Below are positions 1-64,000 of a stretch of 64,000 nt of DNA, one piece after another. This DNA comes from Ferrimicrobium acidiphilum DSM 19497 (GTDB lineage: Bacteria; Actinomycetota; Acidimicrobiia; Acidimicrobiales; Acidimicrobiaceae). The stretch spans positions 1 through 64,000 of the forward strand of contig NZ_JXUW01000008.1 of the NCBI RefSeq assembly GCF_000949255.1, written 5' to 3'. The notes beneath the pieces are model-generated. The model was not told the DNA's origin. It worked only from the letters and a program-made list of their open reading frames with translations, and ran no database searches. A program made the translations under genes and the position numbers. The first letter of the stretch is position 1, and every line of letters starts with the position of its first letter.

Positions 1-1
1 G

Positions 2-1493
2 CCTCCCTCCCTTGATGACTGGCTTCCCAAAGATCACACAGCACGCTTTATCTCCGAGGTGGTAGATGAGCTCTTAGATCTTTCAGTTATCTATGCCTTC
101 TATGTCGAGGCCTCTGGGTGGGCCACCGTATGACCCGACAATGATGTTGAAGCTTCTCCTGTATGCCTACTCAACCGGGGTTACCTCCTCTCGGGAGATG
201 GAGAAGAGATGCCACATCGATATAGCCTTTCGTTGGCTTAGTGCCAACACTACTCCTGACTATCGTTCACTGGCTCGGTTCCATCGCCGTCACGAGAAGG
301 CCCTTGGTGATCTGTTTAACCAGGTACTGGTTCTCTGCTCCGAGGCAGGACTGGTCAAGCTTGGCAGGGTTGCTCTCGATGGAACCAAACTAAGAGCCTC
401 GGCGTCTAGACGTAAGTCCATGAGCTATTCGCGCCTTGGACCACGGATCGCAGAGCTCGAAGCGCAAGTAGCCACAATCTTGGCCGAAGCTGAGGCAACA
501 GATCTGGCAGAAGACGAAGCCTTTGGGGTTGACAAGCGAGGTGATGAGATCCCTGAGGAGCTTCGTCGTCGTGAGACCCGTATAGCCAAGATGCGTCAAG
601 CCAAGGAGGCCATCGAAGCTGAGGCCCGTGCTAAGGCCGAGGCCAAAGCTGATAAGCGTGCCAAGGCCAACACCACAACCAGCAAGAAGGCAGAGGTCAA
701 GGCCAGCACTGATGTCAAGGCCAACACCCAGGCCCCGACCAGCACCGATGCCAAGACCGAGGGTACCGTTGTTGATGATGCAAAGGGTGCCGGCTCCACC
801 GAGACCGTTGCCCCGGCCCCGACCAGCACCGATGCTGATGCTACACAAACCCCAATTCGACCAAACCCCAAAGCCCAACGCAGCTTCACTGATCCCGATT
901 CTCGGATGATGAAGACCAACGAGGGATTCCACTTCGCCTACAACGCCCAGGCAGTGGTGGATGAAGGCTCTCAGGTAATCGTTGCAACCAAGGTAACCCA
1001 AGCCGCCGGAGACGTCAACGAACTCATCCCCATGATCGAGGCGACTACGACAAGCCTCAAAGCAGCAAAGATCAAACGTTCGCCACGGGTCTACCTAGCT
1101 GATGCTGGCTACTGCTCGGAGGCCAACCTTGGCCACATCACCAAGTTCGACATCAACGCTCTCGTCGCAACCGGACGCATAAAGCACAACGAACGAGTCA
1201 GTGAGTCCCCACGCGGGCGGATCCCAAAGAACGCAACGCCAAGAGAACGCATGGCTCGCTCTCTTCGAACCAAGCCTGGACGCATCGACTATGCAAGACG
1301 CAAAGCTATCGTCGAACCAGTATTTGGACAGATGAAAGTTAGACAGAAAGCGGGCCACCTACGCCTTCGAGGACTATCGGGAGCCCAAACGGAATGGATG
1401 CTGCACTCAATCTGTCATAACTTACGAAAACGGGTCTTCGGAAATAAGCGGCAATCCGGTACCAAGATCGACCAGGAATCGGCAAGTTGTTGA
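2..1493 (+). pseudogene. IS1182-family transposase, frameshifted and cut by the window start
   Basis: A DDE transposase of the IS1182 type. The main frame (93-1493, 466 aa) holds the catalytic acidic residues in VALDGTKL, LADAGYC and AIVEPVFGQMK. The family's N-terminal segment (DWLPKDH, then VVDELLDLSVIYAFYVEASG) lies in a different frame at 2-121, so the gene is split by a small indel near 108-120, where the family's glycine-rich turn before PPYDP should be. An Ala/Lys/Thr/Pro-rich low-complexity insert occupies about residues 170-270 between the first and second catalytic Asp. The 5' end of the element lies outside the window. Probably inactive unless the frame is corrected; a sequencing error cannot be excluded. 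Confidence 0.8.
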
Positions 1494-1578
1494 ACGCATC
1501 TGAGGTGACTGGCCAGATTGGGGCCGTCATTTGGAGAGGCCTAAGCTACACAACCCGTGAACGGGCAAGAGGGGACAA

Positions 1579-3007
1579 GGGGTTCTCCCTGATGTCTTAC
1601 TTATTGGGTTGATTGGTTCGGGTTACGAACCAAGTGCGCTAGAGAGCTGCGTTGTCACCGGGGTAACAGTGTCTAGTGGTGACCAGTCGGGCTTACCAGC
1701 GCTAAGGAGCGCCCTGATTCTAAAGTTTGCAAAGTTTGTCATCCCAAAGGCGATGCGCTTGATCCGCTTAATGAGATTGTTCATCGACTCTGTCGGTCCA
1801 TTGGTCACAAAGGAGCTGTGCCAGGCCAGGATCTCATCATGCCAGCTTTTCAAGGTTCTCCCAAGTAGTTGGACCTCTGGGGGTCGTTGGTTATCGGTGA
1901 AGTCACTGATGAGGGCATCGAGGTGGTCTCTGGCGAGTTTTGGGTCACGATAGGTATAGAGCTCTCGTAAGGACTCCTTGGCTCGCCAGCTGGTAGCTAC
2001 CTCGTTATCTGGATCTCCAGCCTCAAGGAAGCGAGTAAGTTTATCGTTGGCACCCTCGGTGAGCTTCTCCTTGGCCATATTAAGGAGTCGCCGGATGCGA
2101 TAGAGCGGATCCCCACCTCTGCCTCTGTGACCAAGGATGTTCTGTTGTACTCGTCTCCTCGTCTCATCAAGGCGAGTGTTGGCGATCTTTATGAGGTGGA
2201 ATGGATCGGCCACCAGGACAGCGTTGGGTAACGCCTCTTTAAATACCGCTCTATAGGAACCAGCCAGGTCAAGGGTTCCCCACTTGATATCATCACGCCA
2301 CTCCCTGGGCTGACTAGCTATCCACTTCTTTGGCTCCGCACCTCCTTTACCAGGAACTACATCAAGAAGGGTTGCGCTCATAACGTCCACGATTGAGGTA
2401 GACCACTTCTGGGTCCGATAGCGACCCTCGCGATAGAACAGGGTCTCATCTAATCCGAGTGCACGAACCTTACCAAAGCGATTTGGATCCTCAACGAGAG
2501 GAGTCCCATAAGCAATGACAGCATCATTGATCGTGTGCCAGTCACAATCGAGTTCTCTGGCTACCGATGACACCGATCGCCCGTCTCTACCAACCACTCG
2601 GGTTGCGAATCTAGCTGCCCTATCGGTGAGCTTTAGCCTTGGGGCTGCGATCCTAGTGTCCACATCACTCCATGACGGGGCGATGCAGGTCTCATCCTTG
2701 CACACCCACCTGCGTTTGTGCCAGATGAGCCTTACGGGACGGCCAAAGCTTTGTAGATCAATCAGCTCTACTAGTGAGCCTCCCTTGGAATAACTCATCC
2801 CATTACAGACTGGGCATTTTGGCCGCTCACCCAGACACTCGATATGGACCCGAAGGGGTGTCTTTGAATCTTCGTCACCCAGATCCTCGACACCAATCAA
2901 ATTGACGTCCTTTAGACCGAGCAAGATCTCTGCAATGCGGATAGGATTTTGTTCCACAGGGGTCCTCCAGTGATGAGTTGTTACTAATCCCATTCTGGCA
3001 GAGCCCC
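1579..3007 (-). mobile_element. ISL3-family insertion sequence
   Basis: The transposase gene is bracketed by imperfect terminal inverted repeats. The left end reads GGGGTTCTCCCTGATG from 1579; the complement of the right end, read inward from 3007, is GGGGCTCTGCCAGAATG. They match at most positions and have the G-rich start typical of the family. The 8-bp flanks (1571-1578 and 3008-3015) are not alike, so I see no target duplication, and the element may have recombined after insertion. Confidence 0.65.
1623..2993 (-). CDS. ISL3-family transposase
   Basis: 456 aa, the usual length for this family. An N-terminal Cys zinc ribbon (CPVCNG, then a second Cys pair around CKDETC) is followed by a helix-turn-helix region and a DDE catalytic core: Asp in LGLDETLF, Asp in VADPFHLIK and Glu in TNGPTESMNN. 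The gene is intact and lies within recognisable element ends. It cuts and pastes its own element. It sits directly beside the broken IS1182 gene, in the opposite orientation. Confidence 0.9.
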   Translation of the reverse strand: MGLVTTHHWRTPVEQNPIRIAEILLGLKDVNLIGVEDLGDEDSKTPLRVHIECLGERPKCPVCNGMSYSKGGSLVELIDLQSFGRPVRLIWHKRRWVCKDETCIAPSWSDVDTRIAAPRLKLTDRAARFATRVVGRDGRSVSSVARELDCDWHTINDAVIAYGTPLVEDPNRFGKVRALGLDETLFYREGRYRTQKWSTSIVDVMSATLLDVVPGKGGAEPKKWIASQPREWRDDIKWGTLDLAGSYRAVFKEALPNAVLVADPFHLIKIANTRLDETRRRVQQNILGHRGRGGDPLYRIRRLLNMAKEKLTEGANDKLTRFLEAGDPDNEVATSWRAKESLRELYTYRDPKLARDHLDALISDFTDNQRPPEVQLLGRTLKSWHDEILAWHSSFVTNGPTESMNNLIKRIKRIAFGMTNFANFRIRALLSAGKPDWSPLDTVTPVTTQLSSALGS

Positions 3008-3318
3008 TGTGACCCTCCCAAACTCACCCCTAGTGCGTGGCTATACCCGACTAATTTCCCCACTTAAATCCGAAGTCCCACGAAAACTCTCCAATGCAAG
3101 AGTGAATGCAGGGTTGGTGATGGCCTAGAACACAGCGAATAGGTCCGACTTGGGATCATTGACCCCAATTCGGGACCGAAACCAAGAACCCGAGACTACA
3201 ACCCCCGATTTTGGGAGATTTTAGGACCCCAGCCCTGGATTTTGGAAATGATTCGGACTCACGCTCCTAGCTGCTCTGATGAATACTCATGACCTTTATT
3301 TAAGAGCTCAAGAGCCAA
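3008..3318. other. Gene-free stretch right of the ISL3 element
   Basis: About 310 bases with stop codons in all frames and no recognisable coding, RNA or repeat feature. It separates the ISL3 right end from the tRNA fragment. Confidence 0.5.
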
Positions 3319-3363
3319 CTTTGGATCAGGAGGTTCCAGGTTCGAGCCCTGGCCCGCCAGCCA
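3319..3363 (+). repeat. 3' fragment of a tRNA gene (probable integration att scar)
   Basis: The sequence ends in an intact tRNA 3' half: T stem CCAGG (3336-3340), T loop TTCGAGC, T stem CCTGG (3348-3352), acceptor strand CCCGCCA (3353-3359), discriminator G and CCA (3361-3363). The matching 5' acceptor strand (TGGCGGG) and a D arm are absent upstream, so this is not a complete tRNA. CTTTGGA at 3319-3325 resembles a tRNA-Gln anticodon loop. Tyrosine integrases leave such 3' tRNA pieces at the far end of an island; the orientation would put the island to the left. No integrase is visible in the window. Confidence 0.6.
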
Positions 3364-3489
3364 CATTTGCCCATTTCAGAGGCCATATTGCTCCAATGAC
3401 TCCCAGAGTTGATTGATGGAAATGTCACGAATTAAAGTGTGACGCTCTAAAAGAGACCATAAGGGGATTCATTCCCGACTCAAACTTAA

Positions 3490-3741
3490 GATCAGAAAAC
3501 TAGGAAAGAAAGGACCCGTCGACAATTAGAAGACGAATTCAAAGAAGACGCAGTCGGACCTATCGAGAGTGGGAACTCCTCGGTAAGGCGGGTAGCCAAA
3601 GATCTTGGCATCCAACAGCCGACGCTGTTTAACTGGGTTGACAAAGCCCACAAGGAGCGGTGGGAAGTGGGGGCAACCCCGGATATCACTGCAGAGAACC
3701 GTAGGCTTTGCAAAGAGAACGAGCAACTCGCAATGGTGTAA
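3490..3741 (+). pseudogene. IS3-family OrfA (helix-turn-helix) remnant
   Basis: One open frame encodes a typical IS3 OrfA helix-turn-helix (SSVRRVAKDLGIQQPTLFNW) followed by a charged coiled segment ending in AENRRLCKENEQL, then a stop at 3739. There is no start codon, and no OrfB follows: the downstream 150 bases do not continue the transposase. A decayed remnant. Confidence 0.65.
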
Positions 3742-3917
3742 GGAGATCTTAAAACGATTTGTGCCCTTTCTCAGAAATTACTTCAATAAGGGATTTTTAA
3801 CCCGTACGCCAGGCTATCCCAGTTGGAATCTACTCTGGGTGGTGGTCGGTTATGGGAAAGCAGGAAGAGCACATCACAAATGAGGAGCCTACGAGGCACG
3901 TCGGTGGACGTCCCATC

Positions 3918-4110
3918 CTCTATCGGGTAACGCTCTCTCAGGAGGAGTGAGAGAACCTAATGGCCCTCGTTCGTCAGACAACAGCCACACAGGCTCAGGC
4001 TCGCCGAGCCAAGATCGCTTTGTTGGTAGATGAAGGGATGGAGACCAACGTGATTGCCAAAATACCCTCTCTCAACGTAAACAGTAGATAAGTGGAGAAG
4101 ACGGTTCTCG
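3918..4110 (+). pseudogene. IS630-like transposase N-terminal remnant
   Basis: In frame with codon 3961, the translation runs through an in-frame stop and then reads MALVRQTTATQAQARRAKI followed by a helix-turn-helix-like stretch (LVDEGMETNVIAKI). A frameshift near 4085 is needed to continue into VDKWRRRFSL. This is the usual N-terminal pattern of IS630-type transposases, but it is broken by a stop and a frameshift and has no catalytic part. Not functional. Confidence 0.45.
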
Positions 4111-4665
4111 TTGTGTGGGGTGGGGCCAGATTGGTCGATTGTTTTCAGGGGTGCACATAAATCAATCGAAAGGAGCCAATTCTCGACCCATCAGATATAC
4201 ACTTCAAGCAGTCCGTCTCGCGCCCTCTAGGGGGTGGCACATTTCAGCGAGAACAGGTGGCACATTTCGCAGGAATACGCATCTACGATGTAGAGCAGTA
4301 CTTTCGTAAACTCTCAGATGGGTGGGCTTGGTGAGACTAGCTATTTTCCCGCCAATGTTTGCGCATTCAATTGCCCTTAGTGATGACTTTTGCCATTACT
4401 TGATCTGGTGTACGCAACCAGGCAGAACATGCCATTTCCTCGGCTATCTATGCTGGTTGGCGCTCTCGCATTTCTGGCTGATCACATAGGGTTCGCCACT
4501 CCACCTGGCTGCACGACTCGCCATCCATCCAACGATGCTTCCTCAGTCACAAAATTCGTCAAGGATAAAATTTGCGATCAGATTCAATTATGTTCGTATC
4601 TGGCGTACTTGATATCAAAAACGTTCGTATACTGTGGAGCAACGGCTTGCGGGAGGGGGGCGGCA
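4111..4665. other. Non-coding leader between element remnants and permease
   Basis: No convincing gene. It holds the 13-bp repeats at 4233-4269 and a pair of GTTCGTAT repeats at 4592 and 4623, 31 bp apart; the second runs into TATACT (4628-4633), a good -10-like hexamer. These may be promoter and regulator sites for the permease, but this is only suggestive. Confidence 0.35.
4233..4269. repeat. Two direct copies of GGTGGCACATTTC
   Basis: Identical 13-mers at 4233-4245 and 4257-4269, 24 bp apart, in the remnant-rich stretch upstream of the permease gene. Repeated GTGGCACA-type blocks occur at the ends of some insertion sequences, so this is probably the end of a lost element. No adjoining gene supports a regulatory role. 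Confidence 0.4.
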
Positions 4666-6129
4666 GTGGACACCGAACCACGTCAGGAACAAGAAACGAT
4701 GCCGGCGATTCGGGGCATCGAGGTGCATTCAATCGACTGGATTCCGGAGAGGGAACGCCACGGCAAACTGTGGCATCAAGCACCCTTGTGGTTTCTAGGC
4801 AACTTCCAATACTTCACAATCCCAATCGGGTTCATTGGCCCAGCAATGGGCCTCTCACTATGGTGGACTGCGCTCGCTGGACTTCTCGGTATCGTCGTCG
4901 GGACGTTCTTCATGGCATTCCATGGATCCCAAGGCCCAAAGCTCGGCCTGCCACAGATGATCCAGTCACGCGCACAATTCGGTTATCGCGGAGTTGTGAT
5001 CGTCTTGTTTGTCGCACTCTTTACGTACATGGCGTTCAACGTTACCGATCAGGTACTTCTCGCACAGGGCATCTCCGGTGCTTATGGATGGAACCCGACG
5101 GCTATCGCACTGGTGACGGTAATAGCCGCTGCACTACTCGCAATTTTTGGACACGACTGGGTTCACAGGATCTTTCGCATCTTGCTCGTCATCTCCTTCC
5201 CCTTGGTAACCATCATCACGATTGCTATCATCACAGGCCATGCCGGCGGCTTTGCGCCTAAGACTCATTATGGCTTCAAGCTCACGGCCTTCATGGCAGA
5301 GTTCTCAGCAGCTGCTGCTTACAACATCACCTACGCGCCCTACGTCTCGGATTACTCCCGTTACCTGCCCAGTAGGACTAAGAGTCGTTCCGTGATCTTC
5401 TCGGTGTTTTTTGGGGCGTCATCATCGGCAATATGGCTAATTGCCCTTGGCGCCTGGCTAGCAATTCATCTGAGTGCGAACGATGGTCTCTTGGGCCTCA
5501 AGACGGCAGGGAATAACGTTTTCGGAGGCCTCGGCTCAGTGGCCGCGCTTACATCGGCACTTGCACTACTTGCTACCATGGGGATGAATGCCTATGGAGC
5601 CTCACTGACACTCCTGACCGGTATCGACTGCTTTAAGAAGGTCAACCCAACGCGTGCCGCTCGAATCGTCTCCATCCTTGGCCTTGCCATTGTCTGGTAC
5701 CTGATTGGTGACATGATCACCACAAGTGCTGTCAACACGGTGTTCACAGCACTGACGCTCATGTTGTACCTGTTAGTGCCTTGGACGGCAACGAACTTGA
5801 TTGACTTCTTCTATGTGCGTCGGGGACACTATGCAATTACGGACCTATTCTCACTTGATGGTATCTATCATCGTTGGAACTGGAGAGGCATCACAGCCTA
5901 CGCCATTGGTTTTGCCGCCGAGATCCCATTCATGGTCTTGCCGCAGTTGGGCTCACTAAGTTACATTGGACCGGTTGCGAAGCTGCTCAACGACACTGAT
6001 ATCTCGTGGTTGGTGGGTCTTGTGGTCACAGCAATCGCCTATCTACTCATTACTCGCGGCTTTGACCCAAAGACCGAAGAGCAAGCTATCGCCAAGAGTG
6101 AAGCGACTCTCAAGGCTGACTTTGGATAG
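4666..6129 (+). CDS. NCS1-family nucleobase/cytosine-type cation symporter
   Basis: A polytopic membrane permease of the NCS1 (cytosine, purine, allantoin, hydantoin) family, with about 12 hydrophobic helices. Family signatures are visible: a GP(A)MGLSLWWT helix, the Q(S)RAQFGYRG motif, and AAAYNITYAPYVSDYSRYLP in the middle of the protein. The frame is open from 4390, but the GTG at 4666 is preceded by a strong GGGAGGGGGG ribosome site and gives 487 aa, the usual family length. The XRE-cupin regulator follows 16 nt downstream and probably controls it. The substrate cannot be fixed from sequence; a nucleobase, vitamin or hydantoin-like compound is likely. Confidence 0.85.
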   Translation: MDTEPRQEQETMPAIRGIEVHSIDWIPERERHGKLWHQAPLWFLGNFQYFTIPIGFIGPAMGLSLWWTALAGLLGIVVGTFFMAFHGSQGPKLGLPQMIQSRAQFGYRGVVIVLFVALFTYMAFNVTDQVLLAQGISGAYGWNPTAIALVTVIAAALLAIFGHDWVHRIFRILLVISFPLVTIITIAIITGHAGGFAPKTHYGFKLTAFMAEFSAAAAYNITYAPYVSDYSRYLPSRTKSRSVIFSVFFGASSSAIWLIALGAWLAIHLSANDGLLGLKTAGNNVFGGLGSVAALTSALALLATMGMNAYGASLTLLTGIDCFKKVNPTRAARIVSILGLAIVWYLIGDMITTSAVNTVFTALTLMLYLLVPWTATNLIDFFYVRRGHYAITDLFSLDGIYHRWNWRGITAYAIGFAAEIPFMVLPQLGSLSYIGPVAKLLNDTDISWLVGLVVTAIAYLLITRGFDPKTEEQAIAKSEATLKADFG

Positions 6130-6144
6130 GCCATCAGGGCAATT

Positions 6145-6744
6145 GTGTCAAAAGGATACCCAATTGGACCACGTCTATTAAAGGCGCGTGAAGCTTCTGG
6201 CCTCTCGCTCTCCGATGTCGCAGGCAAGACGGAGCTATCAAAGGGCTTTCTTTCTCGTGTGGAGCGAGGGCTAGTCTCTCCTTCGGTGGACTCACTGATT
6301 GCGATTTGCGAAGTCGTTGGTCTCTCCATGGAGGAACTTTTTGCTAAGCCTGCGTATCAGATAACACGTGCATCTGAGCGTCAACGAGCTGTTCTGCCTG
6401 GAGAAATGATCATTGACACCCTTCTCACTTCATCAACAGAGAAACACGTGACAGTGATTGAGACGACTGCGGGTCCAACAGGGACAGGTGGTGATGCACT
6501 CTATTCGATGCCGACCGAGTGCGAAGTGTGTTACGTCGTATCGGGAAGCATCGAGTTTATTCTCGACGGTGAAGTGCTTCTTCTTGCTTCGGGGGATGCA
6601 CTTACCTTCAATGGGACAACGCCCCACACATGGTGCAACGTCTCGGCGACCGAAGATGTTCGTATCCTCTGGGTCCTCGCCCCGGCACTACCAAACCCGT
6701 GGATAAAGGGGACAATTGTCGGACCCAGAGAAATACCGATTTAA
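6145..6744 (+). CDS. XRE-family regulator with C-terminal cupin
   Basis: 199 aa starting with GTG. Residues about 8-65 form a Cro/C1 helix-turn-helix (LSLSDVAGKTELSKGFLSRV). Residues about 105-185 form a small-molecule-binding cupin barrel. Such HTH-cupin regulators usually control a neighbouring transporter or catabolic gene and sense its substrate. It lies 16 nt after the NCS1 permease and is probably cotranscribed with it, so feedback control of that permease is the simplest reading. The ligand is unknown. Confidence 0.85.
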   Translation: MSKGYPIGPRLLKAREASGLSLSDVAGKTELSKGFLSRVERGLVSPSVDSLIAICEVVGLSMEELFAKPAYQITRASERQRAVLPGEMIIDTLLTSSTEKHVTVIETTAGPTGTGGDALYSMPTECEVCYVVSGSIEFILDGEVLLLASGDALTFNGTTPHTWCNVSATEDVRILWVLAPALPNPWIKGTIVGPREIPI

Positions 6745-7123
6745 GTCCATAGAGCAGACGGGAAAGAAGTCATCTGATGTCATCGCACTCCATTAATGCG
6801 GACTACCCCCTTATCCCGGTAGGTTACGCAGAGCACAGATCGAACTTGACGATCCTGGGTTCAACGAGGTGGAGGTAAAAACAGCAATTGCTGACGTCTG
6901 AGGCTCTAATCTTCATGTACTCGACGACGATTGGGACGTTCGCTTCACGATGGTGGTGGGACGTGAAGGCTCAGGGTTGGCCATACCAGCTAGATGTGCA
7001 ATTTTCGCAAATTCATCACACGGACGCCCAACATGTGTTACTGTAACATTCGTTAGTGCGCATACACTAATGCAGGCTCCGACCGGTGCCGGGTCGGAGT
7101 GCCGTGTTGCAAAGGGGGGATCA
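6745..7123. other. Intergenic region upstream of the sulfur-oxidation operon
   Basis: 379 bases. Short open frames run through it on both strands, but none has a credible start and domain. The right part holds the palindromes annotated at 7036-7070 and the ribosome site of tusA (AAAGGGGGGA, 7111-7120). Confidence 0.5.
7036..7070 (+). promoter_or_regulatory. Tandem palindromes, candidate operator of the sHdr operon
   Basis: Two adjacent inverted repeats lie 55-90 nt before the tusA start: TGTTAC-T-GTAACA (7036-7048, perfect) and TTAGTG-N6-CACTAA (7053-7070). TACACT at 7063-7068 is a possible -10 hexamer inside the second. An ArsR-family regulator encoded at the other end of the cluster is the obvious candidate ligand. 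I could not find an equally good copy near that regulator's own gene. Confidence 0.45.
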
Positions 7124-7360
7124 GTGGCGTATGAACCGTCTAAAACTCTAGATTGTACTGGGCTCCAGTGCCCGCTACCGGTCATAAAAACTTCACAGGC
7201 CATCAAGACACTAGAGATTGGTGACGTGCTTGAACTTCTGGCTACCGATCCTGGTGTTGAGCCCGACATGAACGCGTGGACCACCAGGACGGGCAATCAA
7301 CTCTTGGAGATCACAAAGGATGGCGACGTCTTTCATGTGTTGATCAAGCGTGCTCGCTGA
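7124..7360 (+). CDS. tusA: TusA-family sulfur carrier protein
   Basis: 78 aa. The family motif LDCTGLQCPLPV carries the sulfur-binding Cys16 (C-P-x-P), with an extra Cys at position 11. TusA proteins hold sulfane sulfur as a persulfide and hand it between DsrE-type proteins and oxidising enzymes in the cytoplasm. I chose the GTG at 7124 because AAAGGGGGGA sits just before it and the protein then has the normal length; the same frame is open from 6950. It is the first gene of the sHdr operon, directly after tandem palindromes, and dsrE follows 79 nt later. Confidence 0.9.
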   Translation: MAYEPSKTLDCTGLQCPLPVIKTSQAIKTLEIGDVLELLATDPGVEPDMNAWTTRTGNQLLEITKDGDVFHVLIKRAR

Positions 7361-7439
7361 CGGTGCATTCTTCCAGTGCGAGATCTACCGTCGAGACAGA
7401 GTGGGCATTGTAGGCCCCTGAGCAGAAAAGGAACACGCG

Positions 7440-7823
7440 ATGTGGAGTGGTGAATTCGAAGGCAAGGTTCTCTATGTGCAAACTCATGGGGAGAATGACC
7501 CCGGCCGTTGCGCTACCCCTTTCTTTCTAGCGGCGTCAGCGGCGGCCATGGAGGTCGAAGTGGGAATCTACTTCACGATGTATGGCCCGCAGCTGTTGAA
7601 GAGGACTGTGGTGGACAAGATCGGTCCGAAGGGTGATCGTGGCCAGCGACTCTCCTATTTCATAAAACAGGCTACCGACCTCGGTGTGAGACTTTGGGTG
7701 TGTCAACCCTCCTTGGATCTCAACGACCTTACGATTGAGGACCTGATCGAAGGTGTGGACATGATTGGTGGTGCTGCATTCAACGATCTCGCGATGAATG
7801 CTGATGCGGTGGTCTCGTTCTGA
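7440..7823 (+). CDS. DsrE-family sulfurtransferase (DsrE3-like)
   Basis: 127 aa, small soluble DsrE/F fold. Cys88 in RLWVCQPSLDLNDL is at the place of the conserved active Cys of DsrE3-type proteins; Cys24 is a second cysteine. These proteins exchange sulfane sulfur with TusA in the cytoplasm, and dsrE-tusA genes are regular partners of shdr clusters. The ribosome site (AAAAGGAA) lies at 7427-7434. Its stop overlaps the hdrC1 start by one base (TGATG). A second DsrE-like gene lies at the far end of the operon. Confidence 0.85.
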   Translation: MWSGEFEGKVLYVQTHGENDPGRCATPFFLAASAAAMEVEVGIYFTMYGPQLLKRTVVDKIGPKGDRGQRLSYFIKQATDLGVRLWVCQPSLDLNDLTIEDLIEGVDMIGGAAFNDLAMNADAVVSF

Positions 7824-8542
7824 TGCCAGCGACTACCAAGGATCCCTATCTGAAGCGTGATCATGTTGCAGGGTACGACGATGTGGATCGTCAGACGAAA
7901 GAGCGTTTGATCTCGAAAGTGATGGTCGACTCTCGTTTCGGAGACTATCTCTACGGATGTTACGAGTGTGGGATCTGCGTGGCCGCATGTCCTTCTGCAC
8001 GTTTTTATGATTTCTCCCCGCGCAGAATAGCGCAGGCAGCTGCGCGAAGAGACGTTGATTTAATGTTCCAGCAGATGCAAGAGGATATTTGGGAGTGTTC
8101 GCAGTGCTTCTCATGTCTTCGGTGTCCAAGAGGGAATAATCCAGGGGGGATAATTACTATTATGCGAGAGGTTGCCGTAAAAGAGGGGCTCCATTCGGCT
8201 AAGGATGCCCTCGCCGGGTATTCCCGTATCATCTATAAGATCATGTCAACTGGGACCCAGGTGTCACCAGATATGCTTCAGCCAGACGCATTCCCGGATT
8301 GGGGTCCCGAAGTTAAGGACGTCTCGGAAAATCTTGATCTATGGCGTAGAATGCTGCCACCTGAGACGATGCACACCACGACAACGGGTTGGAAAGTTGC
8401 CGATAGAACCCTGGTCGAGCTTTATGTAATTTGGCTCGATACTGGAGCACTCGACATGATTGCACAGGTAGATCAAGGAATTCATATGATTCTAGAGGAG
8501 ATTATGGAAGAGAAATTGGAAGAGGAAGGAATTGAGATATGA
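7823..8542 (+). CDS. hdrC1: sHdrC1, iron-sulfur subunit of sulfur-oxidising Hdr-like complex
   Basis: 239 aa, HdrC type. The first [4Fe-4S] motif is classical (C46-x2-C-x2-C-x3-C56-P). The second reads C92-x2-C95-x2-C98-x2-C101-P, one residue short of the usual spacing between the last two cysteines. The protein transfers electrons within the cytoplasmic sHdr complex that oxidises lipoate-bound sulfur. The C-terminal third has no known domain and ends in a very acidic tail (MEEKLEEEGIE). Translationally coupled to the genes on both sides. Confidence 0.88.
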   Translation: MPATTKDPYLKRDHVAGYDDVDRQTKERLISKVMVDSRFGDYLYGCYECGICVAACPSARFYDFSPRRIAQAAARRDVDLMFQQMQEDIWECSQCFSCLRCPRGNNPGGIITIMREVAVKEGLHSAKDALAGYSRIIYKIMSTGTQVSPDMLQPDAFPDWGPEVKDVSENLDLWRRMLPPETMHTTTTGWKVADRTLVELYVIWLDTGALDMIAQVDQGIHMILEEIMEEKLEEEGIEI

Positions 8543-9729
8543 CTGACACTGCAATATCGGTGATTATTGGAAAGAAGGAGAAGTTCGAGCGGATACCAGA
8601 TCGGCGCTCGGAGGATTTTCATGATCGCCTTTTCGAACTGGAAGCTGATGGTGAGCTAGTAGTTCAGAGGATAACTGGCGATTTTGTTGAGGTTCCAACG
8701 AAGTATGGCATCATAAAGAAGATCCAGAAATCCAACCTATGGCACCACAAGTCCTGTGGCCAATGTGGTCATATTCCGGGATACTCAACATCTATTTTCT
8801 GGATCATGCGAAAACTAGGATATGAGTACGTAGATCCTGAAGACCAGACATCATGTACAGCCTGGAATTATTACGCGTCCGCGACGTCGAATCAGGCCGC
8901 TCAAGCAGCTGTTGCGGTGAGAAATTTCGCAGCGGCGTACGAGACTGGCAACTTCCCTCTCATTCATTGTGGCACGTCGTACGGTCATTACAAGGAAGTG
9001 AGGGCCGAGTTGCTTCATGATGCCGCTTTGCGCCAGCAGGTTACCAAGGTTCTTAGTAGGCTTGGTAAGCGCCTGGTGTTGCCCGAGGAGATCGTGCACT
9101 ACTCGGAGTGGCTCTATGCCGTACGAGATGAAATCAGTGCAAGGGCGGTCCGTGACGTGTCGGGCATTGCCGTCACTGTCCACCCCGCCTGTCACTACTA
9201 CAAGCTCGTTGAGGGTGACGCGATCTTCGACCCGGATGTCTATCACGGGCAACGCACTGCGGCGGTGAGTGGGCTGGTGTTGGCACTCGGGGCTGATCTC
9301 AGAAATTACTCGACCTTCTTCGATTGCTGCGGGTTCGGCTTTCGGCACATCCTTGTCCAGAGGGACTTTACGCGCTCTTTCTCGACGCTGAGGAAGATAG
9401 AAGTGATGAAAGAGGAGGCCGACCCAGACGTCGTCCTCACCCATGACACCGGTTGTGTCACTGCCCTTGATAAGAGTCAGTTCGCTGCAGAGGCCCACGA
9501 TCGTAATGTTGGCGTTCCGGTGATGAGTGAGGCTCAGTTCGCGGCGCTGGCGATGGGAGCCCATCCCTTCAAGGTGGCTCAGCTCCATTGGCATTCCACC
9601 AACTATCGTCCGCTGCTTGAGAAGATGGGGATCGACTGGCGGGCGGCTTGGGCTGAGTTCCAAGAGGACGCCGAGCGGTTGAAGAGTGGGGGGCAAGAGT
9701 TCCTCACTTGGGCAGATGTCGACGCATAG
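8539..9729 (+). CDS. hdrB1: sHdrB1, CCG-domain subunit
   Basis: 396 aa, HdrB type with two cysteine-rich (CCG) domains. The C-terminal domain keeps the motif (HPACHYYK, then FDCCGFGF, then HDTGC). The N-terminal one is reduced: a single Cys in QTSCTAW where CC is expected, and HCGTS in place of CxxC. HdrB subunits of methanogens bind noncubane clusters that cleave heterodisulfides; in sulfur oxidisers the subunit is thought to act on lipoate-bound sulfur. Overlaps hdrC1 by 4 nt. Confidence 0.88.
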   Translation: MTDTAISVIIGKKEKFERIPDRRSEDFHDRLFELEADGELVVQRITGDFVEVPTKYGIIKKIQKSNLWHHKSCGQCGHIPGYSTSIFWIMRKLGYEYVDPEDQTSCTAWNYYASATSNQAAQAAVAVRNFAAAYETGNFPLIHCGTSYGHYKEVRAELLHDAALRQQVTKVLSRLGKRLVLPEEIVHYSEWLYAVRDEISARAVRDVSGIAVTVHPACHYYKLVEGDAIFDPDVYHGQRTAAVSGLVLALGADLRNYSTFFDCCGFGFRHILVQRDFTRSFSTLRKIEVMKEEADPDVVLTHDTGCVTALDKSQFAAEAHDRNVGVPVMSEAQFAALAMGAHPFKVAQLHWHSTNYRPLLEKMGIDWRAAWAEFQEDAERLKSGGQEFLTWADVDA

Positions 9730-9746
9730 GGATTGAGGAGCGAGTA

Positions 9747-10793
9747 ATGCAGGAGAGAGTGGTGGTCATTGGCGGCGGACCGGCCGGAATTTCGGCGGCC
9801 ATTGCGGCCGCGGAATTAGGGGCGCCGGTCACCGTTGTAGAGAAGAATGCCTACTTGGGTGGACGTCCGATCGAGGAGAATTATGCTTCGTTGACGCCAT
9901 ATCTGGAGAGCGCCGAGGAGGTCATGGGGAGGTTGATTGAGCAGCTGATTGCCTTTGACAATGTGGAGGTACTCACAAGTTCGGAGGTGATCGGAAAGTC
10001 GGGAGATGCAGGGGCATTCGAGTTAGATGTTCTTACGGGATCCACGGTATCAAAGCTCACGGCGAACTCGATCGTCATAGCGACTGGCTTCACCCATTTC
10101 GATCCCGGTCGCGAAACCCAGCTTTATGGATACTACGAGTTTGATGACGTCCTTGCTCTCCAGGATCTTGAGGCAATGCTGAAGGAAGGCAATGTCGTGC
10201 GTCCCTCGAACGGGGAGACACCACAGCGCATCTGTTTTGTCCAGTGTGTAGGGTCCCGCGATAGACAGATCGGGAATGAATACTGCTCCAAAGTCTGCTG
10301 TGGGGTCGCGTCCAAGGAGGCAATAGAGGTCAAGCTTGCGATCCCCTCGGCCGAGGTATTCATCTTCTACATAGACATGCGGATGTATGGCTATTGGGAG
10401 AGTCAAATCTACTGGCCGGCCCAGGAAAAGCACCATGTTCAATACGTCAAGGGCATCATCACTGAGGTGCTCCCGAAGGACGGCAAGTTACTTGTGCGGG
10501 GAGAGGACACCACCATGGGTCGACCGATGGAGGTGCTGATGGACATGGTGGTCCTTTCGGTTGGGATGGAGGCCTCACCTGGGACGAGGAGAATGGCCGC
10601 TCTTCTCGGTGTTCAACAGAACAAGTATGGATTCGTAGAGGCGGTTCATTCGCCCCTGGACACCGTCTCCACCTCGGTAAACGGCATCTATGCAGTCGGT
10701 GCTGCGCTCGGCCCTAGCGACCTTGAGGATTGCGCTTCGACCGGTGGTTTGGCGGCAGCTAAGGCAGTACGTGACCTTCACGCGCTTGTCTAG
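9747..10793 (+). CDS. hdrA: sHdrA, FAD-containing subunit
   Basis: 348 aa, the short HdrA of sulfur oxidisers. It starts with an FAD-binding Rossmann motif (VVVIGGGPAGISAA) and has the HdrA iron-sulfur signature CVGSRDRQ...YCSKVCCG near residues 165-185. It holds the flavin where electrons from the cysteine-rich subunits converge. The start at 9747 follows GAGGAG at 9735-9740; the same frame is open from 9708, inside hdrB1. Unlike methanogen HdrA it has no extra ferredoxin modules. Confidence 0.9.
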   Translation: MQERVVVIGGGPAGISAAIAAAELGAPVTVVEKNAYLGGRPIEENYASLTPYLESAEEVMGRLIEQLIAFDNVEVLTSSEVIGKSGDAGAFELDVLTGSTVSKLTANSIVIATGFTHFDPGRETQLYGYYEFDDVLALQDLEAMLKEGNVVRPSNGETPQRICFVQCVGSRDRQIGNEYCSKVCCGVASKEAIEVKLAIPSAEVFIFYIDMRMYGYWESQIYWPAQEKHHVQYVKGIITEVLPKDGKLLVRGEDTTMGRPMEVLMDMVVLSVGMEASPGTRRMAALLGVQQNKYGFVEAVHSPLDTVSTSVNGIYAVGAALGPSDLEDCASTGGLAAAKAVRDLHALV

Positions 10794-10803
10794 GTAGTGG
10801 AGA

Positions 10804-11541
10804 ATGATACAGGTCCAGCTAGCCGATATCGAGGCGGCACGAGAGTTTTCGACGATGATATCGATGCAGGTTTCGATGGAGAGTCAGTTGGCGTTAGAGC
10901 GAAGATTGGCGGTTCGTCGGGAATATGTCCTCGATCTTGCAGACAGGGTAGATCTTGCACCAGCTGCATTGAACGAGTTATTGGGCCTATTCTTTGCGGT
11001 GCGTCGACATCGCAGGGAGATCCTGGCTGAGGCTGATCGCGAGATCCTCGTAGCGGGAATCCGGATGGCGTGCTCTGGCGAAGGGGCTCATCAGGTTTAT
11101 GAGACGATCACGGAATGCGGATTTCATGACCACGGACTTTTGCGCGACCTAGCATCAGAGGTGCTTCATTGCGCTGACCCGCAGTTGCATCCCCTCTGGC
11201 GCAGATGGGTACTCGATCCCGTACAGGAGACGGGTGCGTTGGCACTGATTGTTGAGGATCCGACCGACCTCTATGGCTCCAACGACGGTGCGACCTACGA
11301 TCGAGTTCGATTTGCCACCGAGTTTCTCCTCCAGACGCTTGGCGCTGCGTCGCTTCTCGTTGGGCCGGAGGGTAGTCCTTATGCCTTTGACGTGTTCCTT
11401 GCTGGTATTTACGGGGTCTATTCCTCGACGATGATCAAGATGCGCATGACCAAGGAGTTCAATAGCTTGCTACCAGATTTGGGTGAATTTATGGGACGCA
11501 TTCTCGGAGTGAAGGGGGAGTTGGATGCCGATAGGGGGTAG
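10804..11541 (+). CDS. sHdrH-like conserved protein of the sHdr cluster
   Basis: 245 aa, mostly helical, soluble, without Fe-S or nucleotide motifs. By position between hdrA and the next HdrC/HdrB gene it corresponds to the conserved hypothetical gene (Hyp/HdrH) found in shdr clusters of sulfur oxidisers. Three cysteines (in MACSGEG, ITECGFHD and VLHCADP) are scattered. Function is unknown in the family as far as I know. Its 3' end overlaps the following gene by 17 nt, suggesting translational coupling. Confidence 0.7.
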   Translation: MIQVQLADIEAAREFSTMISMQVSMESQLALERRLAVRREYVLDLADRVDLAPAALNELLGLFFAVRRHRREILAEADREILVAGIRMACSGEGAHQVYETITECGFHDHGLLRDLASEVLHCADPQLHPLWRRWVLDPVQETGALALIVEDPTDLYGSNDGATYDRVRFATEFLLQTLGAASLLVGPEGSPYAFDVFLAGIYGVYSSTMIKMRMTKEFNSLLPDLGEFMGRILGVKGELDADRG

Positions 11542-12832
11542 CAAGCAGCCGCCAGTGATAACCGAGCTGGAGGAGGCCATCGTGGTCTCGCAGCTCTCGG
11601 GACGGGAGTGGGATGTCTCTGGGTCAACGTCAAGAATGCTCGGATCAAGAGTGCTGACCGACTACAGCTCAGCTGGCTTTGCCAAGATTGCTGCACTTGA
11701 AGGAGGAGAGTCTCTTGAGTTTTGCTATGGGTGTGGAAAGTGCGTTCCGGTTTGCCCAGTGGACCTCGTATCTGAGTACGGACCGAGAAAGATCCACCGT
11801 GGAGTGCAGACAGGATTGGACCTCTTCCGGGCTGATGAGCTTTGGATGTGTACGACCTGTGGCAATTGCCTCCGAGTGTGTCCAAAGCAGGTCAACATGA
11901 TCGAAGTCATGCCGGCGGTTCGAGAGGTTGCCATGGCTGACGGTACTATACCCGAAGAACTGCAGCAGGTTATGGAGAAGACCTTTCGCTATGGTAATGC
12001 GTTGGGGGAGAATCCGCGGCGACGGCACGCATGGACGAGGGGCGCTGATGTCGAGGTGCGCGTTCTGGCGAACGATCCACGCCCGGTAGACGTGCTTTTC
12101 TACGTGGAGGACTACTGGAGCTATCATCCGAGAGGGCAGCAAGCAGCCCAAGCTTTCGCGCGTATTCTTGCCAGCCTGGATGTGGATTTTGCGATCTTGG
12201 GTGCCGAGGAGAAGACGTTGGGGGATTCGCAACGTTTGGCGGGCGAGAAGGGACTGTTCGAGGCGCTGATGGAGGAGGTCGTAGAGGTGCTCTCCAAGTA
12301 TCAGTTCAAACGGATTGTCACTCCAGACCCCCATGGCTTCAACGCGCTGCGGAAAGTCTATCCCAAGCATGGACACAACTTTGAGGCATTGCACTATTCG
12401 CAGTTGTTGGCTTCGATGGTAGATCGTATGGAGTTTCAAGGAAGACTTGATGCCAAGGTCACGTTCCACGATCCGTGTTATCTCGGACGCCACAATGGGG
12501 AGTATGAGGCGCCGCGCAAGTTGTTGGAGGCGATCCCGGGTGTTGATCTCTTGGAGATGGGCCGGTGCCGTGAGAACTCCTATTGCTGTGGCGGTGGAGG
12601 AGGAGGTATGTGGCTCGATGGATTTAATTCGAATCACGTGTCGGAGCGGCTTTCGGAACGCCGAGTTCGAGAGGCTGCGGATACCGGTGCGGATATTCTC
12701 GCCGTCGCTTGCCCGTATGAGGTATCGCGGTTTGAGGACGCAGCCAAGTCGACTGGCAACGAACACTTGCGAGTCATGGATATTGCCGAGATGCTGGATA
12801 TAGCAATGCGTGCACAGGACTGGAGGAGTTGA
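11525..12832 (+). CDS. sHdrB3-type fusion of HdrC and HdrB
   Basis: 435 aa. Two classical [4Fe-4S] motifs (Cys67, 70, 73, 77 and Cys109, 112, 115, 119, each closing with CP) are followed by a C-terminal CCG domain (HDPCYLGRHNG, then YCCGGGGGG, then ACPYE). Thus HdrC2 and HdrB2, separate in the classical cluster, are one polypeptide here. This fusion followed by etfBA fits the second (Etf-linked) type of shdr cluster; that type assignment is from memory of the literature. The start overlaps the preceding gene. Confidence 0.85.
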   Translation: MPIGGSKQPPVITELEEAIVVSQLSGREWDVSGSTSRMLGSRVLTDYSSAGFAKIAALEGGESLEFCYGCGKCVPVCPVDLVSEYGPRKIHRGVQTGLDLFRADELWMCTTCGNCLRVCPKQVNMIEVMPAVREVAMADGTIPEELQQVMEKTFRYGNALGENPRRRHAWTRGADVEVRVLANDPRPVDVLFYVEDYWSYHPRGQQAAQAFARILASLDVDFAILGAEEKTLGDSQRLAGEKGLFEALMEEVVEVLSKYQFKRIVTPDPHGFNALRKVYPKHGHNFEALHYSQLLASMVDRMEFQGRLDAKVTFHDPCYLGRHNGEYEAPRKLLEAIPGVDLLEMGRCRENSYCCGGGGGGMWLDGFNSNHVSERLSERRVREAADTGADILAVACPYEVSRFEDAAKSTGNEHLRVMDIAEMLDIAMRAQDWRS

Positions 12833-12833
12833 G

Positions 12834-13607
12834 ATGCACATCGTCGTGGCCATGCGCCAACTGGCAGATCTCGTCGAAGAGCTAGAAGTCGACGGACAGG
12901 GTACCGATATCGATCGCGACTTTGTGAAGTTCGTATCGAACGAGTGGGATGAGGCGGCCTTGGAGGAAGCCCTGACTATTAAGGATGAGAGCGGTGCTGC
13001 CATCACCGTTGTTGCCCTAGATGAGCCGGATGTCGATCAGACGTTGTATGCGGCATTGGCTAAGGGTGCTGATCGTGCCGTGAAGTTAACGGGCAATGAC
13101 CCTTTCAGCTGGATTAGGACACGTGAGCGGGCACAGCGACTCGCATCCTTCATCGCGCAGGAGACCTTCGATCTTGTGCTCACAGGTGTTCAAGCCGCTG
13201 ATGACCTGGACGGACAGCTCGCTGGCGTTCTTGGATCGCTGCTCGATGTGCCTCACGCCGCGGTGGTGGTGGGGGTCGAATCGACGGGCTCATCGCTTCG
13301 GATTGCTCAGGAGCTAGGTGGTGGCTTGGTTGGAGTGAGCGAATTGCAGCTTCCTTCCGTGCTGGGCATCCAGGCTGCCAGACAAGCTCCTCGCTATGCG
13401 TCGATCACCAGAATCAGGCAGGCGATGCAGACACAGAAAATCGAGGAGCAAGAGGTGACGCTCGACACTCCAGTGACTCAGGTGAAGGTGCGGAGACTTT
13501 ATCCACCCGAGAAGCAAGGTAGCGCCACCATGTTCAATGGTTCCGCGAAGGATGTGGCGGCGGAGATTGTAGCCATTTTGCGGTCAAAGGGTCTCGTGCA
13601 GGCCTAG
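12834..13607 (+). CDS. etfB: Electron transfer flavoprotein beta subunit
   Basis: 257 aa with the EtfB beginning MHIVVAMRQ, and the region around GVQAADDLDGQ...LGSLLDVPHA that contacts AMP/FAD in the family. With EtfA it would take electrons from the sHdr complex and pass them to the membrane oxidoreductase encoded next. Start chosen at 12834, one base after the stop of the preceding gene and after GGAGG at 12822-12826. Whether this EtfAB bifurcates cannot be judged by eye. Confidence 0.9.
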   Translation: MHIVVAMRQLADLVEELEVDGQGTDIDRDFVKFVSNEWDEAALEEALTIKDESGAAITVVALDEPDVDQTLYAALAKGADRAVKLTGNDPFSWIRTRERAQRLASFIAQETFDLVLTGVQAADDLDGQLAGVLGSLLDVPHAAVVVGVESTGSSLRIAQELGGGLVGVSELQLPSVLGIQAARQAPRYASITRIRQAMQTQKIEEQEVTLDTPVTQVKVRRLYPPEKQGSATMFNGSAKDVAAEIVAILRSKGLVQA

Positions 13608-13631
13608 CTATATGGAGATGAGGAGCATTAG

Positions 13632-14591
13632 ATGACGGTAGCTGTTTTGGTGATCGCGGAGCGAGTAACTGGGGAACACCCTGATGTGACCTTTGAGCTT
13701 TTGGGGAAGGGCCGAGAGCTTGCGGATGAGCTTTCGGGTGAACTCGGTGTAATCGTAGCCAATGACATAGGCCAGGAGGCGACATTCGGTGTTGCCGATG
13801 CTCTCTACTTGGTTGAGGGCATGGAGGCCGGATACAGTGCACCACAATGGGAGATGGCGATCGGTGCGGTAATTGAGAGTGTCTCACCGCAGGTGATTTT
13901 GGTAAGTACTGGAACAGTAGGTATTGATCTGGGGGGAGCGTTGGCAACGAGATTCAATACTCCAATCGCCTCTTACGTTCTCGATGCTGTGATGCAAGAT
14001 GGTTGCCTGGTGGTCACTTCGCAACTCTACGGTGGAAAATTGCTATCAGAGGGTGAAATCGATACCTTTCCTGCCTTCGTTTCGGTGCTGCCCGGTTCTC
14101 TATCTGCCGATAAGGGTAGGGCGGTGGGGAGTCCAAGAGTAGAGCGTTTTAACATTAGCGACCAGTTGGCAACTGTCAAGGGAAGAGGGGTAGAGCTTCG
14201 CGAACCTGATAGCAGTGGCGTCGACATTACTGCGGCGCCGCTGCTCGTATCTGTAGGGCGAGGCATTGGTTCGAAGGAGAACCTGGAGTTGGTGGCTGAA
14301 CTCGCAGAGGCGATGAAGGCTCCACTTTCGGCCTCACGTCCGGTGATTGATCAGGGTTGGTTGCCTAAGCCACACCAAGTAGGCAAATCCGGAAAGAAGG
14401 TAAGGCCCGCGGTGTATCTGGCCTTTGGCATATCTGGCGCGCCTGAACATCTTGAAGGTATGCGCAATGCAGAGACGATCATCGCGTGCAATACAGATCC
14501 GAATGCGCCGATCTTTGAGATCGCCCATTATGGGACGACCCTGGACCTGTTCGACCTGGTTCCTGAGTTGACCGATATCGTCGGAGGCTAA
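13632..14591 (+). CDS. etfA: Electron transfer flavoprotein alpha subunit
   Basis: 319 aa. The C-terminal FAD-binding domain shows the EtfA signatures: GRGIGSKENLELV, SRPVIDQGWLP, QVGKSGKKVRPAVYLAFGISG and CNTDPNAPIFEIAHYG. The N-terminal domain pairs with EtfB. Its ribosome site (GATGAGGAG) is at 13616-13624. It is followed 2 nt later by the EMO-like gene, so the three products are made together. Confidence 0.92.
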   Translation: MTVAVLVIAERVTGEHPDVTFELLGKGRELADELSGELGVIVANDIGQEATFGVADALYLVEGMEAGYSAPQWEMAIGAVIESVSPQVILVSTGTVGIDLGGALATRFNTPIASYVLDAVMQDGCLVVTSQLYGGKLLSEGEIDTFPAFVSVLPGSLSADKGRAVGSPRVERFNISDQLATVKGRGVELREPDSSGVDITAAPLLVSVGRGIGSKENLELVAELAEAMKAPLSASRPVIDQGWLPKPHQVGKSGKKVRPAVYLAFGISGAPEHLEGMRNAETIIACNTDPNAPIFEIAHYGTTLDLFDLVPELTDIVGG

Positions 14592-14593
14592 GG

Positions 14594-16759
14594 ATGCTGT
14601 TCGCCATCGTAGAGACGAGGAAAATCTTCGGTGGAGAGACCGAGGTCGCAAAGATCGTTTTCTATGTCTTGGCCCTGATCACCTTGGCAATCTTCTTTGC
14701 AGGGTTCATAAAGCGGTTTCTGACCTATAATCACGGGAGGCGATTGTCCGACTTTGCCTGGCTCAGGAGGCGTGATCCTCATGATATTCAGGATGTATCG
14801 GAGCGGCCGACGGTGCCCAGTTCGTTGGTTACGATCGCGACAAATCGGACGATCATGAAGGCGAAGCGGAAGGTGGGAGTGAGTCACCTTCTTCTTTTCT
14901 GGGGATTCATCGGACTTTTCATTGCGACATCGATCCTGAGTCTCGACTACGACGTGTTGGGGAACGCGTCGCGGATCATTACCGGGCACACTTACAGTTT
15001 CTTTCAAGGCCCCTTCTACCTCGCCTACAATGCAGTTTTCGATCTTGCCGGTCTCTTGGCGCTGGTGGGAATGGTCATGCTCGCGCTTCGGCGTTGGTTC
15101 TCGAAAGAGCCTCAGCTCGATTACTCAAGGGCCCAACAGCCAGAGAGTGGTTACTCTAGAGTCAAGATCGTGATTGGAGATCACATCTTCGTGACTGGCC
15201 TTCTGTTGATTCTCATTACGGGTCTGCTGATCCAGGGGCTAAGGATCGACGGCGAGAGGTTTCCCAGCTTTGAACAGTGGACCTGGCTGGGTTATTTGAT
15301 CGCCAAGGGGCTGGCAGTGTTGGGGATTAGTTCTGCCGGTGCAAGAGCGATTCATGCATGGTTGTGGTGGGTACATGTGGGGCTTGCATTGGCGTTTGTC
15401 GCCTATATTCCCTGGTCGAAGGCTTGGCATATCCTGGCCTCGCCGACCAACCTCACTGTCAGGGATTTCTCGACTATCAGGCGTATTCCTCCTCCGCCAG
15501 AGAACAAGACCGGTTACAGTTCAGTTGATGACCTCACACCAAAGGAACTCCTAGGTCTCGATTCCTGTACGAAATGTGGACGTTGTCATGTTGTGTGCCC
15601 AGCTAGAACAGCTGGTGCTCCGCTTTCGCCGAGGGATCTGATTCTCGATTTGCGCCAATGGGCAGATAGCAAGCATCACATTCCGCTCCTGCTCGATACC
15701 GAGACCAGGCCGTCCCCCACCGGTCCGATGGCAGATGGTGGCTCCCTTGCTGGAGAGGTGATTGTTGCTCAAACGCTCTGGTCTTGCACGACGTGTATGG
15801 CTTGTGTTGAAGTCTGCCCCGTCGGCATCGAGCATGTGCCTACCATCATCCAGCTACGCCGATCCTTGGTCGACCAGGGAGAGATGGATCCGACCCTACA
15901 GACAGCTCTCCAGAATATCGCTACGCAGGGGAACTCTTTCGGGAAGAGTGCGCGTATGCGGGCGCGATGGACGAAGGGACTGGATTTCCCTATCGCGGAT
16001 GCTCGTACGGAGCACGTCGAGTACCTATGGTTTCTTGGAGATTTTGCCTCATTCGATGAGCGGTTAATGGACATATCACGTACGCTTGCCAAAGTGTTGA
16101 ACGCGAGTGATATCTCCTTTGGCATCCTCTTTGAGGAGGAGCGGAATGCGGGTAACGATGTCCGGCGAGTTGGAGAGGAGGGGCTTTTCGAACTACTGGT
16201 GGAGCAGAACATGGCCGCCTTCTCCAAGGCTTCGTTTGAGAAGATTTTTACCACTGACCCTCATAGCTTTAATACTTTGCGTAACGAGTATCCTGCGTTC
16301 GGACTCGAGAAGCCCGTCCTGCACTATTCCGAACTCTTGGCTAACCTGCTCTTTACAGGGAGAGTTGCTCCAAGCAACTTAATGCGTACCGTAACCTACC
16401 ATGACCCGTGTTATCTGGGTAGGTACAATCGGATCTTCGATGCGCCTCGCGCAGTTATCAGTGCGCTTGGGTGTGAACTCGTTGAAATGCCGCGGCATGG
16501 AGTTAACTCCTTCTGTTGCGGTGCGGGAGGTGGAAGAATCTGGATGGATGACTCGGCTCTTGAAGAGCGTCCGTCTGTGAACCGTATCAAGGAGGCCTCG
16601 AATTTGGACGTCGACTATTTCGTGGTTGCGTGCCCAAAGGATTATGCGATGTTTACCGATGCGGTGAAGACTGTGGGTATCGAGAACAAGCTCAAGGTGA
16701 TTGATATTGTTGAACTGTTTGCTGAAGCCACACTTTCGAACGAACTGGTAGACGTCTGA
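14594..16759 (+). CDS. emo: Membrane Etf:quinone oxidoreductase (EMO-like, b-heme/Fe-S/CCG)
   Basis: 721 aa. The N-terminal ~280 residues have about six membrane helices with histidines placed like NarI-type b-heme ligands (VSHLLLFWGF, DHIFVTGL, IHAWLWWVHVGL). Then come two [4Fe-4S] motifs (CTKCGRCHVVCP, CTTCMACVEVCP) and a C-terminal CCG domain (HDPCYLGRYN, FCCGAGGG, VACPKD). This architecture is HdrDE-like, as described for Etf:menaquinone oxidoreductases. It should deliver Etf electrons to menaquinone at the inner face of the membrane. The stop overlaps the next start (TGATG). Confidence 0.85.
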   Translation: MLFAIVETRKIFGGETEVAKIVFYVLALITLAIFFAGFIKRFLTYNHGRRLSDFAWLRRRDPHDIQDVSERPTVPSSLVTIATNRTIMKAKRKVGVSHLLLFWGFIGLFIATSILSLDYDVLGNASRIITGHTYSFFQGPFYLAYNAVFDLAGLLALVGMVMLALRRWFSKEPQLDYSRAQQPESGYSRVKIVIGDHIFVTGLLLILITGLLIQGLRIDGERFPSFEQWTWLGYLIAKGLAVLGISSAGARAIHAWLWWVHVGLALAFVAYIPWSKAWHILASPTNLTVRDFSTIRRIPPPPENKTGYSSVDDLTPKELLGLDSCTKCGRCHVVCPARTAGAPLSPRDLILDLRQWADSKHHIPLLLDTETRPSPTGPMADGGSLAGEVIVAQTLWSCTTCMACVEVCPVGIEHVPTIIQLRRSLVDQGEMDPTLQTALQNIATQGNSFGKSARMRARWTKGLDFPIADARTEHVEYLWFLGDFASFDERLMDISRTLAKVLNASDISFGILFEEERNAGNDVRRVGEEGLFELLVEQNMAAFSKASFEKIFTTDPHSFNTLRNEYPAFGLEKPVLHYSELLANLLFTGRVAPSNLMRTVTYHDPCYLGRYNRIFDAPRAVISALGCELVEMPRHGVNSFCCGAGGGRIWMDDSALEERPSVNRIKEASNLDVDYFVVACPKDYAMFTDAVKTVGIENKLKVIDIVELFAEATLSNELVDV

Positions 16760-17064
16760 TGCACTGTCCTGCATGTGAGGCGATGCAAGTCGGTTATGAG
16801 GCGATGCACCGCCATCTCATTGAAACACACTCAGCGCTGGTTGAGATCATAGCCACGGGGAGCAGGCCGTCCTATTGTGTGAAATGTCCACTTTGCGATG
16901 ATGTGTATCGTCAAGCGATCAAGCGAGGTCACCCGGATGCTGGCTTCGTGCAGGAGTTCGAGTTGGACATCAGATTGGTAGGAATGGACATTCTTGTACA
17001 GCATCTGATCGGAGAACATCCGATTGAGATCGGATATCCCAGAGGAGAGGGGCCACATGAGTAA
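16759..17064 (+). CDS. Small protein with two zinc-finger-like sites, function unknown
   Basis: 101 aa. The first site is a C2H2 pattern (C3-x2-C6-x12-H19-x4-H24). The second is wider (C43-x2-C46 then H82-x4-H87, with Cys40 beside it). The two halves look like an internal duplication, each ending in HLIxxH. No helix long enough for the membrane. It is coupled at both ends: TGATG with the EMO-like gene and 8 nt overlap with the lipoate-binding protein gene, so it belongs to the sHdr operon. I do not recognise a characterised family. A metal-bound assembly or lipoate/sulfur-handling factor is conceivable. Confidence 0.8.
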   Translation: MHCPACEAMQVGYEAMHRHLIETHSALVEIIATGSRPSYCVKCPLCDDVYRQAIKRGHPDAGFVQEFELDIRLVGMDILVQHLIGEHPIEIGYPRGEGPHE

Positions 17065-17494
17065 GGCAAACGGTTGCGACCTGCCGGAGGATCTGTACTA
17101 TTTGATCGAGAAGCATGTCTGGGCTCGACCTGATGGTGATGAGGTGATCATTGGGCTTACTGATGTTGCCCAGAATATGGCCAAGACTATCATCTCAGTG
17201 TCGCTTAAGGCGGCTGCAAAGCCGATCAAGCGAGGCCGCAGCCTCGCAACCGTCGAAAGCGGAAAATGGGTCGGCCCCGTTCCTTGCCCTGTCGAGGGTG
17301 AGGTGATTTCGGTGAATGAACGGCTCATGACCAGCCCTGGCCTGTTGAACTCGGATCCATATGGGGAGGGTTGGGTCGCAAGAGTGCGGCCCAATGATTG
17401 GAGCAGCGACGTTACAGAGTTGGTAACCGGAGCCGATGGAGTAGGAGCCTATCGGGAGTTTTTGGATGCCGAGGGGATCGTCTGTAGCGACTAA
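17057..17494 (+). CDS. lbpA1: Lipoate-binding protein, GcvH-like (LbpA)
   Basis: 145 aa with the GcvH fold. The lipoyl-lysine motif is ESGKW with Lys70 (numbered from ATG 17057, which follows GAGAGGGG). In sulfur oxidisers such LbpA proteins carry the lipoamide to which sulfur is attached for the sHdr complex, rather than serving glycine cleavage; no gcvT or gcvP gene lies here. Modification probably needs the ligase encoded at 19693-20784. Second copy follows 2 nt later. Confidence 0.88.
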   Translation: MSKANGCDLPEDLYYLIEKHVWARPDGDEVIIGLTDVAQNMAKTIISVSLKAAAKPIKRGRSLATVESGKWVGPVPCPVEGEVISVNERLMTSPGLLNSDPYGEGWVARVRPNDWSSDVTELVTGADGVGAYREFLDAEGIVCSD

Positions 17495-17496
17495 TT

Positions 17497-17943
17497 ATGG
17501 AGACTTGGGCTGGGTGCGCACTTCCTACTGATCGTTTTTATGACCTGGTGGCCGATGTGTGGGTGAAGATCGAGGATTCTGTTGCGCGAGTCGGCATGAC
17601 CGATGTTGCGCAGACTCGGATGGGGCGGCTCGTCCAACTCAGCTGGAAGAGTCCTGGTCGCAGGGTTGAGCGGGGAAGGCCGTTGGCGGTCTTGGAAAGC
17701 GCAAAGTGGGTTGGCCCTATGATTTCGCCACTGACCGGGGTGATACGAGAGAATAACAGAGTCTCTTTCGACGCGGACGTGGCTGTGGCGAATAGAGATC
17801 CATACGAGCTTGGTTGGTTCTATGTCATAGAGTATTCGGGTGATGCAGAACTATCGGAGCTCGTCAGTGGAGATGCGGCCGTAGAGTACTATCGCGAACT
17901 CATTGACCGCGAAGGAATTCAGTGCTTTCGGTGCGCTGAATAG
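17497..17943 (+). CDS. lbpA2: Second lipoate-binding protein, GcvH-like (LbpA)
   Basis: 148 aa, paralogue of the preceding protein with the lipoyl Lys70 in ESAKW at exactly the same position. Sequences flanking the motif (WVGP) are shared; the rest has diverged, so the duplication is old. It has Cys residues near both ends (Cys7; CFRC at the C-terminus) that the first copy lacks or places differently. Two different lipoate carriers for one sHdr complex could serve different partners, but this is inference. Confidence 0.87.
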   Translation: METWAGCALPTDRFYDLVADVWVKIEDSVARVGMTDVAQTRMGRLVQLSWKSPGRRVERGRPLAVLESAKWVGPMISPLTGVIRENNRVSFDADVAVANRDPYELGWFYVIEYSGDAELSELVSGDAAVEYYRELIDREGIQCFRCAE

Positions 17944-17958
17944 TAGGAGATAGGGGGA

Positions 17959-18450
17959 ATGATGTCGAGTGATCAGACAAAGAAAATGGCCATGATCTGC
18001 TGGAGCAGTGATTTAGATCGGGTATGGCCAGTTTTGATTTTGGCTACTACCGCCGCTGCATCAGGTCTTGAGGTTGATGTATTCTTTACTTTCTGGGGCT
18101 TGAGAGTGATACAGAAGAATGACGTGCGGGTAACAGGTGATAACTGGATGCAAAAAGCCGAGTCGCTTGTAGATCCAGGGGGCACGAATCGCCTGAAGTT
18201 AGGAAAGATTAACTTCGCTGGTATGGGCACCAAGATGATTCGAACGCTGGCGACAGATCACAAAGTGGCCTCGCCTACGGAGCTGTTAGAGATGGCGGTT
18301 GATTTAGATGTCAGACTGCATCCGTGCCAGATGACCATGGATCTGTATGGGCTGACTAAGGATGATTTTATCGAAGGGATTCAACCTCCAATAGGTGCGG
18401 CTAGTTTCATCAATATGGCTGTAGAAGCCGATATCAGCATGTTGATTTGA
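17959..18450 (+). CDS. DsrE-family protein (second copy)
   Basis: 163 aa. Cys123 in RLHPCQMTMDLYGL aligns with Cys88 of the DsrE-like protein at the start of the operon, and both continue with a DLIEG/DFIEG segment. Cys14 near the N-terminus is an additional cysteine. Longer than the first copy by an insert around residues 55-100. Likely a cytoplasmic sulfur carrier or transferase working with TusA. It follows a GGAGATAGGGGGA ribosome site at 17944-17956. Confidence 0.85.
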   Translation: MMSSDQTKKMAMICWSSDLDRVWPVLILATTAAASGLEVDVFFTFWGLRVIQKNDVRVTGDNWMQKAESLVDPGGTNRLKLGKINFAGMGTKMIRTLATDHKVASPTELLEMAVDLDVRLHPCQMTMDLYGLTKDDFIEGIQPPIGAASFINMAVEADISMLI

Positions 18451-18466
18451 TGATGGTCGCAGTCGC

Positions 18467-19117
18467 TTGGTGTTAGTTTTCGCGAGAGATGATGACAAGG
18501 CTGGCGCAGCAGGCGTAAGGCGTGCAATTAGTCAGAGGGAACTTCGGTTAGTGGATGACCCCGAGTTGGCCGATGTGATTCTGGTTGAGATGTCGGATGA
18601 GTCCGATCTGCTCGAACTCAGGAGGCTGCGGTCTACAAACTCGCGCGCTATTCTCATCGCGCATACTATGTCGCAGGATCGTGAACTATGGCAGGGAGCT
18701 GAACGTGCAGGTGCCGACAGAGTAGAGAGTTCGGGCGGATTGGCGGTATTGTTGCGTCGTCTTGACAAAGGCATTCGGTCAGGGTCGAACCGGGAACGCC
18801 TGATTCCGCTGTGTGCCACCGCAGATGTTGCCGGACGTCTCGGTATCATTGCAAGCGTTGAGCATGATCTCGGCGAGCTGCTGCTAGTGAAGGGACAGGG
18901 GATGCCGGTATGTCTAGTTGGTCCATGCCCACATGCAGGAGCGCCGCTCGGATCGGCTCTGGTCGAAGATGGAGTGCTTACTTGCCCTGCTCACGGTAGT
19001 CAGTTCCTCGCCGTAAGTGGCGAACGTGTGAGAGGACCTGCAGACTGCGGATTGACGGAGCTGCGAGTAGTCGAGGAGTCCGGTCGCTATTGGGCTGTCA
19101 GCCCAGCCGTCTCTTAA
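18467..19117 (+). CDS. Degenerate receiver-like domain fused to a Rieske [2Fe-2S] domain
   Basis: 216 aa from TTG 18467 (GTG 18470 is an equally possible start). Residues 1-103 follow the alternating strand/helix pattern of response-regulator receivers but have Glu-Met where the phospho-Asp should follow VILV, and no conserved Lys, so phosphorylation is unlikely. Residues 110-216 form a soluble Rieske domain: Cys154-x-His156 and Cys173-x2-His176. Last gene of the operon. A Rieske ferredoxin-like electron carrier is the likely activity; the N-terminal part may mediate binding. I know of no described protein with this pairing. Confidence 0.75.
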   Translation: MVLVFARDDDKAGAAGVRRAISQRELRLVDDPELADVILVEMSDESDLLELRRLRSTNSRAILIAHTMSQDRELWQGAERAGADRVESSGGLAVLLRRLDKGIRSGSNRERLIPLCATADVAGRLGIIASVEHDLGELLLVKGQGMPVCLVGPCPHAGAPLGSALVEDGVLTCPAHGSQFLAVSGERVRGPADCGLTELRVVEESGRYWAVSPAVS

Positions 19118-19160
19118 TTAAGCAGGACTCACCCGATGGAGGAGTCACGACCGCAGCGAG

Positions 19161-19526
19161 CTAGGAAGCCTCTGTGTCGGGGGTTGGATCAACGTAGGTG
19201 GCGAACAGGCGTTGCTTGTGACCGACTTCGTCGTGCATGACCTCTCTCAGGGTTGCGATCACGGTGAGAATCTGTTGGTGTGAGAGCGAGTAGGTCACGG
19301 AGGTTCCCTCACGAGTCGCCTTGACCAGACCCCGATCTCTCAAAATGGCGAGGTGTTGGGAGATATTCGCTTGTGGAGATCCGATCTCCTCGACGAGGTC
19401 TGATACGGTGTGCGGCCTTTCCCCTAGCAGCGTCAAGATGAGGAGGCGTTTTGGCTCATTGAGTGCTTTGCACATTACGGATACGAGTAGTTCGTACTCT
19501 TTCCTCAGCTCTTCTAGATTCTCCAT
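19161..19526 (-). CDS. ArsR-family transcriptional regulator
   Basis: 121 aa winged helix (EPKRLLILTLLGERPHTVSDL, then PQANISQHLAILRDRGLV). Start placed at ATG 19526 after GAGGG; the same frame is open to 19604. ArsR-type repressors (SoxR/sHdrR) control shdr genes in other sulfur oxidisers and sense sulfane sulfur with two cysteines. This one has a single Cys (Cys19) in its core, so its sensing mode would differ. It is convergent with the operon, 43 nt after the Rieske gene, and downstream of the lipoate ligase gene on the same strand. Confidence 0.85.
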   Translation of the reverse strand: MENLEELRKEYELLVSVMCKALNEPKRLLILTLLGERPHTVSDLVEEIGSPQANISQHLAILRDRGLVKATREGTSVTYSLSHQQILTVIATLREVMHDEVGHKQRLFATYVDPTPDTEAS

Positions 19527-19692
19527 TGCCCTCAGGCTAGTGGTTGTGCCACCCGGAAAAGTCCGATTGGTTTGGCAACCCGAAAGGGCCCAATTGTGTG
19601 GCATCTCGGATCGATATGCGATTTAGCACGGTGCCTAGACGAGAGGAGTGCAAGCCATAGGCCATAATGAAGGACTACGCCTCGTCGGTGTG

Positions 19693-20784
19693 CTACCGTG
19701 AACTGGCGAGTTCTGTAGCTATCATCTCAAGGGGAGCAAACATATCGCTGGCCGAGACACCTGGAGACTGTTGAACTAGGGTACGGAAGATGGTCTCCCA
19801 TTCTGAACGGAGTTCTGCATCCAAGCGTCGTCCGAGGAGCGCATTCGCTAGTGAGACTGGTGCATCAAGTGGGTAGATGGTGAAGTCACCTTCCAACGTG
19901 GCATCGATAATGTTGTCGTCAGCTAGGAAAACAACCCACCTAATCAGGCCACCGCTGGACTTGAACGCCGCATGATGCATTGCTACGCCTTGTTGAATCT
20001 TCACGCCCGCAACTCGTCGGCCGCCTCCACCGTACGTCCACTGATCGCTTGCAAGGAGGCTCTCCGTGCTTGCCAACTGCTCTTTCTCTAACGGACTGAG
20101 ATTATCGAAGTAGATTTCGCGCTGCAGCCGAGCCTCCACCTGCTCGAGGTAGGTATCCACGATCGGTTCCTGTCGTGATGGTGATCCTAATTCACGGGCG
20201 ATGGACGTGACATACTCCGTCAGGTTTTGGTAAAGTTTGTCGCGCATTTTTAACGTCTCCACCTTCAGAACAGATGCCATGGTAGCCAGATCAATATCGA
20301 AGATGAAACTAGAGACCAGGAGCTCAGCTTCACCAATGCGAGCAGCTCCACAGCCACCGATCTTGCGACCCCTCACCTGTATGTCATTCACCGGTCGCAT
20401 CTCTGCGGGTATGCCAATATTTTGATAGGTCGAGACGATCGGTTCGATGAATAGTCGATATCGTGCTTCTATCGAGACAGGTAGCGAATTGGGTGAAAAT
20501 ATCCACTGCAGGAAGACTTGGTTTGCGTCCAAGTAGACCGCACCGCCACCAACTTGACGCCGGATAAGTTGGAGGCCGAATCGAGAGAGTTCCTCTAGGT
20601 CGAGCTCGCGCTGTGGATCTTGATGGTAACCGATACAAATGTAGGGTTCCGTTGGGCGAACGAGACAAATCGTGTCGGGGCTGTCTTCCGTAAAGCACTC
20701 TGCGATGGCGTGATATATCGCCTGGGATCGGAGTGGAGAGAGGTCGAAGGCCTGTATTATGCGGATAGGGCTAGCAGAATTCAT
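19693..20784 (-). CDS. lplA: Lipoate-protein ligase (LplA family, sulfur-oxidation type)
   Basis: 363 aa. The catalytic domain shows RRQVGGGAVYLD and NDIQVRGRKIGGCG, with the Lys that contacts lipoyl-AMP. A C-terminal accessory domain of about 100 residues is present, as in two-domain LplA/sLpl(AB) enzymes. It attaches lipoate (or octanoate) to the LbpA proteins encoded just before. Sulfur oxidisers with shdr clusters have their own lipoylation enzymes beside the cluster; LipS1/LipS2 sulfur insertases are not in this window. The gene reads towards the ArsR regulator gene. Confidence 0.85.
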   Translation of the reverse strand: MNSASPIRIIQAFDLSPLRSQAIYHAIAECFTEDSPDTICLVRPTEPYICIGYHQDPQRELDLEELSRFGLQLIRRQVGGGAVYLDANQVFLQWIFSPNSLPVSIEARYRLFIEPIVSTYQNIGIPAEMRPVNDIQVRGRKIGGCGAARIGEAELLVSSFIFDIDLATMASVLKVETLKMRDKLYQNLTEYVTSIARELGSPSRQEPIVDTYLEQVEARLQREIYFDNLSPLEKEQLASTESLLASDQWTYGGGGRRVAGVKIQQGVAMHHAAFKSSGGLIRWVVFLADDNIIDATLEGDFTIYPLDAPVSLANALLGRRLDAELRSEWETIFRTLVQQSPGVSASDMFAPLEMIATELASSR

Positions 20785-21437
20785 TCACCTATAGTACCAC
20801 CGTTAATCGGTAAGAAACAGGACAAAATGGATGTAGCTGTCGAGCATATTGCCTCTGTGGTAGCTGGGGTGATGGGGAAAGAATCCCCGTTTGTGTTTAA
20901 AACTCAAGGTATCTAATGTGCCTTGGGGTGTGTTGTAGAAGCGGCGTACGATATTGTTTGAACGCGTGCTGTGGTAGAGAACTGGATGATTTTAGGAGCA
21001 TCATTTCTAGTATGGCCTACCTCACTCGACGACACCTCAGATCGAAGAATCGCTAGCGTTAATAGGTGTGTCTAACGAGCCTCTCTGCATTAATGAGCGC
21101 AATCGGTTGGATGCTGCAATGTGTCCAGCGAGTGAGTATTCTACACCTAGCCAGCATGTTGTCGAGCATTGCGCCAAGTCGAATCCGGTAAAGACTGGCC
21201 GGCATCGCTGGGTCGCACTGGTCATCTCACGGGGTTGTATTTAGGTGCAGGTGCGTGAGCAATGATGGCGATACTGGCTGCGGTGACATCTTTCTTCTTG
21301 GCTGCTGCGAGGATGTGACATTGCTGCGTTTCCCATCGAAGGACTGGTCTTATACCCACCAAGGCTCTGAGTAGGCGTTCATTGTTTCGGAGGAAAGCTT
21401 CGTCATAATCGACCCTGGTAGTCCACCAGAAGGGCAT
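20785..21437. other. Gene-free stretch before the group II intron
   Basis: About 650 bases. A 71-codon minus-strand frame (21222-21437, ending in KKKDVTAASIAIIAHAPAP) is fairly protein-like but matches nothing I know and abuts the intron-like 5' end; it may be a gene fragment. ACCGTTAATCGGT at 20804-20816 is a small inverted repeat in the lipoate-ligase promoter region. Nothing else seen. Confidence 0.4.
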
Positions 21438-21614
21438 GTGCTGTGAATGCTAAAGGAGGTGACGACGTGCGAACGTCGTCACCAACGAAGCAAGGCCGTA
21501 CAGAAGATGGAGGAAGGAGCAGATACTATGCTCCCTGGCCCTCTGGTGCCAACTCTGCGAGGGAGGGGTGCCAAACCACTGCAAGGAGCGTCTGTTAAGA
21601 GCAGGGGTCTTGGT
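21438..21614 (+). mobile_element. Truncated 5' part of a group II intron (copy A)
   Basis: Starts GTGCTGTGAATGCTAA, identical to the start of the intron at 21615, and shares GAAGATGGAGGAAGGAGC-hairpin-GGCCCTC and AACTnTGCGAG downstream of it. The two copies differ elsewhere (different stem sequences), so they come from related but distinct introns. Copy A stops after about 175 nt, exactly where copy B begins, as if copy B inserted into or recombined with it. Confidence 0.55.
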
Positions 21615-22290
21615 GTGCTGTGAATGCTAATCACAAGTCGACCTTCTAGGTCGCTGGCCAAGCAATGCGATATGGAAGATGGAGGAAGGAGCTTTAGCTC
21701 TCTGGCCCTCCGATATCAACTTACGAGCAAGGGATGTCGAACCGGCACAAGCTGCGTTGGTAACGTGCCAGGGTAGTGAGCGTTGTGTTAAAGGGCGGAG
21801 ATACCTCCGTCATGTAAGTACTACGCATATGAGCGATAGCGAACCATCCGATGACGCGTCGAAATTCTTAATGAAGACATCAAAACCGAGGGTTGCAGGA
21901 CTACCCCGGGATAAGTCTGGCGGGTTTTCTCGTTCTGGCCAGGCGGTGTTCGGTGTATAGGTGGCATGAGCGTAGTGCAGGCTTTCATATTGAACTCAGG
22001 AACCAGTCGTGTAGTTGTCCCTTTGGAAACAGCGAGCGCGGGAATACGCCGAGGTCAAATGCCGAAGGCGAGAGTACCAGATATTACGCACCAGGGCGTA
22101 GTAGCGATGAAGGGGCTGTAATGGCCCCAGAGCAAAGGCCGCAGGCGAACGGGCAGTGATGGACTAGCCAACCTAGCCATGGGAATGAGCCAACACGAAG
22201 CAGCTGCGAGCAGGAAGCTGGATGAATCGAGAGGTTCACGTCCGGTTTGACGGGAGTGGGAGGGGGAAGCTCCCTCCCGCCACCCTGCTG
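21615..22290 (+). mobile_element. Group II intron without reverse transcriptase ORF (copy B)
   Basis: Domains I-III are recognisable by conserved stretches of bacterial introns (GGAGATACCTCC...CATGTAAG...CATATGAGCGATAGCGAACC; GAACTCAGGAACC; CCCTTTGGAAAC; GAATACGCCGAGGTC). Domain V is at 22213-22250: AGCTGG pairs with CCGGTT and GAATC-GAGA-GGTTC caps it. A domain VI hairpin (22252-22285) follows. Where the maturase ORF should sit (about 22180-22212) only some 30 nt remain, beginning ATGAGCCAACAC. Ends are estimates (start 21613-21615, end 22285-22292). It may still splice with a maturase supplied elsewhere. Confidence 0.75.
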
Positions 22291-22501
22291 CTGAGCATCG
22301 GAGGTGGGTGTAACTTTGCAACCGGCTCGATCTCTAAGCGGTTATGAGCTGCAGGAGAAAGTGCTTAGCCACCATTGGCTCCATGGATCAACTCAATCAT
22401 CGCTCTGATGAAATTGACGACCGCTGTGGTGCCCTCCCAGGCTTTCGAAGAATACCAGGGTTCCATCGAGTAGATTATGGCTCCAAAGGAAGAGATCGTA
22501 G

Positions 22502-23236
22502 GTGGTAGTCGCGGTGCAGACGTACTGGATCAAGGTTGAGGACATCGATGTGAAATTGGTTTTCAAACACATCAAGCACCTCCATATTGGCGTCTATCCA
22601 CCACGTGGTGAGGTGAGAGTCTCGGTGCCATTCGGTTTCCAAGAGGAGTATGTTCGACAAGCAGTGCGGAGTCGTCTGCCTTGGATCTACAAACATAGCG
22701 AACGCTTTCAACGTGCGGCGAGTCAGAATATGCAGAAGATGGTGAGTGGTGAGTTCCACTACGTGTGGGGTCGACGTTGTCAGCTTTCGGTAACTGAACA
22801 GCCGGGTCATGCCCTCGTTACGCTTGAGGACGATCGTCTAGATATGCGCGTACCGCCGGGAAGCACATCGGATCGTGTTCGGCATTACCTGGATGCATGG
22901 TATCGCACCGAACTCAAGAATGCGATACCTGGCGTACTTCGTGCATGGGAACCGATAGTCGGCGCACGCGCCTCCGACTGGGGAATTCGGCGTATGAAGA
23001 CTCTTTGGGGTTCATGCAATGCGAGCAGCGGCCGGATCACCATCAATCTAGAGTTGGCTAAAAAGCATCCGGAGAGCCTTGATTGTGTTGTGGTCCATGA
23101 GCTTGTCCACCTGCTAGAACGCGGACACGGGCCACGATTCAAGGCACGCATGGATCGGGCTATGCCAGATTGGCGGGCGCGGCAGCATCGGCTCAGTCAG
23201 TCGGTGTCATCCCCCGGCCTTTGGACCCCGTCTTAG
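22502..23236 (+). CDS. YgjP-like zinc metallopeptidase (M48-related, DUF45)
   Basis: 244 aa. The C-terminal half has the family core WGSCNASSGRITINLELAK followed by VVVHELVHLLERGHGPRF, i.e. the HExxH zinc motif with a third ligand His in the GHGP segment. No signal peptide or membrane helix. Such proteins are found near type I restriction genes or alone; none is visible here. Start GTG 22502 follows AAGGAAGAG. The substrate is unknown. Confidence 0.85.
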   Translation: MVVAVQTYWIKVEDIDVKLVFKHIKHLHIGVYPPRGEVRVSVPFGFQEEYVRQAVRSRLPWIYKHSERFQRAASQNMQKMVSGEFHYVWGRRCQLSVTEQPGHALVTLEDDRLDMRVPPGSTSDRVRHYLDAWYRTELKNAIPGVLRAWEPIVGARASDWGIRRMKTLWGSCNASSGRITINLELAKKHPESLDCVVVHELVHLLERGHGPRFKARMDRAMPDWRARQHRLSQSVSSPGLWTPS

Positions 23237-23379
23237 CGCATCGGTTTGCCAGGATGAATGTTGTCAATGAGGGCCCTCGATTGCTGGGTGCGAGTAGACG
23301 TTGGAAGACTCTTTGAGCATTGCCCACTTCGTGTGTGAGATGGGCTGACCGGTTGGCCGACTGGAGTAGAGTGCCTGCT

Positions 23380-24270
23380 ATGAGAGTAGCCGTCTGTCAG
23401 CTAGATTTAGCAGTAGGTGACCTGCAAGGGAACCGAGCGAGCGGAGTTCAGGCTATCGTCGCCGCTGCGGAGTCGGGTGCTGATCTTGTTCTACTTCCGG
23501 AGCTAAGTGACAGCGGTTATGTGTTCTCCTCGTTGGCTGAAGCCCGGAGTTGTGCGAGTCCGAGCCGCGGAAATCCCACCCTTGGTGAATGGCACGATCT
23601 CGCCAGCCAGCATGACCTAGCTATTATCGGCGGCTTCTGTGAACTGGGTGAGGATGGGAAGCTCTATAACTCAGCGGCCTGCGTCGATCCTACCGGCGTC
23701 CGGCTCATCTATCGTAAGATGCATCTTTGGGATCACGAGAGCGAGTTCTTCTCGGTGGGTAGTCAGCTCTCGCCGATCTGTGAACTTATGGGTGCGAAGG
23801 TTGCAGTTGCCATCTGTTACGATCTTGAGTTTCCGGAGCTAGTTCGGCTTCTCGCGTTGCAAGGCGTTGAGCTGCTCGCGGTCCCGACTAATTGGCCAGC
23901 GACGGTGGCGCCGACCGATGAGCGTCCTATTGAGCTTATCAAGGCGCAGGCGAGTGCAGCCACGAACGGGATTTGGATAGCGATCGCGGATCGAGGAATG
24001 ACGGAACGTGGCGTAGACTGGACAGGTTGCTCCACTGTTATTGCACCTGATGGATATCCAGTGATTACACCATTGTCGGCTGAGCAGACTGGAATTGCTG
24101 TGACCGATATCGAGCCGTCGAGAGCAAGCGACAAGTCGGTGACGGCGCGTAATGATCTCATTCGCGATCGCCGAGAGGACGTGTACCGGGTGGTTGTTCA
24201 AGTCGACCCACCTCAACCAAACGGATTCAACTGCGAGACTACGTTGGAGAGTTTCTTAGACCAACGATGA
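23380..24270 (+). CDS. Carbon-nitrogen hydrolase (nitrilase superfamily)
   Basis: 296 aa from ATG 23380, giving the typical start MRVAVCQLD; the frame is open 20 codons further upstream. The catalytic triad is complete: Glu41 (LPELSDSGY), Lys113 (YRKMHLWDHE) and Cys146 (AICYDLEFPEL). It cleaves a C-N bond in an amide, probably of a small acyl-amide or carbamoyl compound. No neighbour points to the substrate; deaminated glutathione amidase or an aliphatic amidase are both possible. Confidence 0.88.
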   Translation: MRVAVCQLDLAVGDLQGNRASGVQAIVAAAESGADLVLLPELSDSGYVFSSLAEARSCASPSRGNPTLGEWHDLASQHDLAIIGGFCELGEDGKLYNSAACVDPTGVRLIYRKMHLWDHESEFFSVGSQLSPICELMGAKVAVAICYDLEFPELVRLLALQGVELLAVPTNWPATVAPTDERPIELIKAQASAATNGIWIAIADRGMTERGVDWTGCSTVIAPDGYPVITPLSAEQTGIAVTDIEPSRASDKSVTARNDLIRDRREDVYRVVVQVDPPQPNGFNCETTLESFLDQR

Positions 24271-24303
24271 GATCGTTGTATGACCACTCATTCAGCGTGT
24301 TGG

Positions 24304-25221
24304 TCAGGAGGCGGTAGTGGGATGTGCCGCTGCGAGATCGGCTTGAAAGGTCGAGAGTGGAATGACGCCACTGGTTGGTGCGGTGATGGTCGGGAAGTGT
24401 GCGCCATAATGGGTGTAGTCAGCGCTGACCGTGATGGTGAGAGGCAGGTTAGGCGTACTCCCGGTTTTGGTGATCGAGGCAAAGATCGTAAGCGAGAGTT
24501 GGCGGACCCTCCCACTGTTGTCTAACCACACCTTCGCCTGCGCTGGTCCGTCAAAATTTAGGCCAGCTAGCGACTTGGAAAGCATGCTGCTATTGCTGCT
24601 CTGCTTCAGCTGTGCCAGCTCTTTGACGAAGTTGATCTGAGCTTCATACTCGGTTGTGGTGTGTCCGTCAATGGCGTCTTTGCCCAGTGTTTTTATTTGA
24701 CTCGCGCCTTTGCCTAAAAGAAGTTGGAGAGTGGCAGTGGGATTGACTGCGTAGGTCTGGGTGGATGACGCAGCTTCGCTCGTGGATTTCGGCGTGTACG
24801 GATACTGAACCCATGTGGCTCCACTCAAGGTAGTTAGACCGCGTTCGGATGCAGGGATCTGCTCAAAGATCTCGCCATTGGCAATCCGTTGGTGTATGGT
24901 CAGGTTGCGAGCGGCCCCTGGTATCGAAATTGTTTCAGTTAGCATCGCGTTGATTGACTTGGCTCCGCTGCCAGCAGCAACGGCGTAGCCGTTAATGCTG
25001 GTGGAGATCGATCCACCGTTGGTGGTAACCGAAATAGTGCCCGTAAAGGAGACGGACTTCTCGTGTCGGACGTAGTGGTAGGCGGTCAAGACGGCCGCTC
25101 GGGCTTTGTTTGGATTCGTTGGCGTGCTGGCAGTCGAACTAGATCCGCAGGCAGCGAGCAACATCCCCGAGGCTGCTAGTACGAGCATGCCTCCTAATGG
25201 TCCCACCGTTGTAGTTCTCAT
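24304..25221 (-). CDS. Secreted lipoprotein, LppX/LprG-like
   Basis: 305 aa. A lipoprotein signal peptide ends in the lipobox LLAACGSS, so the mature protein starts at that Cys and is anchored outside the membrane. The rest is a long beta-rich domain like actinobacterial lipoproteins that bind lipids (LppX/LprG/LolA fold); this fold assignment is tentative. Start at 25221 after GGGAGG; the frame continues upstream by 18 codons. Thr/Ser-rich. Confidence 0.7.
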   Translation of the reverse strand: MRTTTVGPLGGMLVLAASGMLLAACGSSSTASTPTNPNKARAAVLTAYHYVRHEKSVSFTGTISVTTNGGSISTSINGYAVAAGSGAKSINAMLTETISIPGAARNLTIHQRIANGEIFEQIPASERGLTTLSGATWVQYPYTPKSTSEAASSTQTYAVNPTATLQLLLGKGASQIKTLGKDAIDGHTTTEYEAQINFVKELAQLKQSSNSSMLSKSLAGLNFDGPAQAKVWLDNSGRVRQLSLTIFASITKTGSTPNLPLTITVSADYTHYGAHFPTITAPTSGVIPLSTFQADLAAAHPTTAS

Positions 25222-25607
25222 GACTACCTCCCATAGTTCACATATATAGTCTAGAAGATAATGGCAAAAAGTCAAGTCGAACTGTCGTTATCGTAGTGGA
25301 ATCTGTTACGAGTTCTTGGACGCCTTCGACTCGACCATGGCTATCGATCGCGATAACGCCTATAGGACGTGATTGGCGACCACGGCCCCTGATGCCCTAT
25401 TTTGCGAATGAAGCTGGCTGTGTCGGTTCGGGCTACGAGCCTGGTAAGTCTGTCGATGCTGCAAAAGTGTTCAGGCGGATTGTTCCTAATCTTTACCGCA
25501 GTGGTGATTATCGGATATGTTCCCAGGTTGATATGAAGGCAAGCGCGTTCAAACTCAGGAGACATTGGACGGCCCCTTACGGTGCTCTGAAATTTAGAAG
25601 GCAAGCG
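25222..25607. other. Gene-free stretch
   Basis: 385 bases between the lipoprotein start and the cupin stop. The lipoprotein promoter must lie in the AT-rich part near 25240-25275. No convincing ORF, RNA or repeat. Confidence 0.4.
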
Positions 25608-25898
25608 CTAGAGGGATTCCTTCAGCTCTACCTCGACGAAGATGGCCGTCGTGCTGCCTTTGTTGATCACGTTGTGGGCTGTCCCCTTCGTGCCAACGTA
25701 GGGCACTCCGGCCTCTTGGTGCATGTCGTGGGTCTCACCCGTTGCGTCGACTACGTGGAAGCTGCCGCCGGTAACCGGGATGACGATATAGTCGAACTCG
25801 TGGATGTGTTGGCCGGTCGCAGCTCCTTCGGCGAAAACCCATGTTGTGGTTCTACAGCGACTATCGTTTGCGTGTTGGGTAGCTTGCGCGAAAGTCAT
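25608..25898 (-). CDS. Small cupin protein
   Basis: 96 aa single-domain cupin. The first motif residues are seen in GQHIHEFDYIVIPVTGG (His, His, Glu metal ligands) and the second around GTAHNVINKG. The ribosome site AAAGGGAGT precedes the ATG. Catalytic or sensing role and metal are unknown; it stands alone between the lipoprotein and the MFS gene, and the MFS gene is divergent from it. Confidence 0.8.
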   Translation of the reverse strand: MTFAQATQHANDSRCRTTTWVFAEGAATGQHIHEFDYIVIPVTGGSFHVVDATGETHDMHQEAGVPYVGTKGTAHNVINKGSTTAIFVEVELKESL

Positions 25899-26169
25899 GT
25901 TACTCCCTTTCGTCTTGGTGGTAGCCGGTAGTCGATCGTTAAACCTTTACTCGGAGGCTAGCGCGGCTAGATGCCGTGGTCGGACAGACGTCGCAGTCGA
26001 AGGGAGTGCATCTGGGTTGGAAGAGCAGACTATCACCTCGACCGGTCTTCGAGATCGCTAGAATTGCCAGCAAGCGGTGATGGTCTTTCGCTCGCCATCG
26101 GATGGGACGTCAAAGAGGTATGAGTGAAGATATGGACATCGTGGTTGAAGATGTTAGGCCTCCGTATTC

Positions 26170-27459
26170 GTGGTAGTTGACGAGGGTGGCGAGGTTCTAG
26201 AGGATCGTCATGGCTGGCGACTCGTTCTAGTGGGAACATTAGTGTCAGCCATCGGAAGTGGCCTAACTCTGCCTTTTCTGGTGGTCTACCTACACAGTAT
26301 TCGCCATATGAGTTTGCCAGTAGCGGGACTTGTCGTCGCCGTTTCCGGGGTCACCGGACTAGCTACCGGCACTATCGGAGGGAGCGTTGGAGATCGAATC
26401 GGTGTAGGCCGCCTGCTCTTTGGTGGCTTGCTGGTCTCAGGTATGGCTACCATCGCTCTTGCGAGGGTTCGCACCCCACTCTCCGCGGTGATCGTAGTCG
26501 CCTTGATTGGGATCGGTGAATCTGTCATCTGGCCAGCGCTCAATGCACTGGTGGCTAGTCAGCTCGCAGGGCCGAATCGACCACGCGCATATGCATTGCG
26601 ATTTGGAGTTTTGAATGGTGGGTTGGGAGTCGGAGCGTTGATCGCCGGCTCGGTCGTCTCGCTCCATCGACCGGCAAGCTTTGAGCTGATCTACTTAGTC
26701 GATGGACTTACAACTGTTCTCTTTGGACTCATAGTTGGCATCGGACTCCGTCATAGGTCGGGTTTCCGAAACCATCCCGAGCTTGACGGAGATGGGAGTC
26801 AAGCCAAGGCTGGGTACCGAACCGTGCTCTCCGACCGGCGCTTTCTGGCTTGGTTGATCGCCTCGGCACTGTTTGTATTCTTTGGCTATGCAATGATCGA
26901 TGGAGGATGGGCGGCTTATGCTACTGTAATTGTCCATGCCAGTCCGAGGATTGTCGGCATAGGTTTCGCAGTCAACACTGGCGTGATTGTGGTATCGCAA
27001 CTCGGGGTTGCCCACCTCACTCGCCGGTGGCGCCGCAGCAGAATGCTCGCCGGCGTTGGTGTTCTCTGGTCGCTCGCCTGGTTGATGGCAGGTATTGCAG
27101 ATGTCTCCGGATTGTCACATCTAGATGTTGATATTGCGCTGGCACTATCTCTTGGGATCTTTGGATTAGGGGAGGCGTTGCTGAGTCCGGTTGCCGGTGC
27201 GCTGCCGAATGATCTTGCGCCTGATCGCCTACGCGCTAGGTATAACGCGCTTGGTTCCACAGTTTGGTCATTTGGCACCATCATCGGACCACCGATAGCC
27301 GGGGTGCTGCTTGCCAGCTCTACTCCACTTTCGTGGGTCGGACTTGTGTTCGTCGGATCTATCCTCGCCGGACTGGTCGGTCTCAACCTCGGACGCCTCT
27401 TGCCTGCCGAGATCGATCGGCCAGTGGGAGTCGATGGAGACACAGCGACAGCTGGATGA
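26170..27459 (+). CDS. MFS transporter (drug/sugar exporter type)
   Basis: 429 aa with 12 predicted membrane helices in two halves, and the MFS loop signature GDRIGVGRLL after helix 2. A charged linker (residues about 195-215) joins the halves. GTG start at 26170; the ATG in the next line is out of frame. Likely a proton-driven efflux system, substrate unknown. It has no operon partner. Confidence 0.85.
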   Translation: MVVDEGGEVLEDRHGWRLVLVGTLVSAIGSGLTLPFLVVYLHSIRHMSLPVAGLVVAVSGVTGLATGTIGGSVGDRIGVGRLLFGGLLVSGMATIALARVRTPLSAVIVVALIGIGESVIWPALNALVASQLAGPNRPRAYALRFGVLNGGLGVGALIAGSVVSLHRPASFELIYLVDGLTTVLFGLIVGIGLRHRSGFRNHPELDGDGSQAKAGYRTVLSDRRFLAWLIASALFVFFGYAMIDGGWAAYATVIVHASPRIVGIGFAVNTGVIVVSQLGVAHLTRRWRRSRMLAGVGVLWSLAWLMAGIADVSGLSHLDVDIALALSLGIFGLGEALLSPVAGALPNDLAPDRLRARYNALGSTVWSFGTIIGPPIAGVLLASSTPLSWVGLVFVGSILAGLVGLNLGRLLPAEIDRPVGVDGDTATAG

Positions 27460-28278
27460 GACGTGAGACTACCTAGGCGCTGCCATCGGTCTCCGGCGTT
27501 GTGGATACCCATGCCGGTTGCGTTGCTACAGAGGCGACGACGTTATGGTCGTGAATATGAGTCGACTTAAGTAGTCCATGGAAATATACAGAGCCATAGA
27601 AATACTTTAGGCAATAATAAGAGCGACGCGGTGTTCTCTCGTGGCTTTTCGAGTTCTCATAGAATTCTATACCAGATGGTAAAAAGTGGAGAATCGACAA
27701 CATGAACAGGGATTATTGCCGAGTGTTGACTTGGAGTATTTGCCATTTTGATGGGTGTTGATAGTACAGCAGTGCTGCTACCTCACCTCAGTGCAAGTCC
27801 GCTCCCGACGGCACGGCTGTGATGATCTGTTGGGGCAACAATGCTGGTAGCACATACTGTTGACGGCGATTGATCTCTCCGGTTGCCGGTGGCGCAAGAT
27901 GGTGATTTTGTCTTCGACCGCTACCAGATCATCTTTTTTGGGTGTGTTTCCACGACGGTTGTGTCGTTGTATGACGAGGTGCTTAAGCCAGAGTCTGGTC
28001 TCGTTGTTCCTGATAATGTTAATGTAGTACCAATTGGTTTATATATAAATTGTGCAATAGTCATTACGACTGAGTTGCTCATCCCCTTCTCTTCTGAACC
28101 GACGATGCAGAGGTGAATGCAGTTGGAGATAAAACCTCCACCGCCCTAAGTGATACCGCCGACGTGCCTGGAAGAAAGTCTTGCCCTAGGACTCAGACCC
28201 AAGACGGGTTAAGAAGTAGTGTCCGTACGGGCAGGTAGGATGTCTGGCCGCAGCGTGGTGTGTCGGTAGCCTGGAGTA
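27460..28278. other. Long intergenic region, no convincing gene
   Basis: 818 bases, AT-richer than its surroundings at 27560-27720. A 77-codon frame (27883-28116, TTG start) has no homology I recognise. The only structured element is the candidate RNA at 27776-27852. Confidence 0.45.
27776..27852 (+). ncRNA. Candidate structured RNA with a cobalamin-riboswitch-like core
   Basis: A closing stem TGCTACC (27776-27782) / GGTAGCA (27846-27852) encloses GTGCAAGTCC (27791-27800), then CCCG and GCTGTGA, a run that resembles the core of B12 riboswitches. The flanking GGGAA box and a clear B12 box (GCCACTG) are missing, and the gene 430 nt downstream is not B12-related. It could be a decayed riboswitch or coincidence. 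Confidence 0.25.
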
Positions 28279-29229
28279 ATGATTACTCCAGCGGATGTGC
28301 TTGTGGCTCAACGTAGAATCGCTCCTTGGGTGCGTGAAACTCCGGTGATAAGGTGGGACGAGCACCCGTCTCGGCCAATAGTCAAGCTTGAAGCGCTGCA
28401 GGTGACTGGTTCGTTTAAGGCGAGGGGAGCCTTCAACCGGGTGCTCGCGGCCCAAGAGGTCGGAGCGATTGGTGAAGCAGGGGTAATCGGTGCGTCTGGC
28501 GGTAACGCCGGCCTTGCGCTCGCCTACGCAGCTCACAGGCTTGGGATCCATGCAGAGATCGTTGTGCCTGAGACTTCGAGCCCTGTCAAGTTAGAGCGGC
28601 TGCGCACCTTGGGTGCCACCGTGGTCGTCCATGGTCAGCGCTATGGCGACGCTTACGACTTTGCTCTCGCCCGTCAACAGGTGAGCGGGGCGCTATTCGT
28701 CCATGCATATGATCAGGAGGAGGTTGTGGCCGGACAGGGAACGGCGGGACTAGAGTTCTTGGATCAGGCAGGCGGTCTCGATGTTGTGGTTGTCGCGGCT
28801 GGAGGCGGTGGCCTCGTCGCTGGTATACGTCTTGCGATGCCCGAACATACGCGTGTGATTGCGGTAGAACCGACGCTAGCACCCACGATTCGCAGGGCAA
28901 TTGAAGCTGGTGGTCCGGTGGACGTCGAGGTGGCAGGAGTGGCGGCGGATTCCTTAGGCGCCCGTCGCTGCGGCGATCTTGCCTATCATCTGCTCTCGTC
29001 TATGGGAGTCGAGTCCGTCCTTGTTGATGAGGAGGAGATGATCGTGGCTAGGCAGCGACTTTGGGATGAGTTTCGTCTTGTGGGCGAGTACGGAGGAGTG
29101 GCAGCACTCGCGGCGTTGCTAGCTGGCAAGATCGAAACCAACGAAAACGATCGTCTCGGAATTATATTCTGTGGTGCGAATTCAGACCCTTCAGACCTGG
29201 TCAAACAGGTTTCCAACGACCAAGGCTAG
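28279..29229 (+). CDS. PLP-dependent threonine/serine dehydratase-like enzyme
   Basis: 316 aa, fold type II. The PLP-binding Lys is in GSFKARGAFNR; the phosphate-binding glycine loop is GASGGNAG; a second glycine run (VVAAGGGGLVAG) follows. It likely deaminates threonine or serine, or acts as a serine racemase or hydroxyaspartate dehydratase. There is no C-terminal regulatory ACT domain, so it is the catabolic, not the isoleucine-biosynthetic, form. It converges on the HMG-CoA-lyase-like gene. Confidence 0.85.
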   Translation: MITPADVLVAQRRIAPWVRETPVIRWDEHPSRPIVKLEALQVTGSFKARGAFNRVLAAQEVGAIGEAGVIGASGGNAGLALAYAAHRLGIHAEIVVPETSSPVKLERLRTLGATVVVHGQRYGDAYDFALARQQVSGALFVHAYDQEEVVAGQGTAGLEFLDQAGGLDVVVVAAGGGGLVAGIRLAMPEHTRVIAVEPTLAPTIRRAIEAGGPVDVEVAGVAADSLGARRCGDLAYHLLSSMGVESVLVDEEEMIVARQRLWDEFRLVGEYGGVAALAALLAGKIETNENDRLGIIFCGANSDPSDLVKQVSNDQG

Positions 29230-29259
29230 TGTGTGAGCGGCCTATTGGCACAGCAGATC

Positions 29260-30171
29260 TTAGGCTAATGGAGGGAAGATTCCAGCTCGGGTAAGCAGGC
29301 CAGGCACCGGGTTAGGTAGTTTGCGGCTCAGGAGCTCAACCACCGGAAAGAGGCTTGGGAGATCTATCCCGAGTTCATATCCGGAGCGCTCCAACATGTA
29401 GGCGAGGTCCTCGGTGGGGATGTTGCCGGTGGCGTTAGGGGCAAACGGACATCCACCAATTCCTCCAAGCGATGCATCGAGGATCGTTACTCCCTCCTCA
29501 ACGGCAGCCATAGCGTTGGCAAGACCAGTATTGCGCGTGTTGTGAAAGTGGCAGCGAAGCTGAATTGGGCGCGACCCGATGATCTTGCGCACCCCCTGCA
29601 TCCGCTCGTGCACGTCTTTTGGAACGGCAACCCCAATGGTGTCAGCGATCGCGATTTCAAAGGGCTCGAGGTCTGCAACTCTCTTCACGATAGCGTAAAG
29701 CTGTTCGGCGGTCACCTCTCCTTCGTAAGGACAACCAAAAGCAGCTGAGATGGTGATTGAAGTGCGAAGGCCCGCCTCTTTGGCGCGTTGCGTGACAGTG
29801 GAGGCCATCGAGAGGTTGGCTTCGACGGACTTCCCCTGGTTTCTCTGCGAGAAGGTCTCGGTAACAACTACCACGTAGTTGATCTCTCGGAGTGGTGTAG
29901 CAAGTGCGCGGTCGAGTCCGCGATCGTTAAGAACTAGGCCTATAGCGCCGTCGAAGGCTTTAGGACTGAGCCTTCCAAGTACAGCCTCTGCGTCAGCCAT
30001 CTGGGGCACCCTGGCTGGATTCACAAAGCTAGCAACCTCGATTCTTTCCAGCCCGGCCGACAGACAACCCTCAATGAGGGCGACCTTCTCGTCTGTCGAA
30101 AAAGGAGTGGCTTCGTTTTGAAGTCCATCTCGTGGCGACACTTCAACAATCTCGATCCGTGGTTGGCCCAT
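29260..30171 (-). CDS. HMG-CoA lyase-family aldolase
   Basis: 303 aa. Signatures: IEIVEVSPRDGLQNE (metal Asp), TETFSQRNQGKS, LRCHFHNTRNTG (metal His pair) and GGIGGCPFAPNATGN with the catalytic Cys of HMG-CoA lyases. Start at ATG 30171 after GAGAGGAAAG. It splits a 3-hydroxy-3-methyl acyl-CoA such as HMG-CoA or citramalyl-CoA. The CaiB CoA-transferase and GntR regulator next door suggest activation of an organic acid to its CoA ester followed by cleavage. Confidence 0.87.
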   Translation of the reverse strand: MGQPRIEIVEVSPRDGLQNEATPFSTDEKVALIEGCLSAGLERIEVASFVNPARVPQMADAEAVLGRLSPKAFDGAIGLVLNDRGLDRALATPLREINYVVVVTETFSQRNQGKSVEANLSMASTVTQRAKEAGLRTSITISAAFGCPYEGEVTAEQLYAIVKRVADLEPFEIAIADTIGVAVPKDVHERMQGVRKIIGSRPIQLRCHFHNTRNTGLANAMAAVEEGVTILDASLGGIGGCPFAPNATGNIPTEDLAYMLERSGYELGIDLPSLFPVVELLSRKLPNPVPGLLTRAGIFPPLA

Positions 30172-30264
30172 CGTCTTTCCTCTCTCGGGGTAGCCATCTC
30201 TGTTTACTCTAGGCGCTTTGCTCTTTCTCTCCAAGTTTTCGTGCGAGGCAGGTTTCGGTGTGAT

Positions 30265-30337
30265 ATTGTATGCAAAATCAGTTTTGCCGAGGGGAAAGTG
30301 GAGCAATATTGGGGGATATAGGTACTGATGTATACAA
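30265..30337 (+). promoter_or_regulatory. Two TTGTATACAA-like operator candidates
   Basis: ATTGTATGCAAAAT (30265-30278) and TGTATACA (30329-30336, in GATGTATACAATC) match each other and resemble operators of FCD-type GntR regulators. Their centres are 62 bp, about six helical turns, apart. They sit in the divergent promoter region of the HMG-CoA-lyase-like gene and across the start of the GntR gene. Confidence 0.4.
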
Positions 30338-30938
30338 TCAGCTTCGCGAGCAGCTCGTTGCGGGAGAGATCATGGCCGGACAATTATTGCGAGAGGAGTC
30401 CTTGGCCGAACGTTTTGGGGTCTCAAGAACACCCATTCGTGAAGCACTACGCAGGCTTCAGGTTGAGGGGTTTATTGAGATAGCTCCTCATCGTGGGGCT
30501 CGTGTACTCGGCTGGAGGGCGGAGGATATAGGCGAGGTGTTTGCGCTTCGTGGAGTTCTTGAACCGCACGCGGCTAGGCAGGCGGCGCTCAGGCTATCTG
30601 ATGATGACCTTGTTGTCGCACGAAAGCTTGCTGATGGGATGGAGCGTTTTGCTGCCGATCGACCCGATGGCTTCGAGGATCAGATCGCGAGTTTGAACAA
30701 TCAGTTTCACGCCCTAATTGTTAGTGGATCAGGTAACTACCGACTGTCGGAGCAGGTCCAATCGATTATGGAGCTCGCACGCGTTCGTGCGACGTTCCAG
30801 CGTTACAGTACGCATGAACTCGATCGATCGATGTCGCACCATCGTGAACTTCTAGATGCACTCGCAGCTCGAGACCCCGATTGGGCAGAGTCCGTCATGA
30901 AGTGCCACATCTTTGCTGCGCGATCGGTCTATCGATGA
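30309..30938 (+). CDS. GntR-family regulator, FCD (FadR) subfamily
   Basis: 209 aa from TTG 30309, which has GAGGGGAAAG in front; ATG 30270 is an alternative that would overlap an operator-like site. The N-terminal winged helix has LAERFGVSRTPIREALRRL; the C-terminal FCD domain (about 75-205) is all helical with the usual metal/ligand His residues. It likely controls the CaiB and HMG-lyase genes on either side in response to an organic acid or its CoA ester. Confidence 0.85.
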   Translation: MGDIGTDVYNQLREQLVAGEIMAGQLLREESLAERFGVSRTPIREALRRLQVEGFIEIAPHRGARVLGWRAEDIGEVFALRGVLEPHAARQAALRLSDDDLVVARKLADGMERFAADRPDGFEDQIASLNNQFHALIVSGSGNYRLSEQVQSIMELARVRATFQRYSTHELDRSMSHHRELLDALAARDPDWAESVMKCHIFAARSVYR

Positions 30939-30950
30939 GGAAGGAGCAGT

Positions 30951-32174
30951 ATGGATACCGTTGATGCTGCAGATGACCCAGAACGGCTCCCACTCGAAGA
31001 TCTCCGAGTGATCGAGATGGGACAGCTATTAGCAGGCCCATTTTGCGGTCAGCTGCTAGCTGATTTTGGTGCTGATGTGATCAAGCTGGAGGATCCAGGT
31101 CGAGGTGATCCGATGCGCGAGTGGGGACGTGAGAAGCCTCATGGTCTGTCACTGTGGTGGCCAGTGGTGGCGCGTGGAAAACGTTCTGTCACCATCAACC
31201 TACGAACAGAGGAGGGACAGGAACTCGTACGATCGTTGGTTGCCCAGTCCGATATCCTGCTTGAGAACTTTCGCCCTGGCACCCTTGAACGCTGGGGTCT
31301 TGATTACCCCACGCTCAAGAAGATCAACCCAGGTATAGTCCTGGTTCGGGTCACAGGTTATGGTCAGACTGGTCCTTATGCGAATCGAGCTGGCTTTGGA
31401 TCGATTGGCGAAGCGATGGGTGGCATCCGCTACGTCACCGGTGACCCAGACTCACCCCCGTCGAGAGCCGGTATCTCTATTGGTGACTCACTAGCGGCCA
31501 CATTCGCTGCTCTTGGCGCGTTGGTGGCGGTGCATAATCGGACGATCACGGGCGAGGGGCAGGTGGTCGATACCGCTATCTACGAGGCGGTACTCGCGAT
31601 GATGGAGTCGCTTATCCCCGAGTACACGCTTGGAAACTATATCCGCGAACGCACGGGGGCTGTTTTGCCTAACATTGCTCCGTCGAACATCTATCCGACC
31701 AAAGATGGCCTTCTTCTGCTAATCGCAGCCAATCAGGACTCGGTCTTCGCGCGACTCACGCTCGCCATGGGGCAGCCGGAACTAGCTGAGGATCCTCGAT
31801 TCGTCAGCCACAGCGCACGCGGAGCTAATCAGGCGATGCTTGATGAGATTATCGCTCGCTGGACGAGCAGTCTTGAGACCGGGCAGCTTGAGGAGTTGCT
31901 TCAAGCGCACGGTGTTCCCGAGGGCAAGATCTACCGGGCTCCGGAGATGTTGACCGATCCCCATTTTTTGGCTCGAGAGGACATCATCACCCTGGCGCAC
32001 CCGCACTTTGGCGACATGCAGATGCACAACGTGGCGCCACGGTTGATGGGCACCCCAGGAAGAGTCCGTTGGGTCGGTCCTGAACTGGGTGAACATAATT
32101 TCGAGGTGCTCGGAGGTCTACTCGGTCTGTCGGTGGACGAGATCGCCGCACTAAGAGAGCGAGATGTGGTGTAA
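30951..32174 (+). CDS. CaiB/BaiF family III CoA-transferase
   Basis: 407 aa. The N-terminal MGQLLAGPFCGQLLADFGADVIKLE segment and GRGKRS-type stretch are diagnostic. The Asp of the catalytic triad lies in SIGDSLAATFAAL. It moves CoA from one organic acid (often succinate, oxalate or formate) to another. RBS GGAAGGAG lies 12 nt after the GntR stop, so both are one operon. With the HMG-CoA-lyase-like enzyme it could activate and cleave a branched hydroxy acid such as citramalate or itaconate products; this is inference. Confidence 0.88.
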   Translation: MDTVDAADDPERLPLEDLRVIEMGQLLAGPFCGQLLADFGADVIKLEDPGRGDPMREWGREKPHGLSLWWPVVARGKRSVTINLRTEEGQELVRSLVAQSDILLENFRPGTLERWGLDYPTLKKINPGIVLVRVTGYGQTGPYANRAGFGSIGEAMGGIRYVTGDPDSPPSRAGISIGDSLAATFAALGALVAVHNRTITGEGQVVDTAIYEAVLAMMESLIPEYTLGNYIRERTGAVLPNIAPSNIYPTKDGLLLLIAANQDSVFARLTLAMGQPELAEDPRFVSHSARGANQAMLDEIIARWTSSLETGQLEELLQAHGVPEGKIYRAPEMLTDPHFLAREDIITLAHPHFGDMQMHNVAPRLMGTPGRVRWVGPELGEHNFEVLGGLLGLSVDEIAALRERDVV

Positions 32175-32344
32175 GCAGGCGACTCTACGTGACAGGGGCG
32201 GCCGTGGAGAGGTGATTCCTTTTCACAAGTCGTAGGCAAACGTAACCAGAGCTGGTTTGGTGACGGAGATGTGAATAGATGGAAGGTTGTTTATGAGCTG
32301 ATGCGGTCGGTGTCGGCCGCTGAGGAGAGAAGAGGAGAACAGGA

Positions 32345-34396
32345 ATGGGGTATCGATTAGGTGTTGATGTGGGAGGAACCTTCACTGACCTCTTGCTGAT
32401 AGACGAGGAATCAGGGGCGACTCATCGGGCGAAGGTGCCATCAACGCCGGGAGACCCGTCGATCGCAGTCTTGCAGGGAATAGATTTGATTACTCAGCGG
32501 GCATCGGTGGATCCTGGTGAGTTGAGCCAAGTGATGCATGGCACTACGGTGGCGACGAACGCTGTGCTTGAGGGGAAGGGGGCCAAGGTCGGCCTAGTGG
32601 TGACTGAGGGGTATCGGCAGATCCTGCAGGTAGCTCGCTCTTTTGTCCCCGGCGGACTCGCTGGCTGGATCGTCTGGCCTAAACCAGAGCCGTTGGCCTC
32701 TCTCGAGAACACGATCGAGGTCAAGGAGAGAATTGATGCACGCGGTCAAGTAATCAGGCACATAGATCAGGCGGCCCTCCGGCAGGAGCTGGAACGCCTC
32801 CGCACCCACGCCATCGAGGCACTCACGATTTCGTTGATGAATTCGTTTACAAACGACGAACACGAGCTTGAGGTGGCGCGGTTAGCTGAGGAGATCTTTC
32901 CAGATATTCCGATCTCATTGTCGTCGAAGATCTTACCTGAGATCAAGGAGTATGAACGGACGCTAACTACCGTGGCTAACTCCTATGTTCGACCACGCGC
33001 GTCGCAGTACTTGAACAATCTGTCCAGCGAGCTTGGACGTCGTGCACCTGGTGCTCGTCTCCACATTCTTCGCTCTGATGGAGGTTTGATGGGATTGGAG
33101 GTCGCCTCGGCTGCTCCTGTAAACATGCTGATGAGTGGTCCTGCCGGGGGCGTCTCTGGGGCGGTATGGATCGCTAGTCAAGCTGGCTACAGCGATCTCT
33201 TGACCTTTGACATGGGTGGCACTAGCACCGACGTGGCGCTTGTGCAGCAGGCGATCCCTAAGGTCGGGCGGGAGACCTCGGTTGGGGATCTGACCATTCG
33301 CGCCTCCTCGATTGACGTGCGGACGGTCGGTGCTGGCGGTGGCTCGATAGCACACGTGCCGGCGCTAACCAAGGCACTCCGTGTCGGCCCTCAATCCGCT
33401 GGTGCCGATCCTGGCCCAGCGGCATATGGGCGAGGAGGAACTGAGCCCACGGTGACGGATGCAAACATGGTGCTTGGCTACTTGCCGTCTGGTCTGTTAG
33501 ACGGAGAGATGGGGCTCGACGGGGAAGCCGCCCGCGGTGCGCTCGAACCGTTAGCCGAGGCCCTAGGGATCGAGGTTGAGCGAGCCGCTTCTGGGGTGAT
33601 TGACATTGTGAATGAGAATATGTTTGGTGCGCTTCGGTTGGTATCGGTGCAGCAAGGCTACGATCCCCGTGACTTTGCGCTGGTCGCCTTCGGCGGAGCA
33701 GGTCCGTTGCATGCCAACGCATTGGGGCGGCTCATGGGTTCATGGCCGGTTATCGTTCCACCGTCGCCAGGAGTACTCTGCGCGTTCGGAGATGCGACGA
33801 CACGGCTACGTTCGGAGTCCTCGCACACCTATATTCGTCGATTCTCCGAGGTCTCGAGTCAGCAGGTGTTGGAGGAGCTAGAACGACTGCGCATCGATGC
33901 AGCCGCCGAGCTGGTGAGTCAAGGAGTCGCTGAGTCGGATCAAGAGATTGGTTACTCCATAGACATGCGTTACCATGGCCAAGGTTTCGAGGTGACGATT
34001 GATGTTGACCCAGCCATGCTAACCGACGAGCTCTTGGATCAGACGTGTGCCAAGTTTGAAGCCGAGCATGAGCGTCTCTTCACGTTTGCACTCGACCAGG
34101 AGTGCGAGCTCGTACATCTACGCGCAATTGCTCAAGGCGCACGTCCAAAGGTGGAGGCATTGCAGATAGAGGTTGGTGACGAAGACGCCTCATCTGCAGT
34201 CATAGCAACCAAGGAGATCTATGTCGAAGGAGAGAGAGCTCCGGCCAAGATCTACGCTCGTTCGCGCCTACGGGCTAACAACCGGATCCCAGGTCCAGCC
34301 ATTGTGTCGGAGATGGACTCTACCACGCTGGTTTTGCCGGGGCACGAGGCTCGCGTGGATGCCTATGGCAATCTCATCATCAATCCAGTTGTCTGA
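32345..34396 (+). CDS. hyuA: Hydantoinase/oxoprolinase subunit A
   Basis: 683 aa. Two-domain ATP-dependent hydantoinase A: the N-terminal domain begins YRLGVDVGGTFTDLLLID (phosphate-binding loop of the actin-like fold) and the middle holds FDMGGTSTDVAL, the second phosphate loop. The C-terminal part is complete. With subunit B it opens a cyclic imide/lactam (hydantoin, N-methylhydantoin, 5-oxoproline) using ATP. Acetone carboxylase-type subunits share the fold. GAGAGGAGAACAGG precedes the ATG. hyuB follows 49 nt later. Confidence 0.9.
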   Translation: MGYRLGVDVGGTFTDLLLIDEESGATHRAKVPSTPGDPSIAVLQGIDLITQRASVDPGELSQVMHGTTVATNAVLEGKGAKVGLVVTEGYRQILQVARSFVPGGLAGWIVWPKPEPLASLENTIEVKERIDARGQVIRHIDQAALRQELERLRTHAIEALTISLMNSFTNDEHELEVARLAEEIFPDIPISLSSKILPEIKEYERTLTTVANSYVRPRASQYLNNLSSELGRRAPGARLHILRSDGGLMGLEVASAAPVNMLMSGPAGGVSGAVWIASQAGYSDLLTFDMGGTSTDVALVQQAIPKVGRETSVGDLTIRASSIDVRTVGAGGGSIAHVPALTKALRVGPQSAGADPGPAAYGRGGTEPTVTDANMVLGYLPSGLLDGEMGLDGEAARGALEPLAEALGIEVERAASGVIDIVNENMFGALRLVSVQQGYDPRDFALVAFGGAGPLHANALGRLMGSWPVIVPPSPGVLCAFGDATTRLRSESSHTYIRRFSEVSSQQVLEELERLRIDAAAELVSQGVAESDQEIGYSIDMRYHGQGFEVTIDVDPAMLTDELLDQTCAKFEAEHERLFTFALDQECELVHLRAIAQGARPKVEALQIEVGDEDASSAVIATKEIYVEGERAPAKIYARSRLRANNRIPGPAIVSEMDSTTLVLPGHEARVDAYGNLIINPVV

Positions 34397-34445
34397 ATCG
34401 AGTGTTGTCATCTAACCAATCTGTGAATCAAAAGGAGGAGTTGCA

Positions 34446-36305
34446 GTGGCCCAAATTATAGAGACTTCAAGTCAGTCATTCGCGTCGGTTGATGTCGACC
34501 TTGTAACGGTGGATATTATTGAGAACGCTCTACGTAATGCTCGTTATGAGATGGATGCGGTTCTCTTTCGCACCGCCATGAGCCCGGGAATCCGAGAACA
34601 GCACGACGAGTTCCCGCTGATCGCCGATCATAAAGGTCGAATGGTGGTTGGGCAGTTCGGATCCTTCATCGGAGGATTTCTGGACAACTATCAAGGCACC
34701 GTTGAGGAGGGGGATATCTTTCTCACCTCTGACCCATACAGCTGTGATGGTGCCATCAGCCACGCCAACGACTGGTTGGTTTTGATGCCGATCTACCTGG
34801 AGGGGCGTATCGTAGGCTGGGCGGCGATGTTTGGACATATGACCGATGTAGGCGGAAAGGTGCCTGGATCTCTGCCGACCGATGCCGAGAGTATCTTCGA
34901 GGAGGGGGTGGTGATTCCACCTACCAAGATCTATCGACGCGGTGTTCTCAACCACGAGATGCTCGAACTTATTTTGAATCAGGTCCGTATGAAGCAGTGG
35001 AACCGGAGTGACCTTAACGCTATCGTCGCCGCCTGCAGGACCGCTGGCCGTCGGGTGGTTGAGCTCTGTGGCCGATTCGGAACTGATGTCTACATCTCAA
35101 CTTTGGAGCAGCTGCTTGAACGTAACTATCGAGCGATGGAGCAGCTAATCCTGCAGACGGTCTCAGAAGAACGTATCTCTTTCACCGACTACCTCGACGA
35201 TGATGGTCTTGGCAACGGCCCATATCGGATCCACTGCACCATGTGGAGAGAGGGCAATAAGGTCCATTTGGATTTTGAGGGAACAGACCCACAATCGGAG
35301 GGCCCGATCAACTTCTTTTTGAACGTAAACATGTTCAAAATGTTCTTTGGGATCTACATGATCATGGTGTTTGACCCACAGATCCTCTGGAACGATGGCT
35401 TCTATCCACTGGTTGAGGTACATATTCCAGAGAGGTCGCTCCTCCGCCCCGCTTACCCAGCTGCCCTCTCGTGTCGAACACACGGCCTTGGGAGAATCTT
35501 CGATATCCTCGGTGGTCTTCTCGGTCAGCGGCAACCGGAGTTCCTTTGCGCAGCCGGATTCTCCTCGTCTCCACACCTTATGTACTCTGGCACCGACCAG
35601 GCCGGCGAGTGGTTCCAGCTCTATCAGATCGGCTTTGGAGGTATCCCTGGTCGACCGTTTGGCGATGGTCCGGACGGTCATTCACTGTGGCCATCGTTTA
35701 CGAATGTGCCTAATGAATTCCTTGAGGCCTACTTCCCGCTGGTAATCGAGAGGTATGAGACGGTGGCTGACTCTGGCGGTCCGGGCTTTTTCCGTGGGGG
35801 CAACGGGATCGATATCGCCTATCGCTTTCTCGAGCCAGGCACCATCTCAATTCATGACGATCGCTGGTTGACCTATCCATGGGGAGTGAATGGCGGATTG
35901 CCTGGTGCGAGGAGCACAAAGTATGTGATCCGTACTAACGGAGACACAGAGGTGCTGCCGTCGAAGTGTGATCATGTGAAGGTTGAGGTAGGTGATATTC
36001 TCCACTACGTGACCTGGGGAGGTGGCGGATGGGGCGATCCGCTCGATCGGGCGGCAGAGCTGGTAGCCCTCGAGGTTAAGCGTGGTTTGGTTACCCATGA
36101 AGGCGCCAAGCGTTACGGGGTTGTCTTAGATGACCATGGAGCAGTTGTGGAGCCGGCAACCGAGTCCCTGAGGGACGAGATCCGCCAGCAGCGTGGCGAC
36201 CTTGCTGTCTTTGACTACGGTGCGCCTCTTGATGAACTCAAGCGCAGGTCGATGGAGGAGACTGGGCTGATGGCGCCGAGAGATCCTGTCTTTGGTGCTC
36301 GGTAA
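34446..36305 (+). CDS. hyuB: Hydantoinase/oxoprolinase subunit B
   Basis: 619 aa. Family features: FRTAMSPGIREQHDEF near the start, SDPYSCDGAISHANDWLV, GHMTDVGGKVPGS, and the C-terminal GGWGDPLDR. GTG start after AAAAGGAGGAG. It forms the catalytic partner of subunit A and probably coordinates a metal through the His of the ISHAND and GHMTD motifs. The following gene encodes a carbamoyl-amidase-like enzyme, arguing for hydantoin rather than acetone as substrate. The pair is intact. Confidence 0.9.
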   Translation: MAQIIETSSQSFASVDVDLVTVDIIENALRNARYEMDAVLFRTAMSPGIREQHDEFPLIADHKGRMVVGQFGSFIGGFLDNYQGTVEEGDIFLTSDPYSCDGAISHANDWLVLMPIYLEGRIVGWAAMFGHMTDVGGKVPGSLPTDAESIFEEGVVIPPTKIYRRGVLNHEMLELILNQVRMKQWNRSDLNAIVAACRTAGRRVVELCGRFGTDVYISTLEQLLERNYRAMEQLILQTVSEERISFTDYLDDDGLGNGPYRIHCTMWREGNKVHLDFEGTDPQSEGPINFFLNVNMFKMFFGIYMIMVFDPQILWNDGFYPLVEVHIPERSLLRPAYPAALSCRTHGLGRIFDILGGLLGQRQPEFLCAAGFSSSPHLMYSGTDQAGEWFQLYQIGFGGIPGRPFGDGPDGHSLWPSFTNVPNEFLEAYFPLVIERYETVADSGGPGFFRGGNGIDIAYRFLEPGTISIHDDRWLTYPWGVNGGLPGARSTKYVIRTNGDTEVLPSKCDHVKVEVGDILHYVTWGGGGWGDPLDRAAELVALEVKRGLVTHEGAKRYGVVLDDHGAVVEPATESLRDEIRQQRGDLAVFDYGAPLDELKRRSMEETGLMAPRDPVFGAR

Positions 36306-36310
36306 GAACA

Positions 36311-36958
36311 TTGGAACGACGTCCGGTTAGTGAAGATTATCGTCAAGCAGGCTTCTCTGGTTCGGTCGGTTTTGGCGTGCGCCCTGCGGTGGTTGTAGTT
36401 GATCTTGTTCGTGCCTATCTAGATCCCGAATCGCCTTTGTTCTCACCTCGCTACGAGTCGGTACTTCGGGCGGTGAGTACACTTGTCGCTGCCGCCCACG
36501 CCTCCAGTCATCCGGTGGTCTTCACCGGTGTGGCCTACGCCAAGGGTGGATTCGACGGAGGATATTTTTGGCGCAAGGTTCCTTCGCTGCATGTCTTCGA
36601 GGATGGGTCGACTCTACGTGAATTCGATGCCCGTCTGCAACCTGAGCAGGGCGACCTGACGATTATGAAGCAGTACGCCTCGGCGTTCTTTGGTACCTCG
36701 CTGGCGTCCACGTTGCATGCCGTAGGGGTCGACACGCTTCTAATAGCCGGAGTCTCCACATCTGGATGTGTCCGTGCGACCGCTGTTGACGCGCTGCAGT
36801 TTGGCTTTCGACCCACCATCGTGCGTGAGGCGGTGGGTGATCGGACAGAATCGATCCAGCAGGCGAACCTGTTTGATCTTGAGGCAAAGTATGCAGATGT
36901 CTGTTCGCTCGATGATGCGTGTGCCTATTTGGGCCGTGCCGACATCGACCTACGGTGA
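36311..36958 (+). CDS. Isochorismatase-family amidohydrolase (N-carbamoylsarcosine amidase-like)
   Basis: 215 aa starting with TTG 5 nt after hyuB. The cysteine-hydrolase triad is visible: Asp31 (VVVDLVRAY), Lys120 (IMKQYASAFFGT) and Cys153 (GVSTSGCVRATA), with the cis-peptide region before Cys. In creatinine breakdown N-methylhydantoinase makes N-carbamoylsarcosine, which such an amidase cleaves to sarcosine; the gene order hyuA-hyuB-amidase fits. Nicotinamidase or maleamate amidase activity are alternatives. Confidence 0.85.
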   Translation: MERRPVSEDYRQAGFSGSVGFGVRPAVVVVDLVRAYLDPESPLFSPRYESVLRAVSTLVAAAHASSHPVVFTGVAYAKGGFDGGYFWRKVPSLHVFEDGSTLREFDARLQPEQGDLTIMKQYASAFFGTSLASTLHAVGVDTLLIAGVSTSGCVRATAVDALQFGFRPTIVREAVGDRTESIQQANLFDLEAKYADVCSLDDACAYLGRADIDLR

Positions 36959-37028
36959 ACTTGGTTGGCGACCAATCCTGTAGATGGTCTCGCCCCTCAG
37001 TCTTTGGTGGTGAGAGTCCGGTAGTCGG

Positions 37029-37859
37029 CTAACCGAGTCGCGCTCCAGTGGCGGTGCCGAACCTTTTATGAAGCTCTTGTTTGATCACTCGAGGGAATCC
37101 AGCTGCGGTGAGCTGTTGTAGACCTGCTACCGCGATTTGTGCCTCAGCGTCGCCTTTGATAGCTCGATGACAAAGCGCCGGATCGAGATTGGCTACCGCG
37201 AGAATGGCGCCTTGGATGGCGAGGATGCCGGCGAGGGCGAGCAGCACTGGGTTGCCGACGTAGAGGGCGCCGTGAAAGCGTTGCACCTCGTCGAGGAGAC
37301 GGGCTGCATCGCCGCTAGAGTCCTTACAGCCGGCTACAGGAAGAGAGCATAGGGTGTCGACTTCGATTCCGGGCGACGAGACGGCGGGAAAATGATAGGC
37401 CAGTATCGGAGTAGAAGGACAAGCGGCAGCTATCGCTTCATAGTAAGGGCGCGAATCCGACGATCGGGGGGGTGAGAGAACTAGCAGGGCGTCGGCTCCG
37501 TTGTCGACCGCTCGCATTGAGGTGATTACTGCTGCTCGAGCTGATGGTTGGCCGGTGCCCACGAAGACGGGAATGTGAGCTGGAAGGGCGGCTCGCACCT
37601 GACGGACCAGCTCTACCCTTTCGTCATCGGTTAGAGCACTCGCCTCTCCGGTGCTGCCTGCTACTAGCACCCCGTTGACACCGAGATCGACGAGCCTAGC
37701 GGCATGTTCCGCCGTGGCCTCGGCCAGGAGATCACCGTGCTCATCGAAGAGGGTGACGAGTGCAACGCCAATACCTTCAAAGAGAGAAGACGGTGTGGTC
37801 GGTCTTGTCTGTTCATGAGAGTCCATCACCCCTAGCGTAGCGGGTGGTGTCGACTCCAT
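37029..37859 (-). CDS. DapA-like (dihydrodipicolinate synthase family) lyase
   Basis: 276 aa (265 aa if the ATG at 37826 is used). TIM barrel with the Schiff-base Lys in VAGCKDSSGD and Tyr in ILAYHFPAV; the substrate loop GSTGEASALT is present. Because it stands apart from lysine genes and near catabolic genes, it may be a 2-keto acid aldolase rather than DapA. It faces the isochorismatase gene and is not in the same operon. Confidence 0.8.
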   Translation of the reverse strand: MESTPPATLGVMDSHEQTRPTTPSSLFEGIGVALVTLFDEHGDLLAEATAEHAARLVDLGVNGVLVAGSTGEASALTDDERVELVRQVRAALPAHIPVFVGTGQPSARAAVITSMRAVDNGADALLVLSPPRSSDSRPYYEAIAAACPSTPILAYHFPAVSSPGIEVDTLCSLPVAGCKDSSGDAARLLDEVQRFHGALYVGNPVLLALAGILAIQGAILAVANLDPALCHRAIKGDAEAQIAVAGLQQLTAAGFPRVIKQELHKRFGTATGARLG

Positions 37860-38017
37860 CCTTATGCGAATCGTAGTTCCAGTTGACTCGGTGCGGCTGG
37901 TGTAACTTATGAACGAGGTCGGAGTCGCTCCGTTTAGGCCAATATTGTAGGGGCGGCGCGAGCTACACCACGAAAGGTGCGTTTATAAGCCTGTCTTGTC
38001 CAGAGCTGGTATGGCGA

Positions 38018-38059
38018 TCAACCATTCGAGCCGCCTCTGCTGGCGGCTCGAATGGTTGA
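38018..38059. terminator. 18-bp perfect inverted repeat (strong hairpin)
   Basis: TCAACCATTCGAGCCGCC and its exact complement are separated by a 6-nt loop. On the plus strand a GTTTTT run follows 10 nt later; on the minus strand none does. It lies between the minus-strand DUF5666-like and DapA-like genes, and could end transcription of the former. The perfect stem is unusually long for a terminator here. Confidence 0.5.
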
Positions 38060-38103
38060 GACGTAAGCGTTTTTGCCCGACTCGTTTAACTTGGCCCCAC
38101 CGA

Positions 38104-39024
38104 TTATGCCGGTGTTATTTTGCCAGGACCAGCTGCTGGAGCTGTCTTTCCAGGCGGTACGGGCGTGGAGGGCCTGCCAAGCTGTAGCTTGGTTGCGGTC
38201 ATGGTATTGGTGGCCGTAACTACCCCTTTTGCAACCACGAAGGAACCGTCCTTGATAGCGGACAGGCTGCTCGTAGCTGTTCCGTCGCGGTAGGTCGTTG
38301 TTCCTGTGACATTGACGGTGGCTGTCACTCCACCACGAAGCTTCAGCGTAAGCACATCTCCGGATATAGCCGTGACCTTTCCTGCGTAGTGAGGTAGATG
38401 GATCGCGATGTTGTCGGCGTTGAGTGTGCTCTGGTTAGAGGCCAACGTGCCGCGAGCAGAGATCAGCTCTCCTACCTTCAACGCGCTCTGAGATACCGTC
38501 GACCGTCCCTCATGATAGATCGTGGAGCCAGAGGTGTAGATCGCTTGCTCGAGCCCGGAGCGATTGGTGATGGTTATCGTGTTTCCCGAGATGCCAACGA
38601 CCATACCGAGAGCTCTTGGCTCTAGGATGCGAACCGTTTTGGCCGTCGAAGAGCCTCGGCTAGTGACAACGCGCACGCGTTCACCGGTCTTCAGTGCCTG
38701 GGAGTCCGTGGTCGAGGTGCCCTCCAGGTAGCGAGTAGAGCTGTTCAAACTATAGCTGCGTGTCACATCGTTCATTGAGCGAACGCTGAGGGTGGTCGTA
38801 CTCGCCGTGACGACGAGACCGCCGACCATCGGGCGGCGCCCCTTCCTAGGTTTCAAGGCTGGGTTGGGACGATGCTTAGGTCCGGCGACAGCGGTCGGCA
38901 ATTTTGCTGAGGTGGATGCAAATGTGGCGCTGGTGGCCAATCCAAGTGATGTGAGCCCCACTGCTGCGCCAGCGGTGATGCCGAGGATAACTCCTCTGTT
39001 CCTCTTTAGGAAGTGACGTTGCAT
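38104..39024 (-). CDS. Secreted DUF5666-like repeat protein
   Basis: 306 aa. A signal peptide (ILGITAGAAVGLTSLGLATSATFAS) precedes an export-type mature protein. Three repeats of about 65 residues, each with G-x-V-(V/T)-x-I-S-G-(N/D) and a TYRDG/TIYHEG-like step, form beta-barrel modules seen in DUF5666 proteins. The C-terminus is Pro/Ala rich. Surface or periplasmic; function unknown. It is divergent from the two-component genes, with 276 bp between. Confidence 0.75.
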   Translation of the reverse strand: MQRHFLKRNRGVILGITAGAAVGLTSLGLATSATFASTSAKLPTAVAGPKHRPNPALKPRKGRRPMVGGLVVTASTTTLSVRSMNDVTRSYSLNSSTRYLEGTSTTDSQALKTGERVRVVTSRGSSTAKTVRILEPRALGMVVGISGNTITITNRSGLEQAIYTSGSTIYHEGRSTVSQSALKVGELISARGTLASNQSTLNADNIAIHLPHYAGKVTAISGDVLTLKLRGGVTATVNVTGTTTYRDGTATSSLSAIKDGSFVVAKGVVTATNTMTATKLQLGRPSTPVPPGKTAPAAGPGKITPA

Positions 39025-39300
39025 GAACTTCTCCTATCTATGTTCTTTTGTCGTAGTCGTCGCCTGCATGTTGCCATGCCGACCATTTCTAGCGTGTTGT
39101 TCTCAATCTCTATTACCCTACGGTCGACTGGCGATTGTTCAGTTTCAGCGACATTGAACAGTCTTGACTGCTTCCACAAGAGCTAGTTATCATTTTGGTA
39201 AAAGGAAGGTAAGAATAGTAGGTAGGCGGCCACCGAACTATAGGAAGGGCTCCACCATTCCCGTTACTGCGGTAGCGCTGTGGGCTAGTATGACGAATCA

Positions 39301-39999
39301 GTGACGCATTTACGTGAACCTTTACCATCGGTCTTGTTGGCAGAAGATGATAGGGCGGCTCGAGACGCTATTCGTCGGGGACTTGAACTGGATGGCTACT
39401 CAGTAACCGCAGTGGCCAACGGCGAGGAGGCGTTGATCGTCATAGACAGGACTCCGCCTTCTCTTATCATCCTGGATCTGATGATGCCCTATGTCGATGG
39501 GCTGACTGTCTGTCGCAAGCTCCGGAGCAGTGGTGATCGAACCCCTATCCTGCTACTTACGGCACGAGCTGAAATCTCTGACCGAGTCTCTGGTCTTGAC
39601 GCTGGCGCAGACGACTACCTGACCAAACCATTTGCACTCGAGGAGCTACAGGCGCGCGTGCGAGCGTTGTTAAGACGGTCTTCCTACGCTGAGCGGGATC
39701 CTTGGATCGTCGTTGGCGATCTTAGAATTGACGAACGAGCACGTCGTGCCTTTCGTGGAGATCGTGAGCTCGAGCTCTCTAAGACCGAGTTTGACCTGCT
39801 GCAGCTACTCGCCTTCAATGCAGGTTCAGTACTGCCGCATAGCCTGATCTACGACCGTATTTGGGGTTATGACTTTGGGCCAGAATCAAAAAACCTTGCA
39901 GTCTACATAGGGTATCTGCGTCGTAAGCTCGAGGCTAACGGCGAGCCCAAGATACTCAGAACTGTTCGAGGTGTCGGTTATGGCCTGGTTGCTCCATGA
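39301..39999 (+). CDS. OmpR-family response regulator (MprA-like)
   Basis: 232 aa. Receiver with acidic pocket (LLAEDD), phospho-Asp59 (LIILDLMMP) and Lys in DYLTKPF; the C-terminal OmpR winged helix ends in RTVRGVGYGL. GTG start. It overlaps the kinase gene by 4 nt. MprA-type regulators in mycobacteria react to envelope stress; the divergent secreted DUF5666-like protein gene is a plausible target. Confidence 0.92.
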   Translation: MTHLREPLPSVLLAEDDRAARDAIRRGLELDGYSVTAVANGEEALIVIDRTPPSLIILDLMMPYVDGLTVCRKLRSSGDRTPILLLTARAEISDRVSGLDAGADDYLTKPFALEELQARVRALLRRSSYAERDPWIVVGDLRIDERARRAFRGDRELELSKTEFDLLQLLAFNAGSVLPHSLIYDRIWGYDFGPESKNLAVYIGYLRRKLEANGEPKILRTVRGVGYGLVAP

Positions 40000-41372
40000 G
40001 TCTTCGGGTTCGTTTGGCGCTCGTTCTGGCACTCTTTGCCGCCCTGACGGGTGCAGTGGTGGCCACGGTCGCCTATGCCACCACTGCACGCCAACTGATG
40101 TCATCGGTGGATGCGTCGTTGCGATCTAGCGCTGTGGCCTTGCGGGCACCCACACAACCACTTCGACCTATAGCTACCACGACACCCACCAAGCAACACC
40201 CCCGGAGATTTGCCCGACCTTTCCGTCCGGGTGGCCTCTTCCAGCTTGCTATCGCGCAGACGATCTCTGCTTCAGGTACTCTCACTCAGCTGGTGGGCAC
40301 TACTGCTCTCCCAGTTGAGAAGCGAGATCGTGAGATCGCGAATGGGTTGGCCACTCGATGGTTACGGACGCAACGTTTCGACGGTAGCTCCTATCGCATC
40401 CTAACCATCCGAGATCGGGGCTATGGTGCGATCGAGATCGGTCGAAACATCAATGATGTGATGAGATCGCTCGCTGTGTTGCGGCGACGTTTCATCTTAC
40501 TTGTGCTCGCCGCCGCTATTGCTGCCGCCGCCATCGGTTACGCAGCAGCGATGGTTCTTGGCAGGCCGATCCTTCGATTAGCGCGTGCAGTGGCCAAGGC
40601 GGGTGCGAATAACGTTCTTGACGTCTTGCCTGATGACCAGCGAGGCGATGAGATTGGAGTGCTGGCACGCTCCTTCCGCAAAACTTTTGAGGCATTGCGA
40701 CGCTCTCAGGCGCAACAGCGACAACTCATACAAGACGCTTCGCATGAACTTCGAACCCCATTGACCTCGCTTCGTACCAATATCGATCTATTGCAGCGCT
40801 ATGAAGCACTTGCAGAACCGGATCGAAGCCACATACTTGCTGATCTCCAGACGGAGGCGCGAGAGCTTACCGACTTACTTGATGAGCTAGTAGTTCTGGC
40901 TATTGAGGGGCAAACCGACGAAGTGGAGTCCAGCTTCGATCTACGCGTCGTAGCGCAAGATCTCGTCACGCGCTTCAAAGGGAGGGCTAGCCAAACGTTG
41001 GAGATCTCTGTCTCTTCCGAGCCTACTATGGTGGTCGCACCGCAACGATCGGTTGAGCGAGCGATCAATAACCTGTTGGATAATGCGGTCAAGTTTGCGC
41101 CGTCTGGATCTATTATCGCCATCACAGTTACAGGCAAATCGTTCGAGGTAACCAATGAGGCCGAGTTTATCGAGGACTCGGATCTTGAACACCTCTTTGA
41201 ACGCTTCTACCGAACTGCGTCGGCTCGGTCATTTCGTGGTTCCGGACTTGGCTTAGCGATTGTCAAAGACACGATTACCGCTATTGGTGGTGTGACTTAT
41301 GCTCATAACTCGCCAACCGCGTCGGGCAATAGCATAACCATCGGATTTAGACTTCCCGAAACAAACCTCTAG
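39996..41372 (+). CDS. Sensor histidine kinase (MprB-like)
   Basis: 458 aa. Membrane helices at about 5-28 and 165-190 flank an extracytoplasmic sensor; then HAMP (RPILRLARAVAKAG), the phospho-His in DASHELRTPLTSL and the ATPase G boxes (NLLDNAVKFAP; GSGLGLAIVKDTI). Complete. It phosphorylates the regulator encoded just before. Nothing in the sensor domain reveals the signal. Confidence 0.92.
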   Translation: MSLRVRLALVLALFAALTGAVVATVAYATTARQLMSSVDASLRSSAVALRAPTQPLRPIATTTPTKQHPRRFARPFRPGGLFQLAIAQTISASGTLTQLVGTTALPVEKRDREIANGLATRWLRTQRFDGSSYRILTIRDRGYGAIEIGRNINDVMRSLAVLRRRFILLVLAAAIAAAAIGYAAAMVLGRPILRLARAVAKAGANNVLDVLPDDQRGDEIGVLARSFRKTFEALRRSQAQQRQLIQDASHELRTPLTSLRTNIDLLQRYEALAEPDRSHILADLQTEARELTDLLDELVVLAIEGQTDEVESSFDLRVVAQDLVTRFKGRASQTLEISVSSEPTMVVAPQRSVERAINNLLDNAVKFAPSGSIIAITVTGKSFEVTNEAEFIEDSDLEHLFERFYRTASARSFRGSGLGLAIVKDTITAIGGVTYAHNSPTASGNSITIGFRLPETNL

Positions 41373-42652
41373 AGTCAGCTGCTATTCGGTAATCTAGACT
41401 TCGTGAGGTAACAGCCGACCCGCAGAAGTATTAGGAGTAAATATTCGCGGTTCGACATGACAAGGGGCCAACGGTTGAACATAGTTGCACCTTATTCGAC
41501 CTATGCTGACCACGGTTATCGCGGTCAGGACTATCTTGAATGCCGCTGGTGATCAATTTATTTTGGGCGCAGACTCTTGTTCTTGATTCTAAGTAGATGT
41601 TCGCATATCGGTTGTACGCGTTCATCTAGGTCGGTTTGCTTACACGAGGTGCAAGTAACATCCTCATCTTAAACCGACATCGTGGGCCAAAGATTATTGT
41701 TAATCCAGCTGTCACTCGAGTGATGAATCGAGATTATTAGCCAAATCTATTAGAGCGCTACAGGATCGAAATTGGCCTTCCATATTGCCGGGTCTCTAAA
41801 ATTGTTCGTGGTTAATATTGGCGGATAGTTATTGCCTCACGCTCTTGAGACACTCGCTATTGGCCCATATCTGTCCGGTGGAGATAGAAAGTCTATGATC
41901 CTGCGCTTCTTGGGGTCTAGTCGATGTCTTTCGAATTGGACAGCTCCAAGCACGGGTAGATTCTGTCCTTTGAACAGCGGCACGCTAGTCGTCTAATCTG
42001 GGTCCAACGACGGCGATGCTGAGATCTAAGACTCACTACTGCGGGAGGGTGGTCTGCTAAAGCGACGCCTCGCGATCGCTTGTCATCCATATGGAGTACA
42101 CAGAAGCTGTATTTCACGAAAACTATTTGCAGACTTTATCCAAACGAGCTATCGTATGCTTTGAGATGGCGAGGATCACGGCAGGAAGTCATTAACAAAA
42201 TCTGGAGGGTGTGATACTGGAGGGCTTGGTCTCCATAGTGATGCTGTAGCACATAGCCGTGGATGGGCTAGCTAGCAGGCCTGGTTGTCAACTGGACTGA
42301 GATCACTTAAACGTGGTCGGCCAAGTTGATCGGATGTGCAGGCGTATGTTATGACATAGTATCATCAAGTGTATTGAGTCTATCCACCCGAATGAATTGG
42401 AGGAATGTATTGCCTATTGGAATAGCTCAGCTCAATCGTGTGATGCCCTGCCACAGAACTGTGGAGCCTTTGGGTGAGGGTAGTGTCGGTTCCGGTGTTC
42501 TAACTGTGGTAGGAGATCGCCATGTGCTTGGGGCTGTGCTGAGTTCTTGTTCGGATATCGTATGAGAAGGCGAACAGGGTGTCTTTTGTGACCTTTGCTA
42601 AGTCACTCTCTGAGGCATCGTTCAGTTCGTACGACGACAGCCTTTCTTGCTG
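41373..42652. other. 1.3-kb gene-free region
   Basis: Stop codons in all frames, no frame longer than about 80 codons, and none protein-like. A small hairpin TGACCACG-GTTAT-CGCGGTCA at 41507-41527 is the only structure seen; no T-run follows. No tRNA, no repeat array and no transposase remnant. It may hold the promoter of the YVTN gene, a decayed gene, or small RNAs I cannot see. Confidence 0.4.
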
Positions 42653-43831
42653 ATGGCGCTCAAGGGTTCTCCGACTGCGAGGTCGGCAGCGCTGGTCCGA
42701 CTCGTTCGCATCGTGGGCATTGTCGTTGCGATCTGTATGTTCTTTGGCATCGCTGATTCCGGCGTTTCGTGGGCTGCTACTCCTGCAATACGGAGCATAC
42801 GGGCTATCAAGAAAGGCGCTTCTTCATTCTTCGCCCTTGAGGGGCTCGCTGTGAACCCGGAAACCAACACGGTTTACACGACTGATGGCCTTGAGTTATT
42901 CGTGATCAACGGAGCTAACGACAAGGTGACCCACACCCTCCATGTCGATTCCTTCGGATTGGGAGTTGATCCAGTGACAGGCATGCTCTATGTGACCAAC
43001 GGCAAGACCGTGTCGGTGATCAATGGAGCCACCGACAGGGTTGTAGATACGATCGACGTAAAATATGGTGCAGTTTTTATAGCAGTTAATCCATCAACGA
43101 ATACCGTGTACGTGACCAGCGGAAAGACGGTGTCGGTGATCAACGGAGCCACCGACAGGGTGACACATGCGATCCATCTAGGCGCTCATGTTTTTGCCAT
43201 CGCTATGAACCCCACGACCAACACGTTGTACGTAGGCTTGTCTGAAAATTCCTACGCTACCTATTTTGGCCAGGCTGCTGCCAATAGACTGGCGGTGATC
43301 AACGGAGCTACCGACAAGGTTACCCGCACCATCGATTTAAGTTCCCAGGCGGCGCAGCAACTCGCAGTGAACCCCACGACCAACACGGTGTACGTGGGTG
43401 GTAACTCTATATTCGTGATCAACGGAGCTAACGACAAGGTGACCCATCAACTCTTTGTCTCTGGTCTCATGACTGTCAATCCCGCAACCAACACGGTGTA
43501 TGTAAATAATGGCAAGGCCGTATCGGTGATCAATGGAGCCACCGACAAGGTGACGAGCACGCTCCATGTGAAATCTGCCGGGATTGGGTTCGCAGTGAAC
43601 CAGACAACCAACACGGTTTACTCGAGTGACGGTGACTTTGTATCCGCGATTTCTTTTGGCAACCCAAGCCACAGCGTTGTGTCGGGAGACAGCATCTGGC
43701 TGGCTGTCGTCGGCCTTGTCGTCGTGGGTGGCGGGTCAGCGCTTATAAATGTGTCGAAGCGCCGTCGGCTGGATGCCCAACAAGCGGATGAAGATGGGAC
43801 ACCACCTCAACGTTATCAGCGCCGTCGTTAG
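42653..43831 (+). CDS. YVTN beta-propeller surface protein
   Basis: About 392 aa (TTG 42647 would add two). N-terminal signal region with a hydrophobic segment (VGIVVAICMFFGIADSG), then six or so propeller repeats of the type NPxTNTVYVxx...VSVINGATDKV, then a C-terminal membrane helix (IWLAVVGLVVVGGGSALI) and a basic tail. So the propeller is displayed outside and anchored at its C-terminus; there is no LPxTG signal. Possibly adhesion or substrate binding. Confidence 0.82.
   Translation: MALKGSPTARSAALVRLVRIVGIVVAICMFFGIADSGVSWAATPAIRSIRAIKKGASSFFALEGLAVNPETNTVYTTDGLELFVINGANDKVTHTLHVDSFGLGVDPVTGMLYVTNGKTVSVINGATDRVVDTIDVKYGAVFIAVNPSTNTVYVTSGKTVSVINGATDRVTHAIHLGAHVFAIAMNPTTNTLYVGLSENSYATYFGQAAANRLAVINGATDKVTRTIDLSSQAAQQLAVNPTTNTVYVGGNSIFVINGANDKVTHQLFVSGLMTVNPATNTVYVNNGKAVSVINGATDKVTSTLHVKSAGIGFAVNQTTNTVYSSDGDFVSAISFGNPSHSVVSGDSIWLAVVGLVVVGGGSALINVSKRRRLDAQQADEDGTPPQRYQRRR
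42901..43555 (+). repeat. DNA-level repeats in the YVTN gene
   Basis: The block GTGATCAACGGAGC(C/T)A(C/A)CGACAAGG recurs six times, near 42902, 43015, 43135, 43294, 43416 and 43527, with only one to three changes. The spacing is irregular (about 110-160 bp). Such near-identical units can recombine, so copy number may vary among strains. Confidence 0.7.
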
Positions 43832-44091
43832 TGCAAGGATGACGCATGTCTGAGCCGATTAGCCTTCTATTGGCTCCATCGGGATGTTCAAGCCCGCCAG
43901 CGACCTAGCGATTTGGTGCGGCTTCGGAGATAAGCGGTAATTATCTCGTTGTGACCGATTCGCAAAGTAGTCCGCGCTCTGGCCAACCACCTTGGTGGGC
44001 ACAACCGCTCGCCCTGGCCGATCTGGTTTGCGATTTTACGACCTGCTTGCTGGTAGTGCGGCTTGGACTTCTTTATCGCCGTTGCCGTTCA

Positions 44092-46239
44092 CTACTGCTC
44101 TCCTTCTGCATCGATGTGAGGTAGGAGGGTGTCGAGCCACCTGGGCATCCACCAGCTGTTATCGCCAAGGAGGGTCATTATCGAGGGCACTAGCAGTAAT
44201 CTGACCACGGTAGCGTCGATAAGGACGCTGACGCCGAAGCCGACGGCGAACATCTTGATGACGACGTCAGATGAGCCGACAAAGGCAAAGAATACACTCG
44301 CCATGATTAGCGCGGCTGCTGAGATTACCCTGCCGGTCGAAGAGAGACCCTCTGAGACTGCCTCAGCATTGCTGGCAGTGAGAGTCCACACCTCTCGAAC
44401 GCGTGAGAGCAGAAAGACCTCGTAGTCCATAGAGAGTCCGAAGACGACGGCAAAAACGATCAGCGGAACATAGGCTTCGATGGAGACATTCTGTGGAACG
44501 CCGAGGAGACTCCGTCCCCAACCCCACTGGAAGGTTGCCACGAGAACTCCGTAGGCTGCTCCAATGCTAAGCAGGTTCATGATGACGGCCTTCACCGCGA
44601 GCACCAGACTGCGGAACACAGACATGATCACGAGAAAGGCGACGACCAGAACCAAGATGATGGTGACGACAAGGTGAGAGCTGATGGTCTGGTCGAATTG
44701 AATCTGTAGCGCGGTAGCACCTGTGATATATCCCTTTACTCCACTGGCATGGGTGACGCTCGGTAGTGTGGTGTTCACCAACGTCGAGAACAGTGCGTTG
44801 GTCTGCTGACTATCTGGTCCTGACTTGGGCACGATGGTGGATGTAAGGATGGCGCCGTTCGGGGTCAACTTTGGTGGAGAGACTGAGGCTACATCGCCAA
44901 GTCGAATCAACTGATGGTAGAGGTTGTGGCCGAGAGTGCTCGCCGATCCTTGGTAGTGGCCAATGTCGATGACGGCGACGAGTGGGCCGTTGGCGCCGGG
45001 CCCGAATGCTCTCGCGATCTCGTCGTAGGCCCGGCGGGAGGTAAATGTGGTTGGATAGGAGGAGTCGCCGACGTTACCGAGTTGGATTGAGAAGAATGGC
45101 ACGATCAGGATTGCGAGCACGATCAGTCCACCCAATAGGTAGAGAAACGGACGCCGCTGAAGGTGGTAGGCGTAGCGGTGCCATAGGTCGTTCGAATCGC
45201 CAGCCTCTGCGACCGGCCGTCCAATGTGCCACCTGTCTATCCTGGACCCTGCCAGACTGAGACCGGCAGGGACAAGGGTTATTGCACCTGCCGCGGCGGT
45301 GAGGACCCCAAAGAAGGCGGCGAAGCCGAGTTGGCCGAAGAAGGTTATACCCGACGCATATAGTCCAAAGAGGGCTATCGACACACTCGCTGCCGCCACC
45401 AAGACTGCGTGCCCACTTGTGGCTACGGTTCTGCTTGCCGCGGTGACTGGATCGAGTCCGTCCATGATCCGTTGACGAAAGCGAGTGCTTAAGAATACTG
45501 CGTAGTCGATACCTACCCCTAACCCGATCATGAGCGCCAAAGTCGGCGAGGCTGTGCCGAAGGTGATGACGCTAGCGACGATCCCAAGTATCGAAACACC
45601 GATGCCGACACTAAAGATGGCGGTTACAAGAGGTAACCCAGTGGCGATCAAGCTGCCAAAACTCACTACCAGAACGATTATCGCAACGCCAAAGCCAATC
45701 GCCTCTGACGAGATGTCCTTGGTTGGAGGATTCACGACGGCGTCGAATCCACCACCATAGTTGACGTGAAGTCCAGCCCGAGTCGCTGGCTCCATGGCTC
45801 GATACAGCGGGTTGGCGTAGGTTTTCCCAAGCGAGGCGGGCAATACTTTTAGATGAACTGTGATCAGTGCGGTCGTCCCCGGCCTCGATAGAGCGGAAGC
45901 GTTGGATGAGAGAGGATTCGATACCGCCACCACGTCGGCGAGTTTGGCTAAGTTAACCTCGCTTTGGTCGATGGCCTTGGACTTCGAGAGCAGGTCGACA
46001 CCGCTAACCACCACGAGACCTGTGTAACCTGAGCTCGCTGGATCGTTGCGTTTCAGGAGCGTGAACCCGATAGATGCCTGTGTTCCGTGGAGGTTGATGC
46101 TGTTTTGATAGACCCCCGAGATCGCTCGATGTCCTGCGACCGCCGCGATCAGGACAACGAACCAGATCCCTATTGTACGTAGCGGTTTGCCCGCACAGGC
46201 ACGACCTAGCCGCTCTAGGAGTCCAAGTTGTGTTGTCAT
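44092..46239 (-). CDS. MMPL/RND-family membrane transporter
   Basis: 715 aa. About 12 membrane helices in two copies of the RND unit, each with a large outside loop; the charged motif pairs are in LGVGIDYAVFLSTRFRQ and FGLSMDYEVFLLSRVRE. MMPL proteins export lipids or drugs across the actinobacterial membrane with the proton gradient. The TetR gene is divergent from it, with a palindrome between, so the TetR protein probably represses it. Confidence 0.88.
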   Translation of the reverse strand: MTTQLGLLERLGRACAGKPLRTIGIWFVVLIAAVAGHRAISGVYQNSINLHGTQASIGFTLLKRNDPASSGYTGLVVVSGVDLLSKSKAIDQSEVNLAKLADVVAVSNPLSSNASALSRPGTTALITVHLKVLPASLGKTYANPLYRAMEPATRAGLHVNYGGGFDAVVNPPTKDISSEAIGFGVAIIVLVVSFGSLIATGLPLVTAIFSVGIGVSILGIVASVITFGTASPTLALMIGLGVGIDYAVFLSTRFRQRIMDGLDPVTAASRTVATSGHAVLVAAASVSIALFGLYASGITFFGQLGFAAFFGVLTAAAGAITLVPAGLSLAGSRIDRWHIGRPVAEAGDSNDLWHRYAYHLQRRPFLYLLGGLIVLAILIVPFFSIQLGNVGDSSYPTTFTSRRAYDEIARAFGPGANGPLVAVIDIGHYQGSASTLGHNLYHQLIRLGDVASVSPPKLTPNGAILTSTIVPKSGPDSQQTNALFSTLVNTTLPSVTHASGVKGYITGATALQIQFDQTISSHLVVTIILVLVVAFLVIMSVFRSLVLAVKAVIMNLLSIGAAYGVLVATFQWGWGRSLLGVPQNVSIEAYVPLIVFAVVFGLSMDYEVFLLSRVREVWTLTASNAEAVSEGLSSTGRVISAAALIMASVFFAFVGSSDVVIKMFAVGFGVSVLIDATVVRLLLVPSIMTLLGDNSWWMPRWLDTLLPHIDAEGEQ

Positions 46240-46378
46240 AGCTGGGCCTTCGCCTCCTTCTTCGGCGCTGTAGCGGTTGATCTCGCTTCGACCTCGGCAG
46301 GCTTGGCGAGCAGCTACTCCTCAGTTCAGGTCGTGTAATGACATTAGCCATCTGGTGTTACTCCCTGCAGTGTAATAT

Positions 46379-46410
46379 ATGGCAGAAATGACACATGTCA
46401 GTACTGCCAT
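46379..46410. promoter_or_regulatory. Nested palindrome between MMPL and TetR genes
   Basis: ATGGCAG-aaa-TGACA-CA-TGTCA-gta-CTGCCAT: outer 7-bp and inner 5-bp arms are both perfect and share one centre. A 32-bp site of this kind is typical of TetR-type operators and lies 55 nt before the regulator's GTG and 140 nt before the transporter's ATG. Confidence 0.6.
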
Positions 46411-46464
46411 CAATTCTGAGGTTAGCTCACTCTGAAGATGGCTTTAGTGCTAGGATCGTGATTT

Positions 46465-47109
46465 GTGGGTTCGATTGAGCAGGGAGGACGGCGAGAGCGC
46501 AAAAAGGCATTGACTCGAGAGCGTCTGATCAAGGTTGCGCGCGAGCTCTTTGCTGAGCAGGGATTCCCGGAGACGACGGTTCAGCAGATTACAGAGGCCG
46601 CCGATGTATCCGAGCGAACGTTCTTTCGATATTTTGAATCCAAGGATGATCTGCTCCTTCTTGATCTTGTTGCATTTTTCGATCGAGTGGAGTTTGAGCT
46701 CCGTGTACGCCCTATAGAGGAGGAGCCACTGGTCGCCCTCTACCAGTCGATGCTCACTAGCGTCCGCTCTGGATTGGATGAGTCGTTTGAGATTCCAATG
46801 GTTCGGCCCCATGGACTTGGGTTGGAGTTGACCAATCAACTTGCTCGAACCTACATCAGTTGGGAACTGCGAATCGCAGAGATTCTTGCCCAACGTCTTG
46901 GCGGCTCTTCCGATTGTCGGTTGCGTGCGGATGTAACCGCAAAGCTCGGGATTAGCGTGCTTCGAGCAGCGTTTCGAGAGCTATTTCAGAACACTCCGGA
47001 ACACCTGCGCCCGGAGCCAGCTGCATTTCCACAACAGCTGGAGTGTGCCTTTGTTTCTGCACTAGATGAGTGTGATCTGTTGCGAAGACTGCTCGCCACC
47101 CGGGATTAA
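46465..47109 (+). CDS. TetR-family regulator
   Basis: 214 aa with a GTG start. The HTH is at residues 28-47 (TTVQQITEAADVSERTFFRYF), with the family lead-in RERLIKVARELFAEQGF. The ligand domain (60-214) is helical and family-specific. It is divergent from the MMPL transporter gene, so it probably represses that gene and itself and is released by a hydrophobic compound. Confidence 0.88.
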   Translation: MGSIEQGGRRERKKALTRERLIKVARELFAEQGFPETTVQQITEAADVSERTFFRYFESKDDLLLLDLVAFFDRVEFELRVRPIEEEPLVALYQSMLTSVRSGLDESFEIPMVRPHGLGLELTNQLARTYISWELRIAEILAQRLGGSSDCRLRADVTAKLGISVLRAAFRELFQNTPEHLRPEPAAFPQQLECAFVSALDECDLLRRLLATRD

Positions 47110-47278
47110 GTCGGTTGATGCTAATCTAGACGGCTCTCGCAACAGCACTACTAACCCTCTGTTGATGTCGGCGGCACACTGCCCACCCTTCTTATGTCTC
47201 ATTGACGAGTAACTAGCATGGAGGTGGCATCCCATCGTAGCTTTAGCAGCTGCGTCAAGTTCCTACAAAGGAGATTCC

Positions 47279-47620
47279 ATGGATACGGTTGATCAAATGA
47301 CCCAAAGTGACGGCCACCAGTCGAGGCTTGTCCGAATTCTCGCTTTTGTCCCACGGATCCTGTCATCCAAGCCGCATATTATCTTGCTCACGGTGCTAGG
47401 TGTATATTTAGTGGCGCTTCCATTGCTTTCGGTCCATGTATCTGCGTTCGCTGAGCTAGTCGGTGGCAACTACACCAATGTGACCAGTGATCTCGGTGCG
47501 TGCATTGCGGCTGGAGGTACGATTCACCTAATCAAATCACATCGCGAGCACCGAAGTGAGTTGGCTAAGCTACAGACCTTGGTCACCGACCTCCATCGCC
47601 GACTTGATGAGAAGCTCTAG
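47279..47620 (+). CDS. Small membrane protein with C-terminal coiled tail
   Basis: 113 aa, preceded by an ideal AAAGGAG. One strong hydrophobic helix (IILLTVLGVYLVALPLL) and a weaker second one (GACIAAGGTIHLI) are followed by a charged helix (HREHRSELAKLQTLVTDLHRRLDEKL) likely to be a coiled coil in the cytoplasm. I do not recognise the family. It lies 140 nt before the ferric-reductase-like gene and may belong to that operon. Confidence 0.7.
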   Translation: MDTVDQMTQSDGHQSRLVRILAFVPRILSSKPHIILLTVLGVYLVALPLLSVHVSAFAELVGGNYTNVTSDLGACIAAGGTIHLIKSHREHRSELAKLQTLVTDLHRRLDEKL

Positions 47621-47760
47621 GGCGCGAATCTCAGCTTCGCTTCAGTCGGTCCCAAGCTTTCGCTGGCAGGCTAGAACGAGCGCGTTGGGGCTGGATTCCG
47701 ATGGAGTTCCACTCCCAATGCGTTGTCAATTTCGGCGCGATGAGGATTAGAAGGAGTTAC

Positions 47761-49125
47761 ATGAAAACAACAGCCCGAGGTGGCGGTCTGGAGACCGACC
47801 CGAGCCCGACGCGCCGAGCAAGTTCAGGTGAGACTGGCCTGCTGTTCGCACTCGCACTCGCTGGTATTGGCCTTGGGGTTGCGCTTGGATTGCCGCTGGT
47901 CGATGGCACCATTCATGAGATCCACGCTCCAGGTGGATGGACTCTTTTTCTGGGATCAGTGACCGGACTCGTCGGCACCTATTTCGCGATGGTGATGGTG
48001 TTGATGGCATCGCGTCTACCGCTGCTAGAGCGTGCGCTCGGCCGTGGTGGAGTCATGGGTTGGCATAAGAACCTGTCCGTTCTAGCTATCTCCTTCATAC
48101 TTGCTCATGCGGTGCTGACCACGGTGGCCTATGCGCAGATTTCCAAGACGGGGTTCTCCCACGAGATCGGCGTGTTGATCAACACATATCCGGACATGCT
48201 CACCGCATTCATCGCTCTGGGATTGATGTTGCTGATCGGATTAGTATCGCTTCCTTGGCTGAGGCGACGACTATCGAGAGAGAATTGGTGGCTGTTGCAT
48301 CTGCTGATCTATGTGTCGTTGGTGCTATCGTTCGCCCATGAGCTGGTACTCGGCCCTAGCTTTGTGAATCACCCTGTCGCTCAGTGGGTATGGGGTCTGG
48401 CGTGGGTCCTCGTTGGAGTGGCCATCCTCGTCTATCGTGTCTGTATCCCCTTGCTTAGATCATTGCGTCATGGGCTGCGAGTGGTGGCGGTCGAACCGCA
48501 ATCCAATGGGATCACCAAGGTGTTGCTGGAGGGTCAGTACCTTGATGACCTGCGTCTGCAAGGCGGCCAGTTTTTCGAATGGCGTTTTCTGACTCGTGGT
48601 CGATGGTGGCAGGCACATCCGTTCTCTGTCGTTGATCTCCAGGGTGACGTCATTAGGTTAATGGTTAAACCAGTCGGTGACTTTTCCTCGAACATCGCAC
48701 AACTCAAAGTGGGTACCCGCGTCTGGTTCGAGGGCCCTTACGGGAACTTTACCGTCGCTCGGCGGGCCAGAGATCGCGCGCTTTTGATCGCAGGTGGAAT
48801 CGGAGTTACGGCCATACGAGGGCTGCTCGAGGATCTACCCGCCGGTAGTCGACCAGCTCTTATTCTTAGGGTCACCTCTAAAACCGATCTCATGCTGGTC
48901 GATGAGCTTGAACGTCTCGCCAACGAGCGCAACGGTCGGGTCTATATTCTGAGCGGAGACCGTACCTCGGTGGATTTGCGTACCATCGCTGGCAACATCA
49001 AGGACTATCGGAGTCGTGACATCTTCATTAGCGGCTCGCCAGGTTTTGTCGAGGCGGTGCGCGATGTTTTCTTGCAGCTTGGAGTGCACAGGCGCCAACT
49101 CCATGTCGAACCGTATTCGATTTAG
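47761..49125 (+). CDS. Ferric-reductase-like membrane flavohaem oxidoreductase
   Basis: 454 aa from ATG 47761 (AGAAGGAG before it). The N-terminal half has about six helices with b-haem His candidates (MGWHKNLS, FILAHAVL, WLLHLLIYV, LSFAHELV). The C-terminal half is a ferredoxin-NADP reductase module: FAD motif HPFSVVD and NAD(P) loop LLIAGGIGVTAIRGLL. It would move electrons from NAD(P)H across the membrane. FMN-carrier and ApbE genes follow, so the acceptor may be an outside flavoprotein. Confidence 0.85.
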   Translation: MKTTARGGGLETDPSPTRRASSGETGLLFALALAGIGLGVALGLPLVDGTIHEIHAPGGWTLFLGSVTGLVGTYFAMVMVLMASRLPLLERALGRGGVMGWHKNLSVLAISFILAHAVLTTVAYAQISKTGFSHEIGVLINTYPDMLTAFIALGLMLLIGLVSLPWLRRRLSRENWWLLHLLIYVSLVLSFAHELVLGPSFVNHPVAQWVWGLAWVLVGVAILVYRVCIPLLRSLRHGLRVVAVEPQSNGITKVLLEGQYLDDLRLQGGQFFEWRFLTRGRWWQAHPFSVVDLQGDVIRLMVKPVGDFSSNIAQLKVGTRVWFEGPYGNFTVARRARDRALLIAGGIGVTAIRGLLEDLPAGSRPALILRVTSKTDLMLVDELERLANERNGRVYILSGDRTSVDLRTIAGNIKDYRSRDIFISGSPGFVEAVRDVFLQLGVHRRQLHVEPYSI

Positions 49126-49159
49126 TCAGCATCAGCTGTTATCGCTAGAGGAGAGTTAC

Positions 49160-49615
49160 ATGCGCAGAATTTTGACCGTTCTTGGTGCGACGGTAGTTGG
49201 CCTTATTGGCATCCTTACTCTGTATCCACGGTCTAAGACCCAGTTGGGTTCCACCGCATCCAACAAGACCCATTCGAGCTCGAAGGTGTCTAAATCCAAG
49301 AGTTCGACTCCAGCGGCCGTGCCATTGCCGGTCGGGCCGACCTCGGTTACGGGGCCGGTTACGAACTATGGTTACGGGGACATCGCGGTGACCGTCGACG
49401 TGAAGGCCCACAAGATCGTCCAGGTATCGATTGCGAAGTTCCAGGCGCTTGACCAGTACTCGGTCCAGATCGAGCAAGCTGCAGTTCCGTTGCTCCAGAC
49501 CGAGGTGCTCAAAGCTCAGGGGCTTCCGATCTCGATAATCACGGGGGCCACCTATACGAGCCAGGGTTTTGCCTACTCGCTTCAGGGTGCGCTTAATAAG
49601 CTAAAAGGGAAATGA
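49160..49615 (+). CDS. FMN-binding (covalently flavinylated) exported protein
   Basis: 151 aa from ATG 49160 after AGAGGAGAG. A signal anchor (VLGATVVGLIGILTLY) and a Ser/Thr/Lys-rich linker precede an FMN-binding domain with the flavinylation site ITGATYTSQGF; the Thr of TGAT accepts FMN. The overlap of 4 nt with apbE shows its modifying enzyme. It probably takes electrons outside the membrane from the ferric-reductase-like protein. Confidence 0.85.
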   Translation: MRRILTVLGATVVGLIGILTLYPRSKTQLGSTASNKTHSSSKVSKSKSSTPAAVPLPVGPTSVTGPVTNYGYGDIAVTVDVKAHKIVQVSIAKFQALDQYSVQIEQAAVPLLQTEVLKAQGLPISIITGATYTSQGFAYSLQGALNKLKGK

Positions 49616-50346
49616 TGCTCGCTGAGATCGCTACCATGGGCACGGTTTTTACGCTGTCGATTGGAGAGGGAGATCAGATCGATGGCGGGTGGGATCGTAT
49701 GGTTGATAGGGCGACAGACGAGCTTGGGCGTCTCGATAGGGTCTTTAGCACCTATCGGGATGACAGCGAGGTGAGCCGCCTGCGGCGTGGAGAGCGAGGC
49801 GTGGAGAGCTCCGAGGTTGAAGAGGTGGTTGCCCTGTGCGAGCTTGCCAGAGAGCTGTCAGACGGATATTTCGACCCATGGGCGGTGCCGGGAGGTTTCG
49901 ACCCATCAGGCCTAGTCAAGGGTTGGGCAACCGAGCGCATCCTTCAGATGTTGATTGATGCGGGTGCGGCCGAAGCCGTGGTGAATGGAGGTGGAGATAT
50001 TGCGATTCACAGCAGCGAGCCGATTAACGTCGGGATTCGGCATCCGTTCGTTGCGGATCGACTTTGTGCGGTGGTGAAGTGCAATACTGCAGTCGCGACA
50101 TCGGGCCTCTATGAGCGCGGGTGTCATGTGATTAATCCAGCTGGAGGAGAGCTGGGCGCCTTCGCTGCCACCATCGTTGGAGCACCTCTCTACCTTGCTG
50201 ATGCGCTTGCTACCGCTGTGATAGCTGGAGGTGATCGAGTTCTAGAACAGATAGGCTATGCGGGGGAGTTCCACGGCCTGCTGATCACCTTTGATGGGAT
50301 GTTGCACGCGCTACCAGGCACAGTGTTCTCGCCGGAGGAGATCTAA
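49612..50346 (+). CDS. apbE: FAD:protein FMN transferase
   Basis: 244 aa. Family motifs: GTVFTLSIG, LDRVFSTYRDDSEVSRL, FDPSGLVKGWATER, NGGGDIAI and metal-binding residues in ATSGLYERG with the C-terminal DALATAVIAGG. No clear signal peptide at the annotated start, unlike many ApbE proteins; some are cytoplasmic or cleaved atypically. It should attach FMN to the Thr of the preceding protein. Confidence 0.9.
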   Translation: MMLAEIATMGTVFTLSIGEGDQIDGGWDRMVDRATDELGRLDRVFSTYRDDSEVSRLRRGERGVESSEVEEVVALCELARELSDGYFDPWAVPGGFDPSGLVKGWATERILQMLIDAGAAEAVVNGGGDIAIHSSEPINVGIRHPFVADRLCAVVKCNTAVATSGLYERGCHVINPAGGELGAFAATIVGAPLYLADALATAVIAGGDRVLEQIGYAGEFHGLLITFDGMLHALPGTVFSPEEI

Positions 50347-50716
50347 GGTCACTGGTGGCATCTCTTATCTTTGAATACCCGGTTGGGTCGGTTGTCGAAC
50401 CCATGGCGAGTTTTTGTCTCTTGGCGCGTTACTCTGAGAATGTTTATTACTCAAGTCAAGCAACACAGAGGATGCAACAGCTTTGAACGCCTCAGCCTTC
50501 GTCATATCCAGACTGATATCATGACCTAGATACGTCGCTCAACGGTCTTGCAACACTGAGAATTCGGCGTCACCAGGGCGCAAGAGAACAACTTCAGGTC
50601 CTAAGCAGTGTTGGTGCTGGCCAGACCGAATCAGCAAGGCCACACGCGCAAGCTGGAGCAGACCCTCCACTTCTAGATCTCCTGCAACAGGTAGCACTGC
50701 AATGAGTGAACTGTGG
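50347..50716. other. Gene-free stretch
   Basis: 370 bases with no convincing frame or structure. Convergent end of the apbE operon and the DoxX gene; no clear terminator seen. Confidence 0.4.
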
Positions 50717-51091
50717 TTAACTCACAATCTCAAGAAGCAACCCACCGAGGATTGCCGCGTTTTTGTAGAACTGAATACTCTGGTTCTTGCGCGCCGCCTC
50801 ATCCTCCTCACGCCAGAAGGCGTGACCAACCAGAGTTGTTGCGGTGATAGAAGTCGCGAGTCCGAACGCCGCGAGCTTTGGCTTGATGCCGAGGGCGAGC
50901 GCAACTCCGCCGACGACCATAGCCCCACCGTTGAAGCGAACGAGTCCTGGGCTGGCCGGTAAACCCGATCGCTCGAGTGCCTTGTGACGCATGCCGGGCT
51001 CACGGGCAGCCCCTAATCCACCGTAGATGAGTGGGGATGCGACCATCGCCCGCCCTAGTTGACGACAGAATTTTTTTGTTCCTTGACCCAC
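50717..51091 (-). CDS. DoxX-family membrane protein
   Basis: 124 aa (about 109 if ATG 51046 is the start). Four hydrophobic segments with family features: RAMVASPLIYGGL at the start, and HAFWREEDEAARKNQSIQFYKNAAILGGLL at the end. DoxX proteins are small inner-membrane proteins; some are part of thiosulfate:quinone oxidoreductase (DoxDA), others relate to redox stress. No DoxA partner here, so a role in sulfur oxidation is not supported. Confidence 0.8.
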   Translation of the reverse strand: MGQGTKKFCRQLGRAMVASPLIYGGLGAAREPGMRHKALERSGLPASPGLVRFNGGAMVVGGVALALGIKPKLAAFGLATSITATTLVGHAFWREEDEAARKNQSIQFYKNAAILGGLLLEIVS

Positions 51092-51403
51092 GTGAGGTAG
51101 TCCCTTCTTTATGAACTTGTCTTTGTTATCCCCCAGTTTAGCAAGATGAGATGTCCAATAGCGAACGCGCTCTTGGCGTGCGGCGTTCGGTCGTTGCTGT
51201 CTTCATGCTTCAAGCTCATAAACCGCGGTGTTTAGGGCCTGGCCAGTTCGGTCAAGCGCAGTGGGTCCTGGCTCAGGCAAGCATTCACATCCGGTTGTCG
51301 GTCGATGCTATGTTGGAGTCAGGGTACATTAAACAACGCCCAGTCTCTGAGGCGGTGTGCCTAGGCTGTATGGCTCGCCGAAATAGGCCTAGAACAGCAG
51401 TTC
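51092..51403. other. Gene-free stretch
   Basis: About 310 bases upstream of the DoxX gene and downstream of the transketolase fusion, with a short plus-strand frame that has no recognised features. Confidence 0.35.
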
Positions 51404-54283
51404 CTATGGAACGAGTCGACGTATGATCCCAAGACGTCCCTCTTGAATCCAAAGACTTTCGAGTTCTGTGAGATCGCCAACCGCCCTTGGTGGTGCCAGG
51501 GGATTCGCCCCTGTCACTGACGTCGCCACGACTACTGAACCTGCATGAGCAAGGTCGCTTGCGTCGAACTCTAGGCTTTCGTACTCTGGATATCGAGCCT
51601 TCACGGTCTTTGCCTCTTCAGGACTCTGAGGCGCGAAACGGGCCTGCATCTGCCCTGAGAGGGCAAGGGTTGCAGCAGCAGAGATGATCCCCTCTGGAGT
51701 GCCGCCGATGCCCCACAACATAACAGCGTTGGGATCTCCACGCAACACCCTCAGACTCGCCATCACGTCGCCGTCTGAGATCTCGATGACCGGCACGCCA
51801 TGGTGTCGTAGATCAGCGATTGCCTCTGCATGTCGAGGCTTGTCCAGTATGATTACGGTCGTCTCACCTATCCCGAGTCCGAGTCGGCGCGACACCCTCT
51901 TGACATTCTCGAGTAGTGGCCGGCTGATATCAATGACACCGGCCGCCCTTTCACCGACGATCAGTTTCTCCAGATAAAAACCGGGCAGTTGTTTAAATCC
52001 TCCGGCCGGGGCTGCTGCGATTACCGAGATCGCCCCCTCTCGTCCGGTTGCTGCGAAGTTGGTGCCTTCAAGTGGATCAACGGCCAAGTCGATGTCGATC
52101 GAGCCGGTACCCAGTCGCTCCCCAACGTAGAGCATGGGTGCATGATCCTTCTCGCCCTCGCCGGCTATGACGGTAGCCGAGACTGGTAGCCTTCCTAGCT
52201 CCTCACGCATGGCGGCTACTGCCGCCGCGTCGGCGCGGTTCTTGTCCCCAAGACCGATCTCCTCGAGCGTTGCACAGGCGGCTGCCTCAGTAGCACGGAG
52301 TAGATCCGAGACGAGATGAGTGGGGTGCCCCAGTCGATAGGAGTCGACGACCAGATCGAGGGCAGCGTCCGCGACCTCGGTAGAGGTAAAGCCGAAGTGG
52401 GCAGCCACATCAGCCATCGGGGCAGAGGTGCCAAAATCGTTCACGTTGTACAACCGATCGCCAGGACTCAAGAACTGGTACCACCCGGTGCCTACGGTGG
52501 CCTCTAGTACGAGTCGGGGAGTTCCGGTTGGAGCGAGCACATCTCGTTCACGAGGATCGATCGCCAGAAAGCGCTCGCGCCATGGAACCGAGATGACACG
52601 CGCATCGATGTCGTCCTCGTTCTTCAGGATTTTGGCGGCATCGATTGCAAGCGATACCTCAGAACCGGAGGCTATGAGCACCACCTCGGGCGAGGTATTT
52701 GGGTCGTCGTAGACGATTCGAGCCCCTGTGGTCGCGAGCCAATCGATGGACTCGGTGGTCGGGTGCTGTGGAAGAGGTTGTCGGGTGAGGGCGATGACCG
52801 TAGGCTTAGTCCGTTCGGCCAACGCTTGCTTCCAACATGCAAACGTCTCGAATGTGTCGGCGGGGCGAAGCACGTTGGTCCGCGGGATGATGCGCAGTCC
52901 CTCGAGTTGTTCGATTGGTTGATGAGTTGGGCCGTCCTCTCCGACCGCAAATGAATCGTGTGAGAAGATGTAGATCACACCAAGGCCCATGAGCGCGCTG
53001 AGCCTCAACGATGGACGGAGATAGTCAGAAAAGACCAGAAAGGTAGAGACATACGGGGTGAACCCGTATAGCGCGAGCCCATTGGCAACAGCTGCCATTG
53101 CGTGTTCGCGGATGCCAAAACGAATCACTGAACCTGAGAAGTCAGTTGCTGTAATCGCATCGAGGCCTACATTGAGGCCGGTCGACTCTGCGAGGTCGGC
53201 GGATCCACCGATGAGCATGGGAAGTTCTGGAGCTACCGACTGCAGAAACGCCGCTGATGCTGCCCTCGTGGCCAGGGGAGTCGTCGTTACTTCAGGGATC
53301 GTTAGCGGGTCTTTCCCGGGTTGGATTTTCGTGGAACCAGGCTGCGATAGGTAAGTCTCGCGCCATACCCTGCTGATCGCCTGCTTATCGGCGATCAGCT
53401 TCGCCAGGTATGTCTTTACCTCGTCAGGGACGAGGAATGTCGGCTCAGTTGGCCAGCCATAGGCGGCTTTAGTTGCTGCCAGCTCGTCGGCGCCCAGTGG
53501 TGCACCATGAGCCTTGGAGGTTCCCTGTTTGGTGGGAGAACCACGTCCAATGACGGTCGGTGCGATGATTAGGCTCGGGTGCTCCATGTCAGCCATCGCC
53601 TCGCGATAGATACGTTCAATTTCGTCAATGTCTTCGGTGTCGCTGATGCTGAGAACCTGCCAGCCGTAGCTTTGAAAACGCGCGACTGGATCGTCGGTGC
53701 AGGAATCGTGTCGTGGACCGTCAATGGTGATGTCATTGGAGTCGTAGCCAACGATGAGGTGACCCAAGTGAAGCGAGCCAGCGAGCGAGGCGGCCTCATG
53801 ACTGATCCCCTCCATTAGGTCTCCATCGGAGGCGAGTACGAAGGTGTAGTGGTTGATCGAGGAGTCACCGGCCGCGTTGCGGAGTTTTGCCTCGCCGATT
53901 GCCATGCCAACGGCGGTCGCAAACCCCTGCCCAAGGGGACCTGTGGTCGTCTCCACCCCTGGGGTGAGGCCATGTTCTGGATGACCGGGGGTTCTAGATC
54001 CGAGCTGGCGAAAGCGACGCAGTTCTTCTATCGGAAGTTCGTAGCCAAAGAGATGGAGAAGTGAATAGAGCAAGGCTGATCCGTGGCCAGCCGAGAGGAT
54101 GAAGCGATCTCGATTCGGCCAAGTTGGATCATCGGGATCGAAGTTCATCAGTCGAGCGAAGAGGGTATAGGCGACCGGTGCGAGTCCAAGCGGTAGCCCT
54201 GGGTGGCCAGACTGTGCAGTCTCAACTTGGTCGATTGAGAGCATTCGAACGGTGGTTATACAACGTTCATCTAGTGGATTCAT
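51404..54283 (-). CDS. Transketolase-class II fructose-1,6-bisphosphatase (GlpX) fusion
   Basis: 959 aa. Residues 1 to about 650 are a full transketolase: QVETAQSGHPGLPLG, the thiamine motif GDLMEGISHEAASLAG...YDSNDITIDG, and HDSFAVGEDGPTHQP. From about 655 a full class II FBPase follows: GLGDKNRADAAAVAAM, GEGEKDHAPMLYVGE (metal site), VDPLEGTN, ending at 959. Both parts look intact. FBPase releases fructose 6-phosphate, which transketolase consumes in the Calvin and pentose-phosphate pathways, so the fusion joins consecutive steps. AAGGAG precedes the ATG. No other Calvin gene is in the window. Confidence 0.9.
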   Translation of the reverse strand: MNPLDERCITTVRMLSIDQVETAQSGHPGLPLGLAPVAYTLFARLMNFDPDDPTWPNRDRFILSAGHGSALLYSLLHLFGYELPIEELRRFRQLGSRTPGHPEHGLTPGVETTTGPLGQGFATAVGMAIGEAKLRNAAGDSSINHYTFVLASDGDLMEGISHEAASLAGSLHLGHLIVGYDSNDITIDGPRHDSCTDDPVARFQSYGWQVLSISDTEDIDEIERIYREAMADMEHPSLIIAPTVIGRGSPTKQGTSKAHGAPLGADELAATKAAYGWPTEPTFLVPDEVKTYLAKLIADKQAISRVWRETYLSQPGSTKIQPGKDPLTIPEVTTTPLATRAASAAFLQSVAPELPMLIGGSADLAESTGLNVGLDAITATDFSGSVIRFGIREHAMAAVANGLALYGFTPYVSTFLVFSDYLRPSLRLSALMGLGVIYIFSHDSFAVGEDGPTHQPIEQLEGLRIIPRTNVLRPADTFETFACWKQALAERTKPTVIALTRQPLPQHPTTESIDWLATTGARIVYDDPNTSPEVVLIASGSEVSLAIDAAKILKNEDDIDARVISVPWRERFLAIDPRERDVLAPTGTPRLVLEATVGTGWYQFLSPGDRLYNVNDFGTSAPMADVAAHFGFTSTEVADAALDLVVDSYRLGHPTHLVSDLLRATEAAACATLEEIGLGDKNRADAAAVAAMREELGRLPVSATVIAGEGEKDHAPMLYVGERLGTGSIDIDLAVDPLEGTNFAATGREGAISVIAAAPAGGFKQLPGFYLEKLIVGERAAGVIDISRPLLENVKRVSRRLGLGIGETTVIILDKPRHAEAIADLRHHGVPVIEISDGDVMASLRVLRGDPNAVMLWGIGGTPEGIISAAATLALSGQMQARFAPQSPEEAKTVKARYPEYESLEFDASDLAHAGSVVVATSVTGANPLAPPRAVGDLTELESLWIQEGRLGIIRRLVP

Positions 54284-56092
<1,809 letters not shown>

Positions 56093-56107
56093 TCGAGGAT
56101 GAGCAGA

Positions 56108-57322
56108 TTAGGTCGTTTTGCGTTCGAGCAGGCGACTGCCTAGTACTACAGCAACGGCGGCCATCGCACAGGTGGCCGCCGCCGCCATCCAACCGGTGCT
56201 ATAACTGAAACGGTCAATCAATACGCCGATCACGGTCGGGCCTAGCATGCCACCAAGACGTCCACCGAGCTGAGTCATTCCGGTCGCTCGCGCTGGCGTA
56301 GCACGGTGCTTATCGATCACGGCAAAGTTGAACAGGCCGTTCCATCCCCATCCAATGCCGAGTGCGACGACGGCGCCCGGCACCAGGAGTGCCGCGATCC
56401 CAAGGTGTTGAGCAAGGGCAAGAGTGGCGTAGCCGATGGCCCCGATCACCATCATGATGGCGATCACCGAGAAGTGCGAAGAGCCTCGACGGTCAGCGAG
56501 AAAGCCAGTGGTGATCCGTACAATCACGGTCGCAGCGCCCGCCAGCGCAGCAACCAGACCAGCCGCACTCTTGGAGATGCCCGCATGGACCGAACCAGAG
56601 ACTAGGAAGGCTGCCATCCCGGAGGCGCTGAATACCCCGAGTCCTATGCCAATGGCTAATAGCGTGATAGCGAGTTTGTCAATGACTGGTGGAGCTCCAA
56701 CATGCTGTCGACTGAGCTTGGATCGCGGCTGATTTGGCCGAGGTACCAGTATGGCGGTGGCGATCGAGAGGAGGGCGGCGAGAGCAAAGGCCCATCGCCA
56801 TCCGACGGTCAGCCCAAGAGCTGGTACGGCGAGTCCGCCAAGCAAGGAGGCAAAAGGAACCGCAGCCTGCTTGATGCCGAAGGTAGCCCCCTGCCTGCCA
56901 GGCTTACCTCTCCTAGCCAAAAAGAGATTAGAGGCGGTTGCGGTTGCTGCGCTAACCATACCACAAGGGAATAGTAGGAGGGCGAGCAGCCACCACGAGG
57001 ATGAGAATAGAGCGATGGTTGCAAGCAGGATGCTCCCGACCACGGGGGTGAACTTCAGGACGCGTACCCCACCTAGCCGCTCTGCAACACGCCCGGAGGG
57101 GACCGCCCATGAGGCGGCGCCAAGGTAATAGCTTGTGACCGCCAGCCCGAGTTCAGACGTTGTTATGGGGAAGGATTGACGTATCTCAACGGCGAGCGCG
57201 CCGACTAGGAAGGCAGGAATGGAGGCCATGCTGGTGGCCAGGACGGAGACGGCCAGGTCCTTGGTGAGCAGATCGCCAATGAGGAGTGTACGCCCAGTCC
57301 CTGCGGCCTGCGAGTCGCTCAT
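56108..57322 (-). CDS. MFS transporter
   Basis: 404 aa, 12 membrane helices, with the loop motif GRVAERLGGVRVL after helix 2 and FLADRRGS in the second half. Cyanate/nitrate-type or drug-type MFS cannot be told apart by eye. The start overlaps the stop of the Mpo1-like gene by 4 nt, so they form a two-gene operon. Confidence 0.85.
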   Translation of the reverse strand: MSDSQAAGTGRTLLIGDLLTKDLAVSVLATSMASIPAFLVGALAVEIRQSFPITTSELGLAVTSYYLGAASWAVPSGRVAERLGGVRVLKFTPVVGSILLATIALFSSSWWLLALLLFPCGMVSAATATASNLFLARRGKPGRQGATFGIKQAAVPFASLLGGLAVPALGLTVGWRWAFALAALLSIATAILVPRPNQPRSKLSRQHVGAPPVIDKLAITLLAIGIGLGVFSASGMAAFLVSGSVHAGISKSAAGLVAALAGAATVIVRITTGFLADRRGSSHFSVIAIMMVIGAIGYATLALAQHLGIAALLVPGAVVALGIGWGWNGLFNFAVIDKHRATPARATGMTQLGGRLGGMLGPTVIGVLIDRFSYSTGWMAAAATCAMAAVAVVLGSRLLERKTT

Positions 57323-57636
57323 TCGCCTAGGGCAGGCGAGGTGCGAGCGCGCTCTAACTGAGGGCCGAGACGTCCAGTCGCCACCAACATGAGCATTCGA
57401 TAGTCAGCGAACAGTGACGCAAACGGATGCGAAAACGTCTCTGGTCGATTGCGTTCGATGCATAGGTGGGCGAACCAGGCAGGCAGGTAGCCTGCCAAGG
57501 GGACAACAAGAAGATCTCGTGGACGTCGTGCTCGCACTAGCGCCAACACCGCCAGTGTCGATCCAACGTAGTGGAGAACGCGCGTCGGACGACGCGAATG
57601 GGCTCGTAGATACCGAAGCCAGAATTCGTCGTCCAT
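57319..57636 (-). CDS. Mpo1-like (DUF962) protein
   Basis: 105 aa. Family pattern: FWLRYLRAHSRRPTRVLHYVGST at the start, GYLPAWFAHLCIERNRPETFSHPFASLFADYRM in the middle, with the His residues that bind iron in yeast Mpo1. The yeast enzyme oxidises 2-hydroxy fatty acids; whether the bacterial ones do is not known. Two membrane helices. First gene of the operon with the MFS transporter. Confidence 0.8.
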   Translation of the reverse strand: MDDEFWLRYLRAHSRRPTRVLHYVGSTLAVLALVRARRPRDLLVVPLAGYLPAWFAHLCIERNRPETFSHPFASLFADYRMLMLVATGRLGPQLERARTSPALGE

Positions 57637-57763
57637 GTTTTTATTCTAGCGAGGATGAAAGCCCATATCAACGTGAAGGCTGAGCCCTGAGAGAGCGCTC
57701 TGTGCTGGTTTGGCTTCCGTTGTTACGGCGATTGTTTCGGCCACGTCGACTGGTCAAGAGGTG

Positions 57764-59050
57764 CTACTGATCGGATGGTGTTGGATCCACTAGGCGCAGC
57801 GACTCGCTAACGGTATCGAGCTCCTCGAGTCCCCCCTCTTTGCCTTCGATGCCATGGTCTAGAAAGCGGCGAGCGGACGGTAGAACGCGGCGATCAAGCG
57901 AGCCAACGCCGTCATTGTAAGCCTTGACGGCAGAGGCGAGTCCGCCACCCATTTTGGCAAGATGGTCGCGGAAGGTACTGAGGCGCTGGTAGAGGTCACG
58001 GCCAATTGCGGCGATTTGTGCAGCATTCTGTTCGAGTGCCTCTGACCTCCATCCGAAGGCAACAGCTTTTAAAAGTGGAAGGAGCGTTGCTGGCGACGCG
58101 ATTATCACCGATTGCGAGAATGCATCTTCGAACAGCGAAGGTTGGGCTGCAAGCGCCTCACTCAAAAAGGCCTCGCCAGGAAGGAAGAGCACCACGAAGT
58201 CAAGACTGTTGTGGAGACGCTCGGCATAACGACGCGAGGCGAGGTCATGGACCATCGAATCGAGTTGACGGGCATGCGCTAGCCGGAACTCGAGTCGTTT
58301 CTCGTCGCTGTCGGCCTCGGTCATGCGGAGAAAGGCATCTAAAGGCGCCTTGGCATCGACTGCGATACATCGATCACCTGGCAAATGGATGACGACGTCG
58401 GGGCGACTACGGCCCGCATCACCACTGAAGGTCGGTTGTTCCTCAAAGTCACAGTAGCGAGTCATGCCAGCAAGCTCGATGACGCGACGGAGTTGGATCT
58501 CCCCCCAACCACCTCGTACTGCCGGTTGTCGAAGCGCCTTGACCAGACTGTCTGTCTGTTGTCGCAACTGTGGGAGGTGGATCGTCATTAGATCTTCAAG
58601 TGACTTGCCGAGCGCCCCGAACTGTTGTCTTCTGTTATCTTGCAGGTCTCTCAGTTCGGTATTGAGACGCTTGAGTTCCTCGTCGACGGGTTGTACTAGC
58701 TGTTCAAAGGAGGTCTTTGCAGTCGACGAAAAGGTCTTCTCCGCACGTGCGGCAAGCTCTTCGGTGTAGCCTTGCATAGCCGTACTGACCTTCGTCTCGA
58801 GGAGGCTGTGAACGTATTCGATCGATCGATCAAGCTCCTCCCGGATGATGGCGGCGGCGCTTAGTCGCTCCTCAAGACGAGCTTTGTCCTGCATCGATTC
58901 GGCTAGCGATTGCGACTTGGTCTCAAGCTCCTGCCGGAGTTGGCTACACTCACTCAACAGACCAGCGTCATCACGTCGGTGACGGTGGCCGATGAGGTAG
59001 CCGACGAGAACTCCTACTATGAGTGCGAGGAGCACCGCGATATAGACCAT
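57764..59050 (-). CDS. rmuC: RmuC-family DNA recombination protein
   Basis: 428 aa. An N-terminal membrane helix (YIAVLLALIVGVLVGYLIG), a long coiled coil (about 35-170), and the RmuC nuclease-like domain with RGGWGEIQLRRVIELAGM and IAVDAKAPLDAF. RmuC limits inversions at short repeats. AAGGAGG precedes the ATG at 59050. It is divergent from the sedolisin gene. Confidence 0.9.
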   Translation of the reverse strand: MVYIAVLLALIVGVLVGYLIGHRHRRDDAGLLSECSQLRQELETKSQSLAESMQDKARLEERLSAAAIIREELDRSIEYVHSLLETKVSTAMQGYTEELAARAEKTFSSTAKTSFEQLVQPVDEELKRLNTELRDLQDNRRQQFGALGKSLEDLMTIHLPQLRQQTDSLVKALRQPAVRGGWGEIQLRRVIELAGMTRYCDFEEQPTFSGDAGRSRPDVVIHLPGDRCIAVDAKAPLDAFLRMTEADSDEKRLEFRLAHARQLDSMVHDLASRRYAERLHNSLDFVVLFLPGEAFLSEALAAQPSLFEDAFSQSVIIASPATLLPLLKAVAFGWRSEALEQNAAQIAAIGRDLYQRLSTFRDHLAKMGGGLASAVKAYNDGVGSLDRRVLPSARRFLDHGIEGKEGGLEELDTVSESLRLVDPTPSDQ

Positions 59051-59129
59051 ATGACCTCCTTACTTTGTAGTGTATGACGGGAGAGTGACAGTGTCGCAAT
59101 CATGACAAAGGTGTGCTGGTTGGATACGG

Positions 59130-60923
59130 GTGAAGGTGTGGATGGTGGTAAAGGGTTACCTCGGCGTCTTTCTTGCTAGTGTGCTTGTGGCCTCTGGTAT
59201 GCTCGCTGTTCAACAACGCACCTTGTTGGCATCGATGCGTCAGCCCGTTGCACCCGCGACGATGACTGTGGAGTTCGATGTCGTGCTGAAACCAAGAAAT
59301 GAAGCCTCGCTGCTCGCCAACGCATGGGCTCGTTCGCAGCAGCCTCCTGGTCATTATCTCACTCCAGCCCAGTTTGGCCGTGACTACGCTCCGTCTCCTG
59401 TGATCCAGGATATGGTAAGTGACTATTTTCACGAGTATGGCATGAAGACTGGAGCGGTATGGCCTGGCGGTTTGGTGATGCCTGTTACCGGGACGGTGGC
59501 CCAAGCCACGGCCGCCTTGGGTGTAGCCTTTGATCGAGCACGACTCTCGGGAGGCAGGAGTGTTGCAGTAGCCGACACCTACCCGGCCAAGCTGTCGAGC
59601 TCGATCGACGGACATATCGCTGGAATCACCGGCCTGTTTGCGAATGGCTACTTCCCGGTAGCGTCCCGGAAGGCTAAGGGAGTACCTAGGATCCGGAGTG
59701 CTGCTGGAGCATCGACAATATCGTGCTCTGGCCTTCGCCGAGATAACTCACCAAGGCTGGGCTACGCGCCAGCGGTAGTTGCACGCTACTACCACCTCCC
59801 ACGTTCAATAACACGGCATTCGGTTACGGTTGGCATCGCCGAGTTTGCTGATGTAACGAGCGCTGCATCGACTGCGCTCGGCGCGAGCCTGCTCCGCTAT
59901 GCCCGGTGTGTTGGTGAACCACTTCATCTTGCGACCGTCGCCGTCGATGGAGGTTCTGGCAACGCTGGCCGCTCCCACCTTGAGGAGGCAGCGCTCGACA
60001 TAGAGACTCTCCTTAGCTACGCACCAGGTGTACATCTTCTCGTGTATACGGCCAGCTCCGGCAATGCCAACGCACTCTATCTCCGAATGGTGAGTCAAGA
60101 CAAGGCAAGTATTCTCCTTACGACCTGGGGGACGTGTGAGGCGAACACCCCTCCTCAACAGCTCAGTATCGAACAGCTGGCCTTCGCCCAGGCGGCATTG
60201 CAGGGGCAGACGGTCGTGGCTGCGAGCGGTGACGACGGGTCATCAGACTGTCTTGCTACCGGGCACAACGCTGGACTTGCCGTGGATAACCCAGCGTCGC
60301 AGCCTATGGTGACCGGAGTAGGCGGCGAGGAGTTCACCTCCGCACTTGATGCCAAGACCACTCCGTCTGTCTGGAATGATGCCACCTACTCCGGGGCCAG
60401 TGGAGGAGGGCTATCTCAGGTTTTTAGTGAACCGTCGTATCAGCGTGGTGTCTATTCAGAGGTTGGACGGGCTGCTCTTCACTGTCGACTCCAGTCCGGA
60501 TGTCGTCTCGTCCCGGACGTGGCGATGATCGCGGTAGGTGCCAAGATCGATGTCCCTGGGCGTGGATGGACCTTGCTTGGAGGGACAAGCCTAGCCGCCT
60601 CCGTCTTTGCCGCCGGGTTGGCTGATCTAGAGTCGCATGCCAACGTGCGGCTTGGCCTCGTTAATCCATGGCTCTACAGTCTTGACGCTCGCACCGGCGT
60701 TTTTACCTCTGTGCAACGCGGAGGTAACGACTTCCGTCGCCTTCATCCTGGTCAGTTTCGCGTGACTGGGCGCTACAGCTTAGCGACTGGACTCGGGAGC
60801 CCAAATTTTGCGCTACTCATGGATGCCCTCAAACGTCGAATCCAGCCGCAGGTACCACAACCGTATGCATGGGTTCGTAGTCGAATGACGTTTCACCTGC
60901 GCGAGTTACTGGAACGGTTCTAG
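59130..60923 (+). CDS. S53 sedolisin (kumamolisin-type acid protease) precursor
   Basis: 597 aa. N-terminal signal helix (YLGVFLASVLVASGMLAV), pro-domain (about 40-190, pro-kumamolisin pattern with HYLTPAQF), then the catalytic domain. All sedolisin active residues are present: Glu286 and Asp290 (EAALD), Asp368 (SGDDGSSD) and Ser487 (GGTSLAAS). The C-terminal calcium-site region is present. Exported protease working at low pH, consistent with an acidic habitat. Confidence 0.88.
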   Translation: MKVWMVVKGYLGVFLASVLVASGMLAVQQRTLLASMRQPVAPATMTVEFDVVLKPRNEASLLANAWARSQQPPGHYLTPAQFGRDYAPSPVIQDMVSDYFHEYGMKTGAVWPGGLVMPVTGTVAQATAALGVAFDRARLSGGRSVAVADTYPAKLSSSIDGHIAGITGLFANGYFPVASRKAKGVPRIRSAAGASTISCSGLRRDNSPRLGYAPAVVARYYHLPRSITRHSVTVGIAEFADVTSAASTALGASLLRYARCVGEPLHLATVAVDGGSGNAGRSHLEEAALDIETLLSYAPGVHLLVYTASSGNANALYLRMVSQDKASILLTTWGTCEANTPPQQLSIEQLAFAQAALQGQTVVAASGDDGSSDCLATGHNAGLAVDNPASQPMVTGVGGEEFTSALDAKTTPSVWNDATYSGASGGGLSQVFSEPSYQRGVYSEVGRAALHCRLQSGCRLVPDVAMIAVGAKIDVPGRGWTLLGGTSLAASVFAAGLADLESHANVRLGLVNPWLYSLDARTGVFTSVQRGGNDFRRLHPGQFRVTGRYSLATGLGSPNFALLMDALKRRIQPQVPQPYAWVRSRMTFHLRELLERF

Positions 60924-60932
60924 ACTGCTGGC

Positions 60933-61664
60933 GTGGATTCACAACGAACTGCCGAGCTCTATGGTGTTGGTTTGGGCCCTGGTGACCCTGGGCTCGTCAC
61001 CCTCGCCGCCATGAGTGTTTTGGAGACTGCTGAGATCATCATTGCTCCATCGAGCCACCCCGAGAGCATGGGCCGAGCGGAGTACATTGTCCACACCCTG
61101 CTACCCGATCGAGAGGTGATCCGGATCCCAATGCAGATGGCCAGTGGCTCTGAAGGAATTGACCGCCGCCTCCACGCTGTGCGAGAGACGATACGTGAAC
61201 TTCGTCCAAGACTCACGAGTGCTGCGATGAGCGCCTTTGTGACACTTGGAGATCCGCTCCTCTACTCAACGTTTTCACTTGTTGTTGAGGCTGTCGTGTG
61301 CGAACAGCTCCCAATTGCGGTTCGAGTGATCCCCGGTGTCCCGGCATTTTTAGCACTGGCGAGCCTGGTAACGACTAACTTGCTCGACAACGACGAACGT
61401 CTCCACCTCGTTCCGGCTACCGGCGACCCTGGCCATCTTGAACACCTGCTCGAAGATAGAGAGTCGGTGCTGGTGATCTACAAGCTTTCGTCGAACTTTG
61501 CGATGCTTCGCGCGATGATTGCACAGGCTGGCAGACAGAAGGGAGCCATGGTAGGTCTGGAGCTAGGAACGGATCGGATGCAGGTGCTTACTCTCTCCGA
61601 GGCCCCTGACAAGGTTCCATATTTCGCGACCATCATCGTGCCAGTTCAAAGGAGGTCAGCGTGA
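60933..61664 (+). CDS. cobI: Precorrin-2 C20-methyltransferase
   Basis: 243 aa SAM-dependent tetrapyrrole methylase. Motifs: LYGVGLGPGDPGLVTL at the start, VTLGDPLLYSTFS and VIPGVPAFLA. The TFS segment and length fit CobI/CbiL rather than other cobalamin methylases. First gene of a four-gene cobalamin set; GTG start; its end overlaps cobU by 4 nt. The aerobic or anaerobic route cannot be told from this gene alone. Confidence 0.85.
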   Translation: MDSQRTAELYGVGLGPGDPGLVTLAAMSVLETAEIIIAPSSHPESMGRAEYIVHTLLPDREVIRIPMQMASGSEGIDRRLHAVRETIRELRPRLTSAAMSAFVTLGDPLLYSTFSLVVEAVVCEQLPIAVRVIPGVPAFLALASLVTTNLLDNDERLHLVPATGDPGHLEHLLEDRESVLVIYKLSSNFAMLRAMIAQAGRQKGAMVGLELGTDRMQVLTLSEAPDKVPYFATIIVPVQRRSA

Positions 61665-62185
61665 GTACGACCTTGGTCTTGGGCGGAACACGCTCTGGAA
61701 AGTCGGCCTTTGCCGAGTCGCTCCTTGACAACCAGCCTGCGGTGCACTACATCGCCACTCTGGAGTCCTCTTCTGACCCTGAATTTATACGCCGCGTCGC
61801 TCGCCATCAGGAGCGTCGTGGACCCCGCTATTCAGTGCTCGAACTCGAAGAACCGCGTGATCTAGTGCGACTGTTGGCCTTTGATGACCACCCGGTACTG
61901 TTGGATTCAGTCGGAACCTGGTTGGCACGACTCGATGTCTGCGACGAGGAGAGCTTGAGTATGCTGACCCAGCAACTAATCGCGACGTTACGCGTTCGAC
62001 GTAATCCCTTGGTGATCGTCTCTGAAGAGGTAGGGCTGGCTGTTCATCCAACGACGGCGGTCGGTCGCTGTTTTGTGGATGCCCTTGGATCGATCAACCA
62101 GGCATTGACTCTGGTATCAACCCACGTCTTTCTGGTGGTGGCTGGCATTCCGCTCCCGTTGCACGGCTTTCGTGAGCACTCCTAG
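61661..62185 (+). CDS. cobU: Adenosylcobinamide kinase/guanylyltransferase
   Basis: 174 aa. P-loop LVLGGTRSGKSAFAE, the RRVARHQERRG segment containing the guanylylated His, and LLDSVGTWLA. It phosphorylates and then activates adenosylcobinamide with GTP for nucleotide-loop assembly. The frame overlaps cobI, giving translational coupling. Normal length. Confidence 0.92.
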   Translation: MSTTLVLGGTRSGKSAFAESLLDNQPAVHYIATLESSSDPEFIRRVARHQERRGPRYSVLELEEPRDLVRLLAFDDHPVLLDSVGTWLARLDVCDEESLSMLTQQLIATLRVRRNPLVIVSEEVGLAVHPTTAVGRCFVDALGSINQALTLVSTHVFLVVAGIPLPLHGFREHS

Positions 62186-62212
62186 AGGTCTCGGTATGGG
62201 TGGTCGCTCTGG

Positions 62213-62962
62213 GTGGATGAGTTGATGCGACGAGTGCTCGAAGGCGCACGAGGAGCCGTCGCCTTCATGACGCTTATCCCGCTTGGAGGGACTCTCAACG
62301 CTGTGAGTCTTGTCGTGATCCCACTGACCGGGCTGATCGTAGGTGGTGCATCCCTGGTGGGATTCTGGATTGGGGACCGATCGGGTTCCACGCTCGTTGG
62401 AGCCGTCGTCGCGCTCATCGTGGATGCGGCGATGACCCGAGGACTCCACTATGACGCGGTCGCAGATACTGCAGATGGCCTAGCAGGCTTTGTTGAGCGC
62501 GAACGTCGCCTTGCAATCATGGATGAGCCAACGGTTGGGGCATTCGCAGTCTTGGCCCTGATCGTCGTCGTCTTGGTTCGGATATCGGCCTGGTCAACCA
62601 TTGGGTTTCCAGCCTTTCTGATCGGGATTTTCGTGCTCAGTAGGTGCATGATGGCGCTCTCTATGATGTGGTTTCCGCTTGCTAAGGAGAGTTCACTCGC
62701 CCGAGTTTTCGCCTCTCAACGCCGACATTGGATAGTCTGGTTCCTACTCTTGGAGGGGTTGCTGGCAGTTGGTGCCATGATAGTGCTTGGTACACCTATG
62801 ATGCTGCTCGCGTTGGTGTTCGGTGCCTTGTGTGGACTTGGAGTACTCGCGTTCGCGATACATCACCTTCGGGGAATAACCGGTGACGTGGTTGGTGCAG
62901 TGGGCTTGGTTGCCGAGACCGGGATGCTTCTAGCCGTGGCAGTGATGAGGATTCATGGTTAG
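62213..62962 (+). CDS. cobS: Adenosylcobinamide-GDP ribazoletransferase (cobalamin synthase)
   Basis: 249 aa polytopic membrane protein. The metal-binding DYDAxxDTADG motif appears as HYDAVADTADGLAG, followed by RLAIMDEPTVGAFAVLAL. It joins ribazole to adenosylcobinamide-GDP in the membrane. GTG start at 62213; ATG 62225 is an alternative. It overlaps the next gene by 8 nt. Confidence 0.9.
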   Translation: MDELMRRVLEGARGAVAFMTLIPLGGTLNAVSLVVIPLTGLIVGGASLVGFWIGDRSGSTLVGAVVALIVDAAMTRGLHYDAVADTADGLAGFVERERRLAIMDEPTVGAFAVLALIVVVLVRISAWSTIGFPAFLIGIFVLSRCMMALSMMWFPLAKESSLARVFASQRRHWIVWFLLLEGLLAVGAMIVLGTPMMLLALVFGALCGLGVLAFAIHHLRGITGDVVGAVGLVAETGMLLAVAVMRIHG

Positions 62963-63875
62963 ATTTCGACGCAGGCGATGTTCCCCAATGGTTGTGCTCG
63001 GAGCTATGGTGCTCGATGAGCTAGTCGGCGATCCCACGAACCGTTGGCACCCCGTTCGATGGCTAGGGGTGGGTTTGAGCTGGTTAGAGGGTAGTGTCTA
63101 TTCCGATTCGCGGAGTCGTGGTGCCGTGTTCTTTGCACTGGCGCTAACTCCGTCGTTACTACTTCCCACCGTGTTTAGTCCAGGCGGTCGCCTACTCGAA
63201 ACCGTTGGACTCTGGTTCACCATCGGTGGCCGATCGCTGACTCGCGAAGCCGAGGAGGTTGCTCGTTTGCTTGAGCTCGATGATCTGGCTGCGGCGAGAT
63301 GCCGACTCCGGCATCTGGTTGGCAGAGATGTTGAGGATCTCGGGCCCGAAGAGATTGCTCGTGCGACGATAGAATCTGTCGCCGAGAATACCACTGATGC
63401 TGTAGTCGGTCCGTTGTTGTGGTATGCGGTGGGCGGTCTAAGTGGGGCGATGACATTCAGGAGCATCAATACCCTCGATGCCATGGTAGGACATAAGACG
63501 AGTCGGTATCAGAGGTTTGGGTTTGTCTCTGCTAAGGCTGATGACCTAGCGGCTTGCCCAGCATCTCTGCTGGGGCTTGCCCTGTGTTGGACACTTTCTA
63601 ATAGGGAGGGCCGCCAGCGGATGGTATCTGCCATGGCACGTTCGCAGCTACACCCGTCGCTGAATGCTGGGCTGATCGAGGCGGCGTTTGCCGGTGTGCT
63701 TGGCGCTGAACTCGGAGGTGTGAACTGCTACCACGGTATATCGGTGCAGACGCCTCGGTTCGAGGTAGGTCCACAACCGGGGGTCGGAACTATCCGGCAC
63801 GCGAGCCGACTATCGCGGCGAGTCGCTTGGGGTAGTGCACTTGTGGCCATGCTTGCTATCGCCGCTGCTGATTGA
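62955..63875 (+). CDS. cbiB: Adenosylcobinamide-phosphate synthase
   Basis: 306 aa membrane protein. Diagnostic stretches: DELVGDPTNRWHPVRWLG near the start, ARATIESVAENTTDAVVGPL, RSINTLDAMVGHK and GWFSAKADD-like FVSAKADDLAACP. It attaches the aminopropanol arm to adenosylcobyric acid. The start overlaps cobS; an internal ATG at 62989 would also give a normal N-terminus. The product is complete. Confidence 0.9.
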   Translation: MVRFRRRRCSPMVVLGAMVLDELVGDPTNRWHPVRWLGVGLSWLEGSVYSDSRSRGAVFFALALTPSLLLPTVFSPGGRLLETVGLWFTIGGRSLTREAEEVARLLELDDLAAARCRLRHLVGRDVEDLGPEEIARATIESVAENTTDAVVGPLLWYAVGGLSGAMTFRSINTLDAMVGHKTSRYQRFGFVSAKADDLAACPASLLGLALCWTLSNREGRQRMVSAMARSQLHPSLNAGLIEAAFAGVLGAELGGVNCYHGISVQTPRFEVGPQPGVGTIRHASRLSRRVAWGSALVAMLAIAAAD

Positions 63876-63878
63876 CGT

Positions 63879-64000
63879 CTAACTACTTCTTCTTCGGGCC
63901 CCTGACGCCTTTTTAGACCTCGCAGTTTTGCGATGGAACGAGTTGTAGGTAGTGGCATAGTGCTGCGATAACTCGCCAATAACTTGTTGCGCTGGATTAG
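63879..64000 (-). CDS. C-terminal end of an unidentified gene (partial)
   Basis: A minus-strand frame is open from the window edge to a stop 4 nt from the cbiB stop. About 40 codons are visible (QVIGELSQHYATTYNSFHRK, then a Lys/Arg/Ser-rich tail). A basic C-terminal tail and convergent, tight spacing make a real gene plausible, but it is too short to name. Confidence 0.35.
   Translation of the reverse strand, partial: NPAQQVIGELSQHYATTYNSFHRKTARSKKASGARRRSS

Follow-up and report, generated by a model that had tools for sequence, protein, structure and literature searches.

The locus described here lies in a window of 64,000 nucleotides, the whole stretch of DNA analysed, whose host is very probably Ferrimicrobium acidiphilum T23T of the Acidimicrobiaceae; this agrees with the actinobacterial origin proposed in an earlier, sequence-only reading. 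For comparison 80 named loci were used, the best 80 of 333 HdrB1 relatives in genome contigs. The locus comprises the following genes:

7124–7360, plus strand: TusA sulfur carrier (PF01206, 81.5 bits; Cys16 in 70 of 70 aligned relatives)
7440–7823, plus: DsrE-type sulfurtransferase (PF13686, PF02635; Cys88 in 75 of 76)
7823–8542, plus: sHdrC1, electron carrier with two 4Fe-4S motifs (Fer4_8; eight conserved Cys, from 76 of 78 to 75 of 75)
8539–9729, plus: sHdrB1, proposed catalytic CCG subunit (PF02754; eight Cys in 80 of 80)
9708–10793, plus, probable start ATG 9747: sHdrA flavoprotein (PF07992; best solved relative 6tjr)
10804–11541, plus: sHdrH-like protein (position; homologues in 75 of the 80 named loci, best 80 of 333)
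11525–12832, plus: sHdrB3, an HdrC2-HdrB2 fusion and soluble EMO paralogue (Fer4, CCG)
12810–13607, plus, probable start ATG 12834: EtfB (PF01012; nearest to the 1o94 beta subunit)
13632–14591, plus: EtfA with FAD domain (PF00766, PF01012; matches solved Etf alpha subunits)
14594–16759, plus: EMO, predicted membrane Etf:menaquinone oxidoreductase, EtfD/FadF-like (9ojn, 255.2 bits)
16759–17064, plus: orf101, small protein rich in Cys and His, encoded between EMO and LbpA1 (14 columns invariant across 17 sequences)
17024–17494, plus, probable start ATG 17057: LbpA1 lipoate-binding protein (PF01597; Lys81 in 49 of 49)
17497–17943, plus: LbpA2 lipoate-binding protein (PF01597; Lys70 in 34 of 34)
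17959–18450, plus: DsrE2-type sulfurtransferase (PF13686, 153.3 bits; Cys123 in 28 of 28)
18467–19117, plus: protein with C-terminal Rieske [2Fe-2S] domain and an N-terminal half without assignment (PF00355; Cys154/His156 in 7 of 7, Cys173/His176 in 8 of 8)
19161–19604, minus: ArsR-family regulator without a two-Cys sulfane-sulfur sensor (PF01022; Cys only at 10 and 45)
19693–20784, minus: stand-alone lipoate-protein ligase, 'terminal' clade (PF21948; tree)

Fifteen plus-strand genes (7124–19117) run from TusA to the Rieske-domain protein, all open and complete, and the genes named in the sequence-only reading stand in the order it gave. Pfam matches cover TusA, both DsrE proteins, the HdrC/HdrB-type Fe-S and CCG domains, the HdrA-type FAD domain, Etf beta and alpha, both GcvH-like LbpA proteins and the Rieske domain. 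The coupling claimed for these genes is borne out by their spacing: with the chosen start codons for HdrA, EtfB and LbpA1, distances between the 14 neighbour pairs range from −17 to +79 bp and are at most 24 bp in 13 of them. The regulator and the ligase were likewise correctly recognised behind the operon. The HdrH-like protein has no Pfam or NCBIfam match, and its name is upheld by its position and homologues. The operon's TusA is the sole TusA match in the genome, and a scan of viral contigs for HdrB1 found no relative. Scans of both strands for promoter- and terminator-like patterns found no more than chance would give, so the limits of the operon are taken from packing alone.

By gene content the cluster is classed as type II (Group III) sHdr-LbpA, with C1-B1-A-H-B3 and EtfBA. 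Type II is defined by shdrC1B1AHB3 and etfAB in one cluster (PMC11582611), and all of these lie here in a single syntenic cluster, HdrH being recognised by position and homologues in place of a curated model; the Etf-linked sHdr cluster first proposed is thus retained. Group III hdr-lbpA clusters carry two or three lbpA genes (PMC6067878), and the window has two, both with an intact lipoyl lysine. HdrA is of the short sHdr type as judged by its best solved match: the 349-residue 6tjr aligns over its full length (247.7 bits) and methanogen HdrA only in part (193.4 bits). We take 6tjr to be the HdrA of Hyphomicrobium denitrificans. A methanogen-type or catabolic HdrABC, which the sequence-only reading had named as its counter-case, is rejected, short of a full tree, on the length and best match of HdrA, the B3 fusion and the neighbouring Etf and LbpA genes.

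Clusters of this kind have already been described from Actinobacteria and Firmicutes, and the window adds another example. The order of the core genes, C1-B1-A-(H)-B3, is found again within the Acidimicrobiia and, as far as the contigs reach, in the 80 named loci (best 80 of 333) from several phyla, which argues against a chance arrangement; the outer genes are ordered differently in Bacillota. EtfB and EtfA follow HdrB3 in 48 of the 49 named loci that extend more than 5 kb past it. With 'hdr cluster II' of Sulfobacillus (type II/Group III), the window shares shdrC1B1AHB3, EtfBA, a long membrane Fe-S/CCG protein, LbpA, TusA and DsrE, but its operon opens with TusA-DsrE and closes with DsrE2-Rieske. 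A further difference is orf101, not detected in any of the five Bacillota clusters open to checking. The type I sHdr of H. denitrificans has C1, B1, A, H, LbpA and TusA/DsrE in common with the window, which differs from it in the fusion of C2 and B2 as B3, the extra EtfBA and EMO, and the lack of LipS1/S2.

The operon had been called complete, and this holds for its core only. LipS1/S2, the lipoyl synthase usual alongside sHdr, was not found in the window's genome (97.87% complete) in searches with the LipS2 protein, the LipS1 protein and NF053742; among the 80 named loci (best 80 of 333), 26 have LipS1 within the cluster stretch. As in the sLpl(AB)-LipS1/S2 assembly of sulfur oxidisers, a lipoate ligase is linked to the lbpA genes, but here the LipS1/S2 pair is missing and the ligase belongs to a separate clade. 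In the tree this 'terminal' clade, found mostly with LipS-less clusters and also in Bacillota and Chloroflexota, is distinct from the two ligases that belong to the LipS module in Acidimicrobiia. As LipS1/S2 were not found and the ligase falls in a mostly LipS-less clade, LbpA is probably lipoylated by another route. The Ferrithrix ligase, a candidate for the 'terminal' type from a full-length match at 34%, was rejected, as the tree places it with the ligase of locus L082 outside the clade.

This other route could be the use of scavenged lipoate alone, with no part for LipB-LipA, an explanation that deserves weight although we do not favour it. The missing LipS1/S2 and the membership of the cluster enzyme in a ligase family speak for it; on the other side, LipA scored above the cut-off in all 20 sHdr genomes tested and is fused to LipB in the window's genome, neither of which shows the route used.

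A broader reading, offered tentatively, is that type II sHdr comes with alternative lipoylation kits, of which the LipS-free one would mark a hidden accessory sulfur path with HdrB3 and EMO as twin Etf docks. One kit would combine a third LbpA with the LipS1/S2 module, and in another the stand-alone 'terminal' ligase would use free lipoate or work alongside the usual LipB/LipA pathway; the hidden path, with one Etf shuttle, is placed in heterotrophic iron-oxidising Acidimicrobiaceae. Mutual exclusion of the two kits was rejected, as both are present in genomes G014, G406 and G094, and a terminal-clade ligase accompanies LipS1 at locus L133 (Calditrichaeota). Restricted to the class, terminal ligase and LipS1 show no significant complementarity across all 20 genomes (p = 0.17), but they do across the 17 that are left once G303, G337 and G134 are dropped (p = 0.009). 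If alternative kits do exist, LbpA assembly would be independent of LipS1/S2. Whether LipS1/S2 are strictly required for this assembly is asked in the 2023 lipoate paper, and the window's strain, like its relatives that lack LipS, offers a natural test of it.

The host's phenotype does not match this gene set in any simple way. Sulfur oxidation as an active trait, as first proposed, lacks support in its present form: in a review table the type strains of F. acidiphilum, Ferrithrix and A. ferrooxidans are all negative for S0 oxidation, and the genome paper states that the F. acidiphilum strain appears to take sulfate as sole sulfur source. The full gene set is nevertheless present in the window, in Acidimicrobium (L030) and in Ferrithrix (L032), so that three S0-negative type strains, the window's by probable identity, carry it, a conflict that cultures can settle. 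In this heterotroph the cluster would most likely serve to draw extra electrons from sulfane sulfur of thiosulfate or organosulfur origin, and not to support growth on S0.

A different possibility, less probable in our view but a serious one, is that the intact operon works on endogenous or organic sulfur, such as cysteine persulfide or volatile organosulfur, for detoxification or redox balancing and not for lithotrophy. This would explain the S0-negative phenotype of the three carriers, and it fits the model host H. denitrificans, which is described as an obligate chemoorganoheterotroph with thiosulfate as a supplement (PMC12423496). Sulfobacillus species, more distant carriers of the cluster, are S0-positive in the review table, however, and the S0 test says nothing on thiosulfate or tetrathionate. 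Should the path be active, the role of these iron oxidisers in acid mine water would have to extend to sulfur.

EtfBA, which would pass electrons to membrane EMO and menaquinone, is well supported as the likeliest electron exit. EMO is a cluster-specific relative of mycobacterial EtfD, sharing with it and with FadF/DgcB a membrane haem b domain, two 4Fe-4S clusters and the ligands of a noncubane-type cluster. Its His98 and His279, which align with the EtfD haem b pair His78/His241, and eight 4Fe-4S Cys are kept in 32 of 32 relatives. Relative to EtfD, the D3 and D4 sets are complete, D2 is mostly kept, with one Cys ligand replaced by Asp (also in all 24 relatives with a residue there), and the D1 ligands are absent, as has likewise been reported for FadF/DgcB; EMO also differs from EtfD in accompanying an sHdr cluster. 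Within the family, 16 of the 18 genomes that have HdrB1 also have the dedicated EMO, against 4 of the 24 that lack HdrB1. Most family genomes have a second EMO-like gene, whose neighbours in the window's genome (dCTP deaminase and a DnaB-type helicase) are uninformative as to its role.

HdrB3 matches EMO at 35% identity over 418 residues (239 bits), and the ligand set H..H..H..C..CC..C is common to both. HdrB3 is thus a soluble EMO paralogue, and the two may dock the same Etf. A midpoint-rooted tree gives no support for a derivation of the sHdr EMO from HdrB3, as it groups the sHdr EMOs with two further EMOs and sets HdrB3 apart.

The nearest solved entry to EtfB is 1o94 (132.4 bits), presumably a non-bifurcating Etf, followed at 78.0 bits by 5ol2, which we take to be of the bifurcating type; EtfA is nearest to 5ol2 and not to 1o94. 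It is improbable that electrons pass instead to NAD through lipoamide or HdrA flavin chemistry, with EtfBA-EMO reversed and feeding menaquinol electrons into sHdr. The direction of flow cannot be told from sequence, and the discussion section of the 2018 paper ties lipoate in sHdr to the problem of NADH formation, but the operon has its own Etf and an EMO resembling EtfD, a type credited with menaquinone reduction, and EtfB, if not EtfA, is closest to 1o94. Of the original claim, the exit through EtfAB, EMO and menaquinone stands as the likeliest, and NAD, which it excluded, is better called an improbable acceptor.

The cluster is intact in its core genes and in its sulfur, lipoyl, Fe-S and haem residues. 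That it is a relic no longer expressed in these iron-oxidising heterotrophs would suit the S0-negative type strains but is very improbable, as all frames are open, HdrB1 is present in 5 of the genus's 7 genomes, and the 12 proteins checked (HdrH, EtfB, EtfA and the minus-strand genes left aside) retain every Cys and His kept by at least 80% of relatives, apart from a single Rieske column not covered by the window's sequence. With an intact cluster in a very probably cultured, S0-negative bacterium, its role there is directly testable.

Built on the gene content, order, intact residues, paralogies and missing LipS1/S2, and borrowing chemistry, direction, electron route and lipoylation route from studied relatives, the overall scheme that we consider likely is a type II sHdr-LbpA operon oxidising sulfane sulfur to sulfite. 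TusA and the two DsrE proteins would pass sulfane sulfur to lipoylated LbpA1 and LbpA2, and the sHdrC1-B1-A-H-B3 complex would oxidise the LbpA-bound sulfur stepwise to sulfite. The noncubane-type Fe-S cluster of HdrB3 would hand electrons on to EtfBA, which would deliver them to the equivalent cluster of EMO, and they would then pass along its two 4Fe-4S clusters and haem b to menaquinone. Because LipS1/S2 are absent, the stand-alone ligase is proposed to load LbpA with free lipoate, or with octanoate together with the LipB-LipA fusion. In favour of the scheme are the match to the type II and Group III definitions, the conserved key residues, the nearness of HdrA to 6tjr and of EtfB to 1o94, the EMO haem and Fe-S ligands, the tracking of HdrB1 by EMO and the placement of EtfB/A after HdrB3. 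Against it are the S0-negative type strains, the apparently sulfate-only sulfur source, the Asp in D2 of EMO, the nearness of EtfA to 5ol2 and the type of ArsR regulator.

The sulfane-sulfur repressor sHdrR has two conserved Cys, Cys50 and Cys116, and regulators with such a pair are rare next to shdr genes (PMC12423496). The ArsR of the window has no such pair by its Cys positions, 10 and 45. The gene orf101 was absent from the gene list of the sequence-only reading. A Foldseek search of the PDB with its AF2 model (pLDDT 88.4) gave no match at E ≤ 0.001, and the protein is conserved in three phyla.

The sHdr-LbpA operon of the window is a type II/Group III sHdr operon, an already known kind, and it was recognised correctly in the sequence-only reading, which had described it as a complete, Etf-linked sulfur-oxidation operon. 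The window (C8:1-64000) has a G+C content of 55.1% and comes from an assembly of 3,088,654 bases in 68 contigs; the published draft genome of F. acidiphilum T23T is 3.08 Mb in 68 contigs with a G+C content of 55.3% (PMC4417700). Fifteen complete plus-strand genes span window 7124-19117, and 13 of the 14 intergenic distances are 24 bp or less (overall -17 to +79), with the start codons of three genes set by choice. Pfam matches identify TusA, DsrE, HdrC-type and HdrB-type Fe-S/CCG proteins, an HdrA-type flavoprotein, EtfB, EtfA, a 721-aa Fe-S/CCG protein, two GcvH-like proteins, DsrE2 and a Rieske domain, followed on the minus strand by ArsR and then a lipoate ligase. The 245-aa HdrH-like protein and the 101-aa protein gave no matches above the curated cut-off.

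The functional residues present in the window proteins, to which the counts are restricted, are conserved across the aligned named loci. These include TusA Cys16 (70/70), DsrE Cys88 (75/76), DsrE2 Cys123 (28/28) and the lipoyl lysines of LbpA1 (Lys81, 49/49) and LbpA2 (Lys70, 34/34). Eight Cys of HdrB1 are found in 80/80 (the best 80 of 333), HdrA Cys180 in 79/79, HdrA Cys193, Cys197 and Cys198 each in 78/78, and His98, His279 and eight Fe-S Cys of the Etf:menaquinone oxidoreductase (EMO) in 32/32. The reverse check, covering Cys, His or Lys residues found in at least 80% of relatives but altered in the window, revealed two altered Lys (HdrB1 174 and EMO 472) in 12 proteins and no altered Cys or His, except for one Rieske column beyond the window protein.

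The comparison of gene order proposed in the sequence-only reading shows that the core order recurs in the class and in the named loci. HdrB1 is present in 24 of 395 genomes sampled from the class, 18/42 of the family and 5/7 of the genus. Scanning the named collection gave 390 candidate stretches, 333 with an encoded HdrB1 relative, and the best 80 of these were analysed; they come from Acidimicrobiia and further Actinomycetota (among them Amycolatopsis acididurans and Gordonia rhizosphera), Chloroflexota, Sulfobacillus and other Bacillota, with single bins of Rokubacteria, Gemmatimonadetes and Calditrichaeota. EtfB/EtfA lie downstream of HdrB3 in 48 of the 49 named loci having more than 5 kb past HdrB3 (the exception is L139), and by a distance rule EMO follows EtfA in 23/24; the exception is L081, though EMO is annotated there.

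The closest solved structure to HdrA is 6tjr, which matches over the full length (247.7 bits) and is presumably the Hyphomicrobium sHdrA; methanogen HdrA gives a partial match only (193.4 bits). EtfB is closest to 1o94 (132.4 bits; second, 5ol2 at 78.0), whereas EtfA is closest to 5ol2 (152.4 bits; 1o94 at 141.4), so the two subunits point differently. The sole solved relative of EMO at E<=1e-5 is 9ojn (255.2 bits), whose length of 1042 aa equals that of EtfD in PMC13083937. Compared with EtfD as described there, EMO retains both haem b ligands, two 4Fe-4S sets, and His583 and 4/5 Cys of cluster D2; the position of EtfD Cys712 is Asp in the window EMO and in 24/24 relatives with a residue there, 8 others being gapped. 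Like FadF and DgcB, EMO is without the D1 ligands, and for those two proteins PMC13083937 infers that Etf may donate electrons to D2.

HdrB3, the HdrC2-HdrB2 fusion, is 35% identical to EMO across 418 aa (239 bits) and shares its cluster-ligand pattern, and its comparison with HdrB1 gave nothing significant (best E 0.11). From this likeness we infer that Etf would be reduced at HdrB3 and oxidised at EMO via like surfaces, electrons passing from HdrB3 through Etf to EMO at similar docking sites. The cluster EMO, counted at >=50% identity with fragments included, occurs in 20/42 family genomes, 16 of these among the 18 with HdrB1 (Fisher p 4.7e-6, relatedness ignored); G396 and G401 have HdrB1 without EMO, and G397, G398, G404 and G405 the reverse. 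Contig C7 of F. acidiphilum carries a second EMO-like gene, 33% identical to the cluster EMO. In a midpoint-rooted tree, the sHdr EMOs cluster with two second-type EMO-like genes and HdrB3 is separate.

The 101-aa protein noted earlier is encoded as follows.

Window 16759-17064, plus strand: orf101, a conserved small protein rich in Cys and His, encoded between EMO and LbpA1; homologues among L061-L132

It is found in 15 of the 21 named loci with EMO then LbpA; in the other six, L078 and five loci of Bacillota, no homologue was found. The loci that have it belong to Actinomycetota, Chloroflexota and one Gemmatimonadetes bin. An alignment (n=17) has 14 invariant columns, and the patterns CxxC..HxH....H and CxxC..H....H, with the second Cys present in all but one sequence, suggest two metal sites. 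The AF2 model has a pLDDT of 88.4, and Foldseek against the PDB gave no matches at E<=0.001.

Lipoylation of LbpA is usually associated with LipS1/LipS2, which are found in 74.3% of sHdr bacteria according to PMC10332631, where the dependence of LbpA assembly on them is raised as a question. Many relatives carry a module of ligase, third LbpA, LipS1, ligase and LipS2, within the cluster or elsewhere, and LipS1 lies in the examined stretch of 26/80 named loci (best 80 of 333). For the L066 proteins, the best-matching models are LipS1 (228.3 bits; curated cut-off 230) and LipS2 (186.3 bits; curated cut-off 270), so that both scores fall short. A search of the F. acidiphilum genome gave no matches to LipS1 or LipS2 protein, and an NF053742 search was positive in 1/7 genomes of the genus (G406). 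LipS1 is present in 10/24 HdrB1 genomes of the class, and in 8/17 of those >=90% complete and <=5% contaminated. These 17 and three congeners formed a test set of 20 genomes, in which LipA is above cut-off in 20/20, some match to the window ligase in 19/20 and LipS1 in 9/20. In F. acidiphilum, LipA is fused C-terminal to LipB, adjoining E2 and dihydrolipoyl dehydrogenase.

L163 (F. acidiphilum C1:104000-118000), 6590-8239, minus strand: LipB-LipA fusion, 550 aa

Since the open frame around LipA is at least 550 in 18 of the 19 other test genomes (339 in G406), LipB-LipA fusions may be common across the class.

LipS-less sHdr genomes were already known, and the present analysis adds a ligase clade that is linked to them. 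Ligases fall into three main groups in the tree: LipS-linked 'mid' ligases, placed next to E. coli LplA; the ligases that come first in the LipS module; and the 'terminal' clade of the window ligase with those of Bacillota, Chloroflexota and deeper Acidimicrobiia (base support 0.807). A full-length terminal-type match occurs in 11/20 test genomes with Ferrithrix left out (7/11 placed in the tree, the others assigned via match), 3 of them also with LipS1. Neither is present in G134 (Ferrithrix), whose ligase sits in a different clade, G303, where a 7.3-kb contig stops just beyond the first ligase of the module, or G337, an assembly of 780 contigs. Complementarity of terminal ligase and LipS1 has a Fisher p of 0.17 over the 20 genomes and 0.009 minus these three.

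In addition, 22 named genomes, chosen with the cluster type known beforehand, were scanned for LipS1. It was found in 0/10 whose cluster has an LbpA-adjacent or terminal-clade ligase (L123, L134, L110, L119, L137, L122, L097, L099, L104 and L078; the L099 and L122 ligases are incomplete and outside the tree). It was found in 9/9 without such a ligase in the examined stretch (L140, L124, L117, L128, L090, L116, L112, L120 and L085), 2/9 scoring above the family cut-off and five having already been seen in the ligase/LipS1 locus survey; the L140 stretch ends inside EMO and its ligase could lie beyond. L132, L067 and L075 were negative for LipS1. The Calditrichaeota locus L133, outside the 22, has both kinds, with terminal-clade ligase, mid-clade ligase and LipS1 together; no Etf was seen within its stretch. 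LipS genes also accompany the sHdr clusters L090 of Amycolatopsis acididurans and L116 of Gordonia rhizosphera; Etf is present in L090, and the L116 stretch stops short of its position. In L075, a short ligase-like fragment (5745-6122) lies between HdrB3 and EtfB, the site of the LipS module in relatives, and may be a remnant of that module.

The operon is of interest because its cultured hosts are S0-negative, because lipoylation probably proceeds without LipS, and because HdrB3 and EMO form a pair. In Table 5 of PMC8790237, S0 oxidation is scored '-' for the type strains of F. acidiphilum, F. thermotolerans and A. ferrooxidans and '+' for several Sulfobacillus. Sulfate is the apparent sole sulfur source of F. 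acidiphilum, and its genome paper leaves the sHdr operon genes unmentioned (PMC4417700). No title among the matches listed reports sHdr in Ferrimicrobium; an earlier listing in eLife source tables is possible.

RubisCO and Calvin-cycle genes were reported in F. acidiphilum, yet CO2 fixation was undetected (PMC4417700). Window 51404-54283 (minus strand) encodes a transketolase fused with a GlpX-type class II fructose-1,6-bisphosphatase in a single 959-aa frame. Elsewhere in the window are, where the contig begins, two transposase genes that belong to different families (93-2993), a group of hydantoinase/oxoprolinase, CoA-transferase, HMGL-like, GntR and isochorismatase-type genes (28279-36955), and a protein with a pro-kumamolisin activation domain, like secreted acid proteases (59130-60920).
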